A program made the translations under genes and the position numbers. Shown here piece after piece: positions 1 to 64,000 of a stretch of DNA of 64,000 nt. The DNA is from Candidatus Aminicenantota bacterium (lineage in GTDB: Bacteria > Acidobacteriota > Aminicenantia > Aminicenantales > UBA4085), in NCBI GenBank assembly GCA_017883285.1, contig JADGNV010000013.1, positions 1-64,000 of the forward strand. Direction: 5' to 3'. Numbering within the stretch: the stretch's first letter is position 1; each line of letters opens with the position of its first letter. The notes under the pieces are model-generated. The model ran no database searches. It was not told where the DNA came from and saw only the letters and a program-made list of their open reading frames with translations.

Positions 1-284
1 AAATAATAAAATTATAAATATTATATATTGAAATATATTATTATTTATTATCTGCGTAAAACACAAAAATAATATTGTTGCGAATTTAAGAAAATTATGT
101 TTTTTCATAAGATTATACACATGTCTTATAGATCGCCAGAAAATGGCTTATGCATATGAAAAAAAATATAATAACAATTATAGCAGACTGACTTAACAAG
201 GTATTTCGGCCTTTTCTTTATCCGGCTATTGCCGGCCTACTTCAGAATGTGTATTAATAATCCGCTTATTATATTAATACATAT

Positions 285-1235
285 TCAAAAACCACTAATT
301 GATTTTTTGATATTTCTGTTTGTTTTTTTATTATGAAAACAATTCCATAAATTGTTTGGCAAATATAGCAATATCAACGCGACAACATACTTGTAATTTA
401 CAAATAATATTTTCTTTAGTTCGCCGCGCGCTCTTTTCCTTTCTCCAAGAAATTCATAATATCTCGCTTTATAATATTTTGCTCGGGCAAATGCTTCTTT
501 AAAATCGGATCGAAATTTATGTTCTATTCCTGGATATTTATTTACTATCAAATTCAAGGTATATTCTCGCTCTTCGCCCCACTTATTGATGGCTTTGTTA
601 GTTAATGCATTATCATGAATCCGATATTTCGCCAATACAGAAGGAATAACATTAATTTCATGATCTACAGCCAATTGCATAAAAAGACAATATTCCTCCG
701 AAGCAACTATACTTTCGTCAAAGCTAAGGTTGCTTTTTTCTAACATAGATTTGCGGACTATAGCCGTTGGCACATTAATGTCAAATTGTCTCAGTAAATT
801 GGGAAGAAGATATCCACTTCTATATTTGGGAACATAAGAACCTATAGTTTGTCCATCTTTGTCAATATGAATAACCCCAGCATAACTCAGGGCATAACGA
901 TTGTCCTCGAAAACGCTGATTTGCCGCTCCAGTTTATAAGGAAGCCACAAATCGTCCGTGTCGAGAAAAGCGACGAGTTCTCCAGTTGCTTTCTTCATAG
1001 CCATATTTCGAGCAGAACCCAAAGGGACTGTCTTTTCACTGCAGAAATATTTTAAGCGTACGTCATAGCTTTTAGCAATCTCCGCGCTTTTATCCGTCGA
1101 AGCATTATCCCAAAAGATGATCTCCCAATCGGCATAGGTCTGGGCGTAGATGGAGTCTATCGCTTCTTTGAGATAGCGCTCGCCGTTATAACAATTCATG
1201 ATGATTGAGACTTTGGGCGGAGCTGACGGGGACAT
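285..1235 (-). CDS. Glycosyltransferase family 2
   Basis: GT-A start VSIIMNCYNGERYLKEAIDSI, DTDD motif. Confidence 0.9.
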   Translation of the reverse strand: MSPSAPPKVSIIMNCYNGERYLKEAIDSIYAQTYADWEIIFWDNASTDKSAEIAKSYDVRLKYFCSEKTVPLGSARNMAMKKATGELVAFLDTDDLWLPYKLERQISVFEDNRYALSYAGVIHIDKDGQTIGSYVPKYRSGYLLPNLLRQFDINVPTAIVRKSMLEKSNLSFDESIVASEEYCLFMQLAVDHEINVIPSVLAKYRIHDNALTNKAINKWGEEREYTLNLIVNKYPGIEHKFRSDFKEAFARAKYYKARYYEFLGERKRARGELKKILFVNYKYVVALILLYLPNNLWNCFHNKKTNRNIKKSISGF

Positions 1236-1238
1236 GGG

Positions 1239-1682
1239 CTAAGTTTCTGTCCAGCGGAAAGGGATGGCGGGGTCCAGGAAATCCCGCCGCTGGATTTCCT
1301 GGGAGTCATACGGAGAGTCGATGCAGTTGGCGATCAACGCGGGAACCGTCGAGAGCCCTTGAAAGCCATACCACAGCCGCGGCGGGATCTTGACCAATCG
1401 GTAATGATCCTCTCCGGTCTCGATGACGTCGATCGTCCCGCGCGTCGGAGAGTCCGGTCGGCCATCGTAGATTACGAGCTTGATCTTCCCAACGGGGACA
1501 GCTATATTCTGAGTGGTCACAGAATGGTATTTCCAGGCTTTGACGATGCCGGGGTTCACCACGGAAAAATAGACCTCACCGAAAGCGGTGAAATGCGGCG
1601 AATGGATGCTCAGCATATGCAGGATTTTTCCCCGCTCATCGGCGATCTGTTTCAACGGAACCTGGACGACGCCTTCGATCAT
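1239..1682 (-). CDS. dTDP-4-dehydrorhamnose 3,5-epimerase-like (RfbC-type cupin) protein
   Basis: DERGKILHML...WKYHSVTTQNIAV...IPPRLWYGFQGL; ATGA overlap with upstream CDS suggests start at 1682. Confidence 0.75.
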   Translation of the reverse strand: MIEGVVQVPLKQIADERGKILHMLSIHSPHFTAFGEVYFSVVNPGIVKAWKYHSVTTQNIAVPVGKIKLVIYDGRPDSPTRGTIDVIETGEDHYRLVKIPPRLWYGFQGLSTVPALIANCIDSPYDSQEIQRRDFLDPAIPFRWTET

Positions 1683-2794
1683 GTCTCGTTTACCTTTTGG
1701 GTCCATGAAAGGTTTCGTTTTAAGGCCAGCTCGCCGTATTCGGCGATTTGGTCCAGGGAATAACGGCGCATGTCCTTATGTCCGCTGTAAAAGTCTCTAT
1801 ACCAGTCCGAGGTCATCCGGACCGTCTCTTGGAAAGAAAGGACCGGGTGCCATCCCAGGAGAGAAAGCGCTTTGTCGCAGGAGAGCTTGAGTAGGGTATT
1901 CTCCTTGATGGGAGTCCCGACCTGTTCCTCTCGCCACTTGGCCGGTCCCCACGATAATATGAATGCCTCGATCAAGTTGGCCACGGTCTTGTTGACCTTC
2001 TGATCGGGGCCGAAATTGAAGGGTTCGTTGTGGAACTGACGGGTTTGAAGTAGGTTGGCTCCCAGCCAGAGATATCCGCTCAAGGGCTCAAGAACGTGCT
2101 GCCACGGCCGGGTGGCTCGCGGGTTCCTAACGACCACTTCTTTCCCCTCAGCCCAGGACCGGACGCAGTCCGGGACGATCCGATCCGCGGCCCAATCCCC
2201 TCCGCCGATGACGTTGCCAGCCCTCGTCGTGGCGATGCGGGGGAAATCGCTTTTGTCGAAGAAGGACCGGGCATAAGAATTGCAGACGATCTCCGCGCAT
2301 CCCTTGGAAGCGCCGTAGGGATCGTCGCCGCCGAGCGCGTCGTTTTCCCGGTATCCCCAGACCCATTCGACGTTCTTGTAGCATTTGTCACTGGTGATAA
2401 TGACCGCGGCCTTCACGGTGGAGGTGAGCCTGAGGCATTCGAGAAGATTGACCGTCCCGCCGACATTCGTATCGAACGTCAGTTTCGGTTCCGCGTAAGA
2501 GCGACGGACGATCGGCTGCGCCGCCAGATAAAAGACAACCTCCGGCAGATGATAGTCAAAGACCCGGCGAAGGCCGTCCAGGTCGCGGACATCTCCCTCG
2601 ACGTGGGTCAGATGATGGGTCAGGTCGCAGACCGAAAAATTACACGGTGTCGAGGGGAGATAGAGGGAATAGCCGACGACGTCGGCTCCCAAGGACGTCA
2701 ACCAGAGCGACAACCAGGATCCTTTGAACCCGGTGTGTCCTACGACGAGGACCTTCTTTCCCCGGAAGAGATCGCGAAACGAAGGACTCTTCAT
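1679..2794 (-). CDS. rfbG: CDP-glucose 4,6-dehydratase
   Basis: GHTGFKGSWLSLWL, YGASKGCAE, adjacent to rfbF; start chosen at the ATGA overlap. Confidence 0.9.
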   Translation of the reverse strand: MKSPSFRDLFRGKKVLVVGHTGFKGSWLSLWLTSLGADVVGYSLYLPSTPCNFSVCDLTHHLTHVEGDVRDLDGLRRVFDYHLPEVVFYLAAQPIVRRSYAEPKLTFDTNVGGTVNLLECLRLTSTVKAAVIITSDKCYKNVEWVWGYRENDALGGDDPYGASKGCAEIVCNSYARSFFDKSDFPRIATTRAGNVIGGGDWAADRIVPDCVRSWAEGKEVVVRNPRATRPWQHVLEPLSGYLWLGANLLQTRQFHNEPFNFGPDQKVNKTVANLIEAFILSWGPAKWREEQVGTPIKENTLLKLSCDKALSLLGWHPVLSFQETVRMTSDWYRDFYSGHKDMRRYSLDQIAEYGELALKRNLSWTQKVNET

Positions 2795-3564
2795 GATTTC
2801 CACGTTTTCCAGGGGGGGAACTTGGAATTCCAAAGCCTTTCGAGGAGCTGTTTTTCACGCAGGGTGTCCATGCATTGCCAGAAGCCCTCGTGTTTGAAGG
2901 CCATGAGTTGGCCTTCCCTGGCCAGAGCCTCGAGGGGGGCCTTTTCTAGTTCGACGCTTTCGTCGGGAAGATAGTCGAAGATCTCGGGCTCGAAAACGAA
3001 AAATCCGCCGTTGATCCAACCTTCCTGAGTATGCTGTTTCTCCTTGAATTCCGTGACGATATCCCGGTCGACCAGCATTTCGCCGAACCGAGCCGTCGGC
3101 CGGACCGCCGTCACCGTAGCCGTCTTCCCATGGGCTTTATGAAACGCGACAAGCTTTTTGATGTTGACGTCGCTCACGCCGTCGCCGTAGGTCAGCATGA
3201 ACGTAGACTTTTTCATCTTGTCCCGAAGGCGGAACAGGCGGCCTCCGGTCATGCTGTCCTGGCCCGTGTCGATCAGATCGACGAGCCAGTTCAAGCGGTT
3301 GTTGTTCAGGCAGGAGACTTCACCGTTCTCGAGGTTTATGGTCAGGTCGTTCTGAAGATAATAGCAATTGAGAAAATAATCCTTGATGCTCTCCCCCTTG
3401 TAGCCAAGGGCAATGATAAATTCCCGGAATCCATGAGAGGCATAAATTTTCATAATGTGCCAGAGCATGGGGTTCCCGCCGATCTCGACCATCGGCTTGG
3501 GTTTGATCTGGGTTTCCTCCGAGAGTCGAGATCCCATTCCTCCGGCTAAGATGACTGTTTTCAT
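2791..3564 (-). CDS. rfbF: Glucose-1-phosphate cytidylyltransferase
   Basis: MKTVILAGGMGSRLSEETQIKPKPMVEIGGNPMLWHIMKIY. Confidence 0.95.
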   Translation of the reverse strand: MKTVILAGGMGSRLSEETQIKPKPMVEIGGNPMLWHIMKIYASHGFREFIIALGYKGESIKDYFLNCYYLQNDLTINLENGEVSCLNNNRLNWLVDLIDTGQDSMTGGRLFRLRDKMKKSTFMLTYGDGVSDVNIKKLVAFHKAHGKTATVTAVRPTARFGEMLVDRDIVTEFKEKQHTQEGWINGGFFVFEPEIFDYLPDESVELEKAPLEALAREGQLMAFKHEGFWQCMDTLREKQLLERLWNSKFPPWKTWKS

Positions 3565-4701
3565 TTATGCTCTTTTCATCGTTTGCTCGATGATATCACA
3601 AACGCGGTCGACATCGGAAGATCCCAGGCCGGGGTGGAGAGGAAGCGTGAGCAATTCCTGGTAGATCCTTTCCGTGACCGGCAGGGAGACCTTTCCTCCT
3701 CCGAAATAGCTGAGCAGATGGTTTGGTTTATAGTGGATACCCGTCTGGATCTTCTCGCGCTCCAGCACGGACCGGAGTTCGTCGCGCCGACCCCCTAAGA
3801 CCCGGACCGGTTGGATATGGGGTATGACCGGCCCCAAGTCGGACCAAAACAGGGAGAGTCCAGGATTTTGCCCGAGCCGCTCCCGGTATCTTTTGGCCAG
3901 CTCGATGCGTTTCGGCCCGAATTCGGTCCTGAGACGCATCAGTTGGACGCGGCCGACGGCCGCGAAGATGTTGCTCATGTGGTATCGGTAGCCCTGATGC
4001 TTGACGTCGAATTCCCAGCTCCGTTCCCGGGCGTAGCGTTTTTCGGTATCTTTTTCGACCCCCAGGAGGCGGGAATCTTTGACGCGGGCCAGGGCCGCGG
4101 GGTCCGATGTCACAACCGCCCCTCCCTCGCCGCTGGTGATATTTTTGATTCCGTCGAAACTGAAACAGATGAGGTCCCCGAAGCTGCCGATCTTCCTCCC
4201 TTTGTAGGTGCACCCGAAAGCATGGGCCGCGTCTTCAATGACGCGGAGATCGTGCCGTCGGGCAAAGTCGTGGACCGCGTCCAGGTCCCCCGGATAGCTG
4301 GCGTAATGAACCGGCATGATCGCCCGGGTTCGGGAGGTCAGCCGCTTCCCGGCGTCCTCCAGATCAATGGTGCAGGTCTCCGGGAGGACCTCGCAGGGGA
4401 CCGGGACCGCCGAGGCCGCGGAGATGGCTTGGAAGGACGAGAGAAACGTCAGGGATTGGACGAGGACCTCGTCGCCGGGTTTGAGAAGGGCCTGCGCTGC
4501 CAGATGCAGGGCGGCCGTTCCGCTGTTGACGCAGGCGATATTCGAGGGTTCAATCCCCAGGAACGCGGCGAGCTCCGATTCGAAGGCCTGAACCTCGGTG
4601 CCCATGCCCAGATAGCCGTCTTCGAGGATGACCCGGGAAACGGCCTCGGCTTCCCGCGTCCCGACGATCGATCGGGAGAGTCTCATCAAAGCCATTCCCA
4701 A
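3565..4701 (-). CDS. DegT/DnrJ/EryC1/StrS-family PLP aminotransferase
   Basis: NSGTAALHLAAQAL, EDAAHAFG, FSFDGIKNITSGEGGAV. Confidence 0.9.
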   Translation of the reverse strand: MGMALMRLSRSIVGTREAEAVSRVILEDGYLGMGTEVQAFESELAAFLGIEPSNIACVNSGTAALHLAAQALLKPGDEVLVQSLTFLSSFQAISAASAVPVPCEVLPETCTIDLEDAGKRLTSRTRAIMPVHYASYPGDLDAVHDFARRHDLRVIEDAAHAFGCTYKGRKIGSFGDLICFSFDGIKNITSGEGGAVVTSDPAALARVKDSRLLGVEKDTEKRYARERSWEFDVKHQGYRYHMSNIFAAVGRVQLMRLRTEFGPKRIELAKRYRERLGQNPGLSLFWSDLGPVIPHIQPVRVLGGRRDELRSVLEREKIQTGIHYKPNHLLSYFGGGKVSLPVTERIYQELLTLPLHPGLGSSDVDRVCDIIEQTMKRA

Positions 4702-4707
4702 TCCTCC

Positions 4708-6052
4708 CTAATCGTCTCCCCAGAGCCAGCGTCCCAGCGGGGCCATAAGCGTGGGTTTCTTGTAATATCGGAGATTGTCGTATGTCTGCCGGAACAATTT
4801 TTTCTTAATGATATCCGGGGGAATATCTCCGAACCGAAGTTTCGTGCCCCTGACGATCTCAAGAAATGTCCGACTGATCGCGTCGATATCATGTTGAGAG
4901 CGACAATATTGGTAGGTCCTGTCAGATAAAGCGAGGTAATCGGTTTCAAGAGCATTCATCATTCTTTCGAGGGAGTCGTTGCCGGGTTCATAATCGGCGC
5001 CCGTCAGATAATGCCCCAGATCGTTATGGGGCGAATCGAACAGCCATCTGAACTTATAGCCCGTCATAACGGGGGTATAGGAAAAATCGAGCAGGATCGT
5101 GGGCAGTCCTAGTTTGGCGCCCTCCAATGCGGAGAGGCCCATGGCCGCGACCACGTCCACGCGGTCGCGAAGATAGCTGTCGAGGGCTTCGCCATCGACG
5201 ATGCCGGCGAGTCTTATCTCAAAGAATTCATGGCTGATGCCGAACCGGTTGATGTCCGCGACGCCCGGCCCGCTGCCGATGATATGGAACGTGACGCGTT
5301 TCCGTTTGTTCCGGGCGTACTCGGCGGCCCTTTTCAGCGTGTAGAGGAGGATCGGCATTTTGAAATCCGCCAACCGGCCGATCCAAGCGATGTCCAGCCG
5401 GGCCGCGTTCTTCAATCCCGGCCTCGGCAACGGCGATCCGCCGGCGATCGGAACGGGGACCGAGACGGGATTCCTGATCTCTAGATCGAGGAAATCAGCC
5501 GTCGTTTCCACCGTGTATCTATCGTAAAAGATCAGCGCGTCCTTCTTGACCATCGTCTCCAAGAACGTTTGAAGACTCTTTTTTTTTTGCCGGGAGGAGC
5601 CGGCGCATGACGAATTTATAAGCCTTCTTGTATTTGAACTGAAGATGCCGAACCCCTGGCAAGGGAAGCAGGACGTTGACAAGATTGTAAGGGAACAGAT
5701 GCCAGAAGATGACGGGGGTCGCCGGATCGATGTTCAGCTCCGGCCGCATCGCGTAGGGGAGGATCGATTGCATGATGAGGAGGGTGTCGGGTCCGATCGG
5801 AAAAGGTTTCCCGGTTTCGAAAACGCGGCGTTCGATGGCCGGGTTGTCCTTCGTTCTTTGGGCCATATAGCCGTCCGCGAAATCGATGATCGTGACTTTG
5901 ATCCCTTGGGCCGAAAGATGATTTGCCAGTGTCGAAAAAAGAACGGGAACGCCGCTGACCTCCTTATATGGGAACAAAAAGGTGAGATGGGGACTCGATA
6001 GTCGCTCGATGTTAGTTCCCTTATCCAGGTTCTCTGGATGGATCGAATTCAT
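4708..6052 (-). CDS. Glycosyltransferase (GT4-like), split by a frameshift at an A10 tract (5579-5588)
   Basis: ORFs 5519..6052 and 4708..5682 are the N- and C-halves of one protein; the join falls at a 10-A homopolymer on the minus strand. Confidence 0.75.
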
Positions 6053-7347
6053 GGGAGAGACTCAGACACGAAATGGAGATCCGGCACCGTGGACATGAAG
6101 CGGATGCCTTTAGCGATTTTGGTCCGTTCTTTGCCGAGGATCTCCTGGACATGGGAGGGGGCCGTGATAAGGATCACGTCGGCCTTCTTCGCGCGCGGAT
6201 CGCGGCTTTTGATGACTTGAGACCCGACGCCCGGGACGAATCGTCCGGCATAGCCGGGCGTATCGTCGATGACAAAGGGCAGAATCCGGGAATCCAGAGC
6301 GAGCATATTTAAAAGGGCTTGCCCTTTAGCGCCGGCCCCATAGCCGACGGCCCTAATCCGGCGGCGGGCGAGTGTCTGAAAGAACGTTCTGGCAGTATCT
6401 TTCTGGCGCCCGACTTTATCGAAGAATTCCCGATATCCAGAAACCCGGGCGAGGTCCAGGACGCTTTCTTGGGATAGGATGGTCTTGATATTCTGGGAAT
6501 CCCGGCCCCGACTGGACGTTTTTCCAACGATCAGGATCATCGAGCCGGCATCCATCTCGGAAAAGCGGATGTCCAGGAGTTCAAGCTTCGCCCGGTGGAA
6601 AAGCCTGACGATCGACGTCACCGTAAAAAACAGGACGTGTTGGAAGGTCATGGACTGGAACTGATTGTTGATCATCTGGAAGTGCAGATAAGGGACTTCG
6701 ATGACCGCCCGGCCGTTTTTATCCAGAGCGATCTCCACGCCCATTAGAAAATCGAGAGGATCGAAGGTATGCTCCAGCGTGTGCCGGGACATGACCAGCT
6801 TCACCGTGCCGTTGTCCTCGACGAACCGGCGCGCCGTGGTCGCGCTGAAAAAATCTTGAATAATCTTATGCCCGCCCCGGGCCGAGACGTTCGCCGACGG
6901 ATCGAAGCCGATGGCGCGCTGGCCCCGGGCCTGGATGAGATCGAGAACGGAGCCGTCGTTAGACCCGATTTCGATGACGGTGTCGCCCCTCTTGAGATGG
7001 GATACCTGGGCAGCCAGATCTAAGAACGCATCCATATAGGACCGCACTTTTTGAGACATGGAATAGGTGGCCTGATAGAACCGGTAGACCTTCTCGACCA
7101 TAAAGCTTTCGCAGGACAGATCAGCCTGTTGGACCAGCCCGCAGATCCCGCAAATGGCGACGGCGTTCTCGAACTTCGGGGCACGGCGGGCAAGAGCGGT
7201 GGTGGTTTCCAAATAGCCTGCCACGGGGAGCTTCCCGAAAGAGTGAAGAAGATGGAGCGAACCCCCTCCCCGACAGCCGCGGCACGGTAGGGGGATCACG
7301 GAGGCCGTTCTCGTCCCGGATGGGGAGGACAGTCCACGTTTATTCAT
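6049..7347 (-). CDS. SAM-dependent C-methyltransferase (N-terminal Cys zinc motif, NovU/TylC3-like)
   Basis: CRGCRGGG...CGICGLVQ zinc-type cysteines; VIEIGSNDGSVL SAM motif; C-terminal VGYGAGAKGQALLN domain. Confidence 0.85.
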   Translation of the reverse strand: MNKRGLSSPSGTRTASVIPLPCRGCRGGGSLHLLHSFGKLPVAGYLETTTALARRAPKFENAVAICGICGLVQQADLSCESFMVEKVYRFYQATYSMSQKVRSYMDAFLDLAAQVSHLKRGDTVIEIGSNDGSVLDLIQARGQRAIGFDPSANVSARGGHKIIQDFFSATTARRFVEDNGTVKLVMSRHTLEHTFDPLDFLMGVEIALDKNGRAVIEVPYLHFQMINNQFQSMTFQHVLFFTVTSIVRLFHRAKLELLDIRFSEMDAGSMILIVGKTSSRGRDSQNIKTILSQESVLDLARVSGYREFFDKVGRQKDTARTFFQTLARRRIRAVGYGAGAKGQALLNMLALDSRILPFVIDDTPGYAGRFVPGVGSQVIKSRDPRAKKADVILITAPSHVQEILGKERTKIAKGIRFMSTVPDLHFVSESLP

Positions 7348-8341
7348 AACAAAATTCCTTAAGCTCATGATGGATCTTGTCAATGGCCTCCCGATCATCA
7401 TGGCGTTTCCAGAGACCTATGTTTTTTTTCGATTCATCCGGTTTAAAGTGCTCTTTTTCCCGGACGTGGACCTCCGGGCTCTCCTCGAGGAAGGTGAGGA
7501 TCTTGGCCACGGTGGCCTTGTAATCGAGAACAAGATCTTCGAACCGCAAGCTCAGCACGCGGGAGGAGTTTCGGTCGCAGTGGCCGGCGACACGCCGGCT
7601 GAACTTGAACCGGCGGATGAACTCTTCCACCGGAAGGCGGTTCGGCCGGTACCAGAGCCCCGCTACGTACGAGTCCCGCGGGTCCCGGTCCACGATGACG
7701 GCTTTCGCGGAATCGAAATACCTCAAGGCCCGGCCTGGATTGAACGGCTCGAAGGCGTTATTCATGACGATCGTCCCCATGTCGGGGCCGACGTTGGAGG
7801 CCAAGACGGCTTGTAGATAACGCCGAGTCAGGCCCAAAAAATCCTCGGGCGCGGCCAGGCAGACTCGAAAATCGTTTGCCCGTTTCACCCGGAAGGCGAG
7901 CCGCAGGAATTTTCTGGCGAACAGCTCGATCCCGCTGATCTCGGCCAGGGGATAGGGCCAGTCCGCGATCCAGGAGACGTCGACCAGCCGGTCGATGTAC
8001 TCCCGGGACAATTCCAGAAAACGACCGCCGTAATATGCGTCGTAGTTCCATCCCACGGCCGAGAACCAGCTTTTTGGCTTGAGCCATTCGTTCTTCCAGC
8101 CGAGCCGGACGACCAGGCGTTTGAATCTCCGGATGGCCGCGTCGGAGCGGATGGGCGACCAGTCCTCCACCAGAGCCGTCTCCAGGTCGCGGATGCCGCC
8201 CTGAATCCGGATCAGATTGAACTCGACGGCGAAATGGGGGACATGATAGCCTTTAAATTCGCGCACTAGATCGTTCACGGCATGTTTGCCCGTGAACGCG
8301 TACCCCGAAAGGTCGAGGAATTTATAGGTCTTGCCTTCCAT
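7340..8341 (-). CDS. Sulfotransferase-family protein
   Basis: N-terminal LSGYAFTGKHAVNDL (PAPS-loop-like) and VIVDRDPRDSYVAG, LRFEDLVLDY. Confidence 0.65.
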   Translation of the reverse strand: MEGKTYKFLDLSGYAFTGKHAVNDLVREFKGYHVPHFAVEFNLIRIQGGIRDLETALVEDWSPIRSDAAIRRFKRLVVRLGWKNEWLKPKSWFSAVGWNYDAYYGGRFLELSREYIDRLVDVSWIADWPYPLAEISGIELFARKFLRLAFRVKRANDFRVCLAAPEDFLGLTRRYLQAVLASNVGPDMGTIVMNNAFEPFNPGRALRYFDSAKAVIVDRDPRDSYVAGLWYRPNRLPVEEFIRRFKFSRRVAGHCDRNSSRVLSLRFEDLVLDYKATVAKILTFLEESPEVHVREKEHFKPDESKKNIGLWKRHDDREAIDKIHHELKEFCYE

Positions 8342-8353
8342 AATCTCGCGTCC

Positions 8354-9466
8354 TTAGGGCTCCGGCCGGTAGCCATTGCAGGCTTCGGAGACGATCTTCC
8401 ATTCCTTCTTCTCGAGGGTGATGTCCATGGGCAGGCTTGTCACGGTCCGATGGATCTCTTCGGTAAGCGGGAGCTTTTCGGCGGACCATTCAGCGTATGC
8501 CTTCTGGAGGTGCGGGGGGATGGGATAATGAATGGCGGTCTCGACTCCGCTATGCTTGAGGTGGGCCTGGAACGACTCCCGGTCATCCGTCCGGACCACG
8601 AACTGGTGCCAAACGTGGGCTTCTTCCGGCATAGCCGCGTCCGGAAGGACGATCAGAGGATTGCAGATTTGATCGAGGTAAAAACGGGCCATGGCCCGCC
8701 TCCGATCGTTCTCCCGGTCGAGGTATTTGAGCTTGACGAGAAGGACCGCCGCCTGCATCTCGTCGAGCCGGCTGTTAACCCCTTTATAGAGGTTCTCATA
8801 CTTGAGGCGGGACCCGTAGTTGCGCAAAGCCGCGATCGTTTCGGCCAGTTTTGCGTCATTGGTCGTGACGGCCCCAGCGTCGCCGAGCGCCCCCAGGTTC
8901 TTCGTGGGATAGAAGCTGAAGCCGCTCGCATCGCCGAGGTTCCCGGCCCGGCGGCCGCCGAGGACGGCGCCGTGGGACTGGGCGGAATCCTCGATGATCT
9001 TCAAGCCGTGTTTTTCGGCGACCTCCCCCATTTTTCGGGAATAGCCGAGCCGCCCGTAGAGATGGACGACCAGGATGGCCCGGGTCCTCTTGGTGATCTT
9101 TTCCTCGAGACGGTCGGGGTCGATATTGAAGGTCCCCGGGCCGGGTTCAACGGGGACGGGTTTGAGACGATTCGCCGAGACCGCTAAAATAGAGGCGATG
9201 TAGGTATTGGCCGGGACCAGAACCTCGTCGCCGTCAGTTAGAATCCCCAACTCCCGGTAGGCGCGGAAGATGAGGATCAGCGCGTCAAGTCCGTTTGCGA
9301 CGCCGATGGCGTGCCTGACGCCGCAGTATCTCGCAAACTCGCGCTCGAATTCGAGGCCGCAGTTCCCGAGAATGTACCAGCCGGAATCGACGACCCGGGT
9401 GATCGCCTCGATCAGCTCTTGACGATGGAGGTCGTTGATCTTCTTTAGGTTGAGGAAGGTCACCAT
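8354..9466 (-). CDS. DegT-family aminotransferase, FdtB-like (dTDP-3-amino-3,6-dideoxyhexose)
   Basis: [44 protein letters not shown]; precedes a FdtA/WxcM domain protein. Confidence 0.85.
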
Positions 9467-10413
9467 CAGGGCGTTATGCTTTCTTTTTTTAAACGGAGGA
9501 ACTCGTCGTAATCCCGGATGTAGTCCTCGGCCATGTAGACCTCGGACGCCAGCACAAGGAGAACAGCATCCGGCGAATATTTGTACTGGACGCTCCAGAC
9601 GAGAGGCGGGACATGGAGGCCGATGTTGTTCCTGTCGAGGAGGATCTCCTCCCGCTGGGACCCATCGTCGACGACGACGGAACACGATCCTTGGATGCAG
9701 ATCATGAACTGGTGAAGCTCACGGTGGGCATGCTCGCCCCGAACGGTCCGCGTCGGCACGTCGAAGACGAAAAAAAATCTTTTTGGATGAAACGGTAGGA
9801 ACTGGCCGATCTCGGCGAAAGACAACGTGCCGCGCATATCCTTGATGAGCGGAAGATTCAGGACCTGGACGCCCCTCACCTTCGCTGGCCTACGGCTAGG
9901 GCTCTCGCTTTCGGTCGGCGAGGCTCGGAGCGTTTTCCGCAGATCAGAGGCGTCCACATAGCCCCGGATCTCGGCCGGATTCCCGGCGACCACTGCGAAG
10001 GCCGGGACATCTCGCGTTACGACCGCCCCAGCACCGATCATGGAGGCGTCCCCGATCGTCAGGCCCGGAAGGATGGTGGCGTTGGCCCCGATGGAGGCGC
10101 CTTTCCGGACCAGCGTCTTAGCGAACCTGGTCGGATATTGTTTACTGCGGGGGAAGGCATCGTTAGTGAAGGTCGCGTTCGGGCCGATGAACACATCGTC
10201 TTCGATCTCAATTCCGTCCCAGACCTGGACCCCGCATTTGATCGTGACCCGATCGCCGATCTTGATGTCATTTTCGATGAAAACGTGATCGCAGATATTG
10301 CAGTCTTTTCCAATAACGGCCCCGGGCAAGATATGGACAAAAGCCCAGACCCGCGTGCCTTCTCCGATATGTTCAGATTCGACGATGGCTTGAGGATGTT
10401 TGAAATATATCAT
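9466..10413 (-). CDS. Bifunctional left-handed beta-helix acetyltransferase + dTDP-4-keto-6-deoxyhexose 3,4-ketoisomerase (WxcM/FdtD-like)
   Basis: N-terminal hexapeptide repeats; C-terminal [37 protein letters not shown]. Confidence 0.88.
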
Positions 10414-10420
10414 GTAAACC

Positions 10421-11497
10421 TCACCCAGGCCGCGAAAAATCCAAATGAAAATAATCTTGGACAATTTGCTTGAAAGCGCTGTCCAAGGGAATCTTTTTTT
10501 TTATGAGTTGACCGGGCCGCTCGGCCAGGATGCAGACAAGATCTTGGTCCACATTTTTCTTGTCTCTTTGGAGAGCTTCAAAATACGTTTCCGGGATATG
10601 TCGATCCCAATGAAACTCAGGAAAATTCCAGGACAGCAGGACATGAAGGTCCTCGAAGGTCTGCCGGGACATCAATCCGGCAACGAGGGAGACATAGTTG
10701 GCGAGATCCATTCCGATCGTGACAGCCTGCCCGTGACTGATTTCATAATGGGTTAAGGTTTCTAGGGCATGGCCAAAGGTGTGGCCGTAGTTGAACTTAT
10801 TGCGCTCGTTCTTGTCGAACTCGTCGACCTCGATCACGGCCTTTTTGATCGAGAGACTTTCCCAGATGAATTCCTTCAGGCCGGATCGGTTCCTCATAAT
10901 ATCCTGATAGCGGTCGATCATTTTTCTCAAGGATGCACTCCCCGAGTAGATAAAATAATGCATCATTTCCCCGATGCCGGACTTGATGTCTTTTTCTTCC
11001 AGAGAATCCAGAAAGGAAATATCGCTGTAAATCTGCGAAGGAGGATAGAAATTCCCGACCAAGTTCTTTTTATCTCCCAGATTGATCGACGTTTTACCGC
11101 CGATACAGCTGTCAGCCTGGGCGAGGAGCGTCGTCGGAAAAAAGACCCAATCGATGCCGCGGTAGAGGATCGAGGCCGTAAAGGCCGTGACGTCCTGAAG
11201 GATCCCGCCGCCCACGGCCACGAGTTTTTGGGTCTTGCGAAATCCGCGAGAAACGAGCCTTTCGATGACGTCCTTGCATTTATCGATGGTTTTATAATGT
11301 TCGAGAGCTTCGAACAAAAGAGAGGAGTCAGGTTGGAGCCAGGGAGTAAATCTGGTTTTGAAAAGGTCGGAGACCTTTGAATCGAGGATGAGGAAAGCTC
11401 CTGAATCGAGCTCCCGCTTCAAAAACACCGTGAAATCGTCGACGAAGTCCAGCGAATAAGGGCGAATCTTGGATTGGATCGCCAGGCGATCAGACAT
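10421..11497 (-). CDS. 3-dehydroquinate synthase-superfamily sugar phosphate cyclase-like protein
   Basis: VGGGILQDVTAFTASILYRGI, GGKTSINLGDKKNLVGNFYPP, NYGHTFGHALE, HGQAVTIGM. Confidence 0.85.
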   Translation of the reverse strand: MSDRLAIQSKIRPYSLDFVDDFTVFLKRELDSGAFLILDSKVSDLFKTRFTPWLQPDSSLLFEALEHYKTIDKCKDVIERLVSRGFRKTQKLVAVGGGILQDVTAFTASILYRGIDWVFFPTTLLAQADSCIGGKTSINLGDKKNLVGNFYPPSQIYSDISFLDSLEEKDIKSGIGEMMHYFIYSGSASLRKMIDRYQDIMRNRSGLKEFIWESLSIKKAVIEVDEFDKNERNKFNYGHTFGHALETLTHYEISHGQAVTIGMDLANYVSLVAGLMSRQTFEDLHVLLSWNFPEFHWDRHIPETYFEALQRDKKNVDQDLVCILAERPGQLIKKKIPLDSAFKQIVQDYFHLDFSRPG

Positions 11498-12242
11498 TAA
11501 CGAATCCTCCATCGACGACGATGTTTTGTCCGGCGATATACGTATTCAGAGAACTGCATAGAAACAAGACGACTTTGGATATTTCTTCAGGGAGAGCAAA
11601 CCTGCGAATCGGCACTTGGCGGACCAAATCATTCATTTCCACTTCGCTGAGGATGCGCCGCGTCAAATCGGTCAGGACGAAACCCGGAGAAACCGCATTG
11701 ACCAGAATGTTAAAGCGGGCCAGGTCGATCGCGGCCGAAACCGTCAAGCCGCGGACGCCGAACTTCGTGATCGAATAGAGGGACCTTTTTTCCTTGCTGA
11801 TCACACCGAAAATGGAGGCGATATTCACGATCCGTCCAAATCCGTTCTTTTTCATGATCGGACTGATCGCGCGAATGATCCTGAAGGGGCCTTCTAAATT
11901 GACCGCTAAAAGATCTTCCCAATCCTTGACCAAGGTTTGGTCGATGGGATTGATTCGGTTAATGCCGGCATTATTGACACAAATATCGACTCTGCTCCAG
12001 GCGGAGAGGCTTTTCAGAAATAGCTCTAAGCTTTTTCGGTTCGTGAAATCGACAGGATAGTATTTTTTTAAAGCGCCTTTGCGTATCTGCTCGACACGAC
12101 CCACTGATTTGGGTCGGCGTTTTTCGAGCCCGGTCAAGATGAGATGAGCGCCGAGCCGGGCGAAATCCTCCGCGATCCGTAAACCGATACCGCTCGTGGC
12201 TCCCGTTACGAGGACGATTTTTCCTTTGAAGTCGATCTTCAT
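11490..12242 (-). CDS. Short-chain dehydrogenase/reductase
   Basis: VTGATSGIGLRIAEDFA, NNAGI, YSITKFGVRGL. Confidence 0.92.
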   Translation of the reverse strand: MKIDFKGKIVLVTGATSGIGLRIAEDFARLGAHLILTGLEKRRPKSVGRVEQIRKGALKKYYPVDFTNRKSLELFLKSLSAWSRVDICVNNAGINRINPIDQTLVKDWEDLLAVNLEGPFRIIRAISPIMKKNGFGRIVNIASIFGVISKEKRSLYSITKFGVRGLTVSAAIDLARFNILVNAVSPGFVLTDLTRRILSEVEMNDLVRQVPIRRFALPEEISKVVLFLCSSLNTYIAGQNIVVDGGFVNV

Positions 12243-12259
12243 GTTTCTCTCGCGCGATC

Positions 12260-13195
12260 CTATCCAAGCCCTTTCAGAAGATTTTCGACGGCTTCAGTTT
12301 CCATTTGTAGGCGGCATTCCCGGGTATAGGAGCCGACGTGGGGTGTGAGCAGGACGTTGGAGAAAGCACTCAATGGACCACTGTAAGGCTCACTTTTGAA
12401 CGTATCCAGCCAAGCGCCCGCGATTCGGCCGCTTTCTAAATTCGTTTTCAACGCATCCTCCGACATGACTCCGCCGCGGGCCGCGTTAAGAATGAAAATT
12501 CCGCGTTTCATGAGGGCGAATTCTTTGTCTCCCAAAACGCATGTCTCGCCGCCGCTGTGGAGGGAAATGATGTCAGCTTGGGGTAGGGCTTGTTCGAGGG
12601 ACATTCGCCGATAGGGTCGAACGTCTTCGTCCTGGAGAAACGGATCCACGATGAGAAGTGTGACGTGAAAAGGTTTCAGAAGTTCGGCGACGCGGCGGCC
12701 GATCCGGCCGAACCCGATGATTATGACGGTTTTACCTTCAACTTGAAACCCGATCTTCTTATCCCAGAGACCGTTGTGCAAGGCATTGTCCATCGCGGAA
12801 ACCATCCTCACGAGACAGATCATGGCCCCCACCGTCAGTTCTGCGACCGCTTCCGTCGGACCGGCCGGCGTCGAAAAAACTTGGATCCCCAGTTCTTTGG
12901 CCGCTCCGACATCGACATTCGAGATCCCCGAGCCTACCCGGGACACGACGCGGAGTTTCGATTTGAGAAGGACATCGCGGTCGATCGTTTCCAACCCGGC
13001 GATGAGGCCGATGGTATCGTCGGTCAGGAGCTGCAGAAGCTCCTGTTTGGTCAGCTTCCTCTTGTAAGGATTGTCGACGACCTCATAGCCAGCGGAACGC
13101 AGTTTGAGAAGCGGGGTCGTGTCCGTGGCCGCGAAGGTGGACGGACCGATGAGGATTTTTTTCGATGGTCCCGATTTCAAGGTTGTCTCCTTCAA
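12260..13195 (-). CDS. D-isomer-specific 2-hydroxyacid dehydrogenase (phosphoglycerate dehydrogenase-like)
   Basis: VIIIGFGRIGRRVAELL, LNAARGGVMSEDAL, LTPHVGSYT. Confidence 0.92.
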   Translation of the reverse strand: MKETTLKSGPSKKILIGPSTFAATDTTPLLKLRSAGYEVVDNPYKRKLTKQELLQLLTDDTIGLIAGLETIDRDVLLKSKLRVVSRVGSGISNVDVGAAKELGIQVFSTPAGPTEAVAELTVGAMICLVRMVSAMDNALHNGLWDKKIGFQVEGKTVIIIGFGRIGRRVAELLKPFHVTLLIVDPFLQDEDVRPYRRMSLEQALPQADIISLHSGGETCVLGDKEFALMKRGIFILNAARGGVMSEDALKTNLESGRIAGAWLDTFKSEPYSGPLSAFSNVLLTPHVGSYTRECRLQMETEAVENLLKGLG

Positions 13196-13201
13196 AGCAA
13201 C

Positions 13202-13558
13202 TCACGAAGTCACGTTCTTGATGTGCCAGAGGACACCTTCATGATCAACGAAAAAATAGACCTTCCCGGTCGGGGAATCGAGCTCTTTTTCGATGGGAAA
13301 TCCAAGGTGCGTGATGAACTCTTTGGCCTGAGGCCGGCGGAGGCAGGGATTACAGAATCCGCTCGCCAGCGGTTTGTCCGTAGTCCTTTTTTTCTTGACT
13401 TCGATATGAAGACCTTGCGGCGACGTGAACATAGACGTACCGCTCGAGGAAATGACTTCGAAGGCCCCTCCCTCGAATATTGTCCTTAAAAAACGGCCGT
13501 ATTCCTGAATGTCATCAACATGGACTTCGATGTGATCGAATAAAACGCTCACATTCAA
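13202..13558 (-). CDS. VOC (glyoxalase/bleomycin-resistance) family protein
   Basis: FDHIEVHVDDIQEYGRFLRTIF...VYFFVDHEGVLWHI. Confidence 0.7.
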   Translation of the reverse strand: MNVSVLFDHIEVHVDDIQEYGRFLRTIFEGGAFEVISSSGTSMFTSPQGLHIEVKKKRTTDKPLASGFCNPCLRRPQAKEFITHLGFPIEKELDSPTGKVYFFVDHEGVLWHIKNVTS

Positions 13559-14184
13559 ACTCCTTCTCGGCTATGCCGCAATTTGTTTTGAAACCAATGG
13601 GAGAGGATGTGATTAATGATCAAATGGAAGTCTTCAACGGGTCCGTATTCGCCCGGGAGCGTATCGACGTGGACGACGACATCACAGAGGGCTTTCGCCT
13701 CTCCGCCGCCAAAGCCCACGAAACCGATGATGCGGCCTCCTTGGGATCTGACCCATCGCGCGGCCTTGAGAATATTCGGCGAGTTGCCGCTCGCCGAGAT
13801 CAAAAGGAGCCGGTCCCCGGGCCGGTAATGCACTCGGAGTTGGTGGAGGAAGACATCCTCGTACCCGACGTCGTTAGCGATGGCGGTCAGGGCCGAGACG
13901 TTATCGGTGAGGGGGAGGATCCGAAAGGGGGCATCCGTTCCCGTCTTCTTGAGGATGTCGAATCCGAGGTCGTTCCCCATGGATGTGGCGGTGGAGGCGG
14001 ACCCTCCGTTCCCGATAACGAATAGGGCGCTCCCCCGGGCGCGCGCGTCTTCAAATTCCTCCCCCAAAGCATTCATGCACGACGCGTCGAATTGGGCGAA
14101 AAGCCGCGCCAGGTAATTCAGGTATCCCTCGGTAAAGCCCTTGAGGTCATTTATGTTCCGATAGATTTCATCGATGTTGTTCAT
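13555..14184 (-). CDS. SIS-domain phosphosugar isomerase (GmhA-like)
   Basis: GNGGSASTATSMGNDL, ISASGNSPNILKA, EDFHLIINHIL. Confidence 0.88.
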   Translation of the reverse strand: MNNIDEIYRNINDLKGFTEGYLNYLARLFAQFDASCMNALGEEFEDARARGSALFVIGNGGSASTATSMGNDLGFDILKKTGTDAPFRILPLTDNVSALTAIANDVGYEDVFLHQLRVHYRPGDRLLLISASGNSPNILKAARWVRSQGGRIIGFVGFGGGEAKALCDVVVHVDTLPGEYGPVEDFHLIINHILSHWFQNKLRHSREGV

Positions 14185-15242
14185 TCCAGCCTCACTAAGG
14201 GCCTCCCGGGGTCTTCTATTTGAATTTTGGCCTTCCACGCCGGATCCGCGTTGTAGATCTTGAAGACCAGCTCCATGATCCTCAATGCATCCTGGCCGTT
14301 GCCGTTTTTAACGGGTTTGTCGTTGGTGATGAGCTCGGCGAATTCGTCGACCTCGCGCTTCCATGAGAAATCCTCAAGGTAAGAGGTGATGATTTCGCCG
14401 AACGAGCCGAGATTCGAGCCTTCCTCCCGTTGAACGATCTTCAGCTTTTCCTCTCCGTAACTCTTCGAGCCGGATAAAATTCCCGTCAGTTCCAGGAGGG
14501 CTTCCTGGAGGCTAATTTCGAGTCTGAACTTGTGCTGCCACTGCGTCGCGGTCGAATGGAGCATCGCTACGCAACCCGCAGAGGTCCTCATGATGGCATA
14601 CGCATTGTCTTCGACATTGTGGTTCCAGTAATCGTTGGAGACGAAGCTTTTAATTTCGACAAACTCACCTGCGAAATATCGCATCATGTCCAACATGTGA
14701 ATGCCCTGATCGAGAAGGATGCCCCCGCCTGCCAGTTTTCGTTCGGATCTCCATCCCCCGGAGAAAGGGATGATGCTGCTTTTCCCATACACTCCACGCA
14801 GGTTGATGATCTTTCCGAATCGGCCGGAATCGATGATCCTTTTCGCTTCCATGACGGAATCGTGATAACGGTGATTGAAGCCGTATTTCAATTTCAGCCC
14901 CGGATACCGTCTTTCGACTTCGATCACTTTGCGGGTGTCCTGGACGGTGCAAGCCGGCGGCTTTTCGCAGAAGACATGGAGGCCATTCTCGAGGCCGGCC
15001 ATCGTCACTTCGGCGGCGAGATAATTGGGCAGAGAAACGAAGAGGATATCTAGGTTTTCCCCGAATAATTTTTCGTAAGTTTTAAAAAACTTGAGCCCGT
15101 CGGAGAAAACGCCTTCTTGGGCGAATTGAATATCGCTGACGGCGACCGTCTGCAACGACGGATTCTGGTCGATCCAGATCCGGCGGCGCTTGCCCACGAC
15201 TCCGTATCCGGCTATGCCGACTCTGAGCGATTCTTTCTTCAT
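14181..15242 (-). CDS. Gfo/Idh/MocA-family oxidoreductase
   Basis: VGIAGYGVVGKRRR, CEKPPACTVQDTRKVIEV, LDQGIHMLDMMRYF. Confidence 0.9.
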   Translation of the reverse strand: MKKESLRVGIAGYGVVGKRRRIWIDQNPSLQTVAVSDIQFAQEGVFSDGLKFFKTYEKLFGENLDILFVSLPNYLAAEVTMAGLENGLHVFCEKPPACTVQDTRKVIEVERRYPGLKLKYGFNHRYHDSVMEAKRIIDSGRFGKIINLRGVYGKSSIIPFSGGWRSERKLAGGGILLDQGIHMLDMMRYFAGEFVEIKSFVSNDYWNHNVEDNAYAIMRTSAGCVAMLHSTATQWQHKFRLEISLQEALLELTGILSGSKSYGEEKLKIVQREEGSNLGSFGEIITSYLEDFSWKREVDEFAELITNDKPVKNGNGQDALRIMELVFKIYNADPAWKAKIQIEDPGRPLVRLE

Positions 15243-15248
15243 CTGCCG

Positions 15249-16226
15249 TTACTTCCTGGCGATAGCTCTCATATGGGAGCTGAAACGGTGGTTTTTGATC
15301 CACGTTTGCAGTTCTCTCTTGGCTTGGTCCGTGCCATGGTCGCTGACCGTCTTGAAAAACCGGCCAGGGTCCGTTCCTTCATTCTGGTAGATCCCTTCCA
15401 CGATGTCCCAATCGAGCTCCCCGGGTGTCGTAACGTTTAATGTCTCGAAACCGGCACGTTCGAGGAGTCCCGAGATGGCCCGAGGATTGAAAAAATTGAG
15501 ATGATTGGGAGGAAAAACGCTTTTGGATCGCTCCCAGAGGAGTTGAATGTCGAAACCGAGGCCATTGAGCGTCGTCAGAAGAAAATAGCCACCCGGCTTG
15601 AGGAGAGAGAAAATTTTCTTCAGGAATTCCTGGGGGGCATAGATATGTTCGAACAGTTCGAAGGCGGTTAAAAGGTCGAACTGCGGTGACGGGTCCATTT
15701 CCTCCAGCATGCGTTCGATAACGGAAACCCCCTTGGACCGACAGATCGAAGCCATATCAGCCGACGGTTCGATCGCGACTAAGTCTGCGCCCATCCAAAT
15801 CTTTTTCAATTCCTGTAGAAAAAGGCCGAATCCGGCTCCGACATCACCGATCCGTCCCTGGCTAAGTCCCGGGAATTCAGCGCCGATGAATTCCGCGCGT
15901 GGCTTGAAAATCTTTTCTCTGCGGATTTCTGCCACGGGGAGGAAGAATTCCTCGACCCAATATTTCGTCGACCGGGAATTCTCGTAGATCCGTTTGAGCT
16001 CTTGATACGGGGGTCGGGGGTTAACGAAGAGCGTCTCGCAATCCCGGCACTGGACATAATGAAAGCCGAATTTCTCAAATTGAAAAGCGTGGCTCGTCGA
16101 TGCACAGCCGGGGCAGGCTATGGAGACGAATGAGGACTTATCCCGGAGGAGCGTTTCGGAATCCTGCCGGACCAATTCGAGATACTCGTTTAAGGCTTCC
16201 CGGTTGCGGATTTCTTGTTCTTTCAT
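15249..16226 (-). CDS. Class I SAM-dependent methyltransferase with N-terminal zinc motif
   Basis: CPGCAST...QCRDCETLFVNPRPP, IGDVGAGFGLFLQEL. Confidence 0.88.
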   Translation of the reverse strand: MKEQEIRNREALNEYLELVRQDSETLLRDKSSFVSIACPGCASTSHAFQFEKFGFHYVQCRDCETLFVNPRPPYQELKRIYENSRSTKYWVEEFFLPVAEIRREKIFKPRAEFIGAEFPGLSQGRIGDVGAGFGLFLQELKKIWMGADLVAIEPSADMASICRSKGVSVIERMLEEMDPSPQFDLLTAFELFEHIYAPQEFLKKIFSLLKPGGYFLLTTLNGLGFDIQLLWERSKSVFPPNHLNFFNPRAISGLLERAGFETLNVTTPGELDWDIVEGIYQNEGTDPGRFFKTVSDHGTDQAKRELQTWIKNHRFSSHMRAIARK

Positions 16227-16229
16227 GGT

Positions 16230-17030
16230 TTATCGGAGATATGTTTTGACAAGAGGGTCGAGGGCGAGCATGTGCCGCACCCGAATAAGGTCCTCCGGAG
16301 TGTCGATGGAACTGGTGCGATGACTTGTCCGTCCGGCCTTAATGTCGATCCCGTGTTCGAGGAACCTATTCATATCCACGGATTCGATGATCTCCAGGGG
16401 GGTAGGCGTCAGCCCGATGTATTTTAAAAGACTTTCCCTGCGGAAAAGGATGAGGCCGAGTTGTTTCCACATCGGGACGATCCCTTTGAATTTTTTTGTG
16501 GAAGGAATAGGCTCTCTCGAAAAATAGAGAATGTTGTCGTGCAGACCGAGAACGACCTTGACGGTGTTCGGATCTAGGAATTCCTCCCAGCTTTCGATTT
16601 TAGCGATGAGATTTACAACCTCGACCGCCTCTCCGACGGCGATGGGCTTTACAAGCGCGTCGAGCATTCCCGGAACGAGCATCGGCTCATCTCCCTGGAT
16701 CATGGCCGCGTAATCAATCCGGATTCCTGTGATTTGTTCGATCTTCAAAAGAGCCTCACCCGTCCTGTCCGAAGCCCTTTGGTGGGATGAGGCAGTCATG
16801 ACAGCCCGACCGCCGACGCTTTCAATATAGTCGGAGATCTCGGCGTCGCAGGTTGCGACCCAGACATCGCTGAACGAAGCACACATTTTGCTTCGGAAAT
16901 AGACATGGCCGATCATGGGCATGCCGAGGATATCAGCCATCGGTTTGTTCGGGAACCTGGTCGAGTCCATCCGGGCGGGAATGACGCCAACAATGTTCAT
17001 AGGATCGTTCCGGACAGGGAGAATATTCAA
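16230..17030 (-). CDS. KdsB-like 3-deoxy-ulosonate (CMP) cytidylyltransferase
   Basis: VGVIPARMDSTRFPNKPMADILGMPMIGHVY; TTG start at 17030 or ATG at 17000. Confidence 0.88.
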   Translation of the reverse strand: MNILPVRNDPMNIVGVIPARMDSTRFPNKPMADILGMPMIGHVYFRSKMCASFSDVWVATCDAEISDYIESVGGRAVMTASSHQRASDRTGEALLKIEQITGIRIDYAAMIQGDEPMLVPGMLDALVKPIAVGEAVEVVNLIAKIESWEEFLDPNTVKVVLGLHDNILYFSREPIPSTKKFKGIVPMWKQLGLILFRRESLLKYIGLTPTPLEIIESVDMNRFLEHGIDIKAGRTSHRTSSIDTPEDLIRVRHMLALDPLVKTYLR

Positions 17031-17506
17031 ATCGTCCTTATGGTCTTGGCTGGAACGCCGGCCGCGAACGACCTTGAGGAGACGTCTTTGGTCACCACCG
17101 AGCCGGCGCCAATGACGGAATAATCACCGATTGTGATAGGGCCGATGATAATAGCCCCGCTCCCGATATAGCAGCCCCTTCCAATCACAATATCCCGACC
17201 GTTTTCGGGGACATAATGCAAGGGCCGATTCTCTCTCTCCGCTTCTCCAATATGGTAGTGTTTGCCGGTCAAAACCATCACGTCTTCGCCGAAGACGGTT
17301 TCTTTCCCGATGACGATCCGTCCTGACCGTGTGTTGAAGTAACAAGATTTTGGAATGTTCTTTTTCGCGTTTTCCAGATCTTCGATTAGCAAAGGATTCT
17401 GGCCCTGCGCGAGGCAGTGTTTGTTTATTCGCAAATCATACAGCTCCGCCAGATGCCATGCGATCGGCTTGAAGGTCAATAATAGTCTTTGGATAAATTC
17501 GTGCAA
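17027..17506 (-). CDS. Hexapeptide-repeat acyltransferase
   Basis: IVIGRGCYIGSGAIIIGPITIGDYSVIGAGSVVTKDV...AAGVPAKTIR. Confidence 0.88.
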   Translation of the reverse strand: MHEFIQRLLLTFKPIAWHLAELYDLRINKHCLAQGQNPLLIEDLENAKKNIPKSCYFNTRSGRIVIGKETVFGEDVMVLTGKHYHIGEAERENRPLHYVPENGRDIVIGRGCYIGSGAIIIGPITIGDYSVIGAGSVVTKDVSSRSFAAGVPAKTIRTI

Positions 17507-17513
17507 CAGAGAC

Positions 17514-18284
17514 TCAACTTCTTTTAATTTTCTTCATTCGTTCTCGACAAGCGGTCCCCAAGAAAAGAAAGTCTGTGCCGAAAGCGAGGAAACGATAGCC
17601 GGCCTCGATCTTTTCTTGAAGCAAGCGGACAACGGGCTGAACGATATGGTACCCCAAGGGCTTCCCGGCTCCTTTGGAAATTCGCTCATAGGATTGGAGC
17701 TGCTCTTGAACATCCTCGTCATCAAAGCGGCCTGGTTTTCCCAACGAGCCCGAAAGATCGTAAGGACCGATGATCGTGGCATCGATTCCGTCGACATCGA
17801 GGATCTCTTGGAGATGGTGGATCGCTCCAACATGTTCGATCTGCGCGATGACCACGGACTCTCGGTTTATCCAGCGAGCGTATTCTTCGAATTTGAAACC
17901 GTATCCTTGAGCCCGGGCCAAGCCCACCCCGCGATTACCAAAAGGGGGATAACGCACGGCCCGGACAGCAGCTTCCGCTTGTTCTTTCGTGTTCACCATG
18001 GGGACGATCACCCCTTGGGCGCCCGCGTCCATTACGCGTTTGATCAAGTTTGGGTCGTTGGAAGTCAGCCGAACCAGAGGGATCACTTTCTTTAGATCGA
18101 TGATGCGGATGAGATCTTCCGCTTCTCGGATCGTGATGGCACTGTGCTCGAGGTCGACGACCAGCCAATCGAAGCCGGCATCGGCCATGATCTCCGGAAT
18201 GGCCGGATGTGCAAGATTGATCCAGGAGCCGATCGTCAGCTCATTTTTCTTTAATCGGTTTTTCAAGCTTTCCATGGGCATCAA
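17514..18284 (-). CDS. HpcH/HpaI-family class II pyruvate aldolase
   Basis: GSWINLAHPAIPEIMADAGFDWLVVDLEHSAI, GVIVPMVNTKEQAEAAVRAVRYPPFGNRGVG. Confidence 0.92.
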   Translation of the reverse strand: MMPMESLKNRLKKNELTIGSWINLAHPAIPEIMADAGFDWLVVDLEHSAITIREAEDLIRIIDLKKVIPLVRLTSNDPNLIKRVMDAGAQGVIVPMVNTKEQAEAAVRAVRYPPFGNRGVGLARAQGYGFKFEEYARWINRESVVIAQIEHVGAIHHLQEILDVDGIDATIIGPYDLSGSLGKPGRFDDEDVQEQLQSYERISKGAGKPLGYHIVQPVVRLLQEKIEAGYRFLAFGTDFLFLGTACRERMKKIKRS

Positions 18285-19765
18285 CCCTTCAACGCCGAAG
18301 GAGCGAGGCGTTTCACGATTCCCGCGATTTTTCCTTTTTCTCGACCGTTTAGAACGGAGACATACAGGAAGAGGAGAAAAAGGGCGACGAAGGCGCTTTT
18401 CATGGCGAGCGCTATAAGGAAGGAATGAAAGAACAGGAGGGAGTTGACGATGATGATGAACAGTCCGGCGGCAAGGACCTTGACTAACCGGATGCTTTCT
18501 ATTTCAATCTTGAACAATCGATTGGAAATGAAATATACAAGAGCGATGGTAACGGCAAACGTAAGCAGAATATTATAGGCGGCAGCCATGTATCCGAATC
18601 TTGGTATCAACAGATAATTGAGAGACGCATTGAACACGACACTCACCCAAAAAATGATCGCATGATAGTAGATTTTTCGGGAGAAGTAAATACCATTGTC
18701 GATAATGTTGATTACGCCGTAGATCAAATGGGCCAGCATGACGATGGGGATGATCTTGTAAGCGACAATATAGTCTTTTTGTCCCGAGATCAACTTCAGC
18801 AGTTCATGGGAAAATAGAGAGATAGCCACGGTGATGAACGTTCCGATAACGAAATAATAGGTCAGGATAAGCCGATAGAGTTCGCGTGCGTTGGAATCGT
18901 GACGATATTCCATCCTCATCGGCGCATAAATCTGGCTGAAAGGAAGAATGAAGAGGATGTGGATCATCGTTCCGAGTTTATATCCCAGAGTATAGATCCC
19001 GACGTCACCAAGCGTACCGTATTTATTGATGAACAATTTGTCGATCGAAGTCATCAAGTAATATCCAAGTCCGATGAAAATCGTCGGAAGGCCGAATTGG
19101 AGTTGCACCTTAAGTTCATGTTTGGAGAGGTGCCAACCAAACGAAGTTCTGGAGAAAAGAAACAGACAAAAAAATAAAATGATTTGATTGATAAGATCGC
19201 CCAGGATTGGTGCCATGACGCCCATTTTCAACTTCGTTAAAAAGGTCGTGATCAGCGAAACGGATAAGAAGAGCGACAAGAGATTCAGGGAGATGACGTG
19301 TTTGGATTTTCGCTGGAAACGGAGAATGATATAAAAGAGGGCGTTGATGAAGGCTATGGCCGAGGAGGTCAGAATCAAGAAAACATGAAGGGCGTATTTT
19401 TCGTTTTGGAAGAGCCATGTCGATAATTGAAAACGGAGAACAAAGGCCAAAATAATCTGCGCTACCGCTCCGGAAAGGCAAATGACCAGCGACGTCGTTG
19501 CGGTTTTTTTCCGTTCCGGACCTTCTGGATAGTCGAAATAGGATCGAGCGAGAGCGGACGAAGCGCCCAGAAAGAGGACGGACCCGGCGATAGTGGCGCA
19601 GAGCTGGAGAAGAGCGAGTGTTCCGTATATATTCGGCGAGTAATAACGCGTGTAAAGAGGGATCAGGATGAATCCAAGGGCAGTCTGCAATACCGATCCC
19701 ATTCCATATATCAGAGTATGGCTGACCGCTTCTCTGATTTTTGCCGACAGGCTTTTTTCGGTCAT
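18281..19765 (-). CDS. Oligosaccharide flippase, Wzx/MATE-type
   Basis: Multi-TM protein, GMGSVLQTALGFILIPLYTRYYSPNIYGTLAL. Confidence 0.9.
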   Translation of the reverse strand: MTEKSLSAKIREAVSHTLIYGMGSVLQTALGFILIPLYTRYYSPNIYGTLALLQLCATIAGSVLFLGASSALARSYFDYPEGPERKKTATTSLVICLSGAVAQIILAFVLRFQLSTWLFQNEKYALHVFLILTSSAIAFINALFYIILRFQRKSKHVISLNLLSLFLSVSLITTFLTKLKMGVMAPILGDLINQIILFFCLFLFSRTSFGWHLSKHELKVQLQFGLPTIFIGLGYYLMTSIDKLFINKYGTLGDVGIYTLGYKLGTMIHILFILPFSQIYAPMRMEYRHDSNARELYRLILTYYFVIGTFITVAISLFSHELLKLISGQKDYIVAYKIIPIVMLAHLIYGVINIIDNGIYFSRKIYYHAIIFWVSVVFNASLNYLLIPRFGYMAAAYNILLTFAVTIALVYFISNRLFKIEIESIRLVKVLAAGLFIIIVNSLLFFHSFLIALAMKSAFVALFLLFLYVSVLNGREKGKIAGIVKRLAPSALKG

Positions 19766-19885
19766 TTGGATTAGATACTAGTTTTAGAACCAAGTTTGAT
19801 ACGGCCAGATGGCAAAAATCTCATAACCGGCTCTCATCCATATGGATAAGACATATCGAGACTTCGAAGAGCCTGTTTTCTTCTT

Positions 19886-21160
19886 CTACTTTTTTAATCG
19901 AAATCTTGTGTTTTCTTTTATAATTTTTTCTCGGAAAAACACAATTCCAACCGAGAGACAAAATCCGATAAATCCGGCGAGCAGGACATTCTGTTTTTTA
20001 TTTGGAGAAACGGGGCTGAATGACGGTGTCGGCTCCTTAATGAGCTGGGTATAATCGATTCGATTTTTTTTATCTTCAGAAAGCTTGATATCATTCTTAA
20101 GATTGCTGATATTATTGCCGACTCCAAGTATGCCATTTTTAATATTCTCGATTCCCGTTTTCATTGATTCAATCTCGGTCTGATTCGAATCCATTCCCGT
20201 TCGAATCTGACTGATTTGATTATCGATTTGGCGCAATGCCTCCATTTTGCCTTGGATGGATTGAGCTAGGCTTTCACGGTTCAATCGCTCGGCGCTCACT
20301 TTATCTTCGAGCGAATTATAATATCGCAAGTTCTGCTGAACTTCATTGGAATAGAGAAGCAGGGCAAGGGCATCGGTCCCAGTTTTTTGTTCGGCCAAAG
20401 CCTTCCGCTGCTGCTTTTCCAGTTCGTCGATACGGGTCTTAACCGACTTCATTTCTTCAAAAACACCTAGAATCCGTTCTTCGGTGATTTTAAGCCTACT
20501 TTTATCGGATTCGATTTCGTTATTGAGTTTTTCCTTCTCGATCTTTTTCGAGTCGATATCAAACTCTTTAAGCTTGATTCCATTTTGCCGGATCTTGATT
20601 TCGTTCTGCGTCGTGATAATAGCGTTTTCCCGCGATTTGATTTCATTTTCGAGATCGAGGATTCTATTTTTCGTTCCTTCGACTTGAGTGTTTAGGCTAT
20701 TGATTTCGACATCAATCTTCCTATCGAAATCGCTTTTTAGGTGGTTGAAGAGCGCCATGAGAATCTGCCGCCCTATCTGGGGATCTTTATCGCGGATAGA
20801 AACACGGATGAGGTTGGTGTCGCGCAGGTTTTCGGCTTTAATTTTCGGGAATTCGCGGTCCGCAATATTGAGCTCGGCCCCGATGAGAGAATTGTAGGAT
20901 CCTTCCATGATCTGGCTAGCGATTTGCTTCGGTTCGGCAACGAGAACCTGTTTGAATTCACCTGCCTGATTCTGAGTCAGAAATTTGCTCGGAATGATGA
21001 TGGCGTCCACTTCCCAAACTTTCGGAAGACCAAAACTCCAAATTGCGACGACAATAACTAAAACTAACGTCGGGATGATGATCTGCCATCGCCGTTTCCA
21101 GGCAAGGGTGAAGTACTCCATCAGATTGATGTTCTCATATTCCATTTCTTCTTGTTGCAT
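19886..21160 (-). CDS. Wzz/GumC-type polysaccharide chain-length/co-polymerase protein
   Basis: N-terminal NLMEYFTLAWKRRWQIIIPTLVLVIVVAIWSFGLP, long coiled coil, C-terminal TM. Confidence 0.85.
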   Translation of the reverse strand: MQQEEMEYENINLMEYFTLAWKRRWQIIIPTLVLVIVVAIWSFGLPKVWEVDAIIIPSKFLTQNQAGEFKQVLVAEPKQIASQIMEGSYNSLIGAELNIADREFPKIKAENLRDTNLIRVSIRDKDPQIGRQILMALFNHLKSDFDRKIDVEINSLNTQVEGTKNRILDLENEIKSRENAIITTQNEIKIRQNGIKLKEFDIDSKKIEKEKLNNEIESDKSRLKITEERILGVFEEMKSVKTRIDELEKQQRKALAEQKTGTDALALLLYSNEVQQNLRYYNSLEDKVSAERLNRESLAQSIQGKMEALRQIDNQISQIRTGMDSNQTEIESMKTGIENIKNGILGVGNNISNLKNDIKLSEDKKNRIDYTQLIKEPTPSFSPVSPNKKQNVLLAGFIGFCLSVGIVFFREKIIKENTRFRLKK

Positions 21161-21221
21161 AAAACAATCCTTGAATTTAATATCAGCTTGAGTTTAGCAC
21201 GACTAAGAAAAAGAAAAAAGT

Positions 21222-21704
21222 TCAGCGTTGTTCGCCGATGATGCAATTGAGCTTATAATTGCCGTAGCCAGCGATAGGATCGCGACCGACTTTCTGCCAA
21301 TCTCCATCTGGAAGGAAAGTCGCCTTGGCGAAGCATTTTTTCGTCTCGGCGCCGGGGAGGACATCTTCCGAGGAGACGAAATGCAAAGTGAAGCTGTGAT
21401 AGACCTTTGGCTTGGCGGCGATGACTTCGTCGAGTGCCGCCTTGGAAATTTCCTCGAGTTTAGCTTTGATAGGACGCCCCTGGACCCGGATCCAATAGAA
21501 TCGATTGATCGTTGGAAATCCGATCGAATCAGTTTTGAGGACTTTGATAGGCACCCCAGTGAGAGACGACACTTTTGCTTCATCGATTTCAGAAACAACC
21601 AAGACGGACGTAGACGATTCCGGAGCCGGGCCGCTTTTATTGCAGGCAGCGACGACAAGTCCGGTTGCGATAAGTCCCCCCAGAAGAAACATATTCCCTT
21701 TCAT
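21222..21704 (-). CDS. Predicted lipoprotein, first gene of polysaccharide operon
   Basis: Signal plus lipobox LIATGLVVAAC. Confidence 0.8.
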   Translation of the reverse strand: MKGNMFLLGGLIATGLVVAACNKSGPAPESSTSVLVVSEIDEAKVSSLTGVPIKVLKTDSIGFPTINRFYWIRVQGRPIKAKLEEISKAALDEVIAAKPKVYHSFTLHFVSSEDVLPGAETKKCFAKATFLPDGDWQKVGRDPIAGYGNYKLNCIIGEQR

Positions 21705-21790
21705 AACCCACCTCCTTCAGCCATCAGTTGACGGCCAATCGGTCCCCCGATCAGAACGAAAAATATTTATTAACAAAAACGAAGAAAATA

Positions 21791-21804
21791 AGCAAGCTAC
21801 CGCC
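21791..21804 (-). promoter_or_regulatory. Candidate ops (RfaH-type antitermination) element
   Basis: Minus strand GGCGGTAGCTTGCT vs canonical ops GGCGGTAGCGTG (11/12), about 90 nt upstream of the first operon gene, same strand. Confidence 0.6.
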
Positions 21805-22093
21805 ATTGGATGGATGACGCGTCGAGCGCTTTCATCTCTCTAATGGCCCTTATAAACAGTCAGCCAAATCAAGACGAGCCTAATCGCCGCTCCGGAAAAA
21901 AATGCTGATGATTCCGCCTATCTTGGGAGTAAAATAGCTTTCAACATGCTGTTAAAAAGCACCTTTCTCCAGTTCCCAAAGAAGCGAAATATATTTTATC
22001 TATATGGGGGGATGACGTCAAGAAAATCTTGCTAATTCCAAATCTTTTTCCTTCCAAAATACCATATTCTAGGAGTTAATTTTTCTTCCTTAT

Positions 22094-24280
22094 TTATTCC
22101 CACCCGGCCCCGCCCAGGAAATCCGTCGTTTTCCCGATATTGCCCAGGCCGAGGGAAAATTTGATTTGAAACTCGGGCTTGTCCCGGAAAAAGTAGATCC
22201 TCACATCTGCTTTGAAATCCAGGCATTGGTAGTGATAGACCAGGCTTGCCGCCGAATACATCATCTGCTTGTCGGAAATGTTGTAGTCGATCTCCGCCCG
22301 GGCGTCCAGGTTGAGGGGAGCGATCTTCGCGCCGCCCGCCAGGCTTATCTGGTGGCGGTCATAGTAGATGCTCTTATAATAGGGAAACGTGCTTTTGTAC
22401 CAGTTGACGTTCAAGAACAGATCGTCCGACGGCACACCGAGATTCGCTCCCAGACGGATGCTCGAGAAAGTCTTGAAGTATGTGTTGTAGCTCATGCTGA
22501 AATCGAAGCTGTACTTTTCTCCGGGATAGAACCGGACGTAGCTCGCCAGCTCGGAAAAACGCGGAATCACGCCATTGATGGGAGGATAATAGCTCATGGG
22601 ACTATTTTCGGGCGATAGATAATACGTCTGGTTGAGCCCCCACGTAAATATTTCCCGGGGCGTGGCCCCCGTCTTGAGAAGAAAATGATTCGTCAGGCCG
22701 TAGGTCAATTGATGATATCGGAAAAGGGGATAAGCGGTGACGATTTTCTCCGAATTCACCGTGAGGCTTTCATATCGATACGTGATCGACGGCTCGATGA
22801 TGTGCTTCAAGCGTTTCAGGCTTTTGTTTTCGCTGTCTACCGCCCCGCCCAAGTCCCAGATCCTATAAAAAACGGGGCCGATGAATTCCATATTCAGAGC
22901 ATAATTCGAAGTCAGGACGGGCGTATCGACGATGCCTACCCCTGGCTTCAAGCTCTGCCAGGAGTATTTGAGGTTGCTTTCCACAGAAAAATTCGCCGTT
23001 AACCAAGGGATACCGTTGAACGGGAGGCTCAAGGAAGGATTGAGGGAAAAATCCTGGCTTTTAAGCTGTGTCTCCGACTTGTATTGGGTGTCCCAGCCGT
23101 ATTGCCAGCGATTGAAAGATGATGAAAAAGACAAAAAGAGGGGACCCAACAATTTCATCTTGAACGAATCGAAGTTGATCTGGGGCAGGGATCGGGTGAT
23201 CAGCGAGCTATTGTTGACGGCGGGGAAGCTCGTCTCGAATTGGGCGGCCCGGATGCTGAAGCTGAACGTATTCCACGATTTCGAGACATAGATCTGCGAA
23301 CTTTTATTGAATACTAGAGCCCGCTGAAGATCGTTGTCGAATTCGCGCAAAAACTCGAAGGAACTCTGGTAATCCACGGCAGCCACGAGACTGAAGCCTC
23401 CTGGCAAAGCCTGGCTGTGGTTCCAGCGGATGATGTAGGCGTCCGCGGGCGTTGGTACGCCTTCCTGCGGCTTGAAAGTGAAATAATAAAGGTGAGCGTT
23501 GCCGTTCGTTCCGCCCGGAAAAATGTAGCGGGATTCCAATCCGCCGCCGACGCCCTTGCTGGCATAATAATCCAGGCTGAACGTGGCGTCCATGTTCCGG
23601 GCGATCGCCCAGTAGAAGGCCTCGGAGAAGCGCAGGCCCTTGGTCTGCGAGTATCCGACCAGAGGCATCAGGAACCCCGTCGCCCGCTCCTGGTCGAGCG
23701 GGTAGCGCATGTAGGGCCAGTAGAAGATCGGTATGCCCTTCACCGTGAAGACGGCCCCCCACATCTCCACATAGTCGTCCTTCTTGAAGTTCGCCCGGGA
23801 GAACGAGAACTTCCAACGGGGGACGGGCTGGGCGCAGGAGGTGAACGAGCCCGCGCTCATGCTGTAAAGATTGTCCGCCTTGCGCTCGATCGCATCCGAC
23901 TCGTAGCGGATGGTCGGTTGGATGAGACCCACGCCCTTGACGAGCGACCCCTGGTCGCTGTCCATGTTGAACGCCAGGCTCTCGGCGCTCAGGACCTCGG
24001 CGGGAAATTCGAGGACGACGTGGCCGACGGCCGTGACGTCCTTGGTCTTCATGTTGAGGTCGACACGGTCGGCCGAAAGCTTGAGCCCTCGGTAAAGAAT
24101 CTCCACGTCGCCCGTCAGGATGACCTTGTCGGGGTCCCCCGACGGACGCTCCTGCGTCCGGGACGAGAACTTGATCTCCGAGGATTGGGTGGCGGCGGCG
24201 GTTTGGGCATGGAGCGCGCCCGCCGTGAAGACGAAAACAAGGATCAGGGACGCGGAAAGAGCGCGAAAAAAGCGGGGCAT
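22094..24280 (-). CDS. lptD: LPS-assembly outer membrane protein LptD
   Basis: Signal peptide MPRFFRALSASLILVFVFTAGALHAQ, OstA domain then beta-barrel; ORF upstream of 24280 is translated intergenic repeat. Confidence 0.88.
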   Translation of the reverse strand: MPRFFRALSASLILVFVFTAGALHAQTAAATQSSEIKFSSRTQERPSGDPDKVILTGDVEILYRGLKLSADRVDLNMKTKDVTAVGHVVLEFPAEVLSAESLAFNMDSDQGSLVKGVGLIQPTIRYESDAIERKADNLYSMSAGSFTSCAQPVPRWKFSFSRANFKKDDYVEMWGAVFTVKGIPIFYWPYMRYPLDQERATGFLMPLVGYSQTKGLRFSEAFYWAIARNMDATFSLDYYASKGVGGGLESRYIFPGGTNGNAHLYYFTFKPQEGVPTPADAYIIRWNHSQALPGGFSLVAAVDYQSSFEFLREFDNDLQRALVFNKSSQIYVSKSWNTFSFSIRAAQFETSFPAVNNSSLITRSLPQINFDSFKMKLLGPLFLSFSSSFNRWQYGWDTQYKSETQLKSQDFSLNPSLSLPFNGIPWLTANFSVESNLKYSWQSLKPGVGIVDTPVLTSNYALNMEFIGPVFYRIWDLGGAVDSENKSLKRLKHIIEPSITYRYESLTVNSEKIVTAYPLFRYHQLTYGLTNHFLLKTGATPREIFTWGLNQTYYLSPENSPMSYYPPINGVIPRFSELASYVRFYPGEKYSFDFSMSYNTYFKTFSSIRLGANLGVPSDDLFLNVNWYKSTFPYYKSIYYDRHQISLAGGAKIAPLNLDARAEIDYNISDKQMMYSAASLVYHYQCLDFKADVRIYFFRDKPEFQIKFSLGLGNIGKTTDFLGGAGWE

Positions 24281-24359
24281 GTCATTCCGAGCGGTGCGAG
24301 GAATCTCCTCGCCTTCCTCGTCAGGCCGCATGGGATCCCTCGCATAGCTCGGGATGACA
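24281..24359. repeat. Dispersed inverted repeat, family B (GTCATTCCGAG...CTCGGGATGAC)
   Basis: Terminal inverted GTCAT(C/T)CCGAG / CTCGGGATGAC; similar to copies at 35041 and 38073. Confidence 0.75.
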
Positions 24360-24366
24360 CGCCGGT

Positions 24367-25422
24367 TCACTTCCGATCTTTATATTGAACTTCATAAAAC
24401 GCCTTGTACTCGGCGCTCTTCTCCTTGATCTTGCGCCACCAGGCCTCGTTCTCGACGTACCAGCGGACCGTGCGCTCCAGGCCGGCCTCGAACTCCACTT
24501 CGCGCCGCCAGCCCAGGGCTTTGATCTTGCGGCAATCCACGGCGTAGCGCCGGTCGTGCCCCAGCCGGTCGGGAACGAAGGTGATCAGGTCGCGCGGCTT
24601 GCCCAGGCGCTTGACGATCCGGCGGGCGACCTCGATGTTCTTCCGTTCGTCGTTCGCCCCGATGTTGTAGGCCTCCCCGGCGGCCCCGGCCCGGGCCACG
24701 AGCTCGATCGCCCGGCAGTTGTCCTCGACGAACAGCCAGTCGCGGACGTTCGCCCCCTTGCCGTAGAGCGGCAGGAGCCGGCCCTCCAGGGCGTTGGTGA
24801 TGAAAAGGGGGATGAACTTTTCGGGATATTGATAGGGCCCATAGTTGTTGCTCGGCCGGACGATCATGACCGGTGTGCCGTACGTCACGTGATAAGCGTA
24901 AGCCAGCCTGTCCGCGCCCGTCTTGCTGGCGGAATAGGGGGAGGACGGATTGAGGGGGGCGGACTCCTTGAAAAACCCCTCGTCGCGGCTGCCGTAGACC
25001 TCGTCCGTGGAGACGTGGAGGAAGAATTCGACGGCGGGCGTGCGGCGCACGGCCTCGAGGAGGACATATGTTCCATGGACGTCGGTCATGACGAACTCAC
25101 CGGCGTCGAGGATCGAGCGGTCGACGTGGGTCTCGGCCGCGAAATGGAAGACGCCCTGGACGTGCTCCAGGATGCCGCCGACGAGCTCACGGTCCCGGAT
25201 GTCGCCCCGAATGAACTCGTAGCGGACGTCGCAAGCGACGTCGCTCAGGTTGTCGAGGTTTCCGGCATAAGTCAGCTTGTCGAGGTTGACGATCCGAATG
25301 TTCGGATAGCGGGCCAGCAGGAACCGAATGAAGTTGCTGCCGATGAACCCCGCCCCGCCGGTGACGAGGACGGTCTTGCCGTCGAGGCAGCGCTGGGGAG
25401 AGGCTTTAGGGGCTGACTTCAT
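24367..25422 (-). CDS. rfbB: dTDP-glucose 4,6-dehydratase
   Basis: VTGGAGFIGSNFIRFLL, HVSTDEVYGS, YSASKTGADRL. Confidence 0.96.
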   Translation of the reverse strand: MKSAPKASPQRCLDGKTVLVTGGAGFIGSNFIRFLLARYPNIRIVNLDKLTYAGNLDNLSDVACDVRYEFIRGDIRDRELVGGILEHVQGVFHFAAETHVDRSILDAGEFVMTDVHGTYVLLEAVRRTPAVEFFLHVSTDEVYGSRDEGFFKESAPLNPSSPYSASKTGADRLAYAYHVTYGTPVMIVRPSNNYGPYQYPEKFIPLFITNALEGRLLPLYGKGANVRDWLFVEDNCRAIELVARAGAAGEAYNIGANDERKNIEVARRIVKRLGKPRDLITFVPDRLGHDRRYAVDCRKIKALGWRREVEFEAGLERTVRWYVENEAWWRKIKEKSAEYKAFYEVQYKDRK

Positions 25423-25442
25423 GTTTCCATCCTTTCCAGTTT

Positions 25443-25533
25443 GGGGTCAGGTCTTAACATTTAACAAATTTGACCCGGCCTGACCCTTTGGTGTCAGGCC
25501 TCGCCATAAACGTCAAGAGTTAAGACCTGACCC
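25443..25533. repeat. Inverted-repeat element, family C (GGGTCAGGTCTTAAC...GTTAAGACCTGACCC)
   Basis: Terminal arms are inverted; internal sequence matches the copy at 39033-39124 in opposite orientation. Confidence 0.85.
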
Positions 25534-25537
25534 TCGT

Positions 25538-25993
25538 TTATCCGTCCTTCCGACTCCAGTCGTAGGGAATGCCGCCCGTGTGCGGATCGAGTCGCTGCTC
25601 GTCGGGCTTCTTGTAGTCATATATTTCGGTCTGGGCGTTGACGACGATCGCCTCCTCAGGGCCGACGCATTTCCAGCCGTGCCAGATGCCGGCCGGGATA
25701 TGGATGAGGATCGGATTGTGGATGCCCATGAAGAATTCGTCGATCTCCTCGAACGTCGGCGACCCTTTCCGCGCGTCGCGAAGCACGACCTTGACCATGC
25801 CCGCGACACAGGCCATGTTGTCGGCCTGCTTCTCGTGCTTGTGCCAGGCTTTAACGACGTCGGGATAGGTGGTCGTCATGTAGACCTGGCCAAACTTCTC
25901 GAAGGCCTCATCGTCCGCCCGCAAGATTTCCATCAGGCGGCCGCGCTCGTCTGAAATAACCTTGAGCTTCTTGATTTTCACGCCGTCAATCAT
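25538..25993 (-). CDS. dTDP-4-dehydrorhamnose 3,5-epimerase-like protein
   Basis: DERGRLMEILRADDEAFEKFGQVYMTTTYPDVVKAWHKH...IPAGIWHGWKC. Confidence 0.88.
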   Translation of the reverse strand: MIDGVKIKKLKVISDERGRLMEILRADDEAFEKFGQVYMTTTYPDVVKAWHKHEKQADNMACVAGMVKVVLRDARKGSPTFEEIDEFFMGIHNPILIHIPAGIWHGWKCVGPEEAIVVNAQTEIYDYKKPDEQRLDPHTGGIPYDWSRKDG

Positions 25994-26013
25994 ACTATCG
26001 CTCCTCCCCTAGT

Positions 26014-26107
26014 GAGATTGCCACGCTCCCTTCGGTCGCTCGCAATGACAAGCAACATGTCATTGCGAGCCATCGCGCGCTTGCGCGGTGACGAAGCAAT
26101 CTCCTCT
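26014..26107. repeat. Paired dispersed repeats, family A (GTCATTGCGAG...GAAGCAATCTC)
   Basis: Two opposed copies: gagattgcc...tcgcaatgaca and gtcattgcgag...gacgaagcaatctcctctt. Confidence 0.8.
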
Positions 26108-26977
26108 TCATTTCGTTTCCGACGCCAGCCGCTTCAAATATTCCCCATAGGCATTCGGAGTATTTTTCGCTTGGCGAAGGAGGGCGTCCCGATCGATATA
26201 ACCCTGGTGGTAGGCGATCTCCTCGGGGCAGGCGATCATCAGGCCCTGCCGGTCCTCGACCGCCTGGACGAAATTCGCCGCCTGGAGGAGCGATTCGTGC
26301 GTCCCGGCATCGAGCCAGGCCACGCCCCGGCCCATGATCTCGACCCGCAGCTCCCCCCGCTTCAGATATTCATGGTTGAGGTCGGTGATCTCGAGCTCGC
26401 CCCGGGATGAGGGCTTCATCTCCGCCGCCCGCCGCGAGACTTCGCCGTCATAGAAATAGATGCCGGGGACCGCGTAGTGGGACCGAGGCTTAGTGGGCTT
26501 CTCCTCGATGTTAACGGCTTTCAAGTTCTTGTCGAACTCGACGACACCGTAGCGTTCCGGGTCCTTGACGGCATAGGCGAACACGACCGCCCCATGCTCG
26601 AGACGGGCCGCGGCTTTGAGCTGCTCGGCCAGCCCGTGGCCGAAGAAGATGTTGTCGCCCAGGATGAGGCAGACCGGCTTCCCGTCGACAAACTCCCGCC
26701 CGACGAGGAACGCGTCGGCCAGCCCGCGAGGCTCGTCCTGGATCTTGTAGGCGAAGGATAGCCCCCACTGCCGGCCGTCGCCGAGCAGGGTCTGGAAGGC
26801 GGGCATCGCCTCGGGGGTCGAGATAACCAGGATTTCCCGGATCCCGGCGAGCATCAGCATGGACAGAGGGTAATAGACCATCGGCTTGTCGTAAACCGGC
26901 AGGAGCTGCTTGCTGACGCTCAGGGTGAGCGGATTGAGCCGCGTCCCCCGCCCTCCCGCCAAGATTATGCCTTTCAT
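26108..26977 (-). CDS. rfbA: Glucose-1-phosphate thymidylyltransferase
   Basis: [39 protein letters not shown]. Confidence 0.97.
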
Positions 26978-27054
26978 CGAAGTTCCTTTTTAGGCCGATA
27001 TGGTGTCTTCCCTTGGCGAATCAAGATATATCCCATTGTTCCCAATAAATTTAG

Positions 27055-27252
27055 CACATAAGAATAATTGAAGCAATTGATAAAGAAGTGCCTATCGGCG
27101 CGGGCGGCGGCGGGTTCCTGCTGATCGTGGCCAAGTCGCCTCGGGACGCGCGGACGGTCCGCCGTCTCCTCGAGCAAAAGCCCCCGAACGACCGGGCCCG
27201 GTTCTTCGACTACGAAATCAGCCGCGAAGGGCTGAACGTCACGGTGTGTTGA
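27055..27252 (+). pseudogene. 3' remnant of L-fucokinase/FKP-type GHMP kinase
   Basis: Frame reads ...IGAGGGGFLLIVAKSPRDARTVRRLLEQKPPNDRARFFDYEISREGLNVTVC*; no start, stop upstream in frame. Confidence 0.7.
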
Positions 27253-28138
27253 ACACCCCCGTATCCACCCATTCCTTCTTCAGCACCGACCAGAAATCCT
27301 CGGCCAGGCCCTGGACTACGTATTCGTAGGGCAGCCAGCCGTATCCCCCGTCGCCCCACGCCTCGCCCCAGGAATTGCGGATGAGAAACGCGCCCTTCGT
27401 CGCGCGGCGGCTCGTCCTGTTCTCGATCTCGATCCGGTCGTCATAGCCGACGGCGTCGACGGCGTGCCCGCCCAGGACGCGCTCGGAGTCGGCGGGATAC
27501 GGGATGGCGCCGCGCTCGTCGGCCATCTCCACGGAGCTGTAGACCGTGAACCCGAACATCGACGGGTGGCCGGCCGCGAGGTAGGAGCGGACGCCGTCGA
27601 GGACGGCGGCAGGACGGGCGGACGGCGGGTCGTGGCGGTAGTACTGCAGGGTCTTATAGTTCTGGGCGAACGCGTAACAAAAAGCCGGCGGCTCCCGGTC
27701 GAATTTCTCCGCGTCGTCGAAATACGGCCAATACTCCTCGGGGGGCACGCCGAAGAGGACCATGGCCCCGACGGTCGTCCGGAGATAGGCGCCCGTGTCG
27801 CCCTTCTGCTTCATCAGGTTGCGGGTCGCCTTGTACAGAAACAGGCGCGAGGCGTCGGTGTGACGGCCGAAGGCCTTCCGCTCGTAGTATTCTATGAGGC
27901 CCGCCCCGGCGTTCGCCGTGCACGAGCCGAGGCTCCGCTGGTCCTCGACGGGAGAGCACCATTCGCGGAGATCGACAGCGGAAGAACGAGCGCGGGGTTT
28001 GCCCGGCTCAGCCGCGCGCTTTTTAAGACCGGTCGGCCGCAGGACTTCGGAAATCGAGGCCGTGGATTCCGTGTAATCCCGAAAATCCGGATAATCCGGA
28101 AGCCAGCCGAAAGACAGGGCGCGAGGATCTAGGGACAT
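27239..28138 (-). CDS. Papain-like C1A cysteine peptidase
   Basis: CSPVEDQRSLGSCTANAGAGLIEY (Cys), GGHAVDAVGYDD (His), IRNSWGEAWGDGGYGWLPYEYV (Asn). Confidence 0.9.
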   Translation of the reverse strand: MSLDPRALSFGWLPDYPDFRDYTESTASISEVLRPTGLKKRAAEPGKPRARSSAVDLREWCSPVEDQRSLGSCTANAGAGLIEYYERKAFGRHTDASRLFLYKATRNLMKQKGDTGAYLRTTVGAMVLFGVPPEEYWPYFDDAEKFDREPPAFCYAFAQNYKTLQYYRHDPPSARPAAVLDGVRSYLAAGHPSMFGFTVYSSVEMADERGAIPYPADSERVLGGHAVDAVGYDDRIEIENRTSRRATKGAFLIRNSWGEAWGDGGYGWLPYEYVVQGLAEDFWSVLKKEWVDTGVFNTP

Positions 28139-28249
28139 GAGACAACCCTCCTTTTGCTTATCCCGGAAAATACGGCGAAAGCGCCGGTTCCCGCCACCTT
28201 TCATACGTTTAGTCGGCCGACGGGGATGGTGTTAGAGACGAATCGCTTT

Positions 28250-28278
28250 TTGACAATCCCTTTGCCTCCCCCTACAAT
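28250..28278 (+). promoter_or_regulatory. Sigma70-like promoter for atpI/atpB/atpE operon
   Basis: TTGACA-N17-TACAAT. Confidence 0.75.
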
Positions 28279-28286
28279 GGTCCCGC

Positions 28287-28493
28287 ATGGATTACCGGAA
28301 ACTGGCCGACATCAGCTCCCTGGCCATGATGCTGCCCGCGTCGATCGCGGTCGGCCTGTTCTTCGGCTACTGGCTGGACAAGTGGCTGGGGACGGATCCC
28401 TGGCTGCTGATGATCATGACCCTGCTGGGGGTCGCCTCGGGCCTGATCAGCCTGATCCGGGGGATCAACAAGTATAAAGATAGCGATGTTTAA
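28287..28493 (+). CDS. AtpZ/AtpI-family small F0F1 ATPase accessory membrane protein
   Basis: ASIAVGLFFGYWLDKWLGTDPWLLMIMTLLGVASGLISLIRGINK. Confidence 0.82.
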   Translation: MDYRKLADISSLAMMLPASIAVGLFFGYWLDKWLGTDPWLLMIMTLLGVASGLISLIRGINKYKDSDV

Positions 28494-28502
28494 AGCAAAG
28501 AG

Positions 28503-28616
28503 GGGGTCCCTCGCTCCGCTCGGGACGACATGGAAAGGGGTCATTGCGAGCGAGCGGAGCGAGCGTGACAATCTCCTCTTAAAAAAGAGGGGGTCCCTTG
28601 CTCCGCTCGGGACTAC
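28503..28616. repeat. Composite of dispersed repeats, families A and B
   Basis: gtccctcgctccgctcgggacgaca ... tcattgcgagcg ... gtcccttgctccgctcgggacta. Confidence 0.75.
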
Positions 28617-28640
28617 ACCGCACGCCAAAAGGACATAAAC

Positions 28641-29042
28641 ATGCCCGACCCGCAGCCCGATCCCCTGGAAGAGAAGATTCTGAGGCGCATTCCCCTCGAA
28701 GTCATCGCCTTTGCCGCCTTCATCGCCGTCCCGGTCGGGCTCGTCTTCGGGGCGCTCGCCGGCATGTTTTTCCTCGGGGGCGGGGCCCTGGCCGCCGTCG
28801 GCTTCCTGTGGCTCAAGAGCTCGCTCACCCGGGTCTTGGCCAAGGGCAAGGCCCAGGCGCTGCGCTCCGGGGTCCTCCTCTACGGCCTCCGGTTCGTGTT
28901 GATTCTCGGGATGTTTTTCATTATAATCCTCCTCTATCCGAAGAGGCTTTTGGCCTTCGCGGCCGGCTTTTCTTCGGTGATTCCCGTATTTTTGGGCGAA
29001 GCGGTCGTGGCCCTCGCCCGCATGAAGACATGGAAGGTCTAG
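28641..29042 (+). CDS. ATP synthase subunit I-like membrane protein
   Basis: Four predicted TM segments, immediately upstream of and overlapping atpB. Confidence 0.65.
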   Translation: MPDPQPDPLEEKILRRIPLEVIAFAAFIAVPVGLVFGALAGMFFLGGGALAAVGFLWLKSSLTRVLAKGKAQALRSGVLLYGLRFVLILGMFFIIILLYPKRLLAFAAGFSSVIPVFLGEAVVALARMKTWKV

Positions 29043-29815
29043 AACACAGTCTCGCTATCGTCGAGCTCTTCAACAAGCTCTTCAGCCGTCCGGTTGCGGC
29101 CCTTTTGGCGTTGATCGGCGTCAAAGTCGAGAACCCGGCGAACTGCATCCCCGACTACGTGGTGATGGTCCTCATCGTGGCCGCCTTCTTGACCGTCTTC
29201 CTGGGGCTCGCCGCCCGAAAGCGCCGGATGGTGCCAGGCAAGCTCCAGAGCGTCCTCGAGCTCATCATCATGTTTTTCGAGGGCCAGCTCGTCGAGATCA
29301 TCGGCCCGGAGGGCAAGAAATACTTGCCGATGCTCGGGACGGTGGGCCTCTTCATCTTCTGCTCGAACCTGCTCGGCCTCATCCCGGGGCTCATGTCGCC
29401 GACGAGCAAGCTCAACGTGACCATCGGCTGCGCCCTGACCGTTTTCGTCTATTACCATTACCAGGGGATAAAGTCCCAGGGCGTGCTCAAGTACCTGAAG
29501 CATTTCATGGGGCCCGTCCCGGCGCTCGCCCCGCTCATGATCCCGATCGAGCTCATCAGCCATTTCTCGCGTCCGGTGTCGCTCTCGATCCGGCTCTTCA
29601 GCAACATCTTCGCCGAGGACGTGCTGATCGTGGTCATCGCCTCGATCATCCCCTACTTCCTGCCGCTTCCGTTCATGGCCCTGTCGATCTTCACCGGGTT
29701 CCTGCAGGCGTTCATCTTCATCCTGCTGGCCTGCATCTACATCTCGGGGGCCATCGCGCACGAGGAGGAGCAGGAAGAGCATGCGGACCACGCCCCGGCG
29801 CACGCCGCGGCGTGA
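29030..29815 (+). CDS. atpB: F0F1 ATP synthase subunit a
   Basis: HFSRPVSLSIRLFSNIFAEDVLIVVI with conserved Arg; ATG at 29030 overlaps previous stop. Confidence 0.93.
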   Translation: MEGLEHSLAIVELFNKLFSRPVAALLALIGVKVENPANCIPDYVVMVLIVAAFLTVFLGLAARKRRMVPGKLQSVLELIIMFFEGQLVEIIGPEGKKYLPMLGTVGLFIFCSNLLGLIPGLMSPTSKLNVTIGCALTVFVYYHYQGIKSQGVLKYLKHFMGPVPALAPLMIPIELISHFSRPVSLSIRLFSNIFAEDVLIVVIASIIPYFLPLPFMALSIFTGFLQAFIFILLACIYISGAIAHEEEQEEHADHAPAHAAA

Positions 29816-29840
29816 GGGTGGGTGAGGATGTAATGCGCAT

Positions 29841-29886
29841 GAGATTGCCGCGCCGCCCCGCAAGAGCGGGACGACTCGCAATGACA
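29841..29886. repeat. Dispersed repeat, family A
   Basis: gagattgccgcgcc...gactcgcaatgaca. Confidence 0.7.
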
Positions 29887-29902
29887 TAAAAAAGGAGTCA
29901 CC

Positions 29903-30250
29903 ATGAATAGAAAAATGAAGGCCCTCGGGTTGTTGGTGTTCTTCGCCCTGGTCGCCGCCGCCCCGCTCCTGGCCCAGGAAGTCGCCGGGCCCAGCGAGAC
30001 GAAGGCTTCCCTCTATAGGCTGTCGATCATCGTCGGCGGGGCGATCATCACCCTCGCCGCGGCCGCGGGCGCGTTCTGCCAGGCCAAGGCCATCAGCAGC
30101 GCCTGCGAAGGCATCTCCCGGAACCCCGGCGCCGCGCCCCACATCCGCTTCCTGCTGCTTCTCGGGCTGATCCTGATCGAAACGCTGGTCATCTACGCCC
30201 TCCTCGTGACGTTCATCATCCTCATGGTGAAGTGGGGTAAGTACACCTAA
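29903..30250 (+). CDS. atpE: F0F1 ATP synthase subunit c
   Basis: CQAKAISSACEGISRNPGAAPHIRFLLLLGLILIETLVIYALLV. Confidence 0.9.
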   Translation: MNRKMKALGLLVFFALVAAAPLLAQEVAGPSETKASLYRLSIIVGGAIITLAAAAGAFCQAKAISSACEGISRNPGAAPHIRFLLLLGLILIETLVIYALLVTFIILMVKWGKYT

Positions 30251-30252
30251 GC

Positions 30253-31131
30253 ATGGCCGCCCCCGTCTTCCAAGTCATCGGCGCGAGCTTTAAAAGGTTC
30301 AACGACGACCGCTGCTTCCGGCACGCCATCGTCGTCTCCTACTTCGCCCTCCTCTGCGCCGTGCCGCTCCTGGCCCTCCTGGCGTTCGTGGCCAACAAGT
30401 TCCTGGGCGACGTGGAGCTCGCCGTCCGCGGCCTTCACCTCTTCAGCGAGGACTTCTTCGCCCGCCTCGACCCCACCTTCTTCGACAAGCTCGACGGCGT
30501 GATCGACAACGTCGGCAACCTGGGCTGGTTCGGGCTAGTGGGCTCGCTCGTGACCGGGAGCTTCCTCTTCTCCAACCTGATCTTCGCCCTCAAGTCCGTT
30601 TTCAAGACGACGGAGAAGAAATCCTTCCTCTACAACCGCGTCCTCGAATATTTCATCATGTTCGTCAGCGCCTCCATCCTCATCCTCTCCCTCTCGATCA
30701 CCTTGGTCTGGACGGCGGCCCACCGGGCGGCGACGGCCAGCGCTTTCGTCCGGGAGTACCTGAACCCGGGGATCATGAAGGTCATCGACAGCGTCGTCGT
30801 CCAGTATCTCATCCCGTTCGTCCTGGGCTTCGTGGTTTTGTTCACCCTCTATCGCATCATTCCCGAAGTGAAGATACGGATGCGGGCTGCGATCGCGGCG
30901 GCAGCCGTCGGGTCGCTGCTCTGGGAGATCTTCAAGAGGATCTTCGTCATTTATGTGGCCAAATTTTCGGTGGTGGGAGTCGTCCTGTCGAAGCTCGTCC
31001 AGGGGACGCTGACCTCGATCATCTTCTTCCTCCTGTGGATCACGTTCTCCGTGGCCATCCTGCTGTGGGGGGCGGAGCTGGCCGTGGTGCTGAATGAAAG
31101 GATGGCAGCAAAGGCGGCGAAAAACGCATAA
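30253..31131 (+). CDS. YihY/BrkB family inner membrane protein
   Basis: Multi-TM; YRIIPEVKIRMRAAIAAAAVGSLLWEIFK, LLWITFSVAILLWGAELAVVLNE. Confidence 0.88.
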   Translation: MAAPVFQVIGASFKRFNDDRCFRHAIVVSYFALLCAVPLLALLAFVANKFLGDVELAVRGLHLFSEDFFARLDPTFFDKLDGVIDNVGNLGWFGLVGSLVTGSFLFSNLIFALKSVFKTTEKKSFLYNRVLEYFIMFVSASILILSLSITLVWTAAHRAATASAFVREYLNPGIMKVIDSVVVQYLIPFVLGFVVLFTLYRIIPEVKIRMRAAIAAAAVGSLLWEIFKRIFVIYVAKFSVVGVVLSKLVQGTLTSIIFFLLWITFSVAILLWGAELAVVLNERMAAKAAKNA

Positions 31132-31146
31132 TATCGTTGCGAGACG

Positions 31147-31213
31147 AAAATGGGGACACAGAACCACGATTTCTATTTGCTGACAGAGAGCACGTGTTCT
31201 GTGTCCCCATTTT
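31147..31213. repeat. Inverted-repeat element, family D
   Basis: Perfect 18-bp arms AAAATGGGGACACAGAAC / GTTCTGTGTCCCCATTTT. Confidence 0.85.
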
Positions 31214-31264
31214 CTAGGTGTCCTTGCGACAAAGCAACTCCCTCTGCTAGAGTAGGTTCATAAC

Positions 31265-32299
31265 ATGCGCTTAACGGTCAAGGAGCTGGCGGAACGGCTG
31301 GGCTGCCCCTGCGAAGGCGACGGCGGGACCGTCCTCACGGGAGTCGCCGCCCTGGACAAGGCCGTGGCCGGCCGGGGCGATCTCGTCTTCATGGCCGGGC
31401 CAAAGTTCCGGCCCCTCCTGGAGGCGACGGCCGCGGCCGCCGCGATCCTCCCACCCGGCGAGGCGTTCGACCGGATCCCCGTCCTGCGCGCCGAGAACCC
31501 GCAGCTCGCCTTCGTCCGGGCGACCGGGATCTTCCATCCCGCGGCCAAGCCCGCGCCCGGCGTCCACCCGACGGCCTCAGTCGCGCCGACGGCCCGCCTC
31601 GGCAAGGGCGTTTCGGTGGGCGCGGGCTGCGTCGTCGGCGACGGGGCGGATATCGGAGACGGGACGGTCGTCCACCCGCTGGTGTCGATTTATCCCCGGG
31701 TCAAGGTCGGCGCGGACTGCGTCCTCCATTCCCACGTCTCCCTGCGCGAAGGGGTGACGCTCGGCGAGCGGGTCATTCTCCACAACGGCGTCGTAATCGG
31801 CGGGGACGGCTACGGCTATCTCAAGGGCGGGGACGGCCGCTACGTGAAGATCCCACAGATCGGAACGGTCGTCATCGAGGACGACGTCGAGATCGGGGCG
31901 AATTCGACCGTGGACCGGGCGGCGCTCGGCGAGACGGTGATCCGCCGGGGGACGAAGATCGACAACCTGGTCACGATTGCCCACAACGTCGAGATCGGGG
32001 AGAACGTCCTCCTCGTGGCCCAGGCCGGCATCGCGGGGAGCTCCAAGGTGGGCCGAAACTCGATCCTGAGCGGCCAGGTCGGCGTGCCCGACCACATCGA
32101 GATCGGAGAGAACGTCGTCATCGCCGCCAAGACGGGCGTGACGAACGACATCCCGTCGGGGTCGTTCGTCTCCGGGAGCCCGCACCTCGACGTGCGCGTC
32201 TGGCGCAAGTTCTGGGCCTGCGCTCCGCAGCTCTACGACCTGATCAAGGACGTGAAGAAGCTGAGGGCGCGGGTGGAAGAACTGGAGAAAAAAGATTGA
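31265..32299 (+). CDS. lpxD: UDP-3-O-(3-hydroxyacyl)glucosamine N-acyltransferase
   Basis: Hexapeptide repeats; [53 protein letters not shown]. Confidence 0.95.
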
Positions 32300-32300
32300 T

Positions 32301-32346
32301 TGTCATTGCGAGGAACCTCACTCCGGTGAGGTGACGAAGCAATCCC
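32301..32346. repeat. Dispersed repeat, family A
   Basis: tgtcattgcgagg...gtgacgaagcaatcc. Confidence 0.7.
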
Positions 32347-32643
32347 GCACGCTCAAAACTACGCTCGATCTCCGGCCGCTCTATCACGCAAGGAGGAGAG
32401 GATCCGGGCTCATGTGCTCCTGTGCTATCTTTCGCTCCTGCTGGTCCGGATCGCGGAGCACGAGACGGGCGAGACCTGGGACCGAATCCGTCCGAACATG
32501 GACCGTTGTCATCTCGGAGAATTTTCTTCAAAAGATGGGCGCATTTTGCAGCGCACGGAACTGACCTCGGAACAGGTTAACATCTTGAATCGGTTGAAAA
32601 TAGCTCATCCGCCATCGGTCTATAACGTCCAGATAAGCGCCTA
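32340..32643 (+). pseudogene. 3' remnant of IS1634-like DDE transposase, frameshifted
   Basis: Two frames: LKTTLDLRPLYHARRR then RIRAHVLLCYLSLLLVRIAEHETGETWDRIRPNMDRCHLGEFSSKDGRILQRTELTSEQ. Confidence 0.7.
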
Positions 32644-32720
32644 GAACCGTAGGCACACGCCACTTTTTTGATTTTCCCATAACCCCATGATAATCTATCA
32701 GTTAGGACGGGTCGTTAGTC

Positions 32721-32819
32721 TATGACTGTCGAACCCCAGTGAGAGTAACCCCGGCTATGGAGGCGAAAATTACAGATCACGTTTGGACGATTGAAAACAT
32801 TTTAGAATTGATCAATTAA
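32721..32819 (+). pseudogene. C-terminal remnant of IS1-like transposase
   Basis: RVTPAMEAKITDHVWTIENILELIN* resembles IS1-like transposase C-termini. Confidence 0.55.
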
Positions 32820-32836
32820 CAAAAAAAATAAGCCGA

Positions 32837-33115
32837 TTACTTATGGGGGCTATTCTTGGGGAGCCCATGTCGGTCTAAAAGGGCACCCAAGCCATCCTTC
32901 CCAATTCTTGTCTGCTTTGACCCCAATATAGCGGAAAGAGTCCCTTCTGGGAGGATATCTCTTTTTGCTGGAATAAAAGTTACCAAACATCTTCCGTCAA
33001 CAAGTTTATTCATACATACGCCATGAGTCGTATAACGTTTGTCGACCTAACCGTCCTTAATAAGAAGTTTGATTAACTGAAATCCAGAAACAGGGGGAAT
33101 TGACTGATCCGTCAA
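32837..33115 (-). pseudogene. HicA-like toxin gene interrupted by an in-frame TAG
   Basis: TTG start overlaps hicB stop; LTDQSIPPVSGFQLIKLLIKDG*VDKRYTTHGVCMNKLVDGRCLVTFIPAKRDILPEGTLSAILGSKQTRIGKDGLGALLDRHGL. Confidence 0.65.
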
Positions 33116-33429
33116 GGTCGTAGAAGGGCCTCGGCCATCGGATAAATATAGGGCATAGCAAACGTATTGTTATCCTTAGGACAATGAAATTTTGTTGAAA
33201 TTTCCGTGGGTTTTGTGTGAACCATTTTTATATTATTTTCTGCGAAAAAGCGGGCGCGTTCTCCGACTTCTTCGAGAGTATTTAAATGACAAGTGACTGC
33301 TTCTATGATTCTCTTTTCTGCTTCATGGAGATTTAATGCATAGGTAGAGGTTCCCAATTCTTCACAGAAAGCTACCCATTTTCTTTTTTCTTTCTTAAAT
33401 TTTAGGGTAAAAACCACATATGCTTGCAT
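33112..33429 (-). CDS. HicB-like antitoxin
   Basis: VVFTLKFKKEKRKWVAFCEELGTSTYALNLHEAEKRIIEAV; AAGGAGG RBS upstream. Confidence 0.65.
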   Translation of the reverse strand: MQAYVVFTLKFKKEKRKWVAFCEELGTSTYALNLHEAEKRIIEAVTCHLNTLEEVGERARFFAENNIKMVHTKPTEISTKFHCPKDNNTFAMPYIYPMAEALLRP

Positions 33430-33499
33430 GATCCTCCTTCTCTTTGGTTGCATTATATCACTTCTGCCATGTTAAAAGTTAATAGGCGAAATTTTTCCA

Positions 33500-33513
33500 T
33501 CTATATATATAGA
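33500..33513. promoter_or_regulatory. 14-bp palindrome upstream of hicB, candidate operator
   Basis: TCTATATATATAGA, perfect palindrome about 70 bp upstream of hicB. Confidence 0.35.
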
Positions 33514-33613
33514 AACGCCATAATGCGTTATTTTGTTTCATACCCCCTTAAAATTCAAACTGACCCACTACCCGTATCGCCGGAGCGATTCGGGACGACG
33601 CGGCAACCCCCTC

Positions 33614-34534
33614 TTATTTCTGCGACAAGTATTCATCCACGCTGATCGCCGCGTGGACGCCCGTCCCCACGGCCGTCGCCACCTGGTGGGGCGTGGAATC
33701 GATGACGTCCCCGGCGGCGAAGATGCCCGGCTGGGACGTGGCCATGTTGGACTTCACCACGATCTCGCCCCAGTCGTTGAGCTCGACGAGCCCTTTGACC
33801 ACCGCGTTCAGCGGATCCATGCCGATCGAGACGAACAAGCCTTCGATCTTGAGCGGGGCCTTGGTCCCGTCCTTGACGTTCCGGAGCACGACGTCCTCGA
33901 GGTTCTCGCCGCCCCGGATCTCGTCGATGACCGAGTTCCAGCGGACCTCGATCTTCGGGTTGGCGAACACCCGCTCCTGGAGGATCTTGGTCCCGCGGAA
34001 CCGGTCGCGGCGATGGATGAGGGCCACCTTCTTCGCGAATTTCGTCAGGAAGATGGCTTCCATCAAGGCCTGGTCGCCGCCGCCCACGACGGCGATGTCG
34101 CTGTCGCGGAAGAACGCGCCGTCGCAGGTGGCGCAGTAGGACACGCCCCGGCCGATGAGCCGCGCCTCGTTCGGCAGGCCGAGCCGCCGGTAGGCCGCGC
34201 CCGTGGCGACGATGACCGCCCGGCCCCGGTAATCCGCGTTCCCGCCCTTGACGATCCAGGCGTCGCCGTCCGGGACGATCGTCCGGCCGTCATCGATGAT
34301 AATCCGGGCCCCGAAGGCTTCGGCCTGGGCCCGGAACTTGTCCATCAGCTCGAAGGGCGCCACGCCCTCCGGGAAGCCGGGGTAGTTCTCGATCCAGTCG
34401 CTGATGAGGATCTGGCCGCCGGGGATCGACTTTTCGAGGACGATCGTGTCCAGGCGCGACCGGCCGGTGTAGAGCGCCGCGGCGAGGCCGGCCGGCCCCG
34501 CGCCGACGATGACGACGTCACAAGCTTCTGTCAT
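33614..34534 (-). CDS. trxB: Thioredoxin-disulfide reductase
   Basis: VGAGPAGLAAALYTGR, CATCDGAFF redox motif, FAAGDVIDSTPHQVATAVGTG. Confidence 0.97.
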   Translation of the reverse strand: MTEACDVVIVGAGPAGLAAALYTGRSRLDTIVLEKSIPGGQILISDWIENYPGFPEGVAPFELMDKFRAQAEAFGARIIIDDGRTIVPDGDAWIVKGGNADYRGRAVIVATGAAYRRLGLPNEARLIGRGVSYCATCDGAFFRDSDIAVVGGGDQALMEAIFLTKFAKKVALIHRRDRFRGTKILQERVFANPKIEVRWNSVIDEIRGGENLEDVVLRNVKDGTKAPLKIEGLFVSIGMDPLNAVVKGLVELNDWGEIVVKSNMATSQPGIFAAGDVIDSTPHQVATAVGTGVHAAISVDEYLSQK

Positions 34535-34546
34535 TGGAAAACCCGA

Positions 34547-34623
34547 TCATTGCGAGCTGGGAAGGGGACACAGCCCGAAAATGGGGCTCTGTGTCCCCTT
34601 TCCAGCGCGGCAATCTCCTCTTC
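34547..34623. repeat. Family D inverted repeat nested within a family A repeat
   Basis: tcattgcgag | ctgggaaggggacacag...ctgtgtcccctttccag | cgcggcaatctcctctt. Confidence 0.75.
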
Positions 34624-34950
34624 TCAAAAATGCTTGGTGATCGTCGCGACGATCTTGTCCTTGGGCAGGGCGCCGACGATCGTTTCCTTCAGCTGGCCGT
34701 CCTTGAACATCAGGATCGTGGGGATGCCCCGGACGCCGTATTTGGACGGCATAGCCCGGTTCGAATCCACGTCGAGCTTGCCGACCCTGAGCTTGTCCTT
34801 GTATTCGACCGCAATCTGCTCCACGATCGGGGCGACCATCTTACAAGGGCCGCACCACACGGCCCAGAAATCCACGATCACGGGCAGGGGGGATTTGAGC
34901 ACTTCCTCTTCGAAGTTGGCGTCGGTGACGATGACGATGCTATCGGACAT
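34624..34950 (-). CDS. trxA: Thioredoxin
   Basis: VIVDFWAVWCGPCKMVAPIVEQIA. Confidence 0.97.
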   Translation of the reverse strand: MSDSIVIVTDANFEEEVLKSPLPVIVDFWAVWCGPCKMVAPIVEQIAVEYKDKLRVGKLDVDSNRAMPSKYGVRGIPTILMFKDGQLKETIVGALPKDKIVATITKHF

Positions 34951-35040
34951 GTCGCGCTCCTCTAGTTGCGGTAACGGATCGGCCTATTACGAGCGTCCAT
35001 GATAGATTTGGGAGGGGGAAAAGTCAAATCGAGCCCAAGC

Positions 35041-35194
35041 TGTCATCCCGGGCGGAGCGAGGGATCTCCTGCGGCCGGAGGGGATTGCTTCGCTCCCAAA
35101 GATCGCTCGCAATGACTCCCTTTCGTGTCGTCCCGAGCGCAGCGAGGGACCCCCTCTTCATCGGAGGGGATCCCTCGCTGCGCTCGGGATGACA
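35041..35194. repeat. Composite dispersed repeat (families B/A/B)
   Basis: tgtcatcccgggcggagcgagggatc ... gctcgcaatgac ... gatccctcgctgcgctcgggatgaca. Confidence 0.8.
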
Positions 35195-35205
35195 TTTTGC
35201 GGCCA

Positions 35206-35234
35206 TTGCATCCGATCCCCGCCACGACTACAAT
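35206..35234 (+). promoter_or_regulatory. Sigma70-like promoter for nadK
   Basis: TTGCAT-N17-TACAAT, 21 bp upstream of the ATG. Confidence 0.6.
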
Positions 35235-35255
35235 AGCCCGAGGAGGTCGACCGGC

Positions 35256-36110
35256 ATGAAAACGATCAGGACCGTCGGCGTCGTCATCAAGCCCCACGCT
35301 CCCCGCATCGAGAGCGCCCTGGCCGACCTCGAAGCCTGCCTCGCCGCCCGGAACGTCGCCTGCCTCCTCGAGGAAGCCGCCGCGGAGAAGCTCGGCCGGC
35401 CGGGCGGCATCCCCCGCGAAAAGATCCCGGAGCTGGTCGACCTCGTCGTCGTCCTCGGGGGGGACGGGACCCTCCTCAGCATCGCCCATATCGCCGCCCG
35501 CCGGAACGTGCCGGTCATGGGCGTCAACCTGGGCAGCCTCGGCTTCCTGACGGAGGTGCCTCTTCAGGAGATGGCCCTGACGCTCGAGGCCCTGTTCGAT
35601 GGCCGGGAGGGCCTCGTCAATCCCCGGATGATCATCGAGGCCCGGTTCAACGGCCGATCCGAGCCCGGCCTCTGCCTGAACGACGTCGTCATCAACAAAG
35701 GCGCCCTGGCCCGGATGATCCACATTCGGATCTGGATCGACGGCCGCGAGATCGAAACGATGCGGGCCGACGGCCTGATCGTGGCGACACCCACCGGCTC
35801 GACGGCCTATTCCCTCTCGGCGGGCGGTCCGATCCTCCAACCGGCCATCCCCGCCTTCCTCCTGACGCCCATCTGCTCTCACACCCTGACGTTCCGCCCG
35901 ATCGTCGTCTCGTCCGCCTCGACGGTCCGGGTCCAGCTCCTGACGTCGGGCGAAGAGGTCTTCCTGACCCTCGACGGCCAGCGCGGCTCTCCGATGGTGA
36001 AGAACGACGTGATCGAGATCAGGCGGGCGGACGTCGACCTGGCGCTGGTCTCGTCCCCGCAGCGCAGCTACTTCGAGCTGCTGCGGGAGAAGCTATCCTG
36101 GGGGGAGTGA
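35256..36110 (+). CDS. nadK: NAD kinase
   Basis: VVLGGDGTLLSIAH, GVNLGSLGFLTEV, TPTGSTAYSLSAGGP. Confidence 0.96.
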   Translation: MKTIRTVGVVIKPHAPRIESALADLEACLAARNVACLLEEAAAEKLGRPGGIPREKIPELVDLVVVLGGDGTLLSIAHIAARRNVPVMGVNLGSLGFLTEVPLQEMALTLEALFDGREGLVNPRMIIEARFNGRSEPGLCLNDVVINKGALARMIHIRIWIDGREIETMRADGLIVATPTGSTAYSLSAGGPILQPAIPAFLLTPICSHTLTFRPIVVSSASTVRVQLLTSGEEVFLTLDGQRGSPMVKNDVIEIRRADVDLALVSSPQRSYFELLREKLSWGE

Positions 36111-36152
36111 CCGTCGCGCGCCCGGAAGCAGGGTCGCAGGGCGGTACTGCAT

Positions 36153-38030
36153 TCAAAGAATGCTGTAGAATTCCCGGATCTGGGCGGTGAGGCCGTCCGC
36201 GTCGAGGCGGAGCGCTTTCTTGATCTGGGCCGCCTTGCCCATCGGGTAGACCTCGACCGGCAGGCCGAGGCTCAGGAACCTCACCCCGAAGCGCTTGTTC
36301 CGGTCGAGGAGCTCGCGCACCGCCCCGCCGAACCCGCCGACGACCACCGCCTCTTCCGCGGTGACGATCGTCCGCCCCGCCTCCCCGTATTTCAGGATCG
36401 CCGCCTCGTCGAGGGGCTTGGCGAACTTCGCGTCGACGACCGCCAGGCTGATCCCCTCGGCTTCGAGCTTTTTCGCCGCCTCGAGGGCGGGATAGACCAG
36501 GCTGCCGTAGGCGAAGAGCAAGTCCCGGCCTTCCTTGAGCGTTTCGCTCCGGCCGAGCGGCACATCGCGGAAGTCCGGGTCGAGCGGCACGCCGACCGCC
36601 TCGCCCTTGGGGAAGCGGAGGGCGACGGGATGGCCGTAGCCGAGCGCGGCGTGGAGCATGTGCTGGAGCTGGTTCTCGTCGCGCGGGGCCATGAGGATGA
36701 TGTTCGGCATGTGGCGCAGATAGGCGATGTCGTTGATCCCCTGGTGGGTGGGCCCGTCGTCGGGCACGACGCCGGACCGGTCGAGGGCGAAGACCACCGG
36801 CAGGTCCTGGAGGCAGACGTCGTGGTAGACCTGGTCGTAGGCCCGTTGGAGGAAGGTGGAATAGATGGCGCAGACGGGCTTGAAGCCGCTGAGGGCCAGC
36901 CCCGCGGCGAAATTCACGGCGTGCTGCTCGGCGATGCCGACGTCGTACAGCCGCTCCGGAAACTTTTCCCCGAACTTGGCCAGTCCCGTCCCCTCGAGCA
37001 TGGCCGCGGTGATGGCCAGCACCTGGGGGTCGCGTTCGGCGATCCGGACCATCGTATCGCCGAAGATCGCCGAGAACGAGGCCTTGCCCCCGGCCGCCGA
37101 CGGCTCGCCGGTCTCGATGACGAACGGCGCGGCCCCGTGGAAATGGGCCGGGTTTTCCAGGGCCGGGTGGTACCCCTGGCCCTTGCGCGTGACGCAGTGG
37201 ATGAGCATCGGGCCGTCCTGGTATTTCTTGGCCTCCTCGAACACCTCGATGAGCGACGGCAGGCTGTGGCCCTGGACGGGGCCGATGTAGCGCAGGCCGA
37301 GCTCCTCGAAGAGCAGCCCGGGGAAAAACGTCTTCTTGAAGAGGTCCTCGACCGCCCGACCGGCCTTGATCATCGGCCAGCCGAGGCCCGGAATGGACTT
37401 GAGGAGCGTCTTGGCGTAGTCCTTCATCCGGAGGTAATGCTGCCCGGTGGCGAGGTAAGACAAGTATTTCGACAGGGCCCCGACGCTCGGCGATATCGAC
37501 ATCTCGTTGTAGTTGAGGACGATGATGAGCTTCTCGCGGAGGTGGCCGATCTGGTTCAGGGCCTCCCAGGCGATGCCGCCGGTCAGGCCCCCGTCGCCGA
37601 CCACGGCGATGACCTTGTGCGTCTCCTGCCGCTTGTCGCGGGCGACCGCCAGGCCGAGGGCGGCGGAGAGGGCGGTCGAGGCGTGGCCGGTGTTGTAGAT
37701 GTCGTGAACACTCTCCTCGCGGCTCGGAAACCCGAGGATGCCGCCCTGGCGGCGCAGGCTGCGGAACGCCTCGCGCCGTCCGGTGAGGATCTTGTGGGTG
37801 TAAGCCTGGTGGCCGACGTCCCAGATGATCTTGTCCCGGGGCGAATCGAAGACGTAATGGAGGGCGATCGTCAGCTCGACGACGCCCAGGTTGGAGGCAA
37901 GGTGGCCGCCGTTCCGGGACACGACTTCGATGATGTAGCTCCGGAGCTCGCCCGCGAGCCGGACCAGCTCCTCGGGCGTGAGCTTCTTCAGGTCCTTCGG
38001 ACCCGATATCTTGTCCAGCAGCGTGTCCAT
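36153..38030 (-). CDS. dxs: 1-deoxy-D-xylulose-5-phosphate synthase
   Basis: NGGHLASNLGVVELTIALHYVFDSPRDKIIWDVGHQAY; DRSGVVPDDGPTHQG. Confidence 0.97.
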   Translation of the reverse strand: MDTLLDKISGPKDLKKLTPEELVRLAGELRSYIIEVVSRNGGHLASNLGVVELTIALHYVFDSPRDKIIWDVGHQAYTHKILTGRREAFRSLRRQGGILGFPSREESVHDIYNTGHASTALSAALGLAVARDKRQETHKVIAVVGDGGLTGGIAWEALNQIGHLREKLIIVLNYNEMSISPSVGALSKYLSYLATGQHYLRMKDYAKTLLKSIPGLGWPMIKAGRAVEDLFKKTFFPGLLFEELGLRYIGPVQGHSLPSLIEVFEEAKKYQDGPMLIHCVTRKGQGYHPALENPAHFHGAAPFVIETGEPSAAGGKASFSAIFGDTMVRIAERDPQVLAITAAMLEGTGLAKFGEKFPERLYDVGIAEQHAVNFAAGLALSGFKPVCAIYSTFLQRAYDQVYHDVCLQDLPVVFALDRSGVVPDDGPTHQGINDIAYLRHMPNIILMAPRDENQLQHMLHAALGYGHPVALRFPKGEAVGVPLDPDFRDVPLGRSETLKEGRDLLFAYGSLVYPALEAAKKLEAEGISLAVVDAKFAKPLDEAAILKYGEAGRTIVTAEEAVVVGGFGGAVRELLDRNKRFGVRFLSLGLPVEVYPMGKAAQIKKALRLDADGLTAQIREFYSIL

Positions 38031-38072
38031 GGGGATTACTGTCTTAAATACTGATTATACAACAAACACGTC

Positions 38073-38164
38073 GTCATCCCGAACGGAGTGAGGGATCCCC
38101 TCTTCTTAAACGGAAGTCTCTCGGGTCCCATCAGAGGAGATCCCTCGCCAGGCCTCGGGATGAC
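38073..38164. repeat. Dispersed repeat, family B
   Basis: gtcatcccgaacggagtgagggatcc...gatccctcgccaggcctcgggatgac. Confidence 0.75.
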
Positions 38165-38169
38165 ACCCT

Positions 38170-39018
38170 TCACCTCTCCATCAGCTGGCGGGCGAGGCGG
38201 CATAGGTCGGGGGACTTGATCGATGCCGCGGCGAGGGCGGCCAGAGCGGCTTGGACGTGCCAGGCGACGCGCTCCTGGGCCTGGTCCGGGCCGAAGGTCC
38301 GAGCGTAGTTGGGCACGGCCGGGAGCCCTTTCCGCGGCGTTTCGTCCGCGTCGTGGATGTCGTCCCGGATCTGGAAGGCCAGGCCGAGGTTTTCGCCGTA
38401 GAGTGTCAGCGCCTTGAGCGCGGCGGGCTTCGCCCCGCCGATCCGCGCCCCGGCCCGGACGGCTTCAACGATCAGGGCGCCGGTCTTCTTGATCATGAGC
38501 TCGGTCAGGCCCTCCTCGGTGGCAGTCTCGGCCGCGTATGTGATGTCGAGGAGCTGGCCGCCGATCATCCCGTCCACGCCGGCCAGGCGCGCAGTCTCGT
38601 GGATGATTAGGGCCTTCGCGGCGAGGAGCCGCCGCGGGACGGGGGCGGCGGCCATGACCTCAAAGGCCAAGGTCAGCAGGCCGTCGCCGGCCAGGAGGGC
38701 GATGTCCTCCCCGAACTCGCGGTGGCAGGTCGGCCGGCCGCGGCGGAGGTTGTCGTCGTCCATGCAGGGCAGGTCGTCGTGGACGAGCGAATAGTTGTGG
38801 ATGAGCTCGAGGCCGCAGGCGAAGGGCAGGGCCAGGGCCTCGTCCCCGCCGAGGGCGGCCGCGGTCGAGAGGCAGAGAATCGGCCGGAAACGCTTCCCGC
38901 CGCCGAGGACGGCATAGCGCATGGCCTGGTAGAGAAGCGTGTCGCGCCGGACGAGGATGCGGTCGAGCTCGCGCTCCACCGCCCTCCCCCGCCGGGCCAA
39001 CGTCCGTTCGGTTCCCAT
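38170..39018 (-). CDS. Polyprenyl (farnesyl/geranylgeranyl) diphosphate synthase
   Basis: GGGKRFRPIL, LVHDDLPCMDDDNLRRG, FQIRDDIHD. Confidence 0.95.
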   Translation of the reverse strand: MGTERTLARRGRAVERELDRILVRRDTLLYQAMRYAVLGGGKRFRPILCLSTAAALGGDEALALPFACGLELIHNYSLVHDDLPCMDDDNLRRGRPTCHREFGEDIALLAGDGLLTLAFEVMAAAPVPRRLLAAKALIIHETARLAGVDGMIGGQLLDITYAAETATEEGLTELMIKKTGALIVEAVRAGARIGGAKPAALKALTLYGENLGLAFQIRDDIHDADETPRKGLPAVPNYARTFGPDQAQERVAWHVQAALAALAAASIKSPDLCRLARQLMER

Positions 39019-39032
39019 GTCCGTTCCCCCTA

Positions 39033-39124
39033 GGGGTCAGGTCTTAACTTTTAATATTTTTGGCGAGACCTGGCACTCCGGGGTCAGGCCGAGTCAAATC
39101 TGTCAAATGTTAAGACCTGACCCC
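39033..39124. repeat. Inverted-repeat element, family C
   Basis: Perfect 16-bp arms GGGGTCAGGTCTTAAC / GTTAAGACCTGACCCC. Confidence 0.87.
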
Positions 39125-39133
39125 TTTTACCTA

Positions 39134-39469
39134 TTAAAACGGCAGGACGTCGTCGTCTTCCGGTTTTTTCTTCACGGAGCGCGGGGCCGACTCCCTGGCT
39201 GGCGTTTCGGCCCCCTCTGGGATGCTGTCCTCCCCTTCGTCCTCAAGGCTGAAGGGCTCGCGGTGCACGTCACCTTTCCCGTCCTTGAGCAGGATCTCGA
39301 CCTTTTTTTCGGCCTTGTCGAGCTCCTCGCGGAGAAACCGGGCGAGCTTGACGCCCCGTTCGAACAGGCCGAGCGACTCGTTCAGGCTGAGCCCGCCCTT
39401 CTCGAGCTTGTCGACCGTCTGCTCCAAGTCGGCCAGCGCTTTTTCGAAATTCAGGTCCTTGTCCTTCAT
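39134..39469 (-). CDS. xseB: Exodeoxyribonuclease VII small subunit with acidic C-terminal extension
   Basis: LNFEKALADLEQTVDKLEKGGLSLNESLGLFERGVKLARFL. Confidence 0.93.
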   Translation of the reverse strand: MKDKDLNFEKALADLEQTVDKLEKGGLSLNESLGLFERGVKLARFLREELDKAEKKVEILLKDGKGDVHREPFSLEDEGEDSIPEGAETPARESAPRSVKKKPEDDDVLPF

Positions 39470-39526
39470 CGTTCCCTCCGCGGGGGCGGGGCGACCGGCG
39501 CTCCGGCGAACGCGGTCCTCCGGCCC

Positions 39527-40858
39527 CTATTCGATTTTTTCGGCCCGCGACTCGATCGTTTTCTCGCGGTCCACCGCCTCGACCCGGCAGCGGAACTCGC
39601 CCCGGTAAAACGAAACGAGCATGTGGTCCGCTTCGCGGACCCCGCCGATCCCGGTCACGGCCCGCCGGCCGTCGCCCGACCAGCAGAGCGTGTAGCCCTT
39701 CTTCAGCGTGTCGAGCGGGCTTTGGCCGTGGAGCGCCGCGGCCAGCCGCTCCCAGGCGGCCTGCTTGTCGCGCAGGAGGGCTTGAAATCGGCCCGCCATC
39801 CGCTCGCACAGCAGCCCCGCCCGGGCCTTGGTCTCGGCGATCTTCCGCTGCTCGCCGCGCACGACCTCCCAGGCCCGCTCCTCCAGGCCGTCGACGTCCT
39901 GGGCGAGGTTCAGGAGCCGCACCTTGAAGTTCTGGAAGATGCGGTGCTGGGCAAGCGTCACGACCTCGCTCTTGCGCTCCTCGATGGCGAACTTCGCGCT
40001 CTGATACGCGCGGCGGCCGAGGTTCTCGATCCGCTCGGCGAACGCCGCCTCCGTGTCGACGACCATCTCGGCTGCGGCCGTCGGGGTCGAGGCCCGGATG
40101 TCGGCCACGAAATCGGCGATCGTGAAGTCGACCTCGTGGCCGACCGCCGAGATGACCGGCACCGGCGACCGGGCGATCGCGCGCGCGACCGGCTCCTCGT
40201 TGAACGCCCACAGGTCCTCGATCGACCCCCCGCCCCGGCCGACGATGATCGCATCGAGGCCGCCGAGTGTCCCAAGGTAGTCGAGGCCCTCGACGATCTG
40301 GGCCGCCGCGCCCGCGCCCTGGACCTGGGCCGGGTAGATCAGGACCTCGAGCTTCGCGAAACGCCGCTCGAGCGTCCGCAGGATGTCGACGAGGGCCGCG
40401 CCCTTCGGCGAGGTGACGATCCCGATCCTCTTCGGCAGGAGGGGGAGCTTCCGCTTCCGCGCCGGGTCGAACAGGCCCTCGGCCCGGAGCTTCTCCTTGA
40501 GCTGCTCGAAGGCGAGCTGGAGCGCGCCCTTCCCCTTCGGCTCGACCGCATCGACGACGAACTGGTATTCGCCCCGGGCTTCGTAGACGCTGATCCGGCC
40601 CCGGCAGAGGAGCTGCTGGCCGTCCTTGAGGGCGAACTTGACACGCGCGGCGTCGCTCCGCCACATCACGGCCCGGAGCTGGCACTTCTCGTCCTTTAGG
40701 GAGAAATACATGTGGCCCGAGGCGTGCTTGTGGAAATTCGAGACCTCGCCCGTGACCCAGACCTGCGGGAAGCCCGCCTCGAGCATGAGCTTGACGAGCT
40801 CGGTCACCTCGCTGACGGTGTACGTCTTGTCGGGCCGGACGAGGCTCTCGGGCTTCAT
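39527..40858 (-). CDS. xseA: Exodeoxyribonuclease VII large subunit
   Basis: YTVSEVTELVKLMLEAGFPQVWVTGEVSNF; GRGGGSIEDLWAFNEE. Confidence 0.97.
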   Translation of the reverse strand: MKPESLVRPDKTYTVSEVTELVKLMLEAGFPQVWVTGEVSNFHKHASGHMYFSLKDEKCQLRAVMWRSDAARVKFALKDGQQLLCRGRISVYEARGEYQFVVDAVEPKGKGALQLAFEQLKEKLRAEGLFDPARKRKLPLLPKRIGIVTSPKGAALVDILRTLERRFAKLEVLIYPAQVQGAGAAAQIVEGLDYLGTLGGLDAIIVGRGGGSIEDLWAFNEEPVARAIARSPVPVISAVGHEVDFTIADFVADIRASTPTAAAEMVVDTEAAFAERIENLGRRAYQSAKFAIEERKSEVVTLAQHRIFQNFKVRLLNLAQDVDGLEERAWEVVRGEQRKIAETKARAGLLCERMAGRFQALLRDKQAAWERLAAALHGQSPLDTLKKGYTLCWSGDGRRAVTGIGGVREADHMLVSFYRGEFRCRVEAVDREKTIESRAEKIE

Positions 40859-41676
40859 GGCGCCTCTTCGGCCCCGTCGTCTTCCGCGGTCAGAACCTCG
40901 CGGGCGATGGACAGCGCCCGTCCGGATTCCGGATCGATCGCGATGAAGACCGCCGAGAGGAACAGGCTGCCCTTAGCCGGCTCGAAGCGGTGCGGACGCC
41001 CGGTCAGAAACTTCTGGATGGCCTGCTCGCGCTGGATCCCGATGACCGAGTCCCGGGCGCCGGCCATGCCGACGTCGGTGATGTAGGCCGTGCCGCCCGG
41101 CAGGATGCGCTCGTCGGCCGTCGGCACGTGGGTGTGCGTCCCGACGACCGCCGACACCCGGCCGTCCAGGTGCCAGCCCAGGGCCTGCTTCTCCGAGGTC
41201 GCCTCGGCGTGGAGGTCGACCAGCACGGCCGGCGTCTCGGCCCGGAGCCGGGCCACGTACTCGTCGGCCGTCCGGAACGGGCAATCGAGCGCCTCCATGA
41301 ACACCCGGCCCTGGAGGTTGAGGACGGCGAGCTTGCGCCCCTTCGCATCCGTCGCGACGTACGCGCCGCGGCCCGGGTTCATCGGCGGGTAGTTCGCCGG
41401 CCGGACGAGACGGGGCTCCCGGTCGAGGTAGCCCAGGGCTTCTTTCTTGTCCCAGATGTGGTTGCCCGAGGTCAGGACATCGACCAGGCCGAACAGGTCC
41501 CGGCCGATGTCCTCGGTGATGCCGACCCCGCCGGCCGCGTTCTCGCCGTTGGCCACGACGAAGGCCGGGGCGTACTTGGCCCGCAGGCCCGGGAGGAACC
41601 GCCGGACCGCGTTCCGGCCCGGCCGGCCGATGATGTCGCCGATGAAGAGAACGCCGAGTACCGCCTTAGCGGGCAT
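40855..41676 (-). CDS. YmdB-family metallophosphoesterase
   Basis: VLFIGDIIGRPGRNAV, NGENAAGGVGIT, GNHIWDKKE, GTHTHVPTADE. Confidence 0.92.
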   Translation of the reverse strand: MPAKAVLGVLFIGDIIGRPGRNAVRRFLPGLRAKYAPAFVVANGENAAGGVGITEDIGRDLFGLVDVLTSGNHIWDKKEALGYLDREPRLVRPANYPPMNPGRGAYVATDAKGRKLAVLNLQGRVFMEALDCPFRTADEYVARLRAETPAVLVDLHAEATSEKQALGWHLDGRVSAVVGTHTHVPTADERILPGGTAYITDVGMAGARDSVIGIQREQAIQKFLTGRPHRFEPAKGSLFLSAVFIAIDPESGRALSIAREVLTAEDDGAEEAP

Positions 41677-43252
41677 ATTCCACGGCCCTCATTTCCCGGA
41701 TGACCGTGACCTTGATCTGCCCGGGATAGTCGAGCTCGCTCTTGATCTTCGCCGCGATCTCCTTGGCGATCAGGGCTGCCTTGTCGTCCGAGATCTTTTG
41801 GGGTTCGACCATGATCCGGATTTCGCGGCCGGCCTGGAGGGCGAACGCCTTGCCGACGCCCTCGAACCCCTTGGCCAGACCTTCGAGCTTCTCCAGCCGC
41901 TTGATGTACGTCTCGAGGAGCTCGCGCCGCGCCCCCGGCCGCGCGGCCGAGATCGTGTCGGCCGACTGGACGAGGACCGCTTCGATCGAGGCGAAGTCGA
42001 CGTCGCGGTGGTGGCTGGCGATGGCCTGGACCACGGCCTCCGACTCGCCGTACTTGCGGCAGCGCTCAACGCTCAGCTCGGTGTGCGTGCCCTCGACCTC
42101 GCGGTCGACGGCCTTCCCCACGTCGTGGAGCAGGCCGGCCCGCAGGGCGACGTGGGTGTTGAGCCCGAGCTCGGTGGCCATGGCCGCCGCCAGGAACGCC
42201 ACCTCCTTTGAGTGCTGGAGGACGTTCTGGCCGTAGCTCGTCCGGTAGCGGAGCCGGCCAAGGAGCTTGATCAGCTCGGGGTGGAGGTTCTGGACGCGGA
42301 GCTCGTAGGCCGCGGACTCCCCTTCCTGGCGGATCTTCTCCTCGAGGTCGGCCCGGACGTTCTCGACGATCTCCTCGATCCGGGCCGGGTGGATCCGGCC
42401 GTCGACGACGAGCTTCTGGATGGCCAGCCGGGCCGTCTCGCGGCGGATCGGATCGAAGCTCGAGAGGATGACGGCCTCGGGCGTGTCGTCGACGATGATG
42501 TCGACCCCCGTGGCCATCTCCAGGGCCCGGATGTTGCGGCCCTCGCGGCCGATGATCCGGCCCTTCATGTCCTCGCTCGGCAGGTCCACGACCGACACGG
42601 TCGACTCGACGACGTGCTCGGCCGCCGACCGCTGGATGGCCTGGCTGATGATTTCGCTCGAGAGCTGGCGGCTCCTGGCCCGGGTGTCCTCCTCGATGCG
42701 GCGGACGACCTGGACGGCCTCGAGCTTGGCCTCATCCTCGATCTTCCGGATGAGCTGGCCCTTCGCCTCCTCCTGGCTGAGCCCGGCGACGCGCTCGAGC
42801 TCCTGCATCTGCTGCTGGACCAGGGCGTTGGCCTTCTCCTCGAGGGCCTCGACGTCCTTTTCCTTCTGGGCGATCCGGCGCTCCTTGTTGGCCACCTCGC
42901 GGTCGTGGCGGTCGACCCCCTGAAGCTTGCGGTCGAGGTTCTCTTCCTTGACCACCAAGCGCCGTTCGGTCTCGTTGAGCTTCCGGCGCTTCTCCCGGGC
43001 CTGAGACTCGAACTCGGCGTCGGCCGAATCGAGCTTGGCTTTGGCTTGTTGCTGGGCGTCCTTGACGAGCTTGTCGGCCTGGGCGCGGGCCTGCTCCAGG
43101 GCCGTTTCGGCCTCATGACCGGCCCGGACGAGTCCTTTGACCCCCGCGTTCTTCTTGAGCAGGACGACTATGATGACGGCGGCCAGGATCCCGAGGGCGG
43201 CCAAACCTGCGATGATCAGCGTGTTAACCACAATCCACCTCCTCGGAGCCAA
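41666..43252 (-). CDS. rny: Ribonuclease Y
   Basis: N-terminal TM, coiled coil, KH domain GRIIGREGRNIRALEMATGVDIIVDDTPEAV, HD domain. Confidence 0.97.
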   Translation of the reverse strand: MAPRRWIVVNTLIIAGLAALGILAAVIIVVLLKKNAGVKGLVRAGHEAETALEQARAQADKLVKDAQQQAKAKLDSADAEFESQAREKRRKLNETERRLVVKEENLDRKLQGVDRHDREVANKERRIAQKEKDVEALEEKANALVQQQMQELERVAGLSQEEAKGQLIRKIEDEAKLEAVQVVRRIEEDTRARSRQLSSEIISQAIQRSAAEHVVESTVSVVDLPSEDMKGRIIGREGRNIRALEMATGVDIIVDDTPEAVILSSFDPIRRETARLAIQKLVVDGRIHPARIEEIVENVRADLEEKIRQEGESAAYELRVQNLHPELIKLLGRLRYRTSYGQNVLQHSKEVAFLAAAMATELGLNTHVALRAGLLHDVGKAVDREVEGTHTELSVERCRKYGESEAVVQAIASHHRDVDFASIEAVLVQSADTISAARPGARRELLETYIKRLEKLEGLAKGFEGVGKAFALQAGREIRIMVEPQKISDDKAALIAKEIAAKIKSELDYPGQIKVTVIREMRAVEYAR

Positions 43253-43339
43253 AGGCGAGGCGAATTGAGGCGAAAGGAGAGCGCTTACGGAGCCGGCGTT
43301 CCCGATGGCCCGGACGGGCCCGGGAAGGGCACGGCCGGC

Positions 43340-43669
43340 CTAGGATGTCGCTTTCTCGATATTCGGGTAGACATTTTCATCTTTGAAAAGACGGCTCTCC
43401 AAACTTTCGAACTCGGTTTCCATCTGACCCAGGGCCTCGTCCAATTGATCCAGCCGCCTGCGGCAGACGAAATAGTCGTCCGCGATGTTCAAGAGCGCGA
43501 GCACCGCGATCTTGAGCGCGTCCGTCGATTTCGACTTCACGGCGATCTCCTGCATTTTCTGGTCCACATAGGCCGTCAGATGGTTGACGTACTTTTCGTC
43601 CTCTTCACCTTTGACTCGTATTTTATAGGGTCTTTTGTAGACCTCGATTTCGATGATCTTGTCAATCAT
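43340..43669 (-). CDS. zapA: Cell division protein ZapA
   Basis: IEIEVYKRPYKIRVKGEEDEKYVNHLTAYVDQKMQEI...ALLNIADDYF. Confidence 0.85.
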   Translation of the reverse strand: MIDKIIEIEVYKRPYKIRVKGEEDEKYVNHLTAYVDQKMQEIAVKSKSTDALKIAVLALLNIADDYFVCRRRLDQLDEALGQMETEFESLESRLFKDENVYPNIEKATS

Positions 43670-43926
43670 ATGCCGAGCTTGTCGATCTGGCCGATGAGGG
43701 CCTCGATCTTGCTCTTGAGGAGCTCCCTTTCATTGTCGTACCTTTTGAGCTCCTCGTCAAGCTTCCCGGACCGGCGGGCGAGCTCCTCCATGTCCTTCTT
43801 CTCGGCGCGGAGATCCTTGAGCTGCTGGCGGAGCTTGTCGTTCTCGCCGGCGAGCTTGTTGACGTAGTCGATGACGTGGCCGATCTTGCCTTCCAGAACT
43901 TTGATGCGCTCGAGTTCGGTGGTCAC
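43666..43926 (-). CDS. Short coiled-coil protein (ZapB-like position)
   Basis: Heptad-rich 86-aa ORF coupled to zapA and pheT. Confidence 0.6.
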   Translation of the reverse strand: MTTELERIKVLEGKIGHVIDYVNKLAGENDKLRQQLKDLRAEKKDMEELARRSGKLDEELKRYDNERELLKSKIEALIGQIDKLGI

Positions 43927-45974
43927 GGGGTTCCTCCTTCCCGCCGTTGGATTTTCAGGGCGGCCTTGAGGGCCATGAGGAGCTTGTGCTCGGCCCGGTC
44001 GACATCCTCGGCGGTGAGCGTGGCTTTCGGGTTGCGGTAGACGAAGCGGAGCGAGAGGCTGGCCTTGTCCTGGGGGATGGTCCCGCCCGCGTAGCGGTCG
44101 ATGATCCCGAAGCTCTCGAGGTAGGGCACCGACATCTTCTCCACCGCCGCGGCGATCTCCTGGTACGGGACCGTCCGGTCCACCAGGAACGACAGGTCGC
44201 GGACGACGGCCGGGAACTTCGGGAGCGGGACGTATTCGAAGGGCCGGGGCTGCTTGTCGAAGAGGAGGGACACGTCGATTTCGACGGCATGGACGGGGCC
44301 ATCGATCCCGTAGACCGCGAGCAGGCGGCCGTCGACCCGGCCCATCCGTCCGATCCGCTCGCCCCTGTACCCCACGGCCAGGGCCTGGCCCTCCTCGAAG
44401 AACGCGTGGGACGCCTCCTCGAAGGTCACGGCGGCGTAGCGCAGGGTCTCGAGCGCCGCTTCGACCGCCCCCTTGAGATGGAAGAACGGATCAGGCTCCG
44501 GCCGCCGCGCCCAATGCGGGGCGGCGAGCGGGCCGGTCGAGCACAGGCCGAGGGTCAGCCGCTCGGAGGGGCGATCGTCATCCCGGCGGTAGATGTTGCC
44601 GATTTCGAAGATGTGGACGCCTTCCAGGCCGCGGTTCCGGTTCCAGGCGGTGTTCTCGAGCAGGCCGCCGAGCAGGGTTGTGCGGAGGACCGAGGCCTTG
44701 GACGAGATCGGGTTCCGGATCGCGACCGCCGTGGATCCGCTCCGGAGGACGGCCTCCTTATCGGGGTCGGCGAAGCTCTGGTTGATGACCTCGTCGAACC
44801 CGAAATGGAAGAACTGCTGGGCGAACCGGCGGATCCGCTCCTTTTCGGAGGGGGCGCTCTCGAGGACCTCGAGCGCCGGGACGATGGACGGGATCCGGTC
44901 GTAGCCGTAAAATCGGGCGATCTCCTCGACCAGGTCGGCTTCGCGCTCGATGTCCAGCCGGAACGACGGGGCCTGGACGCGCCAGACGCCGCTCTGGTTG
45001 CTTTTGAGCGAGAAGCCGAGGGCCTCGAGCGTCGTCTCGATGAAGACCGGGTCCGGCGCCGCGCCGAGGAGGTCGGCCACGCGGCGGCCGCGGAGGACAA
45101 TCTCCTTTGTCTTGCGGGGCTTGGGATAGATGTCGGCCATCGGCCGGGCCGTCTTGCCGCCGAACGGCGTCAGGAGAGAGGCGGCCATGAGCGCGGCCTG
45201 CGGGGCGAAGCCGATGTCCGCACCGCGCTCGAAGCGGTAGCTGGCGTCGGTCTGGATCTCGAGCGCTTTGCGCGTCCGGCGGACGGACACCGGATCGAAC
45301 GTCGCGCTCTCGATGAACACGTCCGTGGTCGTCTCCGAAACGGCGGAATCCAGGCCGCCGATCACCCCGGCCACGGCCACGGGCCGCTTCTCGTCGGCGA
45401 TCACCAGCATGTCGGGCAGGAGCGTGACGTCCTTCCCGTCGAGGGTCCTGATCGTTTCGCCCTTCTTCGCCCGGCGGACGGTGATCCGCGGGCCGGCGAG
45501 CTTGGCCAGGTCGAAGGCGTGGATGGGCTGGGCCGTGGCGAACAGGACATAGTTCGAGACGTCGACGATATTGTTGATGGGCTTGAGGCCCATGGCTTCG
45601 ATCCGCGCCCGGAGCCAATCCGGCGACGGCCCGATCTTGATGCCCTTGACGACGAGGCCGCAGTACCGCGGGCAGAGGTCCTCGTCGAGAATCTGGACGT
45701 CGACGAGCTCGGCCGTGGAGGAGGCGAACTCGACGACCGGCCAGGTCCGCTCCTTGAGCGGCCGGCCGAGCATCGCCGCGACCTCGCGGGCCAGGCCGAG
45801 ATGGCCGAGCGTGTCGGGCCGGTTGGCGTAGGTCTCGACGTCGAGGACGACGTCGCCGCCGATCTCCTCGGTCCCTTCGACGCCGAGGCCGATCATGATC
45901 AGGCGGTCGAGGAACTCGCGGAGGGGAAGGTCGACGTCGACGTATTCCCGGAGCCAATTCAGACTGATCTTCAT
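43923..45974 (-). CDS. pheT: Phenylalanine-tRNA ligase beta subunit
   Basis: [19 protein letters not shown]3/B4, B5 and FDX-ACB domains. Confidence 0.97.
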   Translation of the reverse strand: MKISLNWLREYVDVDLPLREFLDRLIMIGLGVEGTEEIGGDVVLDVETYANRPDTLGHLGLAREVAAMLGRPLKERTWPVVEFASSTAELVDVQILDEDLCPRYCGLVVKGIKIGPSPDWLRARIEAMGLKPINNIVDVSNYVLFATAQPIHAFDLAKLAGPRITVRRAKKGETIRTLDGKDVTLLPDMLVIADEKRPVAVAGVIGGLDSAVSETTTDVFIESATFDPVSVRRTRKALEIQTDASYRFERGADIGFAPQAALMAASLLTPFGGKTARPMADIYPKPRKTKEIVLRGRRVADLLGAAPDPVFIETTLEALGFSLKSNQSGVWRVQAPSFRLDIEREADLVEEIARFYGYDRIPSIVPALEVLESAPSEKERIRRFAQQFFHFGFDEVINQSFADPDKEAVLRSGSTAVAIRNPISSKASVLRTTLLGGLLENTAWNRNRGLEGVHIFEIGNIYRRDDDRPSERLTLGLCSTGPLAAPHWARRPEPDPFFHLKGAVEAALETLRYAAVTFEEASHAFFEEGQALAVGYRGERIGRMGRVDGRLLAVYGIDGPVHAVEIDVSLLFDKQPRPFEYVPLPKFPAVVRDLSFLVDRTVPYQEIAAAVEKMSVPYLESFGIIDRYAGGTIPQDKASLSLRFVYRNPKATLTAEDVDRAEHKLLMALKAALKIQRREGGTP

Positions 45975-47020
45975 TTGAGGTGGAATTGCCGGATGAACCG
46001 GAGGTCGTTTTCAAAGAAATAGCGTATGTCCGGGATCCCAAAGGCGAACATGGCCGTCCGGTCGATGCCCAGGCCGAAGGCCCAGCCCGAATACTTCTCG
46101 GGGTCGATGTTGACGTTCTTGAACACCTGGGGATCGACCATGCCCGCGCCGAGGATCTCCTTCCAGCCCGTGCCGCCGCAGACGCGGCAGGCGGGGTCCT
46201 TCCGGCCGCAGGCCAGGCATTCGATGTCGACCTCGGCCGAGGGCTCGGTGAACGGGAAGAAGCTCGGCCGGAACCGGATCTTGAGCTTTTCGCCGAACAG
46301 CCGCCGGAGGAAGTGCTCGAGCGTCCCCTTGAGGTGGGCGAAGGTGACGCCCTCGTCCACGACCAGGCCCTCGAGCTGGAAGAACATGGGCAGGTGGGTC
46401 GGGTCGGGCACGTCGCGGCGGAAGACCTTGCCCGGGATGATGATCCGGATCGGGGGCTTCTGCTTCTCCATCACCCGGATCTGGACGGGCGAGGTGTGCG
46501 TCCGGAGGAGGAGGGCGTCGTCGATGTAGAGCGTGTCCCAGACGTCGCGCGCCGGGTGGTGGGGCGGGAAGTTCAGCGCCTCGAAGTTGTAGTAGTCGGT
46601 CTCGATCTCGGGACCGTCGGCGATCGCGAACCCCATCTCGAGGAAGATCCCCTCGAGCTCCTGCTGGAAGAGGCGGATCGGATGGGCCGCACCCCAAGGC
46701 AGCCGCTCGCCGGGGAGGGTGAGGTCGATCTCGGGCCGGGTGCGGACCGGCGTCTTGAGCTTGGCCTCGAGCGCGTCCAGCCGCTCCTGGACGTCGTTTT
46801 TCAGGCCGTTGATCAACTGCCCCGCGGCCGGTCTTTCCTCGGCCGGGAGGGCCTTCATCTCCTCAAAGAGGAGAGTGATGGCGCCGCGCTTGCGGCTGAG
46901 AAACCGGTTGCGGACCTCGTCGAGGGCCCGGAGGTCCAGGACTTGGGCGGATTCGTCCGCGAGCTTCGTCCGATAAGCCTCGATCGTCGTCGAGAACTTA
47001 TGCAGGCTGGGCGAGGGCAT
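45971..47020 (-). CDS. pheS: Phenylalanine-tRNA ligase alpha subunit
   Basis: [47 protein letters not shown]. Confidence 0.97.
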
Positions 47021-47363
47021 CTTTCACTTTCGCCGCGATCCGGGCGAACGTGTCGGGGCCGTTGACCGCAAGTTCGGCCAAGACTTTCCGGTCGAGTTCG
47101 ATGCCGAGTTTCTTCAAGCCCTGAATGAACCGGCTGTAGGTCAGCCCGTTGATCATGGCCGCGGCCTTGACCCGGACGATCCACAGGCGCCGGAAGTCGC
47201 GCTTCTTGGTCCGCCGGTCGCGGTAGGCGTAGGTCAGGGCGTGTTCCACCGCCTCTTTGGCGGTGCGGTAGTTGGAGCTTCGCGCGCCCCAATAGCCCTT
47301 GGCCTGCTTCAGGATTTTGACTCTGCGGTTCTTCTTCTTAGGTCCGCGTTTCGCTCTAGGCAT
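46998..47363 (-). CDS. rplT: 50S ribosomal protein L20
   Basis: [35 protein letters not shown]. Confidence 0.97.
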
Positions 47364-47378
47364 GGAATACTCCGTTTC

Positions 47379-47579
47379 TTAAAAATCGTAGGGCAGCATC
47401 AGGCGGACGGTATGGATGTCCGCCTGGCTGACCAAGGTCTTCCGTCCGAGGTTCCGCTTCCGCTTGGAATCCTTGGTGGTCAGGATGTGGCGCTTATTGG
47501 CCTTGCTGCGGGTCACTTTTTTGTTCGCCGTGACCTTGAATCTCTTCTTGGCTCCTTTGTGGGTTTTTAGCTTTGGCAT
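47379..47579 (-). CDS. rpmI: 50S ribosomal protein L35
   Basis: [33 protein letters not shown]. Confidence 0.95.
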
Positions 47580-48135
47580 CTTTTCCTCCTGTTTTCGCGG
47601 GGATGAGCAGCGCCGACACGGCCCAGTCCTGTTTCCGCATGGATCCATCCTGCTTGCCGACCCCCTGGACGTCGACGAGGACTCGGTCAAGGATCTGGAC
47701 GCCCAGCTCCGGCCGCGACTTCTCGCGGCCGCGGAGCATGATCGTGATTTTCACCTTGTCGCCTTCGTCGAGGAAGCGCTGGACGTGTTTCATCTTGAAG
47801 GCGTAGTCGTGGACGCTGATCTTCGGCCGGAATTTGATCTCCTTGATCTGGATCGTCTTCTGGTGCTTCTTGGCCTCGTGGTCCTGCTTGTGCAGCTCGT
47901 AGAGGAACTTGCCGTAGTCCATGATCCGGCAGACGGGCGGCAGGGCCGCCGGGGCGATCTCGACCAGGTCGAGGCCGCGCTGCCGGGCGAGGGACAGGGC
48001 GTCGGACGCCGACATGACGCCCAGCTGCTTCTTCTCGTCGTCGATCACCCGGATTTCTCCGGGGCGTATCATTTCGTTCGTCCGGTGGGGTCTCGGCTTG
48101 CTCGCGGGCGGATAGGGTTGTCTTCCTCTAAAAAT
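47494..48135 (-). CDS. infC: Translation initiation factor IF-3, predicted AUU start
   Basis: IF3 core [23 protein letters not shown]; frame opens upstream to ATT at 48135 with AAGGAGG 6 nt upstream. Confidence 0.9.
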
Positions 48136-48147
48136 GTCGGGCCTCCT

Positions 48148-49938
48148 TCATAGATTCACGCTCAGCGATTTATCGTCATCCAAGGCTTTGACGCGGGCCA
48201 GGAACTCGGTCAAGTTTACCGTCCCCTTGTCGCCCTGGCCGTGGACACGGAGCGAAGCCGTCCCGGCGGCCACTTCCTTGTCGCCGGCGACCAGGATGAG
48301 AGGGACTTTCAAGCGCTCGGCCTCGCGGATCTTATAGTTGAGCTTTTCCCGCCGCAGGTCGGCGTGGGCGCGCAGGCCCGCGGCCTTGATCCGCGCCTCG
48401 AGCGCCCGGGCGTAATCGTCGTGCCGATCGGCGATGGGCAGGACTTCGACCTGGACGGGCGCGAGCCACAGCGGGAAGTTGCCGTTGTAGTGCTCGATCA
48501 GGATCCCGAAGAACCGCTCGAGGGAACCCAGCAGCGTCCGGTGGATCATGTAGGGCTGGTGTTCCCGGCCGTCCTCGGCGATGTAGGCCATCTTGAAGCG
48601 CTCGGGCTCGTTGAAATCGAACTGGATGGTCGTGCACTGCCAGAGCCGGCCGATGGCGTCCTTGACCTTGATGTCGATCTTGGGGCCATAGAAGACGGCC
48701 TCGCCTTCCATCCGCTCGTAGGCGACGCCCCGGGCGTCGAGGGCCTTGACGAGAGACGCCTCGGCCGTCCGCCACATCTCGTCGCTCCCCGCGTACTTCG
48801 TGGTGTTCTTGGGGTCGCGGACCGAAAGCTCGATCTTGGTGTCGGTGAAGCCGAAGGCGCCCAGGACGCTGGTCGAGAAGTCGAGGACCCGCAGGATCTC
48901 GGCCTCCATCTGGTCGGGGGTGCAGATGATGTGGGCGTCGTCCTGGGTGAATCCCCGGACGCGGAGCAGGCCGTGGAGGACCCCGCTCCGCTCGTAGCGG
49001 TAGACGGTCCCCAGTTCCGCCCAGCGGAGGGGCAGATCCCGGTAGGACCGCATCCGGGACTTGTAGATGAGGATGTGGAAGGGGCAGTTCATCGGCTTCA
49101 AGTAGTAGTTCTGCCCGTCGATGTCCATCGGCGAATACATGCCGTCCTTGTAGAAATCGAGGTGGCCCGAAGTCTGCCACAGAACCTCCCGCCCGATGTG
49201 GGGGGTGTAGAGGACGTCGTAGCCGCCCGCCCAGTGCCGCTCCCGCCAATACTGCTCTATGATCGCTCGGATACGGCCGCCCTTGGGATGCCAGAGGATC
49301 AGGCCGCCGCCGAGCTCCTCGGCGGTGCTGAAGAGGTCGAGGTCAAGGCCGAGGCGGCGGTGGTCGCGCTTCTTGGCCTCCTCGAGGAGGGTCAGATAGT
49401 CGTCGAGTTCCTTCCGGGTCGGGAAGGCGGTCCCGTGGATACGCTGGAGCTGGATGCCCTTTTCGTCACCCTTCCAATAGGCGCCCGAGACGGACAGGAG
49501 CTTGAAGTGCGGGAGGGCCCCGGTCGAGGCGAGGTGCGGGCCGAGACAGAAATCAACGAAACTCCCCTGCCGGTAGCAGGTGACGGAATCGCCGCCCTTT
49601 TCGCGGATGAGCTCGACCTTGAGAGTCTGGCCCATCCCCTCGAACAGGCGGATCGCCTCGTCCTTGGCCAGAGTCAGCTTCTCGAGGGGCATGTCCGCCG
49701 CAACGACCTCGCGCATCTTCGCTTCGATGGCGGAGAGGTCTTCGACGCTGAACGGACAGTCGCGGAGGAAGTCGTAGAAGAACCCGTTGTCCACGGCCGG
49801 CCCGATCCCGGCCTGCGTGCCGGGGAAGAGCTCGAGCACCGCCTGGGCAAGGAGGTGCGACGTGCTGTGGCGCAGGACCTCGAGCGAGAAAGGCTCCATA
49901 TCTATATGTTGCGTGTAAAGACACTCCTTCGTATTCAT
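48148..49938 (-). CDS. thrS: Threonine-tRNA ligase lacking TGS domain
   Basis: LRHSTSHLLAQAVLELFPGTQAGIGPAVDNGFFYDF; MNCPFHILIYKSRMRSYRDLPLRWAELGTVYRYERSG; start at 49938 or 49899. Confidence 0.93.
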   Translation of the reverse strand: MNTKECLYTQHIDMEPFSLEVLRHSTSHLLAQAVLELFPGTQAGIGPAVDNGFFYDFLRDCPFSVEDLSAIEAKMREVVAADMPLEKLTLAKDEAIRLFEGMGQTLKVELIREKGGDSVTCYRQGSFVDFCLGPHLASTGALPHFKLLSVSGAYWKGDEKGIQLQRIHGTAFPTRKELDDYLTLLEEAKKRDHRRLGLDLDLFSTAEELGGGLILWHPKGGRIRAIIEQYWRERHWAGGYDVLYTPHIGREVLWQTSGHLDFYKDGMYSPMDIDGQNYYLKPMNCPFHILIYKSRMRSYRDLPLRWAELGTVYRYERSGVLHGLLRVRGFTQDDAHIICTPDQMEAEILRVLDFSTSVLGAFGFTDTKIELSVRDPKNTTKYAGSDEMWRTAEASLVKALDARGVAYERMEGEAVFYGPKIDIKVKDAIGRLWQCTTIQFDFNEPERFKMAYIAEDGREHQPYMIHRTLLGSLERFFGILIEHYNGNFPLWLAPVQVEVLPIADRHDDYARALEARIKAAGLRAHADLRREKLNYKIREAERLKVPLILVAGDKEVAAGTASLRVHGQGDKGTVNLTEFLARVKALDDDKSLSVNL

Positions 49939-50012
49939 GGTAGGCGCGGAGGGGATTGAACCCACGGCCTCTTCCGTGTCAGGGAAGCGCTCTCCCACTG
50001 AGCTACGCGCCT
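49938..50012 (-). tRNA. tRNA-Val(GAC), CCA encoded
   Basis: AGGCGCGTAGCTCAGTGGGAGAGCGCTTCCCTGACACGGAAGAGGCCGTGGGTTCAATCCCCTCCGCGCCTACCA folds as a cloverleaf. Confidence 0.95.
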
Positions 50013-50034
50013 GAGAGACGTTCAGAGCGCGTAT

Positions 50035-50063
50035 ATCTTAATGAAAACACTACGGCTCGTCAA
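50035..50063 (-). promoter_or_regulatory. Sigma70-like promoter for tRNA-Val-thrS operon
   Basis: Minus strand TTGACG-N17-TAAGAT, about 23 bp before the tRNA 5' end. Confidence 0.7.
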
Positions 50064-50136
50064 CCGGGAAAAAGGAAAGAAGAGATCGCGTGTTTTCGAC
50101 CCGTCCTCCTCAGCCCCTATTAACTCTCACGTCCCC

Positions 50137-50165
50137 TTGAGGATAGGGCCGTTTTCGGGTATACT
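50137..50165 (+). promoter_or_regulatory. Sigma70-like promoter for GTPase-CK-OTC operon
   Basis: TTGAGG-N17-TATACT. Confidence 0.7.
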
Positions 50166-50222
50166 ACCCCTTTCTTTGACCGACAATTTAGTTTTCAGCC
50201 GATTTTGGAAGGAGAAGTATTT

Positions 50223-51527
50223 ATGAAAAAAGTGATCATCATGGGCGCCGCGGGGCGGGATTTCCACAATTTCAACACGTATTTCCGGGACAATCCCAAC
50301 TTCCACGTCGTGGCCTTCACGGCGACCCAGATTCCGGACATCGATGGCCGGAAGTACCCGGCCGTCCTGGCCGGCAAGCTCTACAACGACGGCATTCCCA
50401 TCTACGCCGAAGACCAGCTCGACGCCCTGATCCGCAAGCACGGCGTCACCAAAGTCTACCTCTCCTACAGCGACCTCCCCCACGAGTACGTCATGCATAA
50501 AGCCTCCCAGGTCCAGGCGGCCGGAGCGAGCTTCGTCCTCCTCGGGCCCGTCGACACGATGATCAAGAGCAAGCGGCCGGTCGTCTCGGTCTGCGCGGTC
50601 CGGACGGGCTGCGGCAAGAGCCAGACCTCCCGCAAGGTCGCTCTGATCCTCAAGAAGAAGGGCCGGAGCGTCGCCGCCATCCGCCACCCGATGCCCTACG
50701 GCGACCTGGCCAAGCAGAAGGTCCAGCGCTTCGCCACCTACGACGACATGACCAAGAACGAGTGCACGATCGAGGAGCGCGAGGAGTACGAACCCCACGT
50801 CAAGAACGGGATCGTCGTCTACGCCGGCGTGGACTACGAGGCCATCCTCCGGGAGGCCGAGAAGGAAGCCGACGTCATCCTCTGGGACGGCGGGAACAAC
50901 GACTTCCCCTTCTACAAGTCCGACCTCGAAATCGTCGTCGTCGACCCGCACCGGGCCGGCCACGAACTGCTCTACTACCCCGGGGAGACGAACTTCCGCC
51001 GGGCCGACGTCATCATCGTCAACAAGATGGACACCGCCCCCAAGGAGGGGATCGAGAAGGTCCTGGACAACATCAAGAAGATCAATCCCGCGGCCATCGT
51101 CATCAAGGCCAACTCCCCGACGATCGTCGAGAACGGCGAGCAGATCCGGGGCAAGCGGGTGCTCGTCATCGAGGACGGCCCGACCCTGACCCACGGCGGA
51201 ATGACCTTCGGGGCGGGCATCGTCGCCGCCCAGAAATACGGGGCCGCCGAGATCATCGACCCCCGCCCGGCGGCGGTCGGCAGCATCAAGGCGACGTTCG
51301 AGAAGTACAGCCACCTGGACAAGGTCCTGCCGGCTATGGGCTACGGCGACACCCAGGTCCACGAGCTGGCCGAGACGATCGCCAAGATCGACTGCGACCT
51401 GATCCTCAGCGCCACGCCCATCGACCTCAACCGGCTCATCCAGACCCGGCAGCCGCTGCTGCCCGTGGGCTACGAGCTCGAGGAGATCGGGTCTCCCACC
51501 CTGGAGGACGTGCTCCAGAAGTTCTGA
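50223..51527 (+). CDS. COG2403-type GTPase, cyclic 2,3-diphosphoglycerate synthetase-related
   Basis: P-loop-like VCAVRTGCGKSQTSRKVALIL; WDGGNNDFPFY; IVNKMDTA. Confidence 0.82.
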   Translation: MKKVIIMGAAGRDFHNFNTYFRDNPNFHVVAFTATQIPDIDGRKYPAVLAGKLYNDGIPIYAEDQLDALIRKHGVTKVYLSYSDLPHEYVMHKASQVQAAGASFVLLGPVDTMIKSKRPVVSVCAVRTGCGKSQTSRKVALILKKKGRSVAAIRHPMPYGDLAKQKVQRFATYDDMTKNECTIEEREEYEPHVKNGIVVYAGVDYEAILREAEKEADVILWDGGNNDFPFYKSDLEIVVVDPHRAGHELLYYPGETNFRRADVIIVNKMDTAPKEGIEKVLDNIKKINPAAIVIKANSPTIVENGEQIRGKRVLVIEDGPTLTHGGMTFGAGIVAAQKYGAAEIIDPRPAAVGSIKATFEKYSHLDKVLPAMGYGDTQVHELAETIAKIDCDLILSATPIDLNRLIQTRQPLLPVGYELEEIGSPTLEDVLQKF

Positions 51528-51539
51528 GCGCGGAGATCC

Positions 51540-52490
51540 ATGCCGGTCAAACGTCGCCTGGCCCTCATCGCCTTCGGGGGAAATGCCCTTCTCCCCGAGA
51601 CTCAGAGGGGGGTCCAGGACGAGCAGGAGAAGAACGCCGAAAAGGCGGCCCGACTGATAGTCCACATCGTCCGCAAGGGCTACGAGCTGATCATCGTCCA
51701 CGGCAACGGCCCCCAGGTCGGGAACCTGCTCATCCAGATGGAGGAGGCGGTCACCAAGATCCCGCCCTACACGCTGGACATCTGCAACGCCATGACCGAG
51801 GGCAGCATGGGCTTCATGCTCGAGCGGGCGATCACGAACGAGCTGCGGCGCCGGTCGATCGATAAGGACGTGATCACCCTGATTACCCCGGTCCTCGTCG
51901 ACCGCCACGACCCCGCCTTCGAAAAGCCGACCAAGCCCGTCGGCCCCTTTTACACCCGATACCGGGCCCAGCAGCTCGCCCGGGAGAAGAAATGGACCAT
52001 GGTCGAGGACGCGGGCCGGGGCTACCGCAAGGTCGTCCCCTCCCCCAAGCCGATCGACATCGTCCCCAAGTGGATCATCCACGACCTCGTCGAGGCGGGG
52101 CGGATCGTGATCGCCGCCGGCGGCGGCGGCATCCCGGTCATCCTCAACAACCGCGGGCTGTACGAGGGTGTGGAGGCGGTCATCGACAAGGACTACGCCT
52201 CGAGCCTCATCGCCCGCGAGGTCAAGGCGGATCTGTTCATCATCCTGACCGGCATCGAAAAAGTCTACATCGATTTCGGAAAGCCCAGCCAGCGGGAATC
52301 GCCCGGGCTCACGATCGCGGAGGCGGAGGCCCTCCTCGACGAGGGGCAGTTCCCTCCGGGCTCGATGGGGCCGAAGATCCGAGCCGCCATCGAATACATC
52401 CGGGCCGGCGGCCGGGAAGTCCTGATCACGGACGCCGCCCATCTCAAGGCCGCCCTGATCGGACGAGCGGGGACGCGGATCACGGCCTGA
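51540..52490 (+). CDS. arcC: Carbamate kinase
   Basis: LALIAFGGNALLP, VHGNGPQVGNLLIQME, AGGGGIPVI, GSMGPKIRAAIEYIRAGG. Confidence 0.95.
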   Translation: MPVKRRLALIAFGGNALLPETQRGVQDEQEKNAEKAARLIVHIVRKGYELIIVHGNGPQVGNLLIQMEEAVTKIPPYTLDICNAMTEGSMGFMLERAITNELRRRSIDKDVITLITPVLVDRHDPAFEKPTKPVGPFYTRYRAQQLAREKKWTMVEDAGRGYRKVVPSPKPIDIVPKWIIHDLVEAGRIVIAAGGGGIPVILNNRGLYEGVEAVIDKDYASSLIAREVKADLFIILTGIEKVYIDFGKPSQRESPGLTIAEAEALLDEGQFPPGSMGPKIRAAIEYIRAGGREVLITDAAHLKAALIGRAGTRITA

Positions 52491-52529
52491 GGATCGACCG
52501 AGACGAAAGAAGAATGTGAGGAAAGAGCC

Positions 52530-53462
52530 ATGAACAAGGATTTCATTTCCATCCACGACATCACGCGCTACGAATTCCATGAGCTCCTGGACCTCGCGAC
52601 CAAGATCAAGGAAAATCCCGACAAATACCGCAAGACGCTCAAGGGCCAGGTCCTGGCCATGGTCTTCGAGAAGCCGTCGCTCCGGACGCGGATGACCTTC
52701 GAAGTCGGGATGCACGAGCTCGGCGGCAAGGGGATCTACCTCAGCCCGGCCGAGATCCAGATCGGCACGCGCGAGACCATCGAGGACGTCGCCCACAACC
52801 TCGAGCGCTGGGTAGATGGGATCATGATCCGGACCTTCAGCCACGACACCGTTGTCCGCCTGGCCCGGGCCTCGTCCGTCCCGGTGATCAACGGCCTGAG
52901 CGACCTCAGCCACCCCTGCCAGGGCATGGCCGACTTCCTCACCCTCCGCGAGAAGAAGGGCGGCCTGGCGGGCGTCAAGCTGGCCTACCTCGGCGACGGG
53001 AACAACGTCTGCCACAGCCTGATGCTCGCCGCGGCCAAGGCCGGGACGTCCATGGCCGTCGGGACGCCGAAAGGCTTCGAGCCGAACCCCGGGATCACGA
53101 AGCTCGCCCTCGAGGACGGGAAGGAGACCGGATTCTCGCTGCTCATCACCAACGACCCGAAGGAAGCGGTCCGGAACGCCGACGCCGTCTACACCGACGT
53201 CTGGGCCTCGATGGGCCAGGAGTCGGAGAAGGAGGCCCGGGCGAAGATCTTCGCCTCCTTCCAGGTCAGCCCGGCCCTCATGGCCCAGGCCAAGCCCGAC
53301 GCAATCTTCCTCCACTGCCTGCCCGCCCACCGGGAGGAGGAGGTGTCGGCTTCGGTCTTCGAATCGCCGCAATCGGTCGTATTCGACCAGGCGGAAAACC
53401 GGCTCCACGCCCAAAAGGCGATCATGGTAACGCTGATGGGGAACAGAAAGAAAAATGGATAA
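52530..53462 (+). CDS. Ornithine carbamoyltransferase
   Basis: FEKPSLRTRMTFEVGMHELGG, LSDLSHPCQGMADFLT, LHCLPAHREEEV. Confidence 0.93.
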   Translation: MNKDFISIHDITRYEFHELLDLATKIKENPDKYRKTLKGQVLAMVFEKPSLRTRMTFEVGMHELGGKGIYLSPAEIQIGTRETIEDVAHNLERWVDGIMIRTFSHDTVVRLARASSVPVINGLSDLSHPCQGMADFLTLREKKGGLAGVKLAYLGDGNNVCHSLMLAAAKAGTSMAVGTPKGFEPNPGITKLALEDGKETGFSLLITNDPKEAVRNADAVYTDVWASMGQESEKEARAKIFASFQVSPALMAQAKPDAIFLHCLPAHREEEVSASVFESPQSVVFDQAENRLHAQKAIMVTLMGNRKKNG

Positions 53463-55632
53463 AGACAACACCCTCGTCCAGATGACCCCGGACGACATCG
53501 CTTTCCTCGAGCAAGAGCTGTCGAAGACCCAGAAGCCGACCGCGGCCCGGGAGCTGGCCGAGAAGCTGGCCTTCCGCAAGACCGCCGACCAGCGCATTCA
53601 GGACGTCAAGCTCTATGACCCGGCTTGCGTCTATCAGGTCGGCGATCCGGTCTACAAGGAATACGACGAGCCGCTGACCGTCAGCTCCAAGACCGTGGAA
53701 CCGTTCAAAGGCGCCGTCGTCCTGACCGTGGTCCACAAAACCCTCTACAAGGGCCTTGGAGAAATGCTCGAAGTCGATTACATCGGCGGCGGGACGTTCC
53801 GCAAGTACATCGACTACATGAAAAAATCCAAGACCCAGGTCCTCCTGCCGTCCAACACCGCCGGGACGAACGACGCGCCGAAGATCATGGGCCGCGACAA
53901 CGATCCGCGCCTGACCGAGCTCCCGATGACCGACCGGGACCTTAAGGCGCTCGAGCGAAGCCTGCGGACCGCCCTCGCGAAATCGCCGAAGTTCCTCGCC
54001 TGGGGCAACCACTGGCAGCTCACCGCCCACCAGCCTCCCCTGCCCGAGGAAAAGATCAAGGAGATCGAGGCCCACATCACCGCCACGAAGGAATCCGCTT
54101 CCACCGCGGACCTCGTCCGGCAGTTCTTCGGCCTCGAGGCCTCGAGCGACCTGTTCGACATCACCTGCCTCGGGCTCGCCCATTACCTCGAGACCAAGCG
54201 CAAGAAGGAATTCCTGCCGGTGTCGCCTGTCGACTGGGGCAAGTGGCACCTTAAGAGCGTCCTGAACGCCATGCCCGAGAACCTGGCCATCTCGGCGCCC
54301 GCGGCCCCGCTCGTCGAGTTCGAGTCGCCCGAGCTGCCCGAGCCCGCGGGCCACGAATTCCCGCTCAAGGTCTACCTCTCCTGGCGCGAGATCGTGTCGG
54401 GCGCGGTCAAGATCCCGAAGCCGTTCCACAAGGACCTGGCCCACTCGCGGGAATACGTCTTCACCGACGCCGACGACAACAAGACGCACATCGTCTATTA
54501 CTACCCGACCCAGGGCTTCTTTCTGGGTCTGAAAGCCTTCTTCGCCGCGCACAACATCCCCCAGGGCACGAGCCTGACCCTGGAGCGCAAGGGCCCGACC
54601 CAGTTCCATTTCCGGCTGAAGAAGTCCAAGAAGAAGATCTCCGTGGCCAAGATGGCCTACGACCCGGCCGCCGACATGTTCACGGACGTGGCCGAGACGG
54701 CGACGCTGGCCATGCCCAACAAGATCATCTATCTCGAGCGCGAGACCCTACAGAAGCTCGTCACCCACTACCCCGAGCGCGAAGGCCTGAACCTCAAGGA
54801 CCTGCTCATCCTCGTCTTCAAGAACTTCAGCGCGGCCTCGGCAGGCCACGCCCTCCATTACCTCCGGGCCTATCACCTCGTCGACGTCCTGAAACGGACC
54901 TTGCCGGAGGACGTCGAGCTCACGCTCCTGAATTCGTCCGAGTTCTCCAAGTCGGACAAGAAGAAGGGCATCTACGCCTACCACGAAGCCCTGCCGGTGC
55001 CCGAGGAGATCCCGGTCGAAGAGGAGATCGAGGTCGAGGCCCCGGTCCGGGAGGCCGTGGACGCGCCGGGTACGATCTTCTACGACGAGTTCGAGGCCGT
55101 CCCCGATGAGGCCCCGATCGACGTGGTCCAGCAGGCCGAGGAGGAATACGTCGAAGTCGAGACGCCGCTCGCCCCGCCCAAACCCGCGCCGGCCAAGCCC
55201 GCCGCCGGAGCGCCCGCGGACGAGGCCAAGAAAGAGAAGCCCCACAAGAAGAAGAAGGGCAAGAGCGAAGGTGAAAAGCTGCCGCGGGCGGGCAAGAGCG
55301 AGCGCCGCGTGATCGAGGAGCGGATCGAGGAGGCCGAGGCCGAGGAAGCGCTCCTGGCCGAGAAGGCGGTGGACGAGGGCGAGATCGAGGACATCGACCT
55401 CATCGAGGCCGGGCCCGAGCCCGCGGAAGCCGAGGTCCCGGCCGCTCCCGCCGTCCGGTCCAAGGCCGACAAGGCCGAGGAGGCCGTCGAGGAGGCCGAG
55501 GAAGCGGCGCCGGCCGAGGAAGCGGCGCCGGCCGGCGGGACGTTCGGCAACCTGTTCGCCGAGCGGCTCAAAAACGCCCTCACCAAGAAGCGGCAGGAAG
55601 ACTCCCAGAAGAAAACCGAAGAGAAGGAATAA
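53455..55632 (+). CDS. Hypothetical 725-aa multidomain protein with low-complexity E/A/K-rich C-terminal tail
   Basis: Long ORF, overlaps OTC stop, consistent codon bias; no family recognised. Confidence 0.85.
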   Translation: MDKDNTLVQMTPDDIAFLEQELSKTQKPTAARELAEKLAFRKTADQRIQDVKLYDPACVYQVGDPVYKEYDEPLTVSSKTVEPFKGAVVLTVVHKTLYKGLGEMLEVDYIGGGTFRKYIDYMKKSKTQVLLPSNTAGTNDAPKIMGRDNDPRLTELPMTDRDLKALERSLRTALAKSPKFLAWGNHWQLTAHQPPLPEEKIKEIEAHITATKESASTADLVRQFFGLEASSDLFDITCLGLAHYLETKRKKEFLPVSPVDWGKWHLKSVLNAMPENLAISAPAAPLVEFESPELPEPAGHEFPLKVYLSWREIVSGAVKIPKPFHKDLAHSREYVFTDADDNKTHIVYYYPTQGFFLGLKAFFAAHNIPQGTSLTLERKGPTQFHFRLKKSKKKISVAKMAYDPAADMFTDVAETATLAMPNKIIYLERETLQKLVTHYPEREGLNLKDLLILVFKNFSAASAGHALHYLRAYHLVDVLKRTLPEDVELTLLNSSEFSKSDKKKGIYAYHEALPVPEEIPVEEEIEVEAPVREAVDAPGTIFYDEFEAVPDEAPIDVVQQAEEEYVEVETPLAPPKPAPAKPAAGAPADEAKKEKPHKKKKGKSEGEKLPRAGKSERRVIEERIEEAEAEEALLAEKAVDEGEIEDIDLIEAGPEPAEAEVPAAPAVRSKADKAEEAVEEAEEAAPAEEAAPAGGTFGNLFAERLKNALTKKRQEDSQKKTEEKE
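55498..55533 (+). repeat. Perfect 18-bp tandem duplication in the 725-aa protein gene
   Basis: gaggaagcggcgccggcc x2. Confidence 0.85.
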
Positions 55633-56987
55633 GAACGGCCCATAAAATCCCGCTGCTCCTTTTCTCCGTCCTCTTTTTTGTTCCGAAAAATTACGCCCAA
55701 ACGGGCGATGCCCCCGCCCCGAAGCCGCGGGCGGATTTCCGGCTCGAACTCGCGATCGACGCGGCCGAGCGCCGCGTCTACCGACCCGAATTCCACTTCG
55801 TCTGGCCCCTCGCCGTTCCGGTCGGGAGCCGGATCGCGGCCGACCTGAGCTACCTCCAGCGGACGAACGGCCGCCTGCAGGGGCCGATCGATTTCTGGAT
55901 CCGGGTCGGATACGGGCAGGCCATCACGGACGCGGTCTCGTTCGAGGCGAGCCTGAACCATTTCTGCCGCCACATCACCTCGATCGACAACCGCTACATC
56001 CTCAACCTCAACGAGGTCGCCGGAATCGTCCGCGTCCGGCAGGCTTCGGTCGAAGCGGGGTTCGGCTACGGGCGCTACCTCGGCGGAAGCCCCGGCTACC
56101 GTGAGCTCCTGATCTTCACTCTGAAGGTCCCGCGCCTCCTCGTTCCCGCGCTCTCCTTCGAGAGCGAATTCAAATGGGTGAATTTCGGGGAGGTGTTCCA
56201 CGAGATGGGCCTGTCCCTGGCCGTCGGGCAGGGTGTCGAGATCTTCATCCGTTCGGCGCGCTATTACGGCCTGCCGGCCGAGACGTTCATCGGCCTGCGG
56301 CTGTCCGAGGGGAATGGGCCTCCCAAGTCTCTCGAGAGCTTTCATCTGGGCGCAGGCGTCTATCCCTTCTACAACTCCCACAAGCTCCTCGTGGAAGGCG
56401 GCTTACGGCTGGAGATCGCGAAGAACGAAAACGGGAGGCTCCTGGCCGACCTCGACTTCGACACGCCGATCCTGACGGGGAACGGCTTTTTCGCCCAGTT
56501 TTGGCCGGACCGGATGATCTACCGCGTTCGGGCGCAGTACGAAAAGTCGTTTTCGGGCGGATGGTCCGCGGCTTGGTACGCCCGCTACGACGTCGACATG
56601 CCGACGGACAAGGCCATCGGATTCCTGGCGAGCCTGAGCACGGGGATCGCGGTCCGCAACCAGCCCGACTTCGAGCGGCTCGACCGGCCGCTCCGGTTCG
56701 AGGTCGCGGGCGGGGTCGACTTCAAATACGACTACGACTTCGGGCTGAAGCTCGGGATCAATACCGCGAACCCCGGCGCGGCGAACGCCGGGGCCGAGTT
56801 CCGCTGGCAGGCGAACGGCCTGCGACAGGCCGCGGAATTCAAGATCTTCGCCGATTTCGGCCGGGAGATCGCGATCCGGCCGTTCGCCGGCGTGAAAAAG
56901 ATTTCCTACGCGGCCGGCGGGACGCCGGGGCCGAGCCGCTTCGCGGAGCGGATCACCGTCGGCGTCGGCCTCTATAAATGGTTCTAA
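55629..56987 (+). CDS. Secreted outer-membrane beta-barrel-like protein, probable non-ATG start
   Basis: Frame open from 55629: (ATA)RTAHKIPLLLFSVLFFVPKNYAQTGDAPAPKPRADFRLEL...; alternating beta pattern, terminal VGLYKWF. Confidence 0.7.
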   Translation: MRTAHKIPLLLFSVLFFVPKNYAQTGDAPAPKPRADFRLELAIDAAERRVYRPEFHFVWPLAVPVGSRIAADLSYLQRTNGRLQGPIDFWIRVGYGQAITDAVSFEASLNHFCRHITSIDNRYILNLNEVAGIVRVRQASVEAGFGYGRYLGGSPGYRELLIFTLKVPRLLVPALSFESEFKWVNFGEVFHEMGLSLAVGQGVEIFIRSARYYGLPAETFIGLRLSEGNGPPKSLESFHLGAGVYPFYNSHKLLVEGGLRLEIAKNENGRLLADLDFDTPILTGNGFFAQFWPDRMIYRVRAQYEKSFSGGWSAAWYARYDVDMPTDKAIGFLASLSTGIAVRNQPDFERLDRPLRFEVAGGVDFKYDYDFGLKLGINTANPGAANAGAEFRWQANGLRQAAEFKIFADFGREIAIRPFAGVKKISYAAGGTPGPSRFAERITVGVGLYKWF

Positions 56988-56993
56988 GGAATT

Positions 56994-57770
56994 TTAGAGG
57001 ATCTCGCGGGTCGCGCCGCGGCGCCGGGTGACGCCCATCTCGTCGAGGAGCTCGAGGAGCGGGATCGCAAACTTGCGGCTGAGCCCGGTCATCTCCTTGA
57101 AATCCGCGATGTTCAATTCCTTCCGACCGTTCGCCCGGATCTTCGCCACGACGTCGTCCAGCCAGCTCGCGTGGAGGAAAAAGCCCTCCTTGCTCTGGAC
57201 GATCTTCTTGCGCTCGATAAGGATGTCGACGAGCACCTGGAGCTTCTGCGGGGTCAGGGCCTGGGCCTCCCGGATGTCCTTGAACGCGATCGCCCGGAGG
57301 CCGCCTTCGAGCCACAGGGATTCGAGTTTGGCCAGGATCATCTCCTCGCGCGGCGGGAGCTCGCGGACGAAGCCCGGGACGGCGTATTCGTCGTTGTCGC
57401 CCTGCCTGAGCCGGCCCTCGTGGACGAGCGTCTTCAGGGTCAGAAGCAGGATCTTCGCCTGGACGACGAACCGCTTCTTGAGCTTGTCGAACGGGATGCC
57501 GGACTCCTTGGGATGCTTGGCGTGGAAGTCCCGGATGTGGGGCACGATCTTGGCCCCGAGGAAATCGACACTCTCTCGCGACACGCAGAACAATGGAGCA
57601 AAGGAGAGGATGCGCAGCGTCCCCTCGGCCTCGAGCTTCTGGGCGAGCGCCAGGAGCTCCTCCAGCCCGAGGGACAGGTGGGCCTTTATGTCCTTTTCGT
57701 GGACGCCCTGGAGCGCTTTTTCGCCGGCGAGGCCGAGGAGGATCTCGGCGTCGGTGAGTTTTTCCCTCAT
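56994..57770 (-). CDS. Stand-alone SelB C-terminal-like winged-helix protein
   Basis: C-terminus IADFKEMTGLSRKFAIPLLELLDEMGVTRRRGATREIL matches the SelB WH4 pattern; no EF-Tu-like domain. Confidence 0.75.
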   Translation of the reverse strand: MREKLTDAEILLGLAGEKALQGVHEKDIKAHLSLGLEELLALAQKLEAEGTLRILSFAPLFCVSRESVDFLGAKIVPHIRDFHAKHPKESGIPFDKLKKRFVVQAKILLLTLKTLVHEGRLRQGDNDEYAVPGFVRELPPREEMILAKLESLWLEGGLRAIAFKDIREAQALTPQKLQVLVDILIERKKIVQSKEGFFLHASWLDDVVAKIRANGRKELNIADFKEMTGLSRKFAIPLLELLDEMGVTRRRGATREIL

Positions 57771-57813
57771 GCGGTCCTATTATATCCCGAAAGGAGTCTG
57801 GCCCGAAATCGGT

Positions 57814-59922
57814 TCAATCCGGAGGACCGGCCGGGACGAGGCTCATCCGGCGCAGGATCGGGTCCACTGCGGCCAGGGCGACGCGCAACGTCTGCCCCAG
57901 CTCGTACTTCTTCCCCGACCGCTTCCCGGCCAGCACGCCCCGCGACCGCTGGATGAAATAGTCGCCGCCCAGGTCCTCGAAGGCGACGAGCCCCTGGACG
58001 AAGTAGTCGTCGAGCTCGACCACAAGCCCCGCCCGGGTGATGTCGACGACGATGCCCTGGAATTCGTCGCCCAGCCGCTCCTTCAAGAAGCGGAAGATCC
58101 GCCACTCGACGAGGTCCTTCTCGGCCGCGGCGGCGTTCCGCTCCTGCTCGGACGAATGGCGGGCGGCCGCCGCGAGGTCGAGCACGTCCTGCCCCGCCCC
58201 GCTTAAATGCGACTTCAGGATCCGGTGGACGATAAGGTCGGGGTAGCGGCGGATGGGCGAGGTGAAATGGGTGTAGTCCTCTTTCGCCAGTCCATAGTGG
58301 CCGACGTTGTCCGGCGAATAGACGGCCAGGCTCATGGCCCGCAGGACCTGGACGTTCACGAATTTCTCGGCCGGCCCGCCCTCGGCCGCCCGGATGGCCC
58401 GCTGCAGGTCCTGGGACCGGACCTCCTCGGGCTTCGGGAGAATAATCCCGAAATGGGACAGCGTCTCGCGGAGCTTCTCCAGGTCCCTGGTTAGGGGCCG
58501 GGGATGGACGCGGAAGACGAGCGGGACCCCCTTCCGCTCCAGGAATGAGGCGACGGCCACGTTGGCCGCGACCATGAACTCCTCGATCAGCTTGTGGGCC
58601 TCGTTCTGACCGAACGTTGCGATCGAGTGGAGCTTCCCTTCGCGGTACACAAGCTCGGGCTCCAGGAGATCGAAATCCAGGCTGCCCTCGGCCAAGCGCC
58701 GCGCCCGCAGGACGCGGGCCAGCTCGCGCATGAGCCCGAGGTCGGCGGCGAGGTGCGCGTACGTCCGCCGCTCGTCCTCGTCGCCCTCGAAGATCTTGAA
58801 CACGGACGTATACGTCATCCGTTCGGCCGTCCGGATGATCGAGGGATGGAACTCGGCCCCGACCACGTTCCCCTCCGTGTCGATCTCCATGACCGCCGAC
58901 ACCGTGAGCCGGTCCTCGCGCGGGCGGAGGCTGCAGATGCCGTTCGAGAGCACCTCTGGGAGCATAGGCAGGGTTCGGTCGGGGAAATAGACGCTCGTCG
59001 CCCGGGCATAGGCCTCGCGGTCGAGCGGCGAATCCGGCACGACGTAATGGGAGACGTCGGCGATGTGGACCCCGAGGAGGAAGTTCCCGCCCGCGACGCG
59101 CTTGATGCTCACCGCGTCGTCGAAGTCCTGGGCGGTCTCGCCGTCGATCGTGAACGTCGTCCAGCCCCGGTAATCCACCCGCCCCGGCGCATACTCCGAA
59201 ACGGAGGGCGGGCCGGTGCCGCCGGGCGGCTCCGCCGCCGCAAATTCCGCGGGCGGCACCGCGACCGCCTCCGCTTCGGCCCGCGCCGCCTCCGGAAAAT
59301 CTACGGCCAGGCCGTATTTCCGGATGACCACCTCCGTATCCACGCCGGGGTCGTCGGGCCGGCCGAACACGTCGGTGATCATGAGCCGGCTCCGGTCCAC
59401 GGCGATGAGCGTCCCGGGCGCGGGGAAGAACGACCCGCGCGAGACGAGGGCGATTTCCTCGCGCGATGGCGCGTCGAACGGAACGAGGTAGGGCGCGCCG
59501 AATCGCTCCGCGTAGGCCCCGACGATGCTCTTCTTTTCCTTCTTCAGGACGCGGACGACCTGCCCTTCAGCCTTGCCCTGCCGGCCGCGCTCCCGGGCGA
59601 GGACCTCGACCGTGTCGCCGTGCATCGCCCCCTTGGCGAACCTGGCCGGGATGAAGACGTCCTCCCCCTCCCCCGACTCCGGGACGACGAAGCCGAACCC
59701 TCGCCCGCCCGTCTCGAACCGGCCGCGGACGAGGTCGGACGGGAGGGGCAGGAGGTAGCGGCCCTTGACCCGCCGGATCGCCCGGCGGTTCTCGAGGTCG
59801 ATGAGCCGGCCTTCGACTTTCGCCCGCTCCTTGCGGGGCGTGCGCAGCTCCTTGAAGATGTCCTGGAGCGACAGGCCCGGACGGTTGTCCCGGAGGAGCT
59901 CGAGGATCTTCTTGTCGTCCAT
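57814..59922 (-). CDS. rnr: Ribonuclease R (RNB family)
   Basis: TIDGETAQDFDDAVSIKR, DVSHYVVPDSPLDREAYARATSVYFPDRTLPMLPEVLSNGICSLRP. Confidence 0.96.
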   Translation of the reverse strand: MDDKKILELLRDNRPGLSLQDIFKELRTPRKERAKVEGRLIDLENRRAIRRVKGRYLLPLPSDLVRGRFETGGRGFGFVVPESGEGEDVFIPARFAKGAMHGDTVEVLARERGRQGKAEGQVVRVLKKEKKSIVGAYAERFGAPYLVPFDAPSREEIALVSRGSFFPAPGTLIAVDRSRLMITDVFGRPDDPGVDTEVVIRKYGLAVDFPEAARAEAEAVAVPPAEFAAAEPPGGTGPPSVSEYAPGRVDYRGWTTFTIDGETAQDFDDAVSIKRVAGGNFLLGVHIADVSHYVVPDSPLDREAYARATSVYFPDRTLPMLPEVLSNGICSLRPREDRLTVSAVMEIDTEGNVVGAEFHPSIIRTAERMTYTSVFKIFEGDEDERRTYAHLAADLGLMRELARVLRARRLAEGSLDFDLLEPELVYREGKLHSIATFGQNEAHKLIEEFMVAANVAVASFLERKGVPLVFRVHPRPLTRDLEKLRETLSHFGIILPKPEEVRSQDLQRAIRAAEGGPAEKFVNVQVLRAMSLAVYSPDNVGHYGLAKEDYTHFTSPIRRYPDLIVHRILKSHLSGAGQDVLDLAAAARHSSEQERNAAAAEKDLVEWRIFRFLKERLGDEFQGIVVDITRAGLVVELDDYFVQGLVAFEDLGGDYFIQRSRGVLAGKRSGKKYELGQTLRVALAAVDPILRRMSLVPAGPPD

Positions 59923-59932
59923 CGTCCGGCCT

Positions 59933-60574
59933 CTAATAATAAAAGAGGGAGAGATACGGGACCTTGGATTTGGCCCGGAGCCGCTTCACCAGCATGACCG
60001 CGGCGGCCGTCTCGAGCTCCGCCGGGGCGAGCTTCCCGTGCTCGGCCCGGACCGCCTCGCGGGCCGCGGCCGCATCCTCCGCGGACGCCGCGGCGCGGAT
60101 GTGCTCTTCGACCTTTTCGTCCCAACGCTCGAGGTCCTCGTCGGACGGCCCGTCCTTGTCCAGCGCCGCCTTGGCCGCGAGGAACGTCTCGCGCAGGGCC
60201 GCGAGGCCGGGCGGGACGGCGGCCAGGAAACGGTCGATCTCCTTCCGCACGGCGGCCCGCCTAGCGCCCGTCTCCGCGGTTTTCTGCGTCCCGCCGACCT
60301 TGCGGTCGCGGTGGCGCTCCCAGACCCGGGCCACCGGGATTTCGCAGTAGGCGAGCGACAGGACCTTGCCCCGCGGCCGAACGCCGGGCCGCGAGGCGCC
60401 GAACGCGCTCTCGATGCCCTCCAGGACGACGGGGAGCGGCAGGCCGGACCTCTCCCATTGCGAAACCAGATCCAGGTCCTTGGCCGAGAGGAAAAACGGC
60501 GCGCCGCGGCCCTTCAGGAAGGCCGCGGCGATCTCCTGATAATAGCGGCCCCGCTCTTTTTCGTCCGAGCTCAA
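59933..60574 (-). CDS. Conserved-looking protein of unknown function
   Basis: Overlaps coaX; RGRYYQEIAAAFLKGRGAPFFLSAKDLDLVSQWERSGLPLPVVLEGIESAF. Confidence 0.8.
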   Translation of the reverse strand: MSSDEKERGRYYQEIAAAFLKGRGAPFFLSAKDLDLVSQWERSGLPLPVVLEGIESAFGASRPGVRPRGKVLSLAYCEIPVARVWERHRDRKVGGTQKTAETGARRAAVRKEIDRFLAAVPPGLAALRETFLAAKAALDKDGPSDEDLERWDEKVEEHIRAAASAEDAAAAREAVRAEHGKLAPAELETAAAVMLVKRLRAKSKVPYLSLFYY

Positions 60575-61395
60575 GCGGCGCCTTTGTTCCTTTCGTAGAT
60601 GATGCGAAGTCCTTCGAGGACCAGGTTCGGCTCGACAGCCGCGATCGCCCCGATTTCGGGCGCGATCGCGTCGGCGAAGCCGCCCGTGGCGATCACCCGA
60701 GCCTCCGCGCCGAGCTCCCGCCGCATCTCGTCGATGATGTTCCGGACGAGGCCGACGTAGCCGAAATAGAGGCCGGACTGCATGCTCCCGACCGTGGTCT
60801 TGCCGACGACGCGGGCGGGCTTGCGAACTTCAATGCGGGGCAGTTTGGCCGTTTTGAGGTACAAGGCTTCGGCCGAGATCTGGACTCCCGGGGCGATCGC
60901 CCCGCCCAGATACTCGCCCTTGGCCGAGACCGCGTCGAAGGTCGTGGCCGTCCCGAAATCGAGGACGATGCACGGCCCCCCGTACTTCTCGAAGGCGGCG
61001 ACCGCGGCCACCACCCGGTCGGCCCCGACTTCGAGCGGCGCATCGTAGAGGATCGGCATCCCGGTCCGCAGGCCCGGGCCGACGACGAGGGCCTTGGTTC
61101 CGAAGAGGTCATGGCTGAGCGTCTGGAAAACCGGCGTGAGCGGCGGGACGACGCTCGAAATGATCACCGCTACGCCCGGCGACACCGGCGCGGGCTCCGA
61201 AGCGGGGTGCTGGCCTGGGAGCGCGGCGGGGTCGAGTCCGGCGAAGGCGAACAGGTTCCGGAGGAGGACGCCGTATTCGTCCCCCGTCTTGTCGCGGTCC
61301 GACTGGACGCGCCAATGGTGAAGGAGCGTCCGGTCGTCGAACAGGCCGAAGGCGACCGTGGTGTTGCCGATGTCGACGGCGAGCAGCAGGCTCAT
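60571..61395 (-). CDS. coaX: Type III pantothenate kinase
   Basis: LLLAVDIGNTTVAFGLF, GADRVVAAVAAFEKYGGPCIVLDFGTATTFD. Confidence 0.96.
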   Translation of the reverse strand: MSLLLAVDIGNTTVAFGLFDDRTLLHHWRVQSDRDKTGDEYGVLLRNLFAFAGLDPAALPGQHPASEPAPVSPGVAVIISSVVPPLTPVFQTLSHDLFGTKALVVGPGLRTGMPILYDAPLEVGADRVVAAVAAFEKYGGPCIVLDFGTATTFDAVSAKGEYLGGAIAPGVQISAEALYLKTAKLPRIEVRKPARVVGKTTVGSMQSGLYFGYVGLVRNIIDEMRRELGAEARVIATGGFADAIAPEIGAIAAVEPNLVLEGLRIIYERNKGAA

Positions 61396-61404
61396 TCTTC
61401 TCTC

Positions 61405-62139
61405 CTAAAGGACCTTGACGATCTCCGCGACGGCGAAACACCGGACGGTGCCGAGCCCGCCGAGGAGGAGGGCCCCTTCGGCGTCGAGACCGCGGTATTC
61501 GCCCCGGACGACCGCGTCCCCGACCAGGATTGCGATGGGGTCCCCCGGCCGGAACGCGGACCGGGACTCGAAATCCCGGAGTATCTCCGCGCCGCCGCTC
61601 CTCTCCACGGTCTCGACCCGACGGTCGGTCTGGACGAGGAGCGCGGCGAGCAGCGCTTCGCGGTCGGGGCGGGTCCCGGAGGCGATCCGGATCGAAACCG
61701 CCGCCTGGCGGAGGTCGGCGGGGAAATCCTCCTCCGTATGGTCCGCGTTCAAACCCGTCCCCAGAATAGCATAATCCGGACGGTTTCCCCAAAATGCGCT
61801 CTCGCACAGGATCCCGCCGAGCTTCCGCCCTTCCCAGACGATGTCGTTCGGCCAACGGAGCGCCGGGGCGAGTCCGCAGGCGATCTCAACGGCGTCGCAC
61901 GCGGCCAGGCCGGCCGCGAGCGGAAGGAGGGAGATCTCCGGGACGAGCGGCCGGACAATGACCGAGACGTAGAGGCCCTTGCCCCGCAGGGAGATCCAGG
62001 ACCGGCCCTTGGTCCCCCGTCCGGCCGTCTGCTCGTCGGCCACGACGACCGTCCCCGCGGGCGCGCCGCCGCGGGCCAGGTCGCGGGCGACATCGTTTGT
62101 CGAGGAGCAGGTGTCGAAGCGGATAATCGTAAAATTCAC
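61405..62139 (-). CDS. birA: Biotin-[acetyl-CoA-carboxylase] ligase
   Basis: STNDVARDL, VVADEQTAGRGTKGRSWISLRGKGLYVSVIVRP, LRWPNDIVWEGRKLGGILCE; no N-terminal HTH. Confidence 0.94.
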   Translation of the reverse strand: MNFTIIRFDTCSSTNDVARDLARGGAPAGTVVVADEQTAGRGTKGRSWISLRGKGLYVSVIVRPLVPEISLLPLAAGLAACDAVEIACGLAPALRWPNDIVWEGRKLGGILCESAFWGNRPDYAILGTGLNADHTEEDFPADLRQAAVSIRIASGTRPDREALLAALLVQTDRRVETVERSGGAEILRDFESRSAFRPGDPIAILVGDAVVRGEYRGLDAEGALLLGGLGTVRCFAVAEIVKVL

Positions 62140-62315
62140 AAGTCTTCTTCCTGTTTGGGGCGATGGGACGCCGAATTAAGACTCCTATTCATTCTTAGCC
62201 TACGTCCGTGCGTTGGCGCGGCGCGAGCCCCGGTCGCTCGAAGCGGCGGGGACCCGCGGTTTGTGGGTGAGCCGCGAGAGCGACTGGGGCGGGAGCCGCG
62301 CCGATCTTCTCTCCC

Positions 62316-62927
62316 CTAGAATTTCCGGGTGTCGATGTGCTTGAGCTCGTCGACGAGCATCTTCTTGAACTCGGCCGCGACGATCTCGCGCGCCTGGGCC
62401 TCGATGTCCGCCCGGTAGAGGCCGATTTCGCGCCGGACGAGGTCGCGGAGCTTCGTCTCAAGGCCGGCCAAGCCGGGAGGGGAGTCCGGAGCGTCGGCGG
62501 CGGAGGCCGGGTCGGGCTTGACGAGCACCGGCTCCTCGGGAAGCGAAGGCAACTCCTTCCTCCGGTCGATGGCCGCCCGGACGAGCGTCAGGACGGTCTC
62601 GCCGTCGAACGGCTTGGCGATGATCCCATCGTGGTCGATCGGGGCGAGCTTGGCCGGGTCGAACGGCTCGAACGCGCCGCGCAGGAAGAAGACGGCCACC
62701 TGCCGGCCGCGGGGCTGGGCCTTCACGAAGTCCGCGATGTCGTAGCCGTCCCGCGACGGGAGGCCGAGGCCGGCCAGGACCGCGTCGGGCTCGAGCGCCG
62801 GGATCGCCCGGATGGCCTCGAGGCCGTCGCCGAAACAGGCCACCTCGAACTCCGGGGCCGGCAGGGCGAGCTCCACGGCCTTCAGCGCGGAGGCCGAACG
62901 GTCGGCGACGACGATTTTGCAGCTCAT
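62316..62927 (-). CDS. Atypical response-regulator receiver protein
   Basis: IVVADRSASALKAVELAL...PDAVLAGLGLPSRDGYDI...GIIAKPFDGETVL. Confidence 0.8.
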   Translation of the reverse strand: MSCKIVVADRSASALKAVELALPAPEFEVACFGDGLEAIRAIPALEPDAVLAGLGLPSRDGYDIADFVKAQPRGRQVAVFFLRGAFEPFDPAKLAPIDHDGIIAKPFDGETVLTLVRAAIDRRKELPSLPEEPVLVKPDPASAADAPDSPPGLAGLETKLRDLVRREIGLYRADIEAQAREIVAAEFKKMLVDELKHIDTRKF

Positions 62928-62951
62928 CGATGTCCTCCGGTCGGAATCCTT

Positions 62952-64000
62952 TCAGTACTCGATCGTGACCGAGTCCTCGCCGAGGACGTCCTCGATCGAC
63001 TTGGCCAGGGCCTCGGAGGGCGCGACGCCCTTGACCTCGACCGACTGGGTCACCACCCGGTTGACGTGCGGCGTTTCGAGCTCGAAGAACACGGGGCATT
63101 CCCCCGGGTTCTTCTCGAGGATGTCGCGCAGCCCGTCGAGGACGGTGTCCTCCAGGCCGGGGACGAAGATCCGGATGACGACCTTCTTGGCCTGTTTCTG
63201 GAACGCCTCGGCCAGGGGCATGACGTGGACCACGTGGACCTTCCGGCTGTCGCCCTCGCCGAGGAACTTGCCCTTGATCCAGACCTGGGTGTCCGCATGG
63301 AGGTAATCGGAAAACTTCCGGAACGCCTCGGGAAACACCACGACCTCGACCCGGCCGCTCATGTCCTCGAGGAAGAAGGAGGCCATGCGCTCGTCTTTCT
63401 TCGTCTTGAGGATCTTGAGCTCGGCGATGATCCCCGCCAGCCGGACTTCGCTCTGGAAGTCCTTTTCGTCGTCGAGCTCGCTCACGGTGTGCGAGATCAG
63501 CCGGCGGAGGTTCTTGTACTGGGCGAGCGGATGCCCGGTGATGTAGAAGCCGAGGGCCTCCTTCTCGTAGGACAAGGTCAGCGCCTCGTCCCAGGCCCGC
63601 ATGGTCCTGACTTCGGACGAAATCTCGGGCGGGTCGAGCCGGTCGCCGCCGAAGAGCAGGCTCTGGCCGGAGGCCTTGGCCCGCTGGATCTCGTGCGAGA
63701 ACTCGATCATCTTGTCGATCAGGTGGAAGGCCTGGGACCGGAGGAGGCCCAGCGAATCGAAGGCCCCGGCCTTGATCAGACTCTCCAGGACTTTCCGGTT
63801 GCCGATTTTGTTCTCGGTATCGCGGCAGACATCGAAGGGCGACTGGAACCGGCCCTGCTCCCGGCGAAGGCGGATGATGTCGCGCGCGGCGGTCTCGCCC
63901 ACGTTCTTGACCGCCGAGAGGCCGAAGCGGATCGCCGGCCCGGCCATGGCATCTCTTGTAGCACCGGCTGCGCCCCCATTGGCGCCCGCTTCGGAGCGCT
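62952..64000 (-). CDS. dnaE: DNA polymerase III alpha subunit, C-terminal part (runs off window)
   Basis: IRFGLSAVKNVGE, VLESLIKAGAFDSLG, OB-fold VRLAGIIAELKILKTKKDERMASFFLEDMSGRVEVVVFP. Confidence 0.92.
   Translation of the reverse strand, partial: RSEAGANGGAAGATRDAMAGPAIRFGLSAVKNVGETAARDIIRLRREQGRFQSPFDVCRDTENKIGNRKVLESLIKAGAFDSLGLLRSQAFHLIDKMIEFSHEIQRAKASGQSLLFGGDRLDPPEISSEVRTMRAWDEALTLSYEKEALGFYITGHPLAQYKNLRRLISHTVSELDDEKDFQSEVRLAGIIAELKILKTKKDERMASFFLEDMSGRVEVVVFPEAFRKFSDYLHADTQVWIKGKFLGEGDSRKVHVVHVMPLAEAFQKQAKKVVIRIFVPGLEDTVLDGLRDILEKNPGECPVFFELETPHVNRVVTQSVEVKGVAPSEALAKSIEDVLGEDSVTIEY

Follow-up and report, generated by a model that had tools for sequence, protein, structure and literature searches.

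Analysis of the 64-kb stretch of DNA (the window) revealed ten tightly packed ORFs on the minus strand between positions 10421 and 18284 (Table 1). Searches against Pfam and NCBIfam assigned them to DHQ_synthase/TIGR04425, SDR, D-2-hydroxyacid dehydrogenase, SIS, Gfo/Idh, class I methyltransferase, CTP_transf_3 (KdsB subfamily), LbH hexapeptide transferase, and HpcH_HpaI. All ten gene families named in the first-pass annotation were recovered, the VOC protein by its fold only. The genes had also been described as mostly overlapping; measured on the longest ORFs, four of the nine internal junctions do overlap (-23, -4, -58, and -4), while the other five have gaps of 3–17 bp.

Table 1. Genes of the cassette and its surroundings in the window
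Feature	Position	Strand	Evidence
Small protein, gene family	1239..1706	-	L036 member: weak RmlC-like epimerase match (PF00908), below cut-off
CDP-glucose 4,6-dehydratase (RfbG)	1679..2833	-	TIGR02622, 460 bits (cut-off 278)
Glucose-1-phosphate cytidylyltransferase (RfbF)	2791..3564	-	TIGR02623, 356 bits (cut-off 300)
DegT aminotransferase 1	3565..4701	-	Adjoins cassette in 5/6 relatives
GT-B-like glycosyltransferase	4708..6052	-	Two overlapping frames, 5519-6052 and 4708-5682
Sulfotransferase-like protein	7340..8341	-	Weak Pfam match, 26.6 bits vs 27
DegT aminotransferase 2	8354..9685	-	Domain match; relatives
Acyltransferase fused to FdtA-like ketoisomerase	9466..10464	-	Domain matches; relatives
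AroB-like sugar phosphate phospholyase (cyclizing)	10421..11512	-	TIGR04425
SDR oxidoreductase	11490..12242	-	Pfam adh_short_C2
D-2-hydroxyacid dehydrogenase, phosphoglycerate-dehydrogenase-like	12260..13195	-	Pfam/NCBIfam
Small VOC-fold protein	13202..13558	-	Predicted-structure match; no Pfam match
SIS-domain sugar-phosphate isomerase-like, GmhA-related	13555..14238	-	Pfam; residue alignment
Gfo/Idh/MocA dehydrogenase	14181..15242	-	Pfam/NCBIfam; identity across relatives
Class I SAM methyltransferase, Cys-rich N-terminus	15249..16226	-	Methyltransf_23
KdsB-like CMP-ulosonate synthetase (putative)	16230..17030	-	CTP_transf_3; clade; motifs
LbH hexapeptide acyltransferase	17027..17506	-	Pfam Hexapep
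HpcH/HpaI-type pyruvate aldolase	17514..18284	-	Pfam; residue alignment
Wzx-type flippase	18281..19765	-	Polysacc_synt_3; 4-bp overlap with aldolase gene

Six type I relatives of the block were identified. In those from Chlorobiota (locus L036), Gemmatimonadota, Verrucomicrobiota, Legionella, and Bacteriovorax, eight to nine of the ten genes lie no more than 10 kb apart; in the sixth, a Bacteroidota MAG (locus L038), it is six genes, the aldolase being absent and KdsB divergent. One of the carriers, Bacteriovorax sp. BSW11_IV, is a cultured bacterium. Since these families come together in six phyla other than that of the host, as the first-pass annotation had expected, their recurrence goes beyond chance, and the block is a conserved cassette present, whole or in large part, in seven bacterial phyla. 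In all six type I relatives the AroB and SDR genes lie at most about 7 kb from KdsB, and SIS and VOC were confined to type I among the type I, II, and III loci compared. Type III loci harbor the aldolase, KdsB, Gfo/Idh, 2-hydroxyacid dehydrogenase, and methyltransferase, but neither AroB nor a close SDR was found there in the locus comparison; in one of them (L122), an inositol-monophosphatase-family protein is encoded between aldolase and KdsB, at the place expected for a KdsC-like phosphatase. Type II loci combine AroB and SDR with genes for CDP-6-deoxyhexoses (RfbF, RfbG, and an RfbH-like protein) and with a TPP carboligase, and the same comparison detected no aldolase/KdsB core in them. 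The AroB/SDR pair and the aldolase/KdsB core of the block first described occur apart in these other loci. Among the loci compared, only that of Legionella (L040) carries a 6-phosphogluconolactonase gene, located between AroB and the 2-hydroxyacid dehydrogenase (TIGR01198, 183 bits, cut-off 124). A tblastn search of plasmids and phages with the AroB-like protein resulted in distant matches only (<60% identity), four plasmid neighbourhoods of such matches turned out to contain ordinary aroB, and a scan of viral contigs with the Gfo/Idh alignment gave no match.

The conserved unit is larger than the block originally delimited and additionally includes CDP-glucose synthase and dehydratase, a DegT aminotransferase, a glycosyltransferase, and the sulfotransferase-like protein, whose L036 homolog scores 34 bits and which adjoins the cassette in five of six relatives. 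Homologs of the Wzx-type flippase were identified at L036, L037, and L039. The glycosyltransferase is encoded by one ORF in the relatives; its AlphaFold model was too poor for use (pLDDT 52). The FdtA-like ketoisomerase domain belongs to the 3-amino-3,6-dideoxyhexose route. With a G+C content of 52%, as against 64–65%, the block seems to have been gained horizontally. Misbinning of the contig was considered and is disfavoured, since tetranucleotide use in the window flank at 30–64 kb matches that of contig C71 of the same genome (r 0.95–0.96); the contamination estimate of the assembly is 6.2%.

The AroB-like protein scored above the cut-off for TIGR04425 (419.8 bits, cut-off 400), a family of AroB-related putative cyclizing phospholyases that has no assigned reaction, and below that of the aroB equivalog (260 vs 305 bits). 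In the tree it belongs to a clade apart from canonical AroB (support 100/99), while 13 of 14 active-site positions of 3-dehydroquinate synthase (DHQS) are kept, counting E260 as D; the exception, K197 to H, is found in four loci. K250 and R264 presumably bind a carboxylate. As the DHQS active site is kept, a carboxylated 2-ulosonate phosphate appears the more likely substrate than sedoheptulose-7-phosphate. The protein is the sole AroB homolog in the genome, in which, at 98% completeness, neither DAHP synthase of either family nor canonical aroB, aroC, or aroA was found; its one PF00793 match is KdsA and not a DAHP synthase. Chorismate synthase was likewise not found in a second genome of the genus (G214) and in most of the family. 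The host thus seems to be without the shikimate pathway for aromatic amino acids. Most other carriers also have a canonical AroB.

The KdsB-like protein remained below the kdsB equivalog cut-off (137.9 vs 155.2 bits) and also falls into a separate clade (support 99/94). It retains the P-loop, QGDEP, and VDTP motifs for nucleotide and metal, while in most members the canonical H-x-G-x-Y-x-Y is replaced by Q-x-G-x-I-x-F, E-x-LEQLR by ESVDMxR, and SGT[DE]R by R[AC][ST]DR. These changes lie in the C-terminal half, are repeated in type III, and affect what we take to be the sugar pocket. For CMP-Kdo synthetase, Kdo binding has been placed in the C-terminal domain, without the residues of the altered motifs being named. 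The KdsB-like identity proposed at the outset was supported, as that of a distinct clade with conserved changes. All seven cassette genomes (7/7) carry this paralog plus a canonical KdsB; G214 and two type II genomes carry the canonical one alone. As had been noted, the window encodes no KdsA/NeuB-type synthase, the only matches of the genome being on contig C71, where canonical kdsB, kdsA, and kdsD are grouped away from the cassette. Compared to the CMP-Kdo pathway (KdsD-KdsA-KdsC-KdsB), the cassette shares a KdsB-fold cytidylyltransferase and a nearby sugar-phosphate isomerase-like protein, but possesses a pyruvate aldolase in place of PEP-dependent KdsA and no adjoining KdsA/KdsC.

Aligned with YfaU, the aldolase retains the base His, the pyruvate-binding Arg, and two acidic metal ligands, so its predicted catalytic residues are as in characterised pyruvate aldolases. 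In fold and in these residues it resembles the class II enzymes HpaI, RhmA (YfaU), and GarL, but its gene belongs to a polysaccharide operon and not to a catabolic one, and its score remains below the equivalog cut-offs of the family (193 vs 369 bits for HpaI).

Among the remaining proteins, Gfo/Idh is the best conserved (53–68% identity in the six type I relatives, 46–47% in type III). The SDR gene adjoins AroB throughout type I and in the majority of type II loci. The 2-hydroxyacid dehydrogenase was identified in each of the six type I relatives as well as in both type III loci (2/2); the methyltransferase is conserved in five of these six relatives, and the LbH acyltransferase is 59–60% identical in L037 and L039. 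The VOC protein, 64% identical in L036, had no Pfam match; its AlphaFold model of moderate quality (pLDDT 69) matched VOC/FosX/glyoxalase structures (Foldseek probability 1.00, best E 1.6e-7), consistent with the paired beta-alpha-beta-beta-beta fold. In the SIS protein, Asp61, His64, and Gln175 of GmhA, which we assume to be the catalytic Asp and zinc-ligand positions, are changed to T, S, and E (the aligned PDB entries include mutants at these sites), so that its role as an isomerase is uncertain. The initial suggestion that a GmhA-like and an AroB-like enzyme share sedoheptulose-7-phosphate was not supported, as the former lacks the GmhA catalytic residues and the latter keeps the DHQS set.

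Altogether, our leading if tentative interpretation is that the cassette has spread horizontally, serves a surface polysaccharide, and most probably yields a CMP-activated ulosonic acid. The HpcH aldolase would form a 2-ulosonic acid from an aldehyde or ketone, with pyruvate or hydroxypyruvate as donor, and the KdsB paralog would put CMP onto this acid; methyltransferase and acyltransferase would decorate it, and the Wzx flippase would export the finished repeat unit. The AroB-like enzyme, SDR, Gfo/Idh, 2-hydroxyacid dehydrogenase, and SIS protein would provide the second unit. Here, a phosphorylated sugar may be oxidised to an aldonate (compare the 6-phosphogluconolactonase of L040) and then to a 2-keto-aldonate phosphate, which AroB-type oxidation, phosphate elimination, and aldol closure would convert to a dehydroquinate-like carbocyclic acid, subsequently reduced or oxidised by SDR or Gfo/Idh. 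Formation and CMP activation of the ulosonic acid are the better supported steps. The original proposal that pyruvate aldol chemistry leads to an ulosonic acid other than Kdo, which is then activated with CMP, thus seems the best reading, judged from sequence, for the aldolase/KdsB half only. Since type III lacks AroB and a close SDR, and type II the aldolase/KdsB core, the two halves may make different residues. That both contribute to one product, with an AroB-made carbocyclic acid or ketone condensed with pyruvate by the aldolase to a carbocycle-bearing or ring-fused 2-ulosonic acid that is CMP-activated, we regard as unlikely.

A possible alternative, to which we give less credence than to the leading interpretation, is that two pathways run side by side, the aldolase, KdsB, Gfo/Idh, 2-hydroxyacid dehydrogenase, and methyltransferase leading to a CMP-ulosonate, and AroB/SDR to a separate residue or side chain joined to a CDP-6-deoxyhexose. 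The separate occurrence of the two gene sets in types III and II argues for it, as does RfbF, which flanks the cassette in all six type I relatives, while the constant proximity of AroB/SDR to KdsB in these relatives and the restriction of SIS and VOC to type I argue against it. The RfbF and RfbG genes recall the branched CDP-sugars yersiniose and caryophyllose, and type II relatives add an acetolactate-synthase-like TPP enzyme, which was not seen in the window block; by analogy, type II loci may be related to sugars of that kind. As neither dehydroquinate synthase nor aldolase genes are mentioned for bradyrhizose and caryophyllose in the literature examined on them, a link to these sugars stays an idea. 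Quite doubtful is a variant in which the phosphoglycerate/glycerate dehydrogenase-like enzyme supplies hydroxypyruvate as aldol donor, so that the CMP-sugar would be a 3-hydroxy (Ko-like) and not a 3-deoxy 2-ulosonic acid; the dehydrogenase accompanies the aldolase in types I and III, and hydroxyketoacid aldolases of the HpcH family are known (6r62).

Equally improbable seems the C7-cyclitol route of the first-pass annotation, with the AroB-like protein as a sedoheptulose-7-phosphate cyclase leading to a valiolone-like cyclitol. Sugar phosphate cyclases of the superfamily do act on this substrate (PMC4426668), the superfamily (EEVS/DDGS and DOI synthase) is common to the cassette protein, and a Gfo/Idh member related to inositol dehydrogenases is present. 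However, a 14-residue fingerprint characteristically sets sedoheptulose-7-phosphate cyclases apart (PMC4426668), while the cassette protein, compared at the DHQS positions only, keeps all but the one K to H; in its PDB ranking, DHQ synthases came out on top, followed lower down by DOI synthase and finally by ValA, and no other genes of the EEVS/DDGS or DOI pathways were recognised. We consider it highly improbable that the AroB-like protein is simply the dehydroquinate synthase of the host and that the KdsB copy only duplicates the CMP-Kdo synthetase. Both enzymes keep their catalytic motifs and the genome has no second AroB homolog, but the missing aroA, aroC, and DAHP synthases, the canonical AroB in most other carriers, and the canonical KdsB elsewhere in the genome, from which the paralog differs in its motifs, speak against it. 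A search of the open-access literature revealed no characterised match to the cassette and nothing relevant on the gene combination, TIGR04425, or a cyclitol together with an ulosonic acid.

Activated ulosonic acids such as Kdo and sialic, legionaminic, and pseudaminic acids shape the encounters of bacteria with hosts, phages, and immune systems; those that are well known are products of PEP-dependent synthases. The conserved cassette, in which a repurposed KdsB is paired with a pyruvate aldolase, points to a hitherto undescribed class and may represent a new path to sugars of the cell surface. If both halves did contribute to one product, the resulting nucleotide sugar would contain a carbocycle in its skeleton, and dehydroquinate-synthase chemistry would serve a polysaccharide residue in a host apparently without shikimate pathway. 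Finally, gene contexts are now available for TIGR04425, a named family without function, and for an AroB homolog acting outside aromatic biosynthesis.

Ten open reading frames were present in the block as the first-pass annotation had described. Family searches confirmed nine of its ten assignments (AroB-like protein, SDR, 2-hydroxyacid dehydrogenase, SIS, Gfo/Idh, methyltransferase, KdsB-like protein, acyltransferase, and HpcH/HpaI aldolase), and the predicted fold of the tenth, a small protein, supported its proposed assignment as VOC-fold. Intergenic junctions within the block ranged from −58 to +17 bp, its aldolase end was overlapped by a Wzx-type flippase gene, and CDP-sugar genes, aminotransferases, and a glycosyltransferase were located downstream. 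The window genome is a draft (completeness 98%, contamination 6.2%).

A single genome scan with an alignment of AroB-like proteins and two peptide patterns resulted in 35 loci, so that all locus frequencies are lower bounds. Comparison with the window proteins split these loci into two kinds. The block's families co-occurred elsewhere in six type I loci, which shared six to nine of the ten genes with the window (see Table) at 31–68% identity and were flanked by RfbF (6/6), a DegT aminotransferase (5/6), and a sulfotransferase-like gene (5/6). Most type II loci kept the AroB/SDR pair alone of the block; many added RfbF, RfbG, and an RfbH-like protein, and 16 loci in this comparison harbored an acetolactate-synthase-like TPP enzyme. 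Near AroB, different type II loci encoded a protein that was HpcH-like, NeuB-like, or HMGL-like. Type II loci (L044–L062, L069, and L003/L050) were spread over several phyla and may make branched CDP-sugars by a logic akin to that of caryophyllose.

Table. Features of the window and of related loci in other genomes
Feature	Coordinates	Source	Type	Description
Polysaccharide region	1–19765	window		G+C content 52–55%
Glycosyltransferase gene	4708–6052	window		two overlapping frames; one ORF in relatives
FdtA/DegT route	8354–10464	window		
Ten-gene block	10421–18284 (−)	window		
Sugar genes	24367–26977	window		GDP-mannose-4,6-dehydratase/epimerase family gene and nucleotidyltransferase gene
6-Phosphogluconolactonase gene	7967–8722	L040		between AroB-like and 2-hydroxyacid dehydrogenase genes
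L036		Chlorobiota	I	9/10 block genes within about 10 kb; nine in same order
L037		Gemmatimonadota	I	9/10 within about 10 kb
L038		Bacteroidota	I	6/10 within about 10 kb
L039		Verrucomicrobiota	I	8/10 within about 10 kb
L040		Legionella MAG	I	8/10 within about 10 kb
L042		Bacteriovorax	I	8/10 within about 10 kb

The cassette is rare in the window's phylum, as a search of 396 of its genomes with the Gfo/Idh protein revealed two further loci (type III, L121 and L122). Both encoded Gfo/Idh, aldolase, KdsB, 2-hydroxyacid dehydrogenase, and methyltransferase proteins, and neither AroB nor a close SDR partner was found at either locus. A NeuB-family synthase, a B12-binding radical SAM protein, and a Rieske/PhyH-like protein were encoded near the L122 core. 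Thus, the AroB half and the aldolase/KdsB half each occur alone, and the gene sets of the three types indicate a modular cassette.

All seven type I genomes, including that of the window, carried a canonical KdsB elsewhere in addition to the cassette copy, and a single KdsB was present in a genome of the same genus (G214) and in two type II genomes. In the tree, the cassette copies occupied one side of a branch with support of 99/94. They retained the P-loop, QGDEP, and VDTP motifs, while the canonical H-x-G-x-Y-x-Y, E-x-LEQLR, and SGT[DE]R, which we take to line the sugar site, were changed to Q-x-G-x-I-x-F, ESVDMxR, and R[AC][ST]DR in most copies, the L038 copy being divergent. Type III copies revealed the same kind of change. 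In a published structure, Kdo is bound in the C-terminal domain (PMC3149649). The canonical set does not adjoin the block, in keeping with the non-Kdo product first proposed: kdsB, kdsA, and kdsD are grouped on another contig of the window genome (C71).

The window AroB-like protein scored above the TIGR04425 cut-off, and the type I and II proteins formed a clade (100/99) separate from canonical AroB, even from copies in the same genomes. These proteins kept the 14 dehydroquinate synthase positions, except that four of them (window, L036, L037, and L038) had H instead of K197; K250 and R264, presumably carboxylate-binding, favor a carboxylated substrate. In the window genome, aroA, aroC, canonical aroB, and type II DAHP synthase were not found, and the sole PF00793 match was KdsA. 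Chorismate synthase was likewise not found in the same genus or most of the family; at the level of the order, 42 of 59 genomes were without it. The absence thus appears to be characteristic of the lineage and not due to a gap.

Among the other enzymes, the aldolase kept the aligned His, Arg, Glu, and Asp residues of YfaU-type enzymes, and the SIS protein differed from GmhA at Asp61, His64, and Gln175 of the latter. L038 and L042 shared a hydrolase family near AroB (PF04199, assigned from the L042 member), and an inositol-monophosphatase-family protein adjoined aldolase and KdsB in L122.

The G+C content of the polysaccharide region, compared to 64–65% across the remaining contig, suggests horizontal gain. 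The conserved glycosyltransferase gene in this region is split either because the organism carries a frameshift or because the assembly is faulty at this point. The sugar genes beyond this region are possibly dTDP-sugar genes serving the FdtA/DegT route.

All chemistry proposed here derives from protein families and residues. While the first-pass annotation had offered an ulosonic acid or a C7 cyclitol-derived residue, we favor the former: a pyruvate aldol reaction would form a 2-ulosonic acid, to which CMP would then be transferred. With less certainty, the AroB half may act on a phosphorylated sugar oxidised to a 2-keto-aldonate phosphate, which would then be cyclised; as each half occurs alone in other loci, the two may serve the same residue or separate ones. 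No characterised matching pathway was found in the open-access papers searched. Altogether, we rate the block as a probable member of the CMP-ulosonate pathways with an attached uncharacterised enzyme family.
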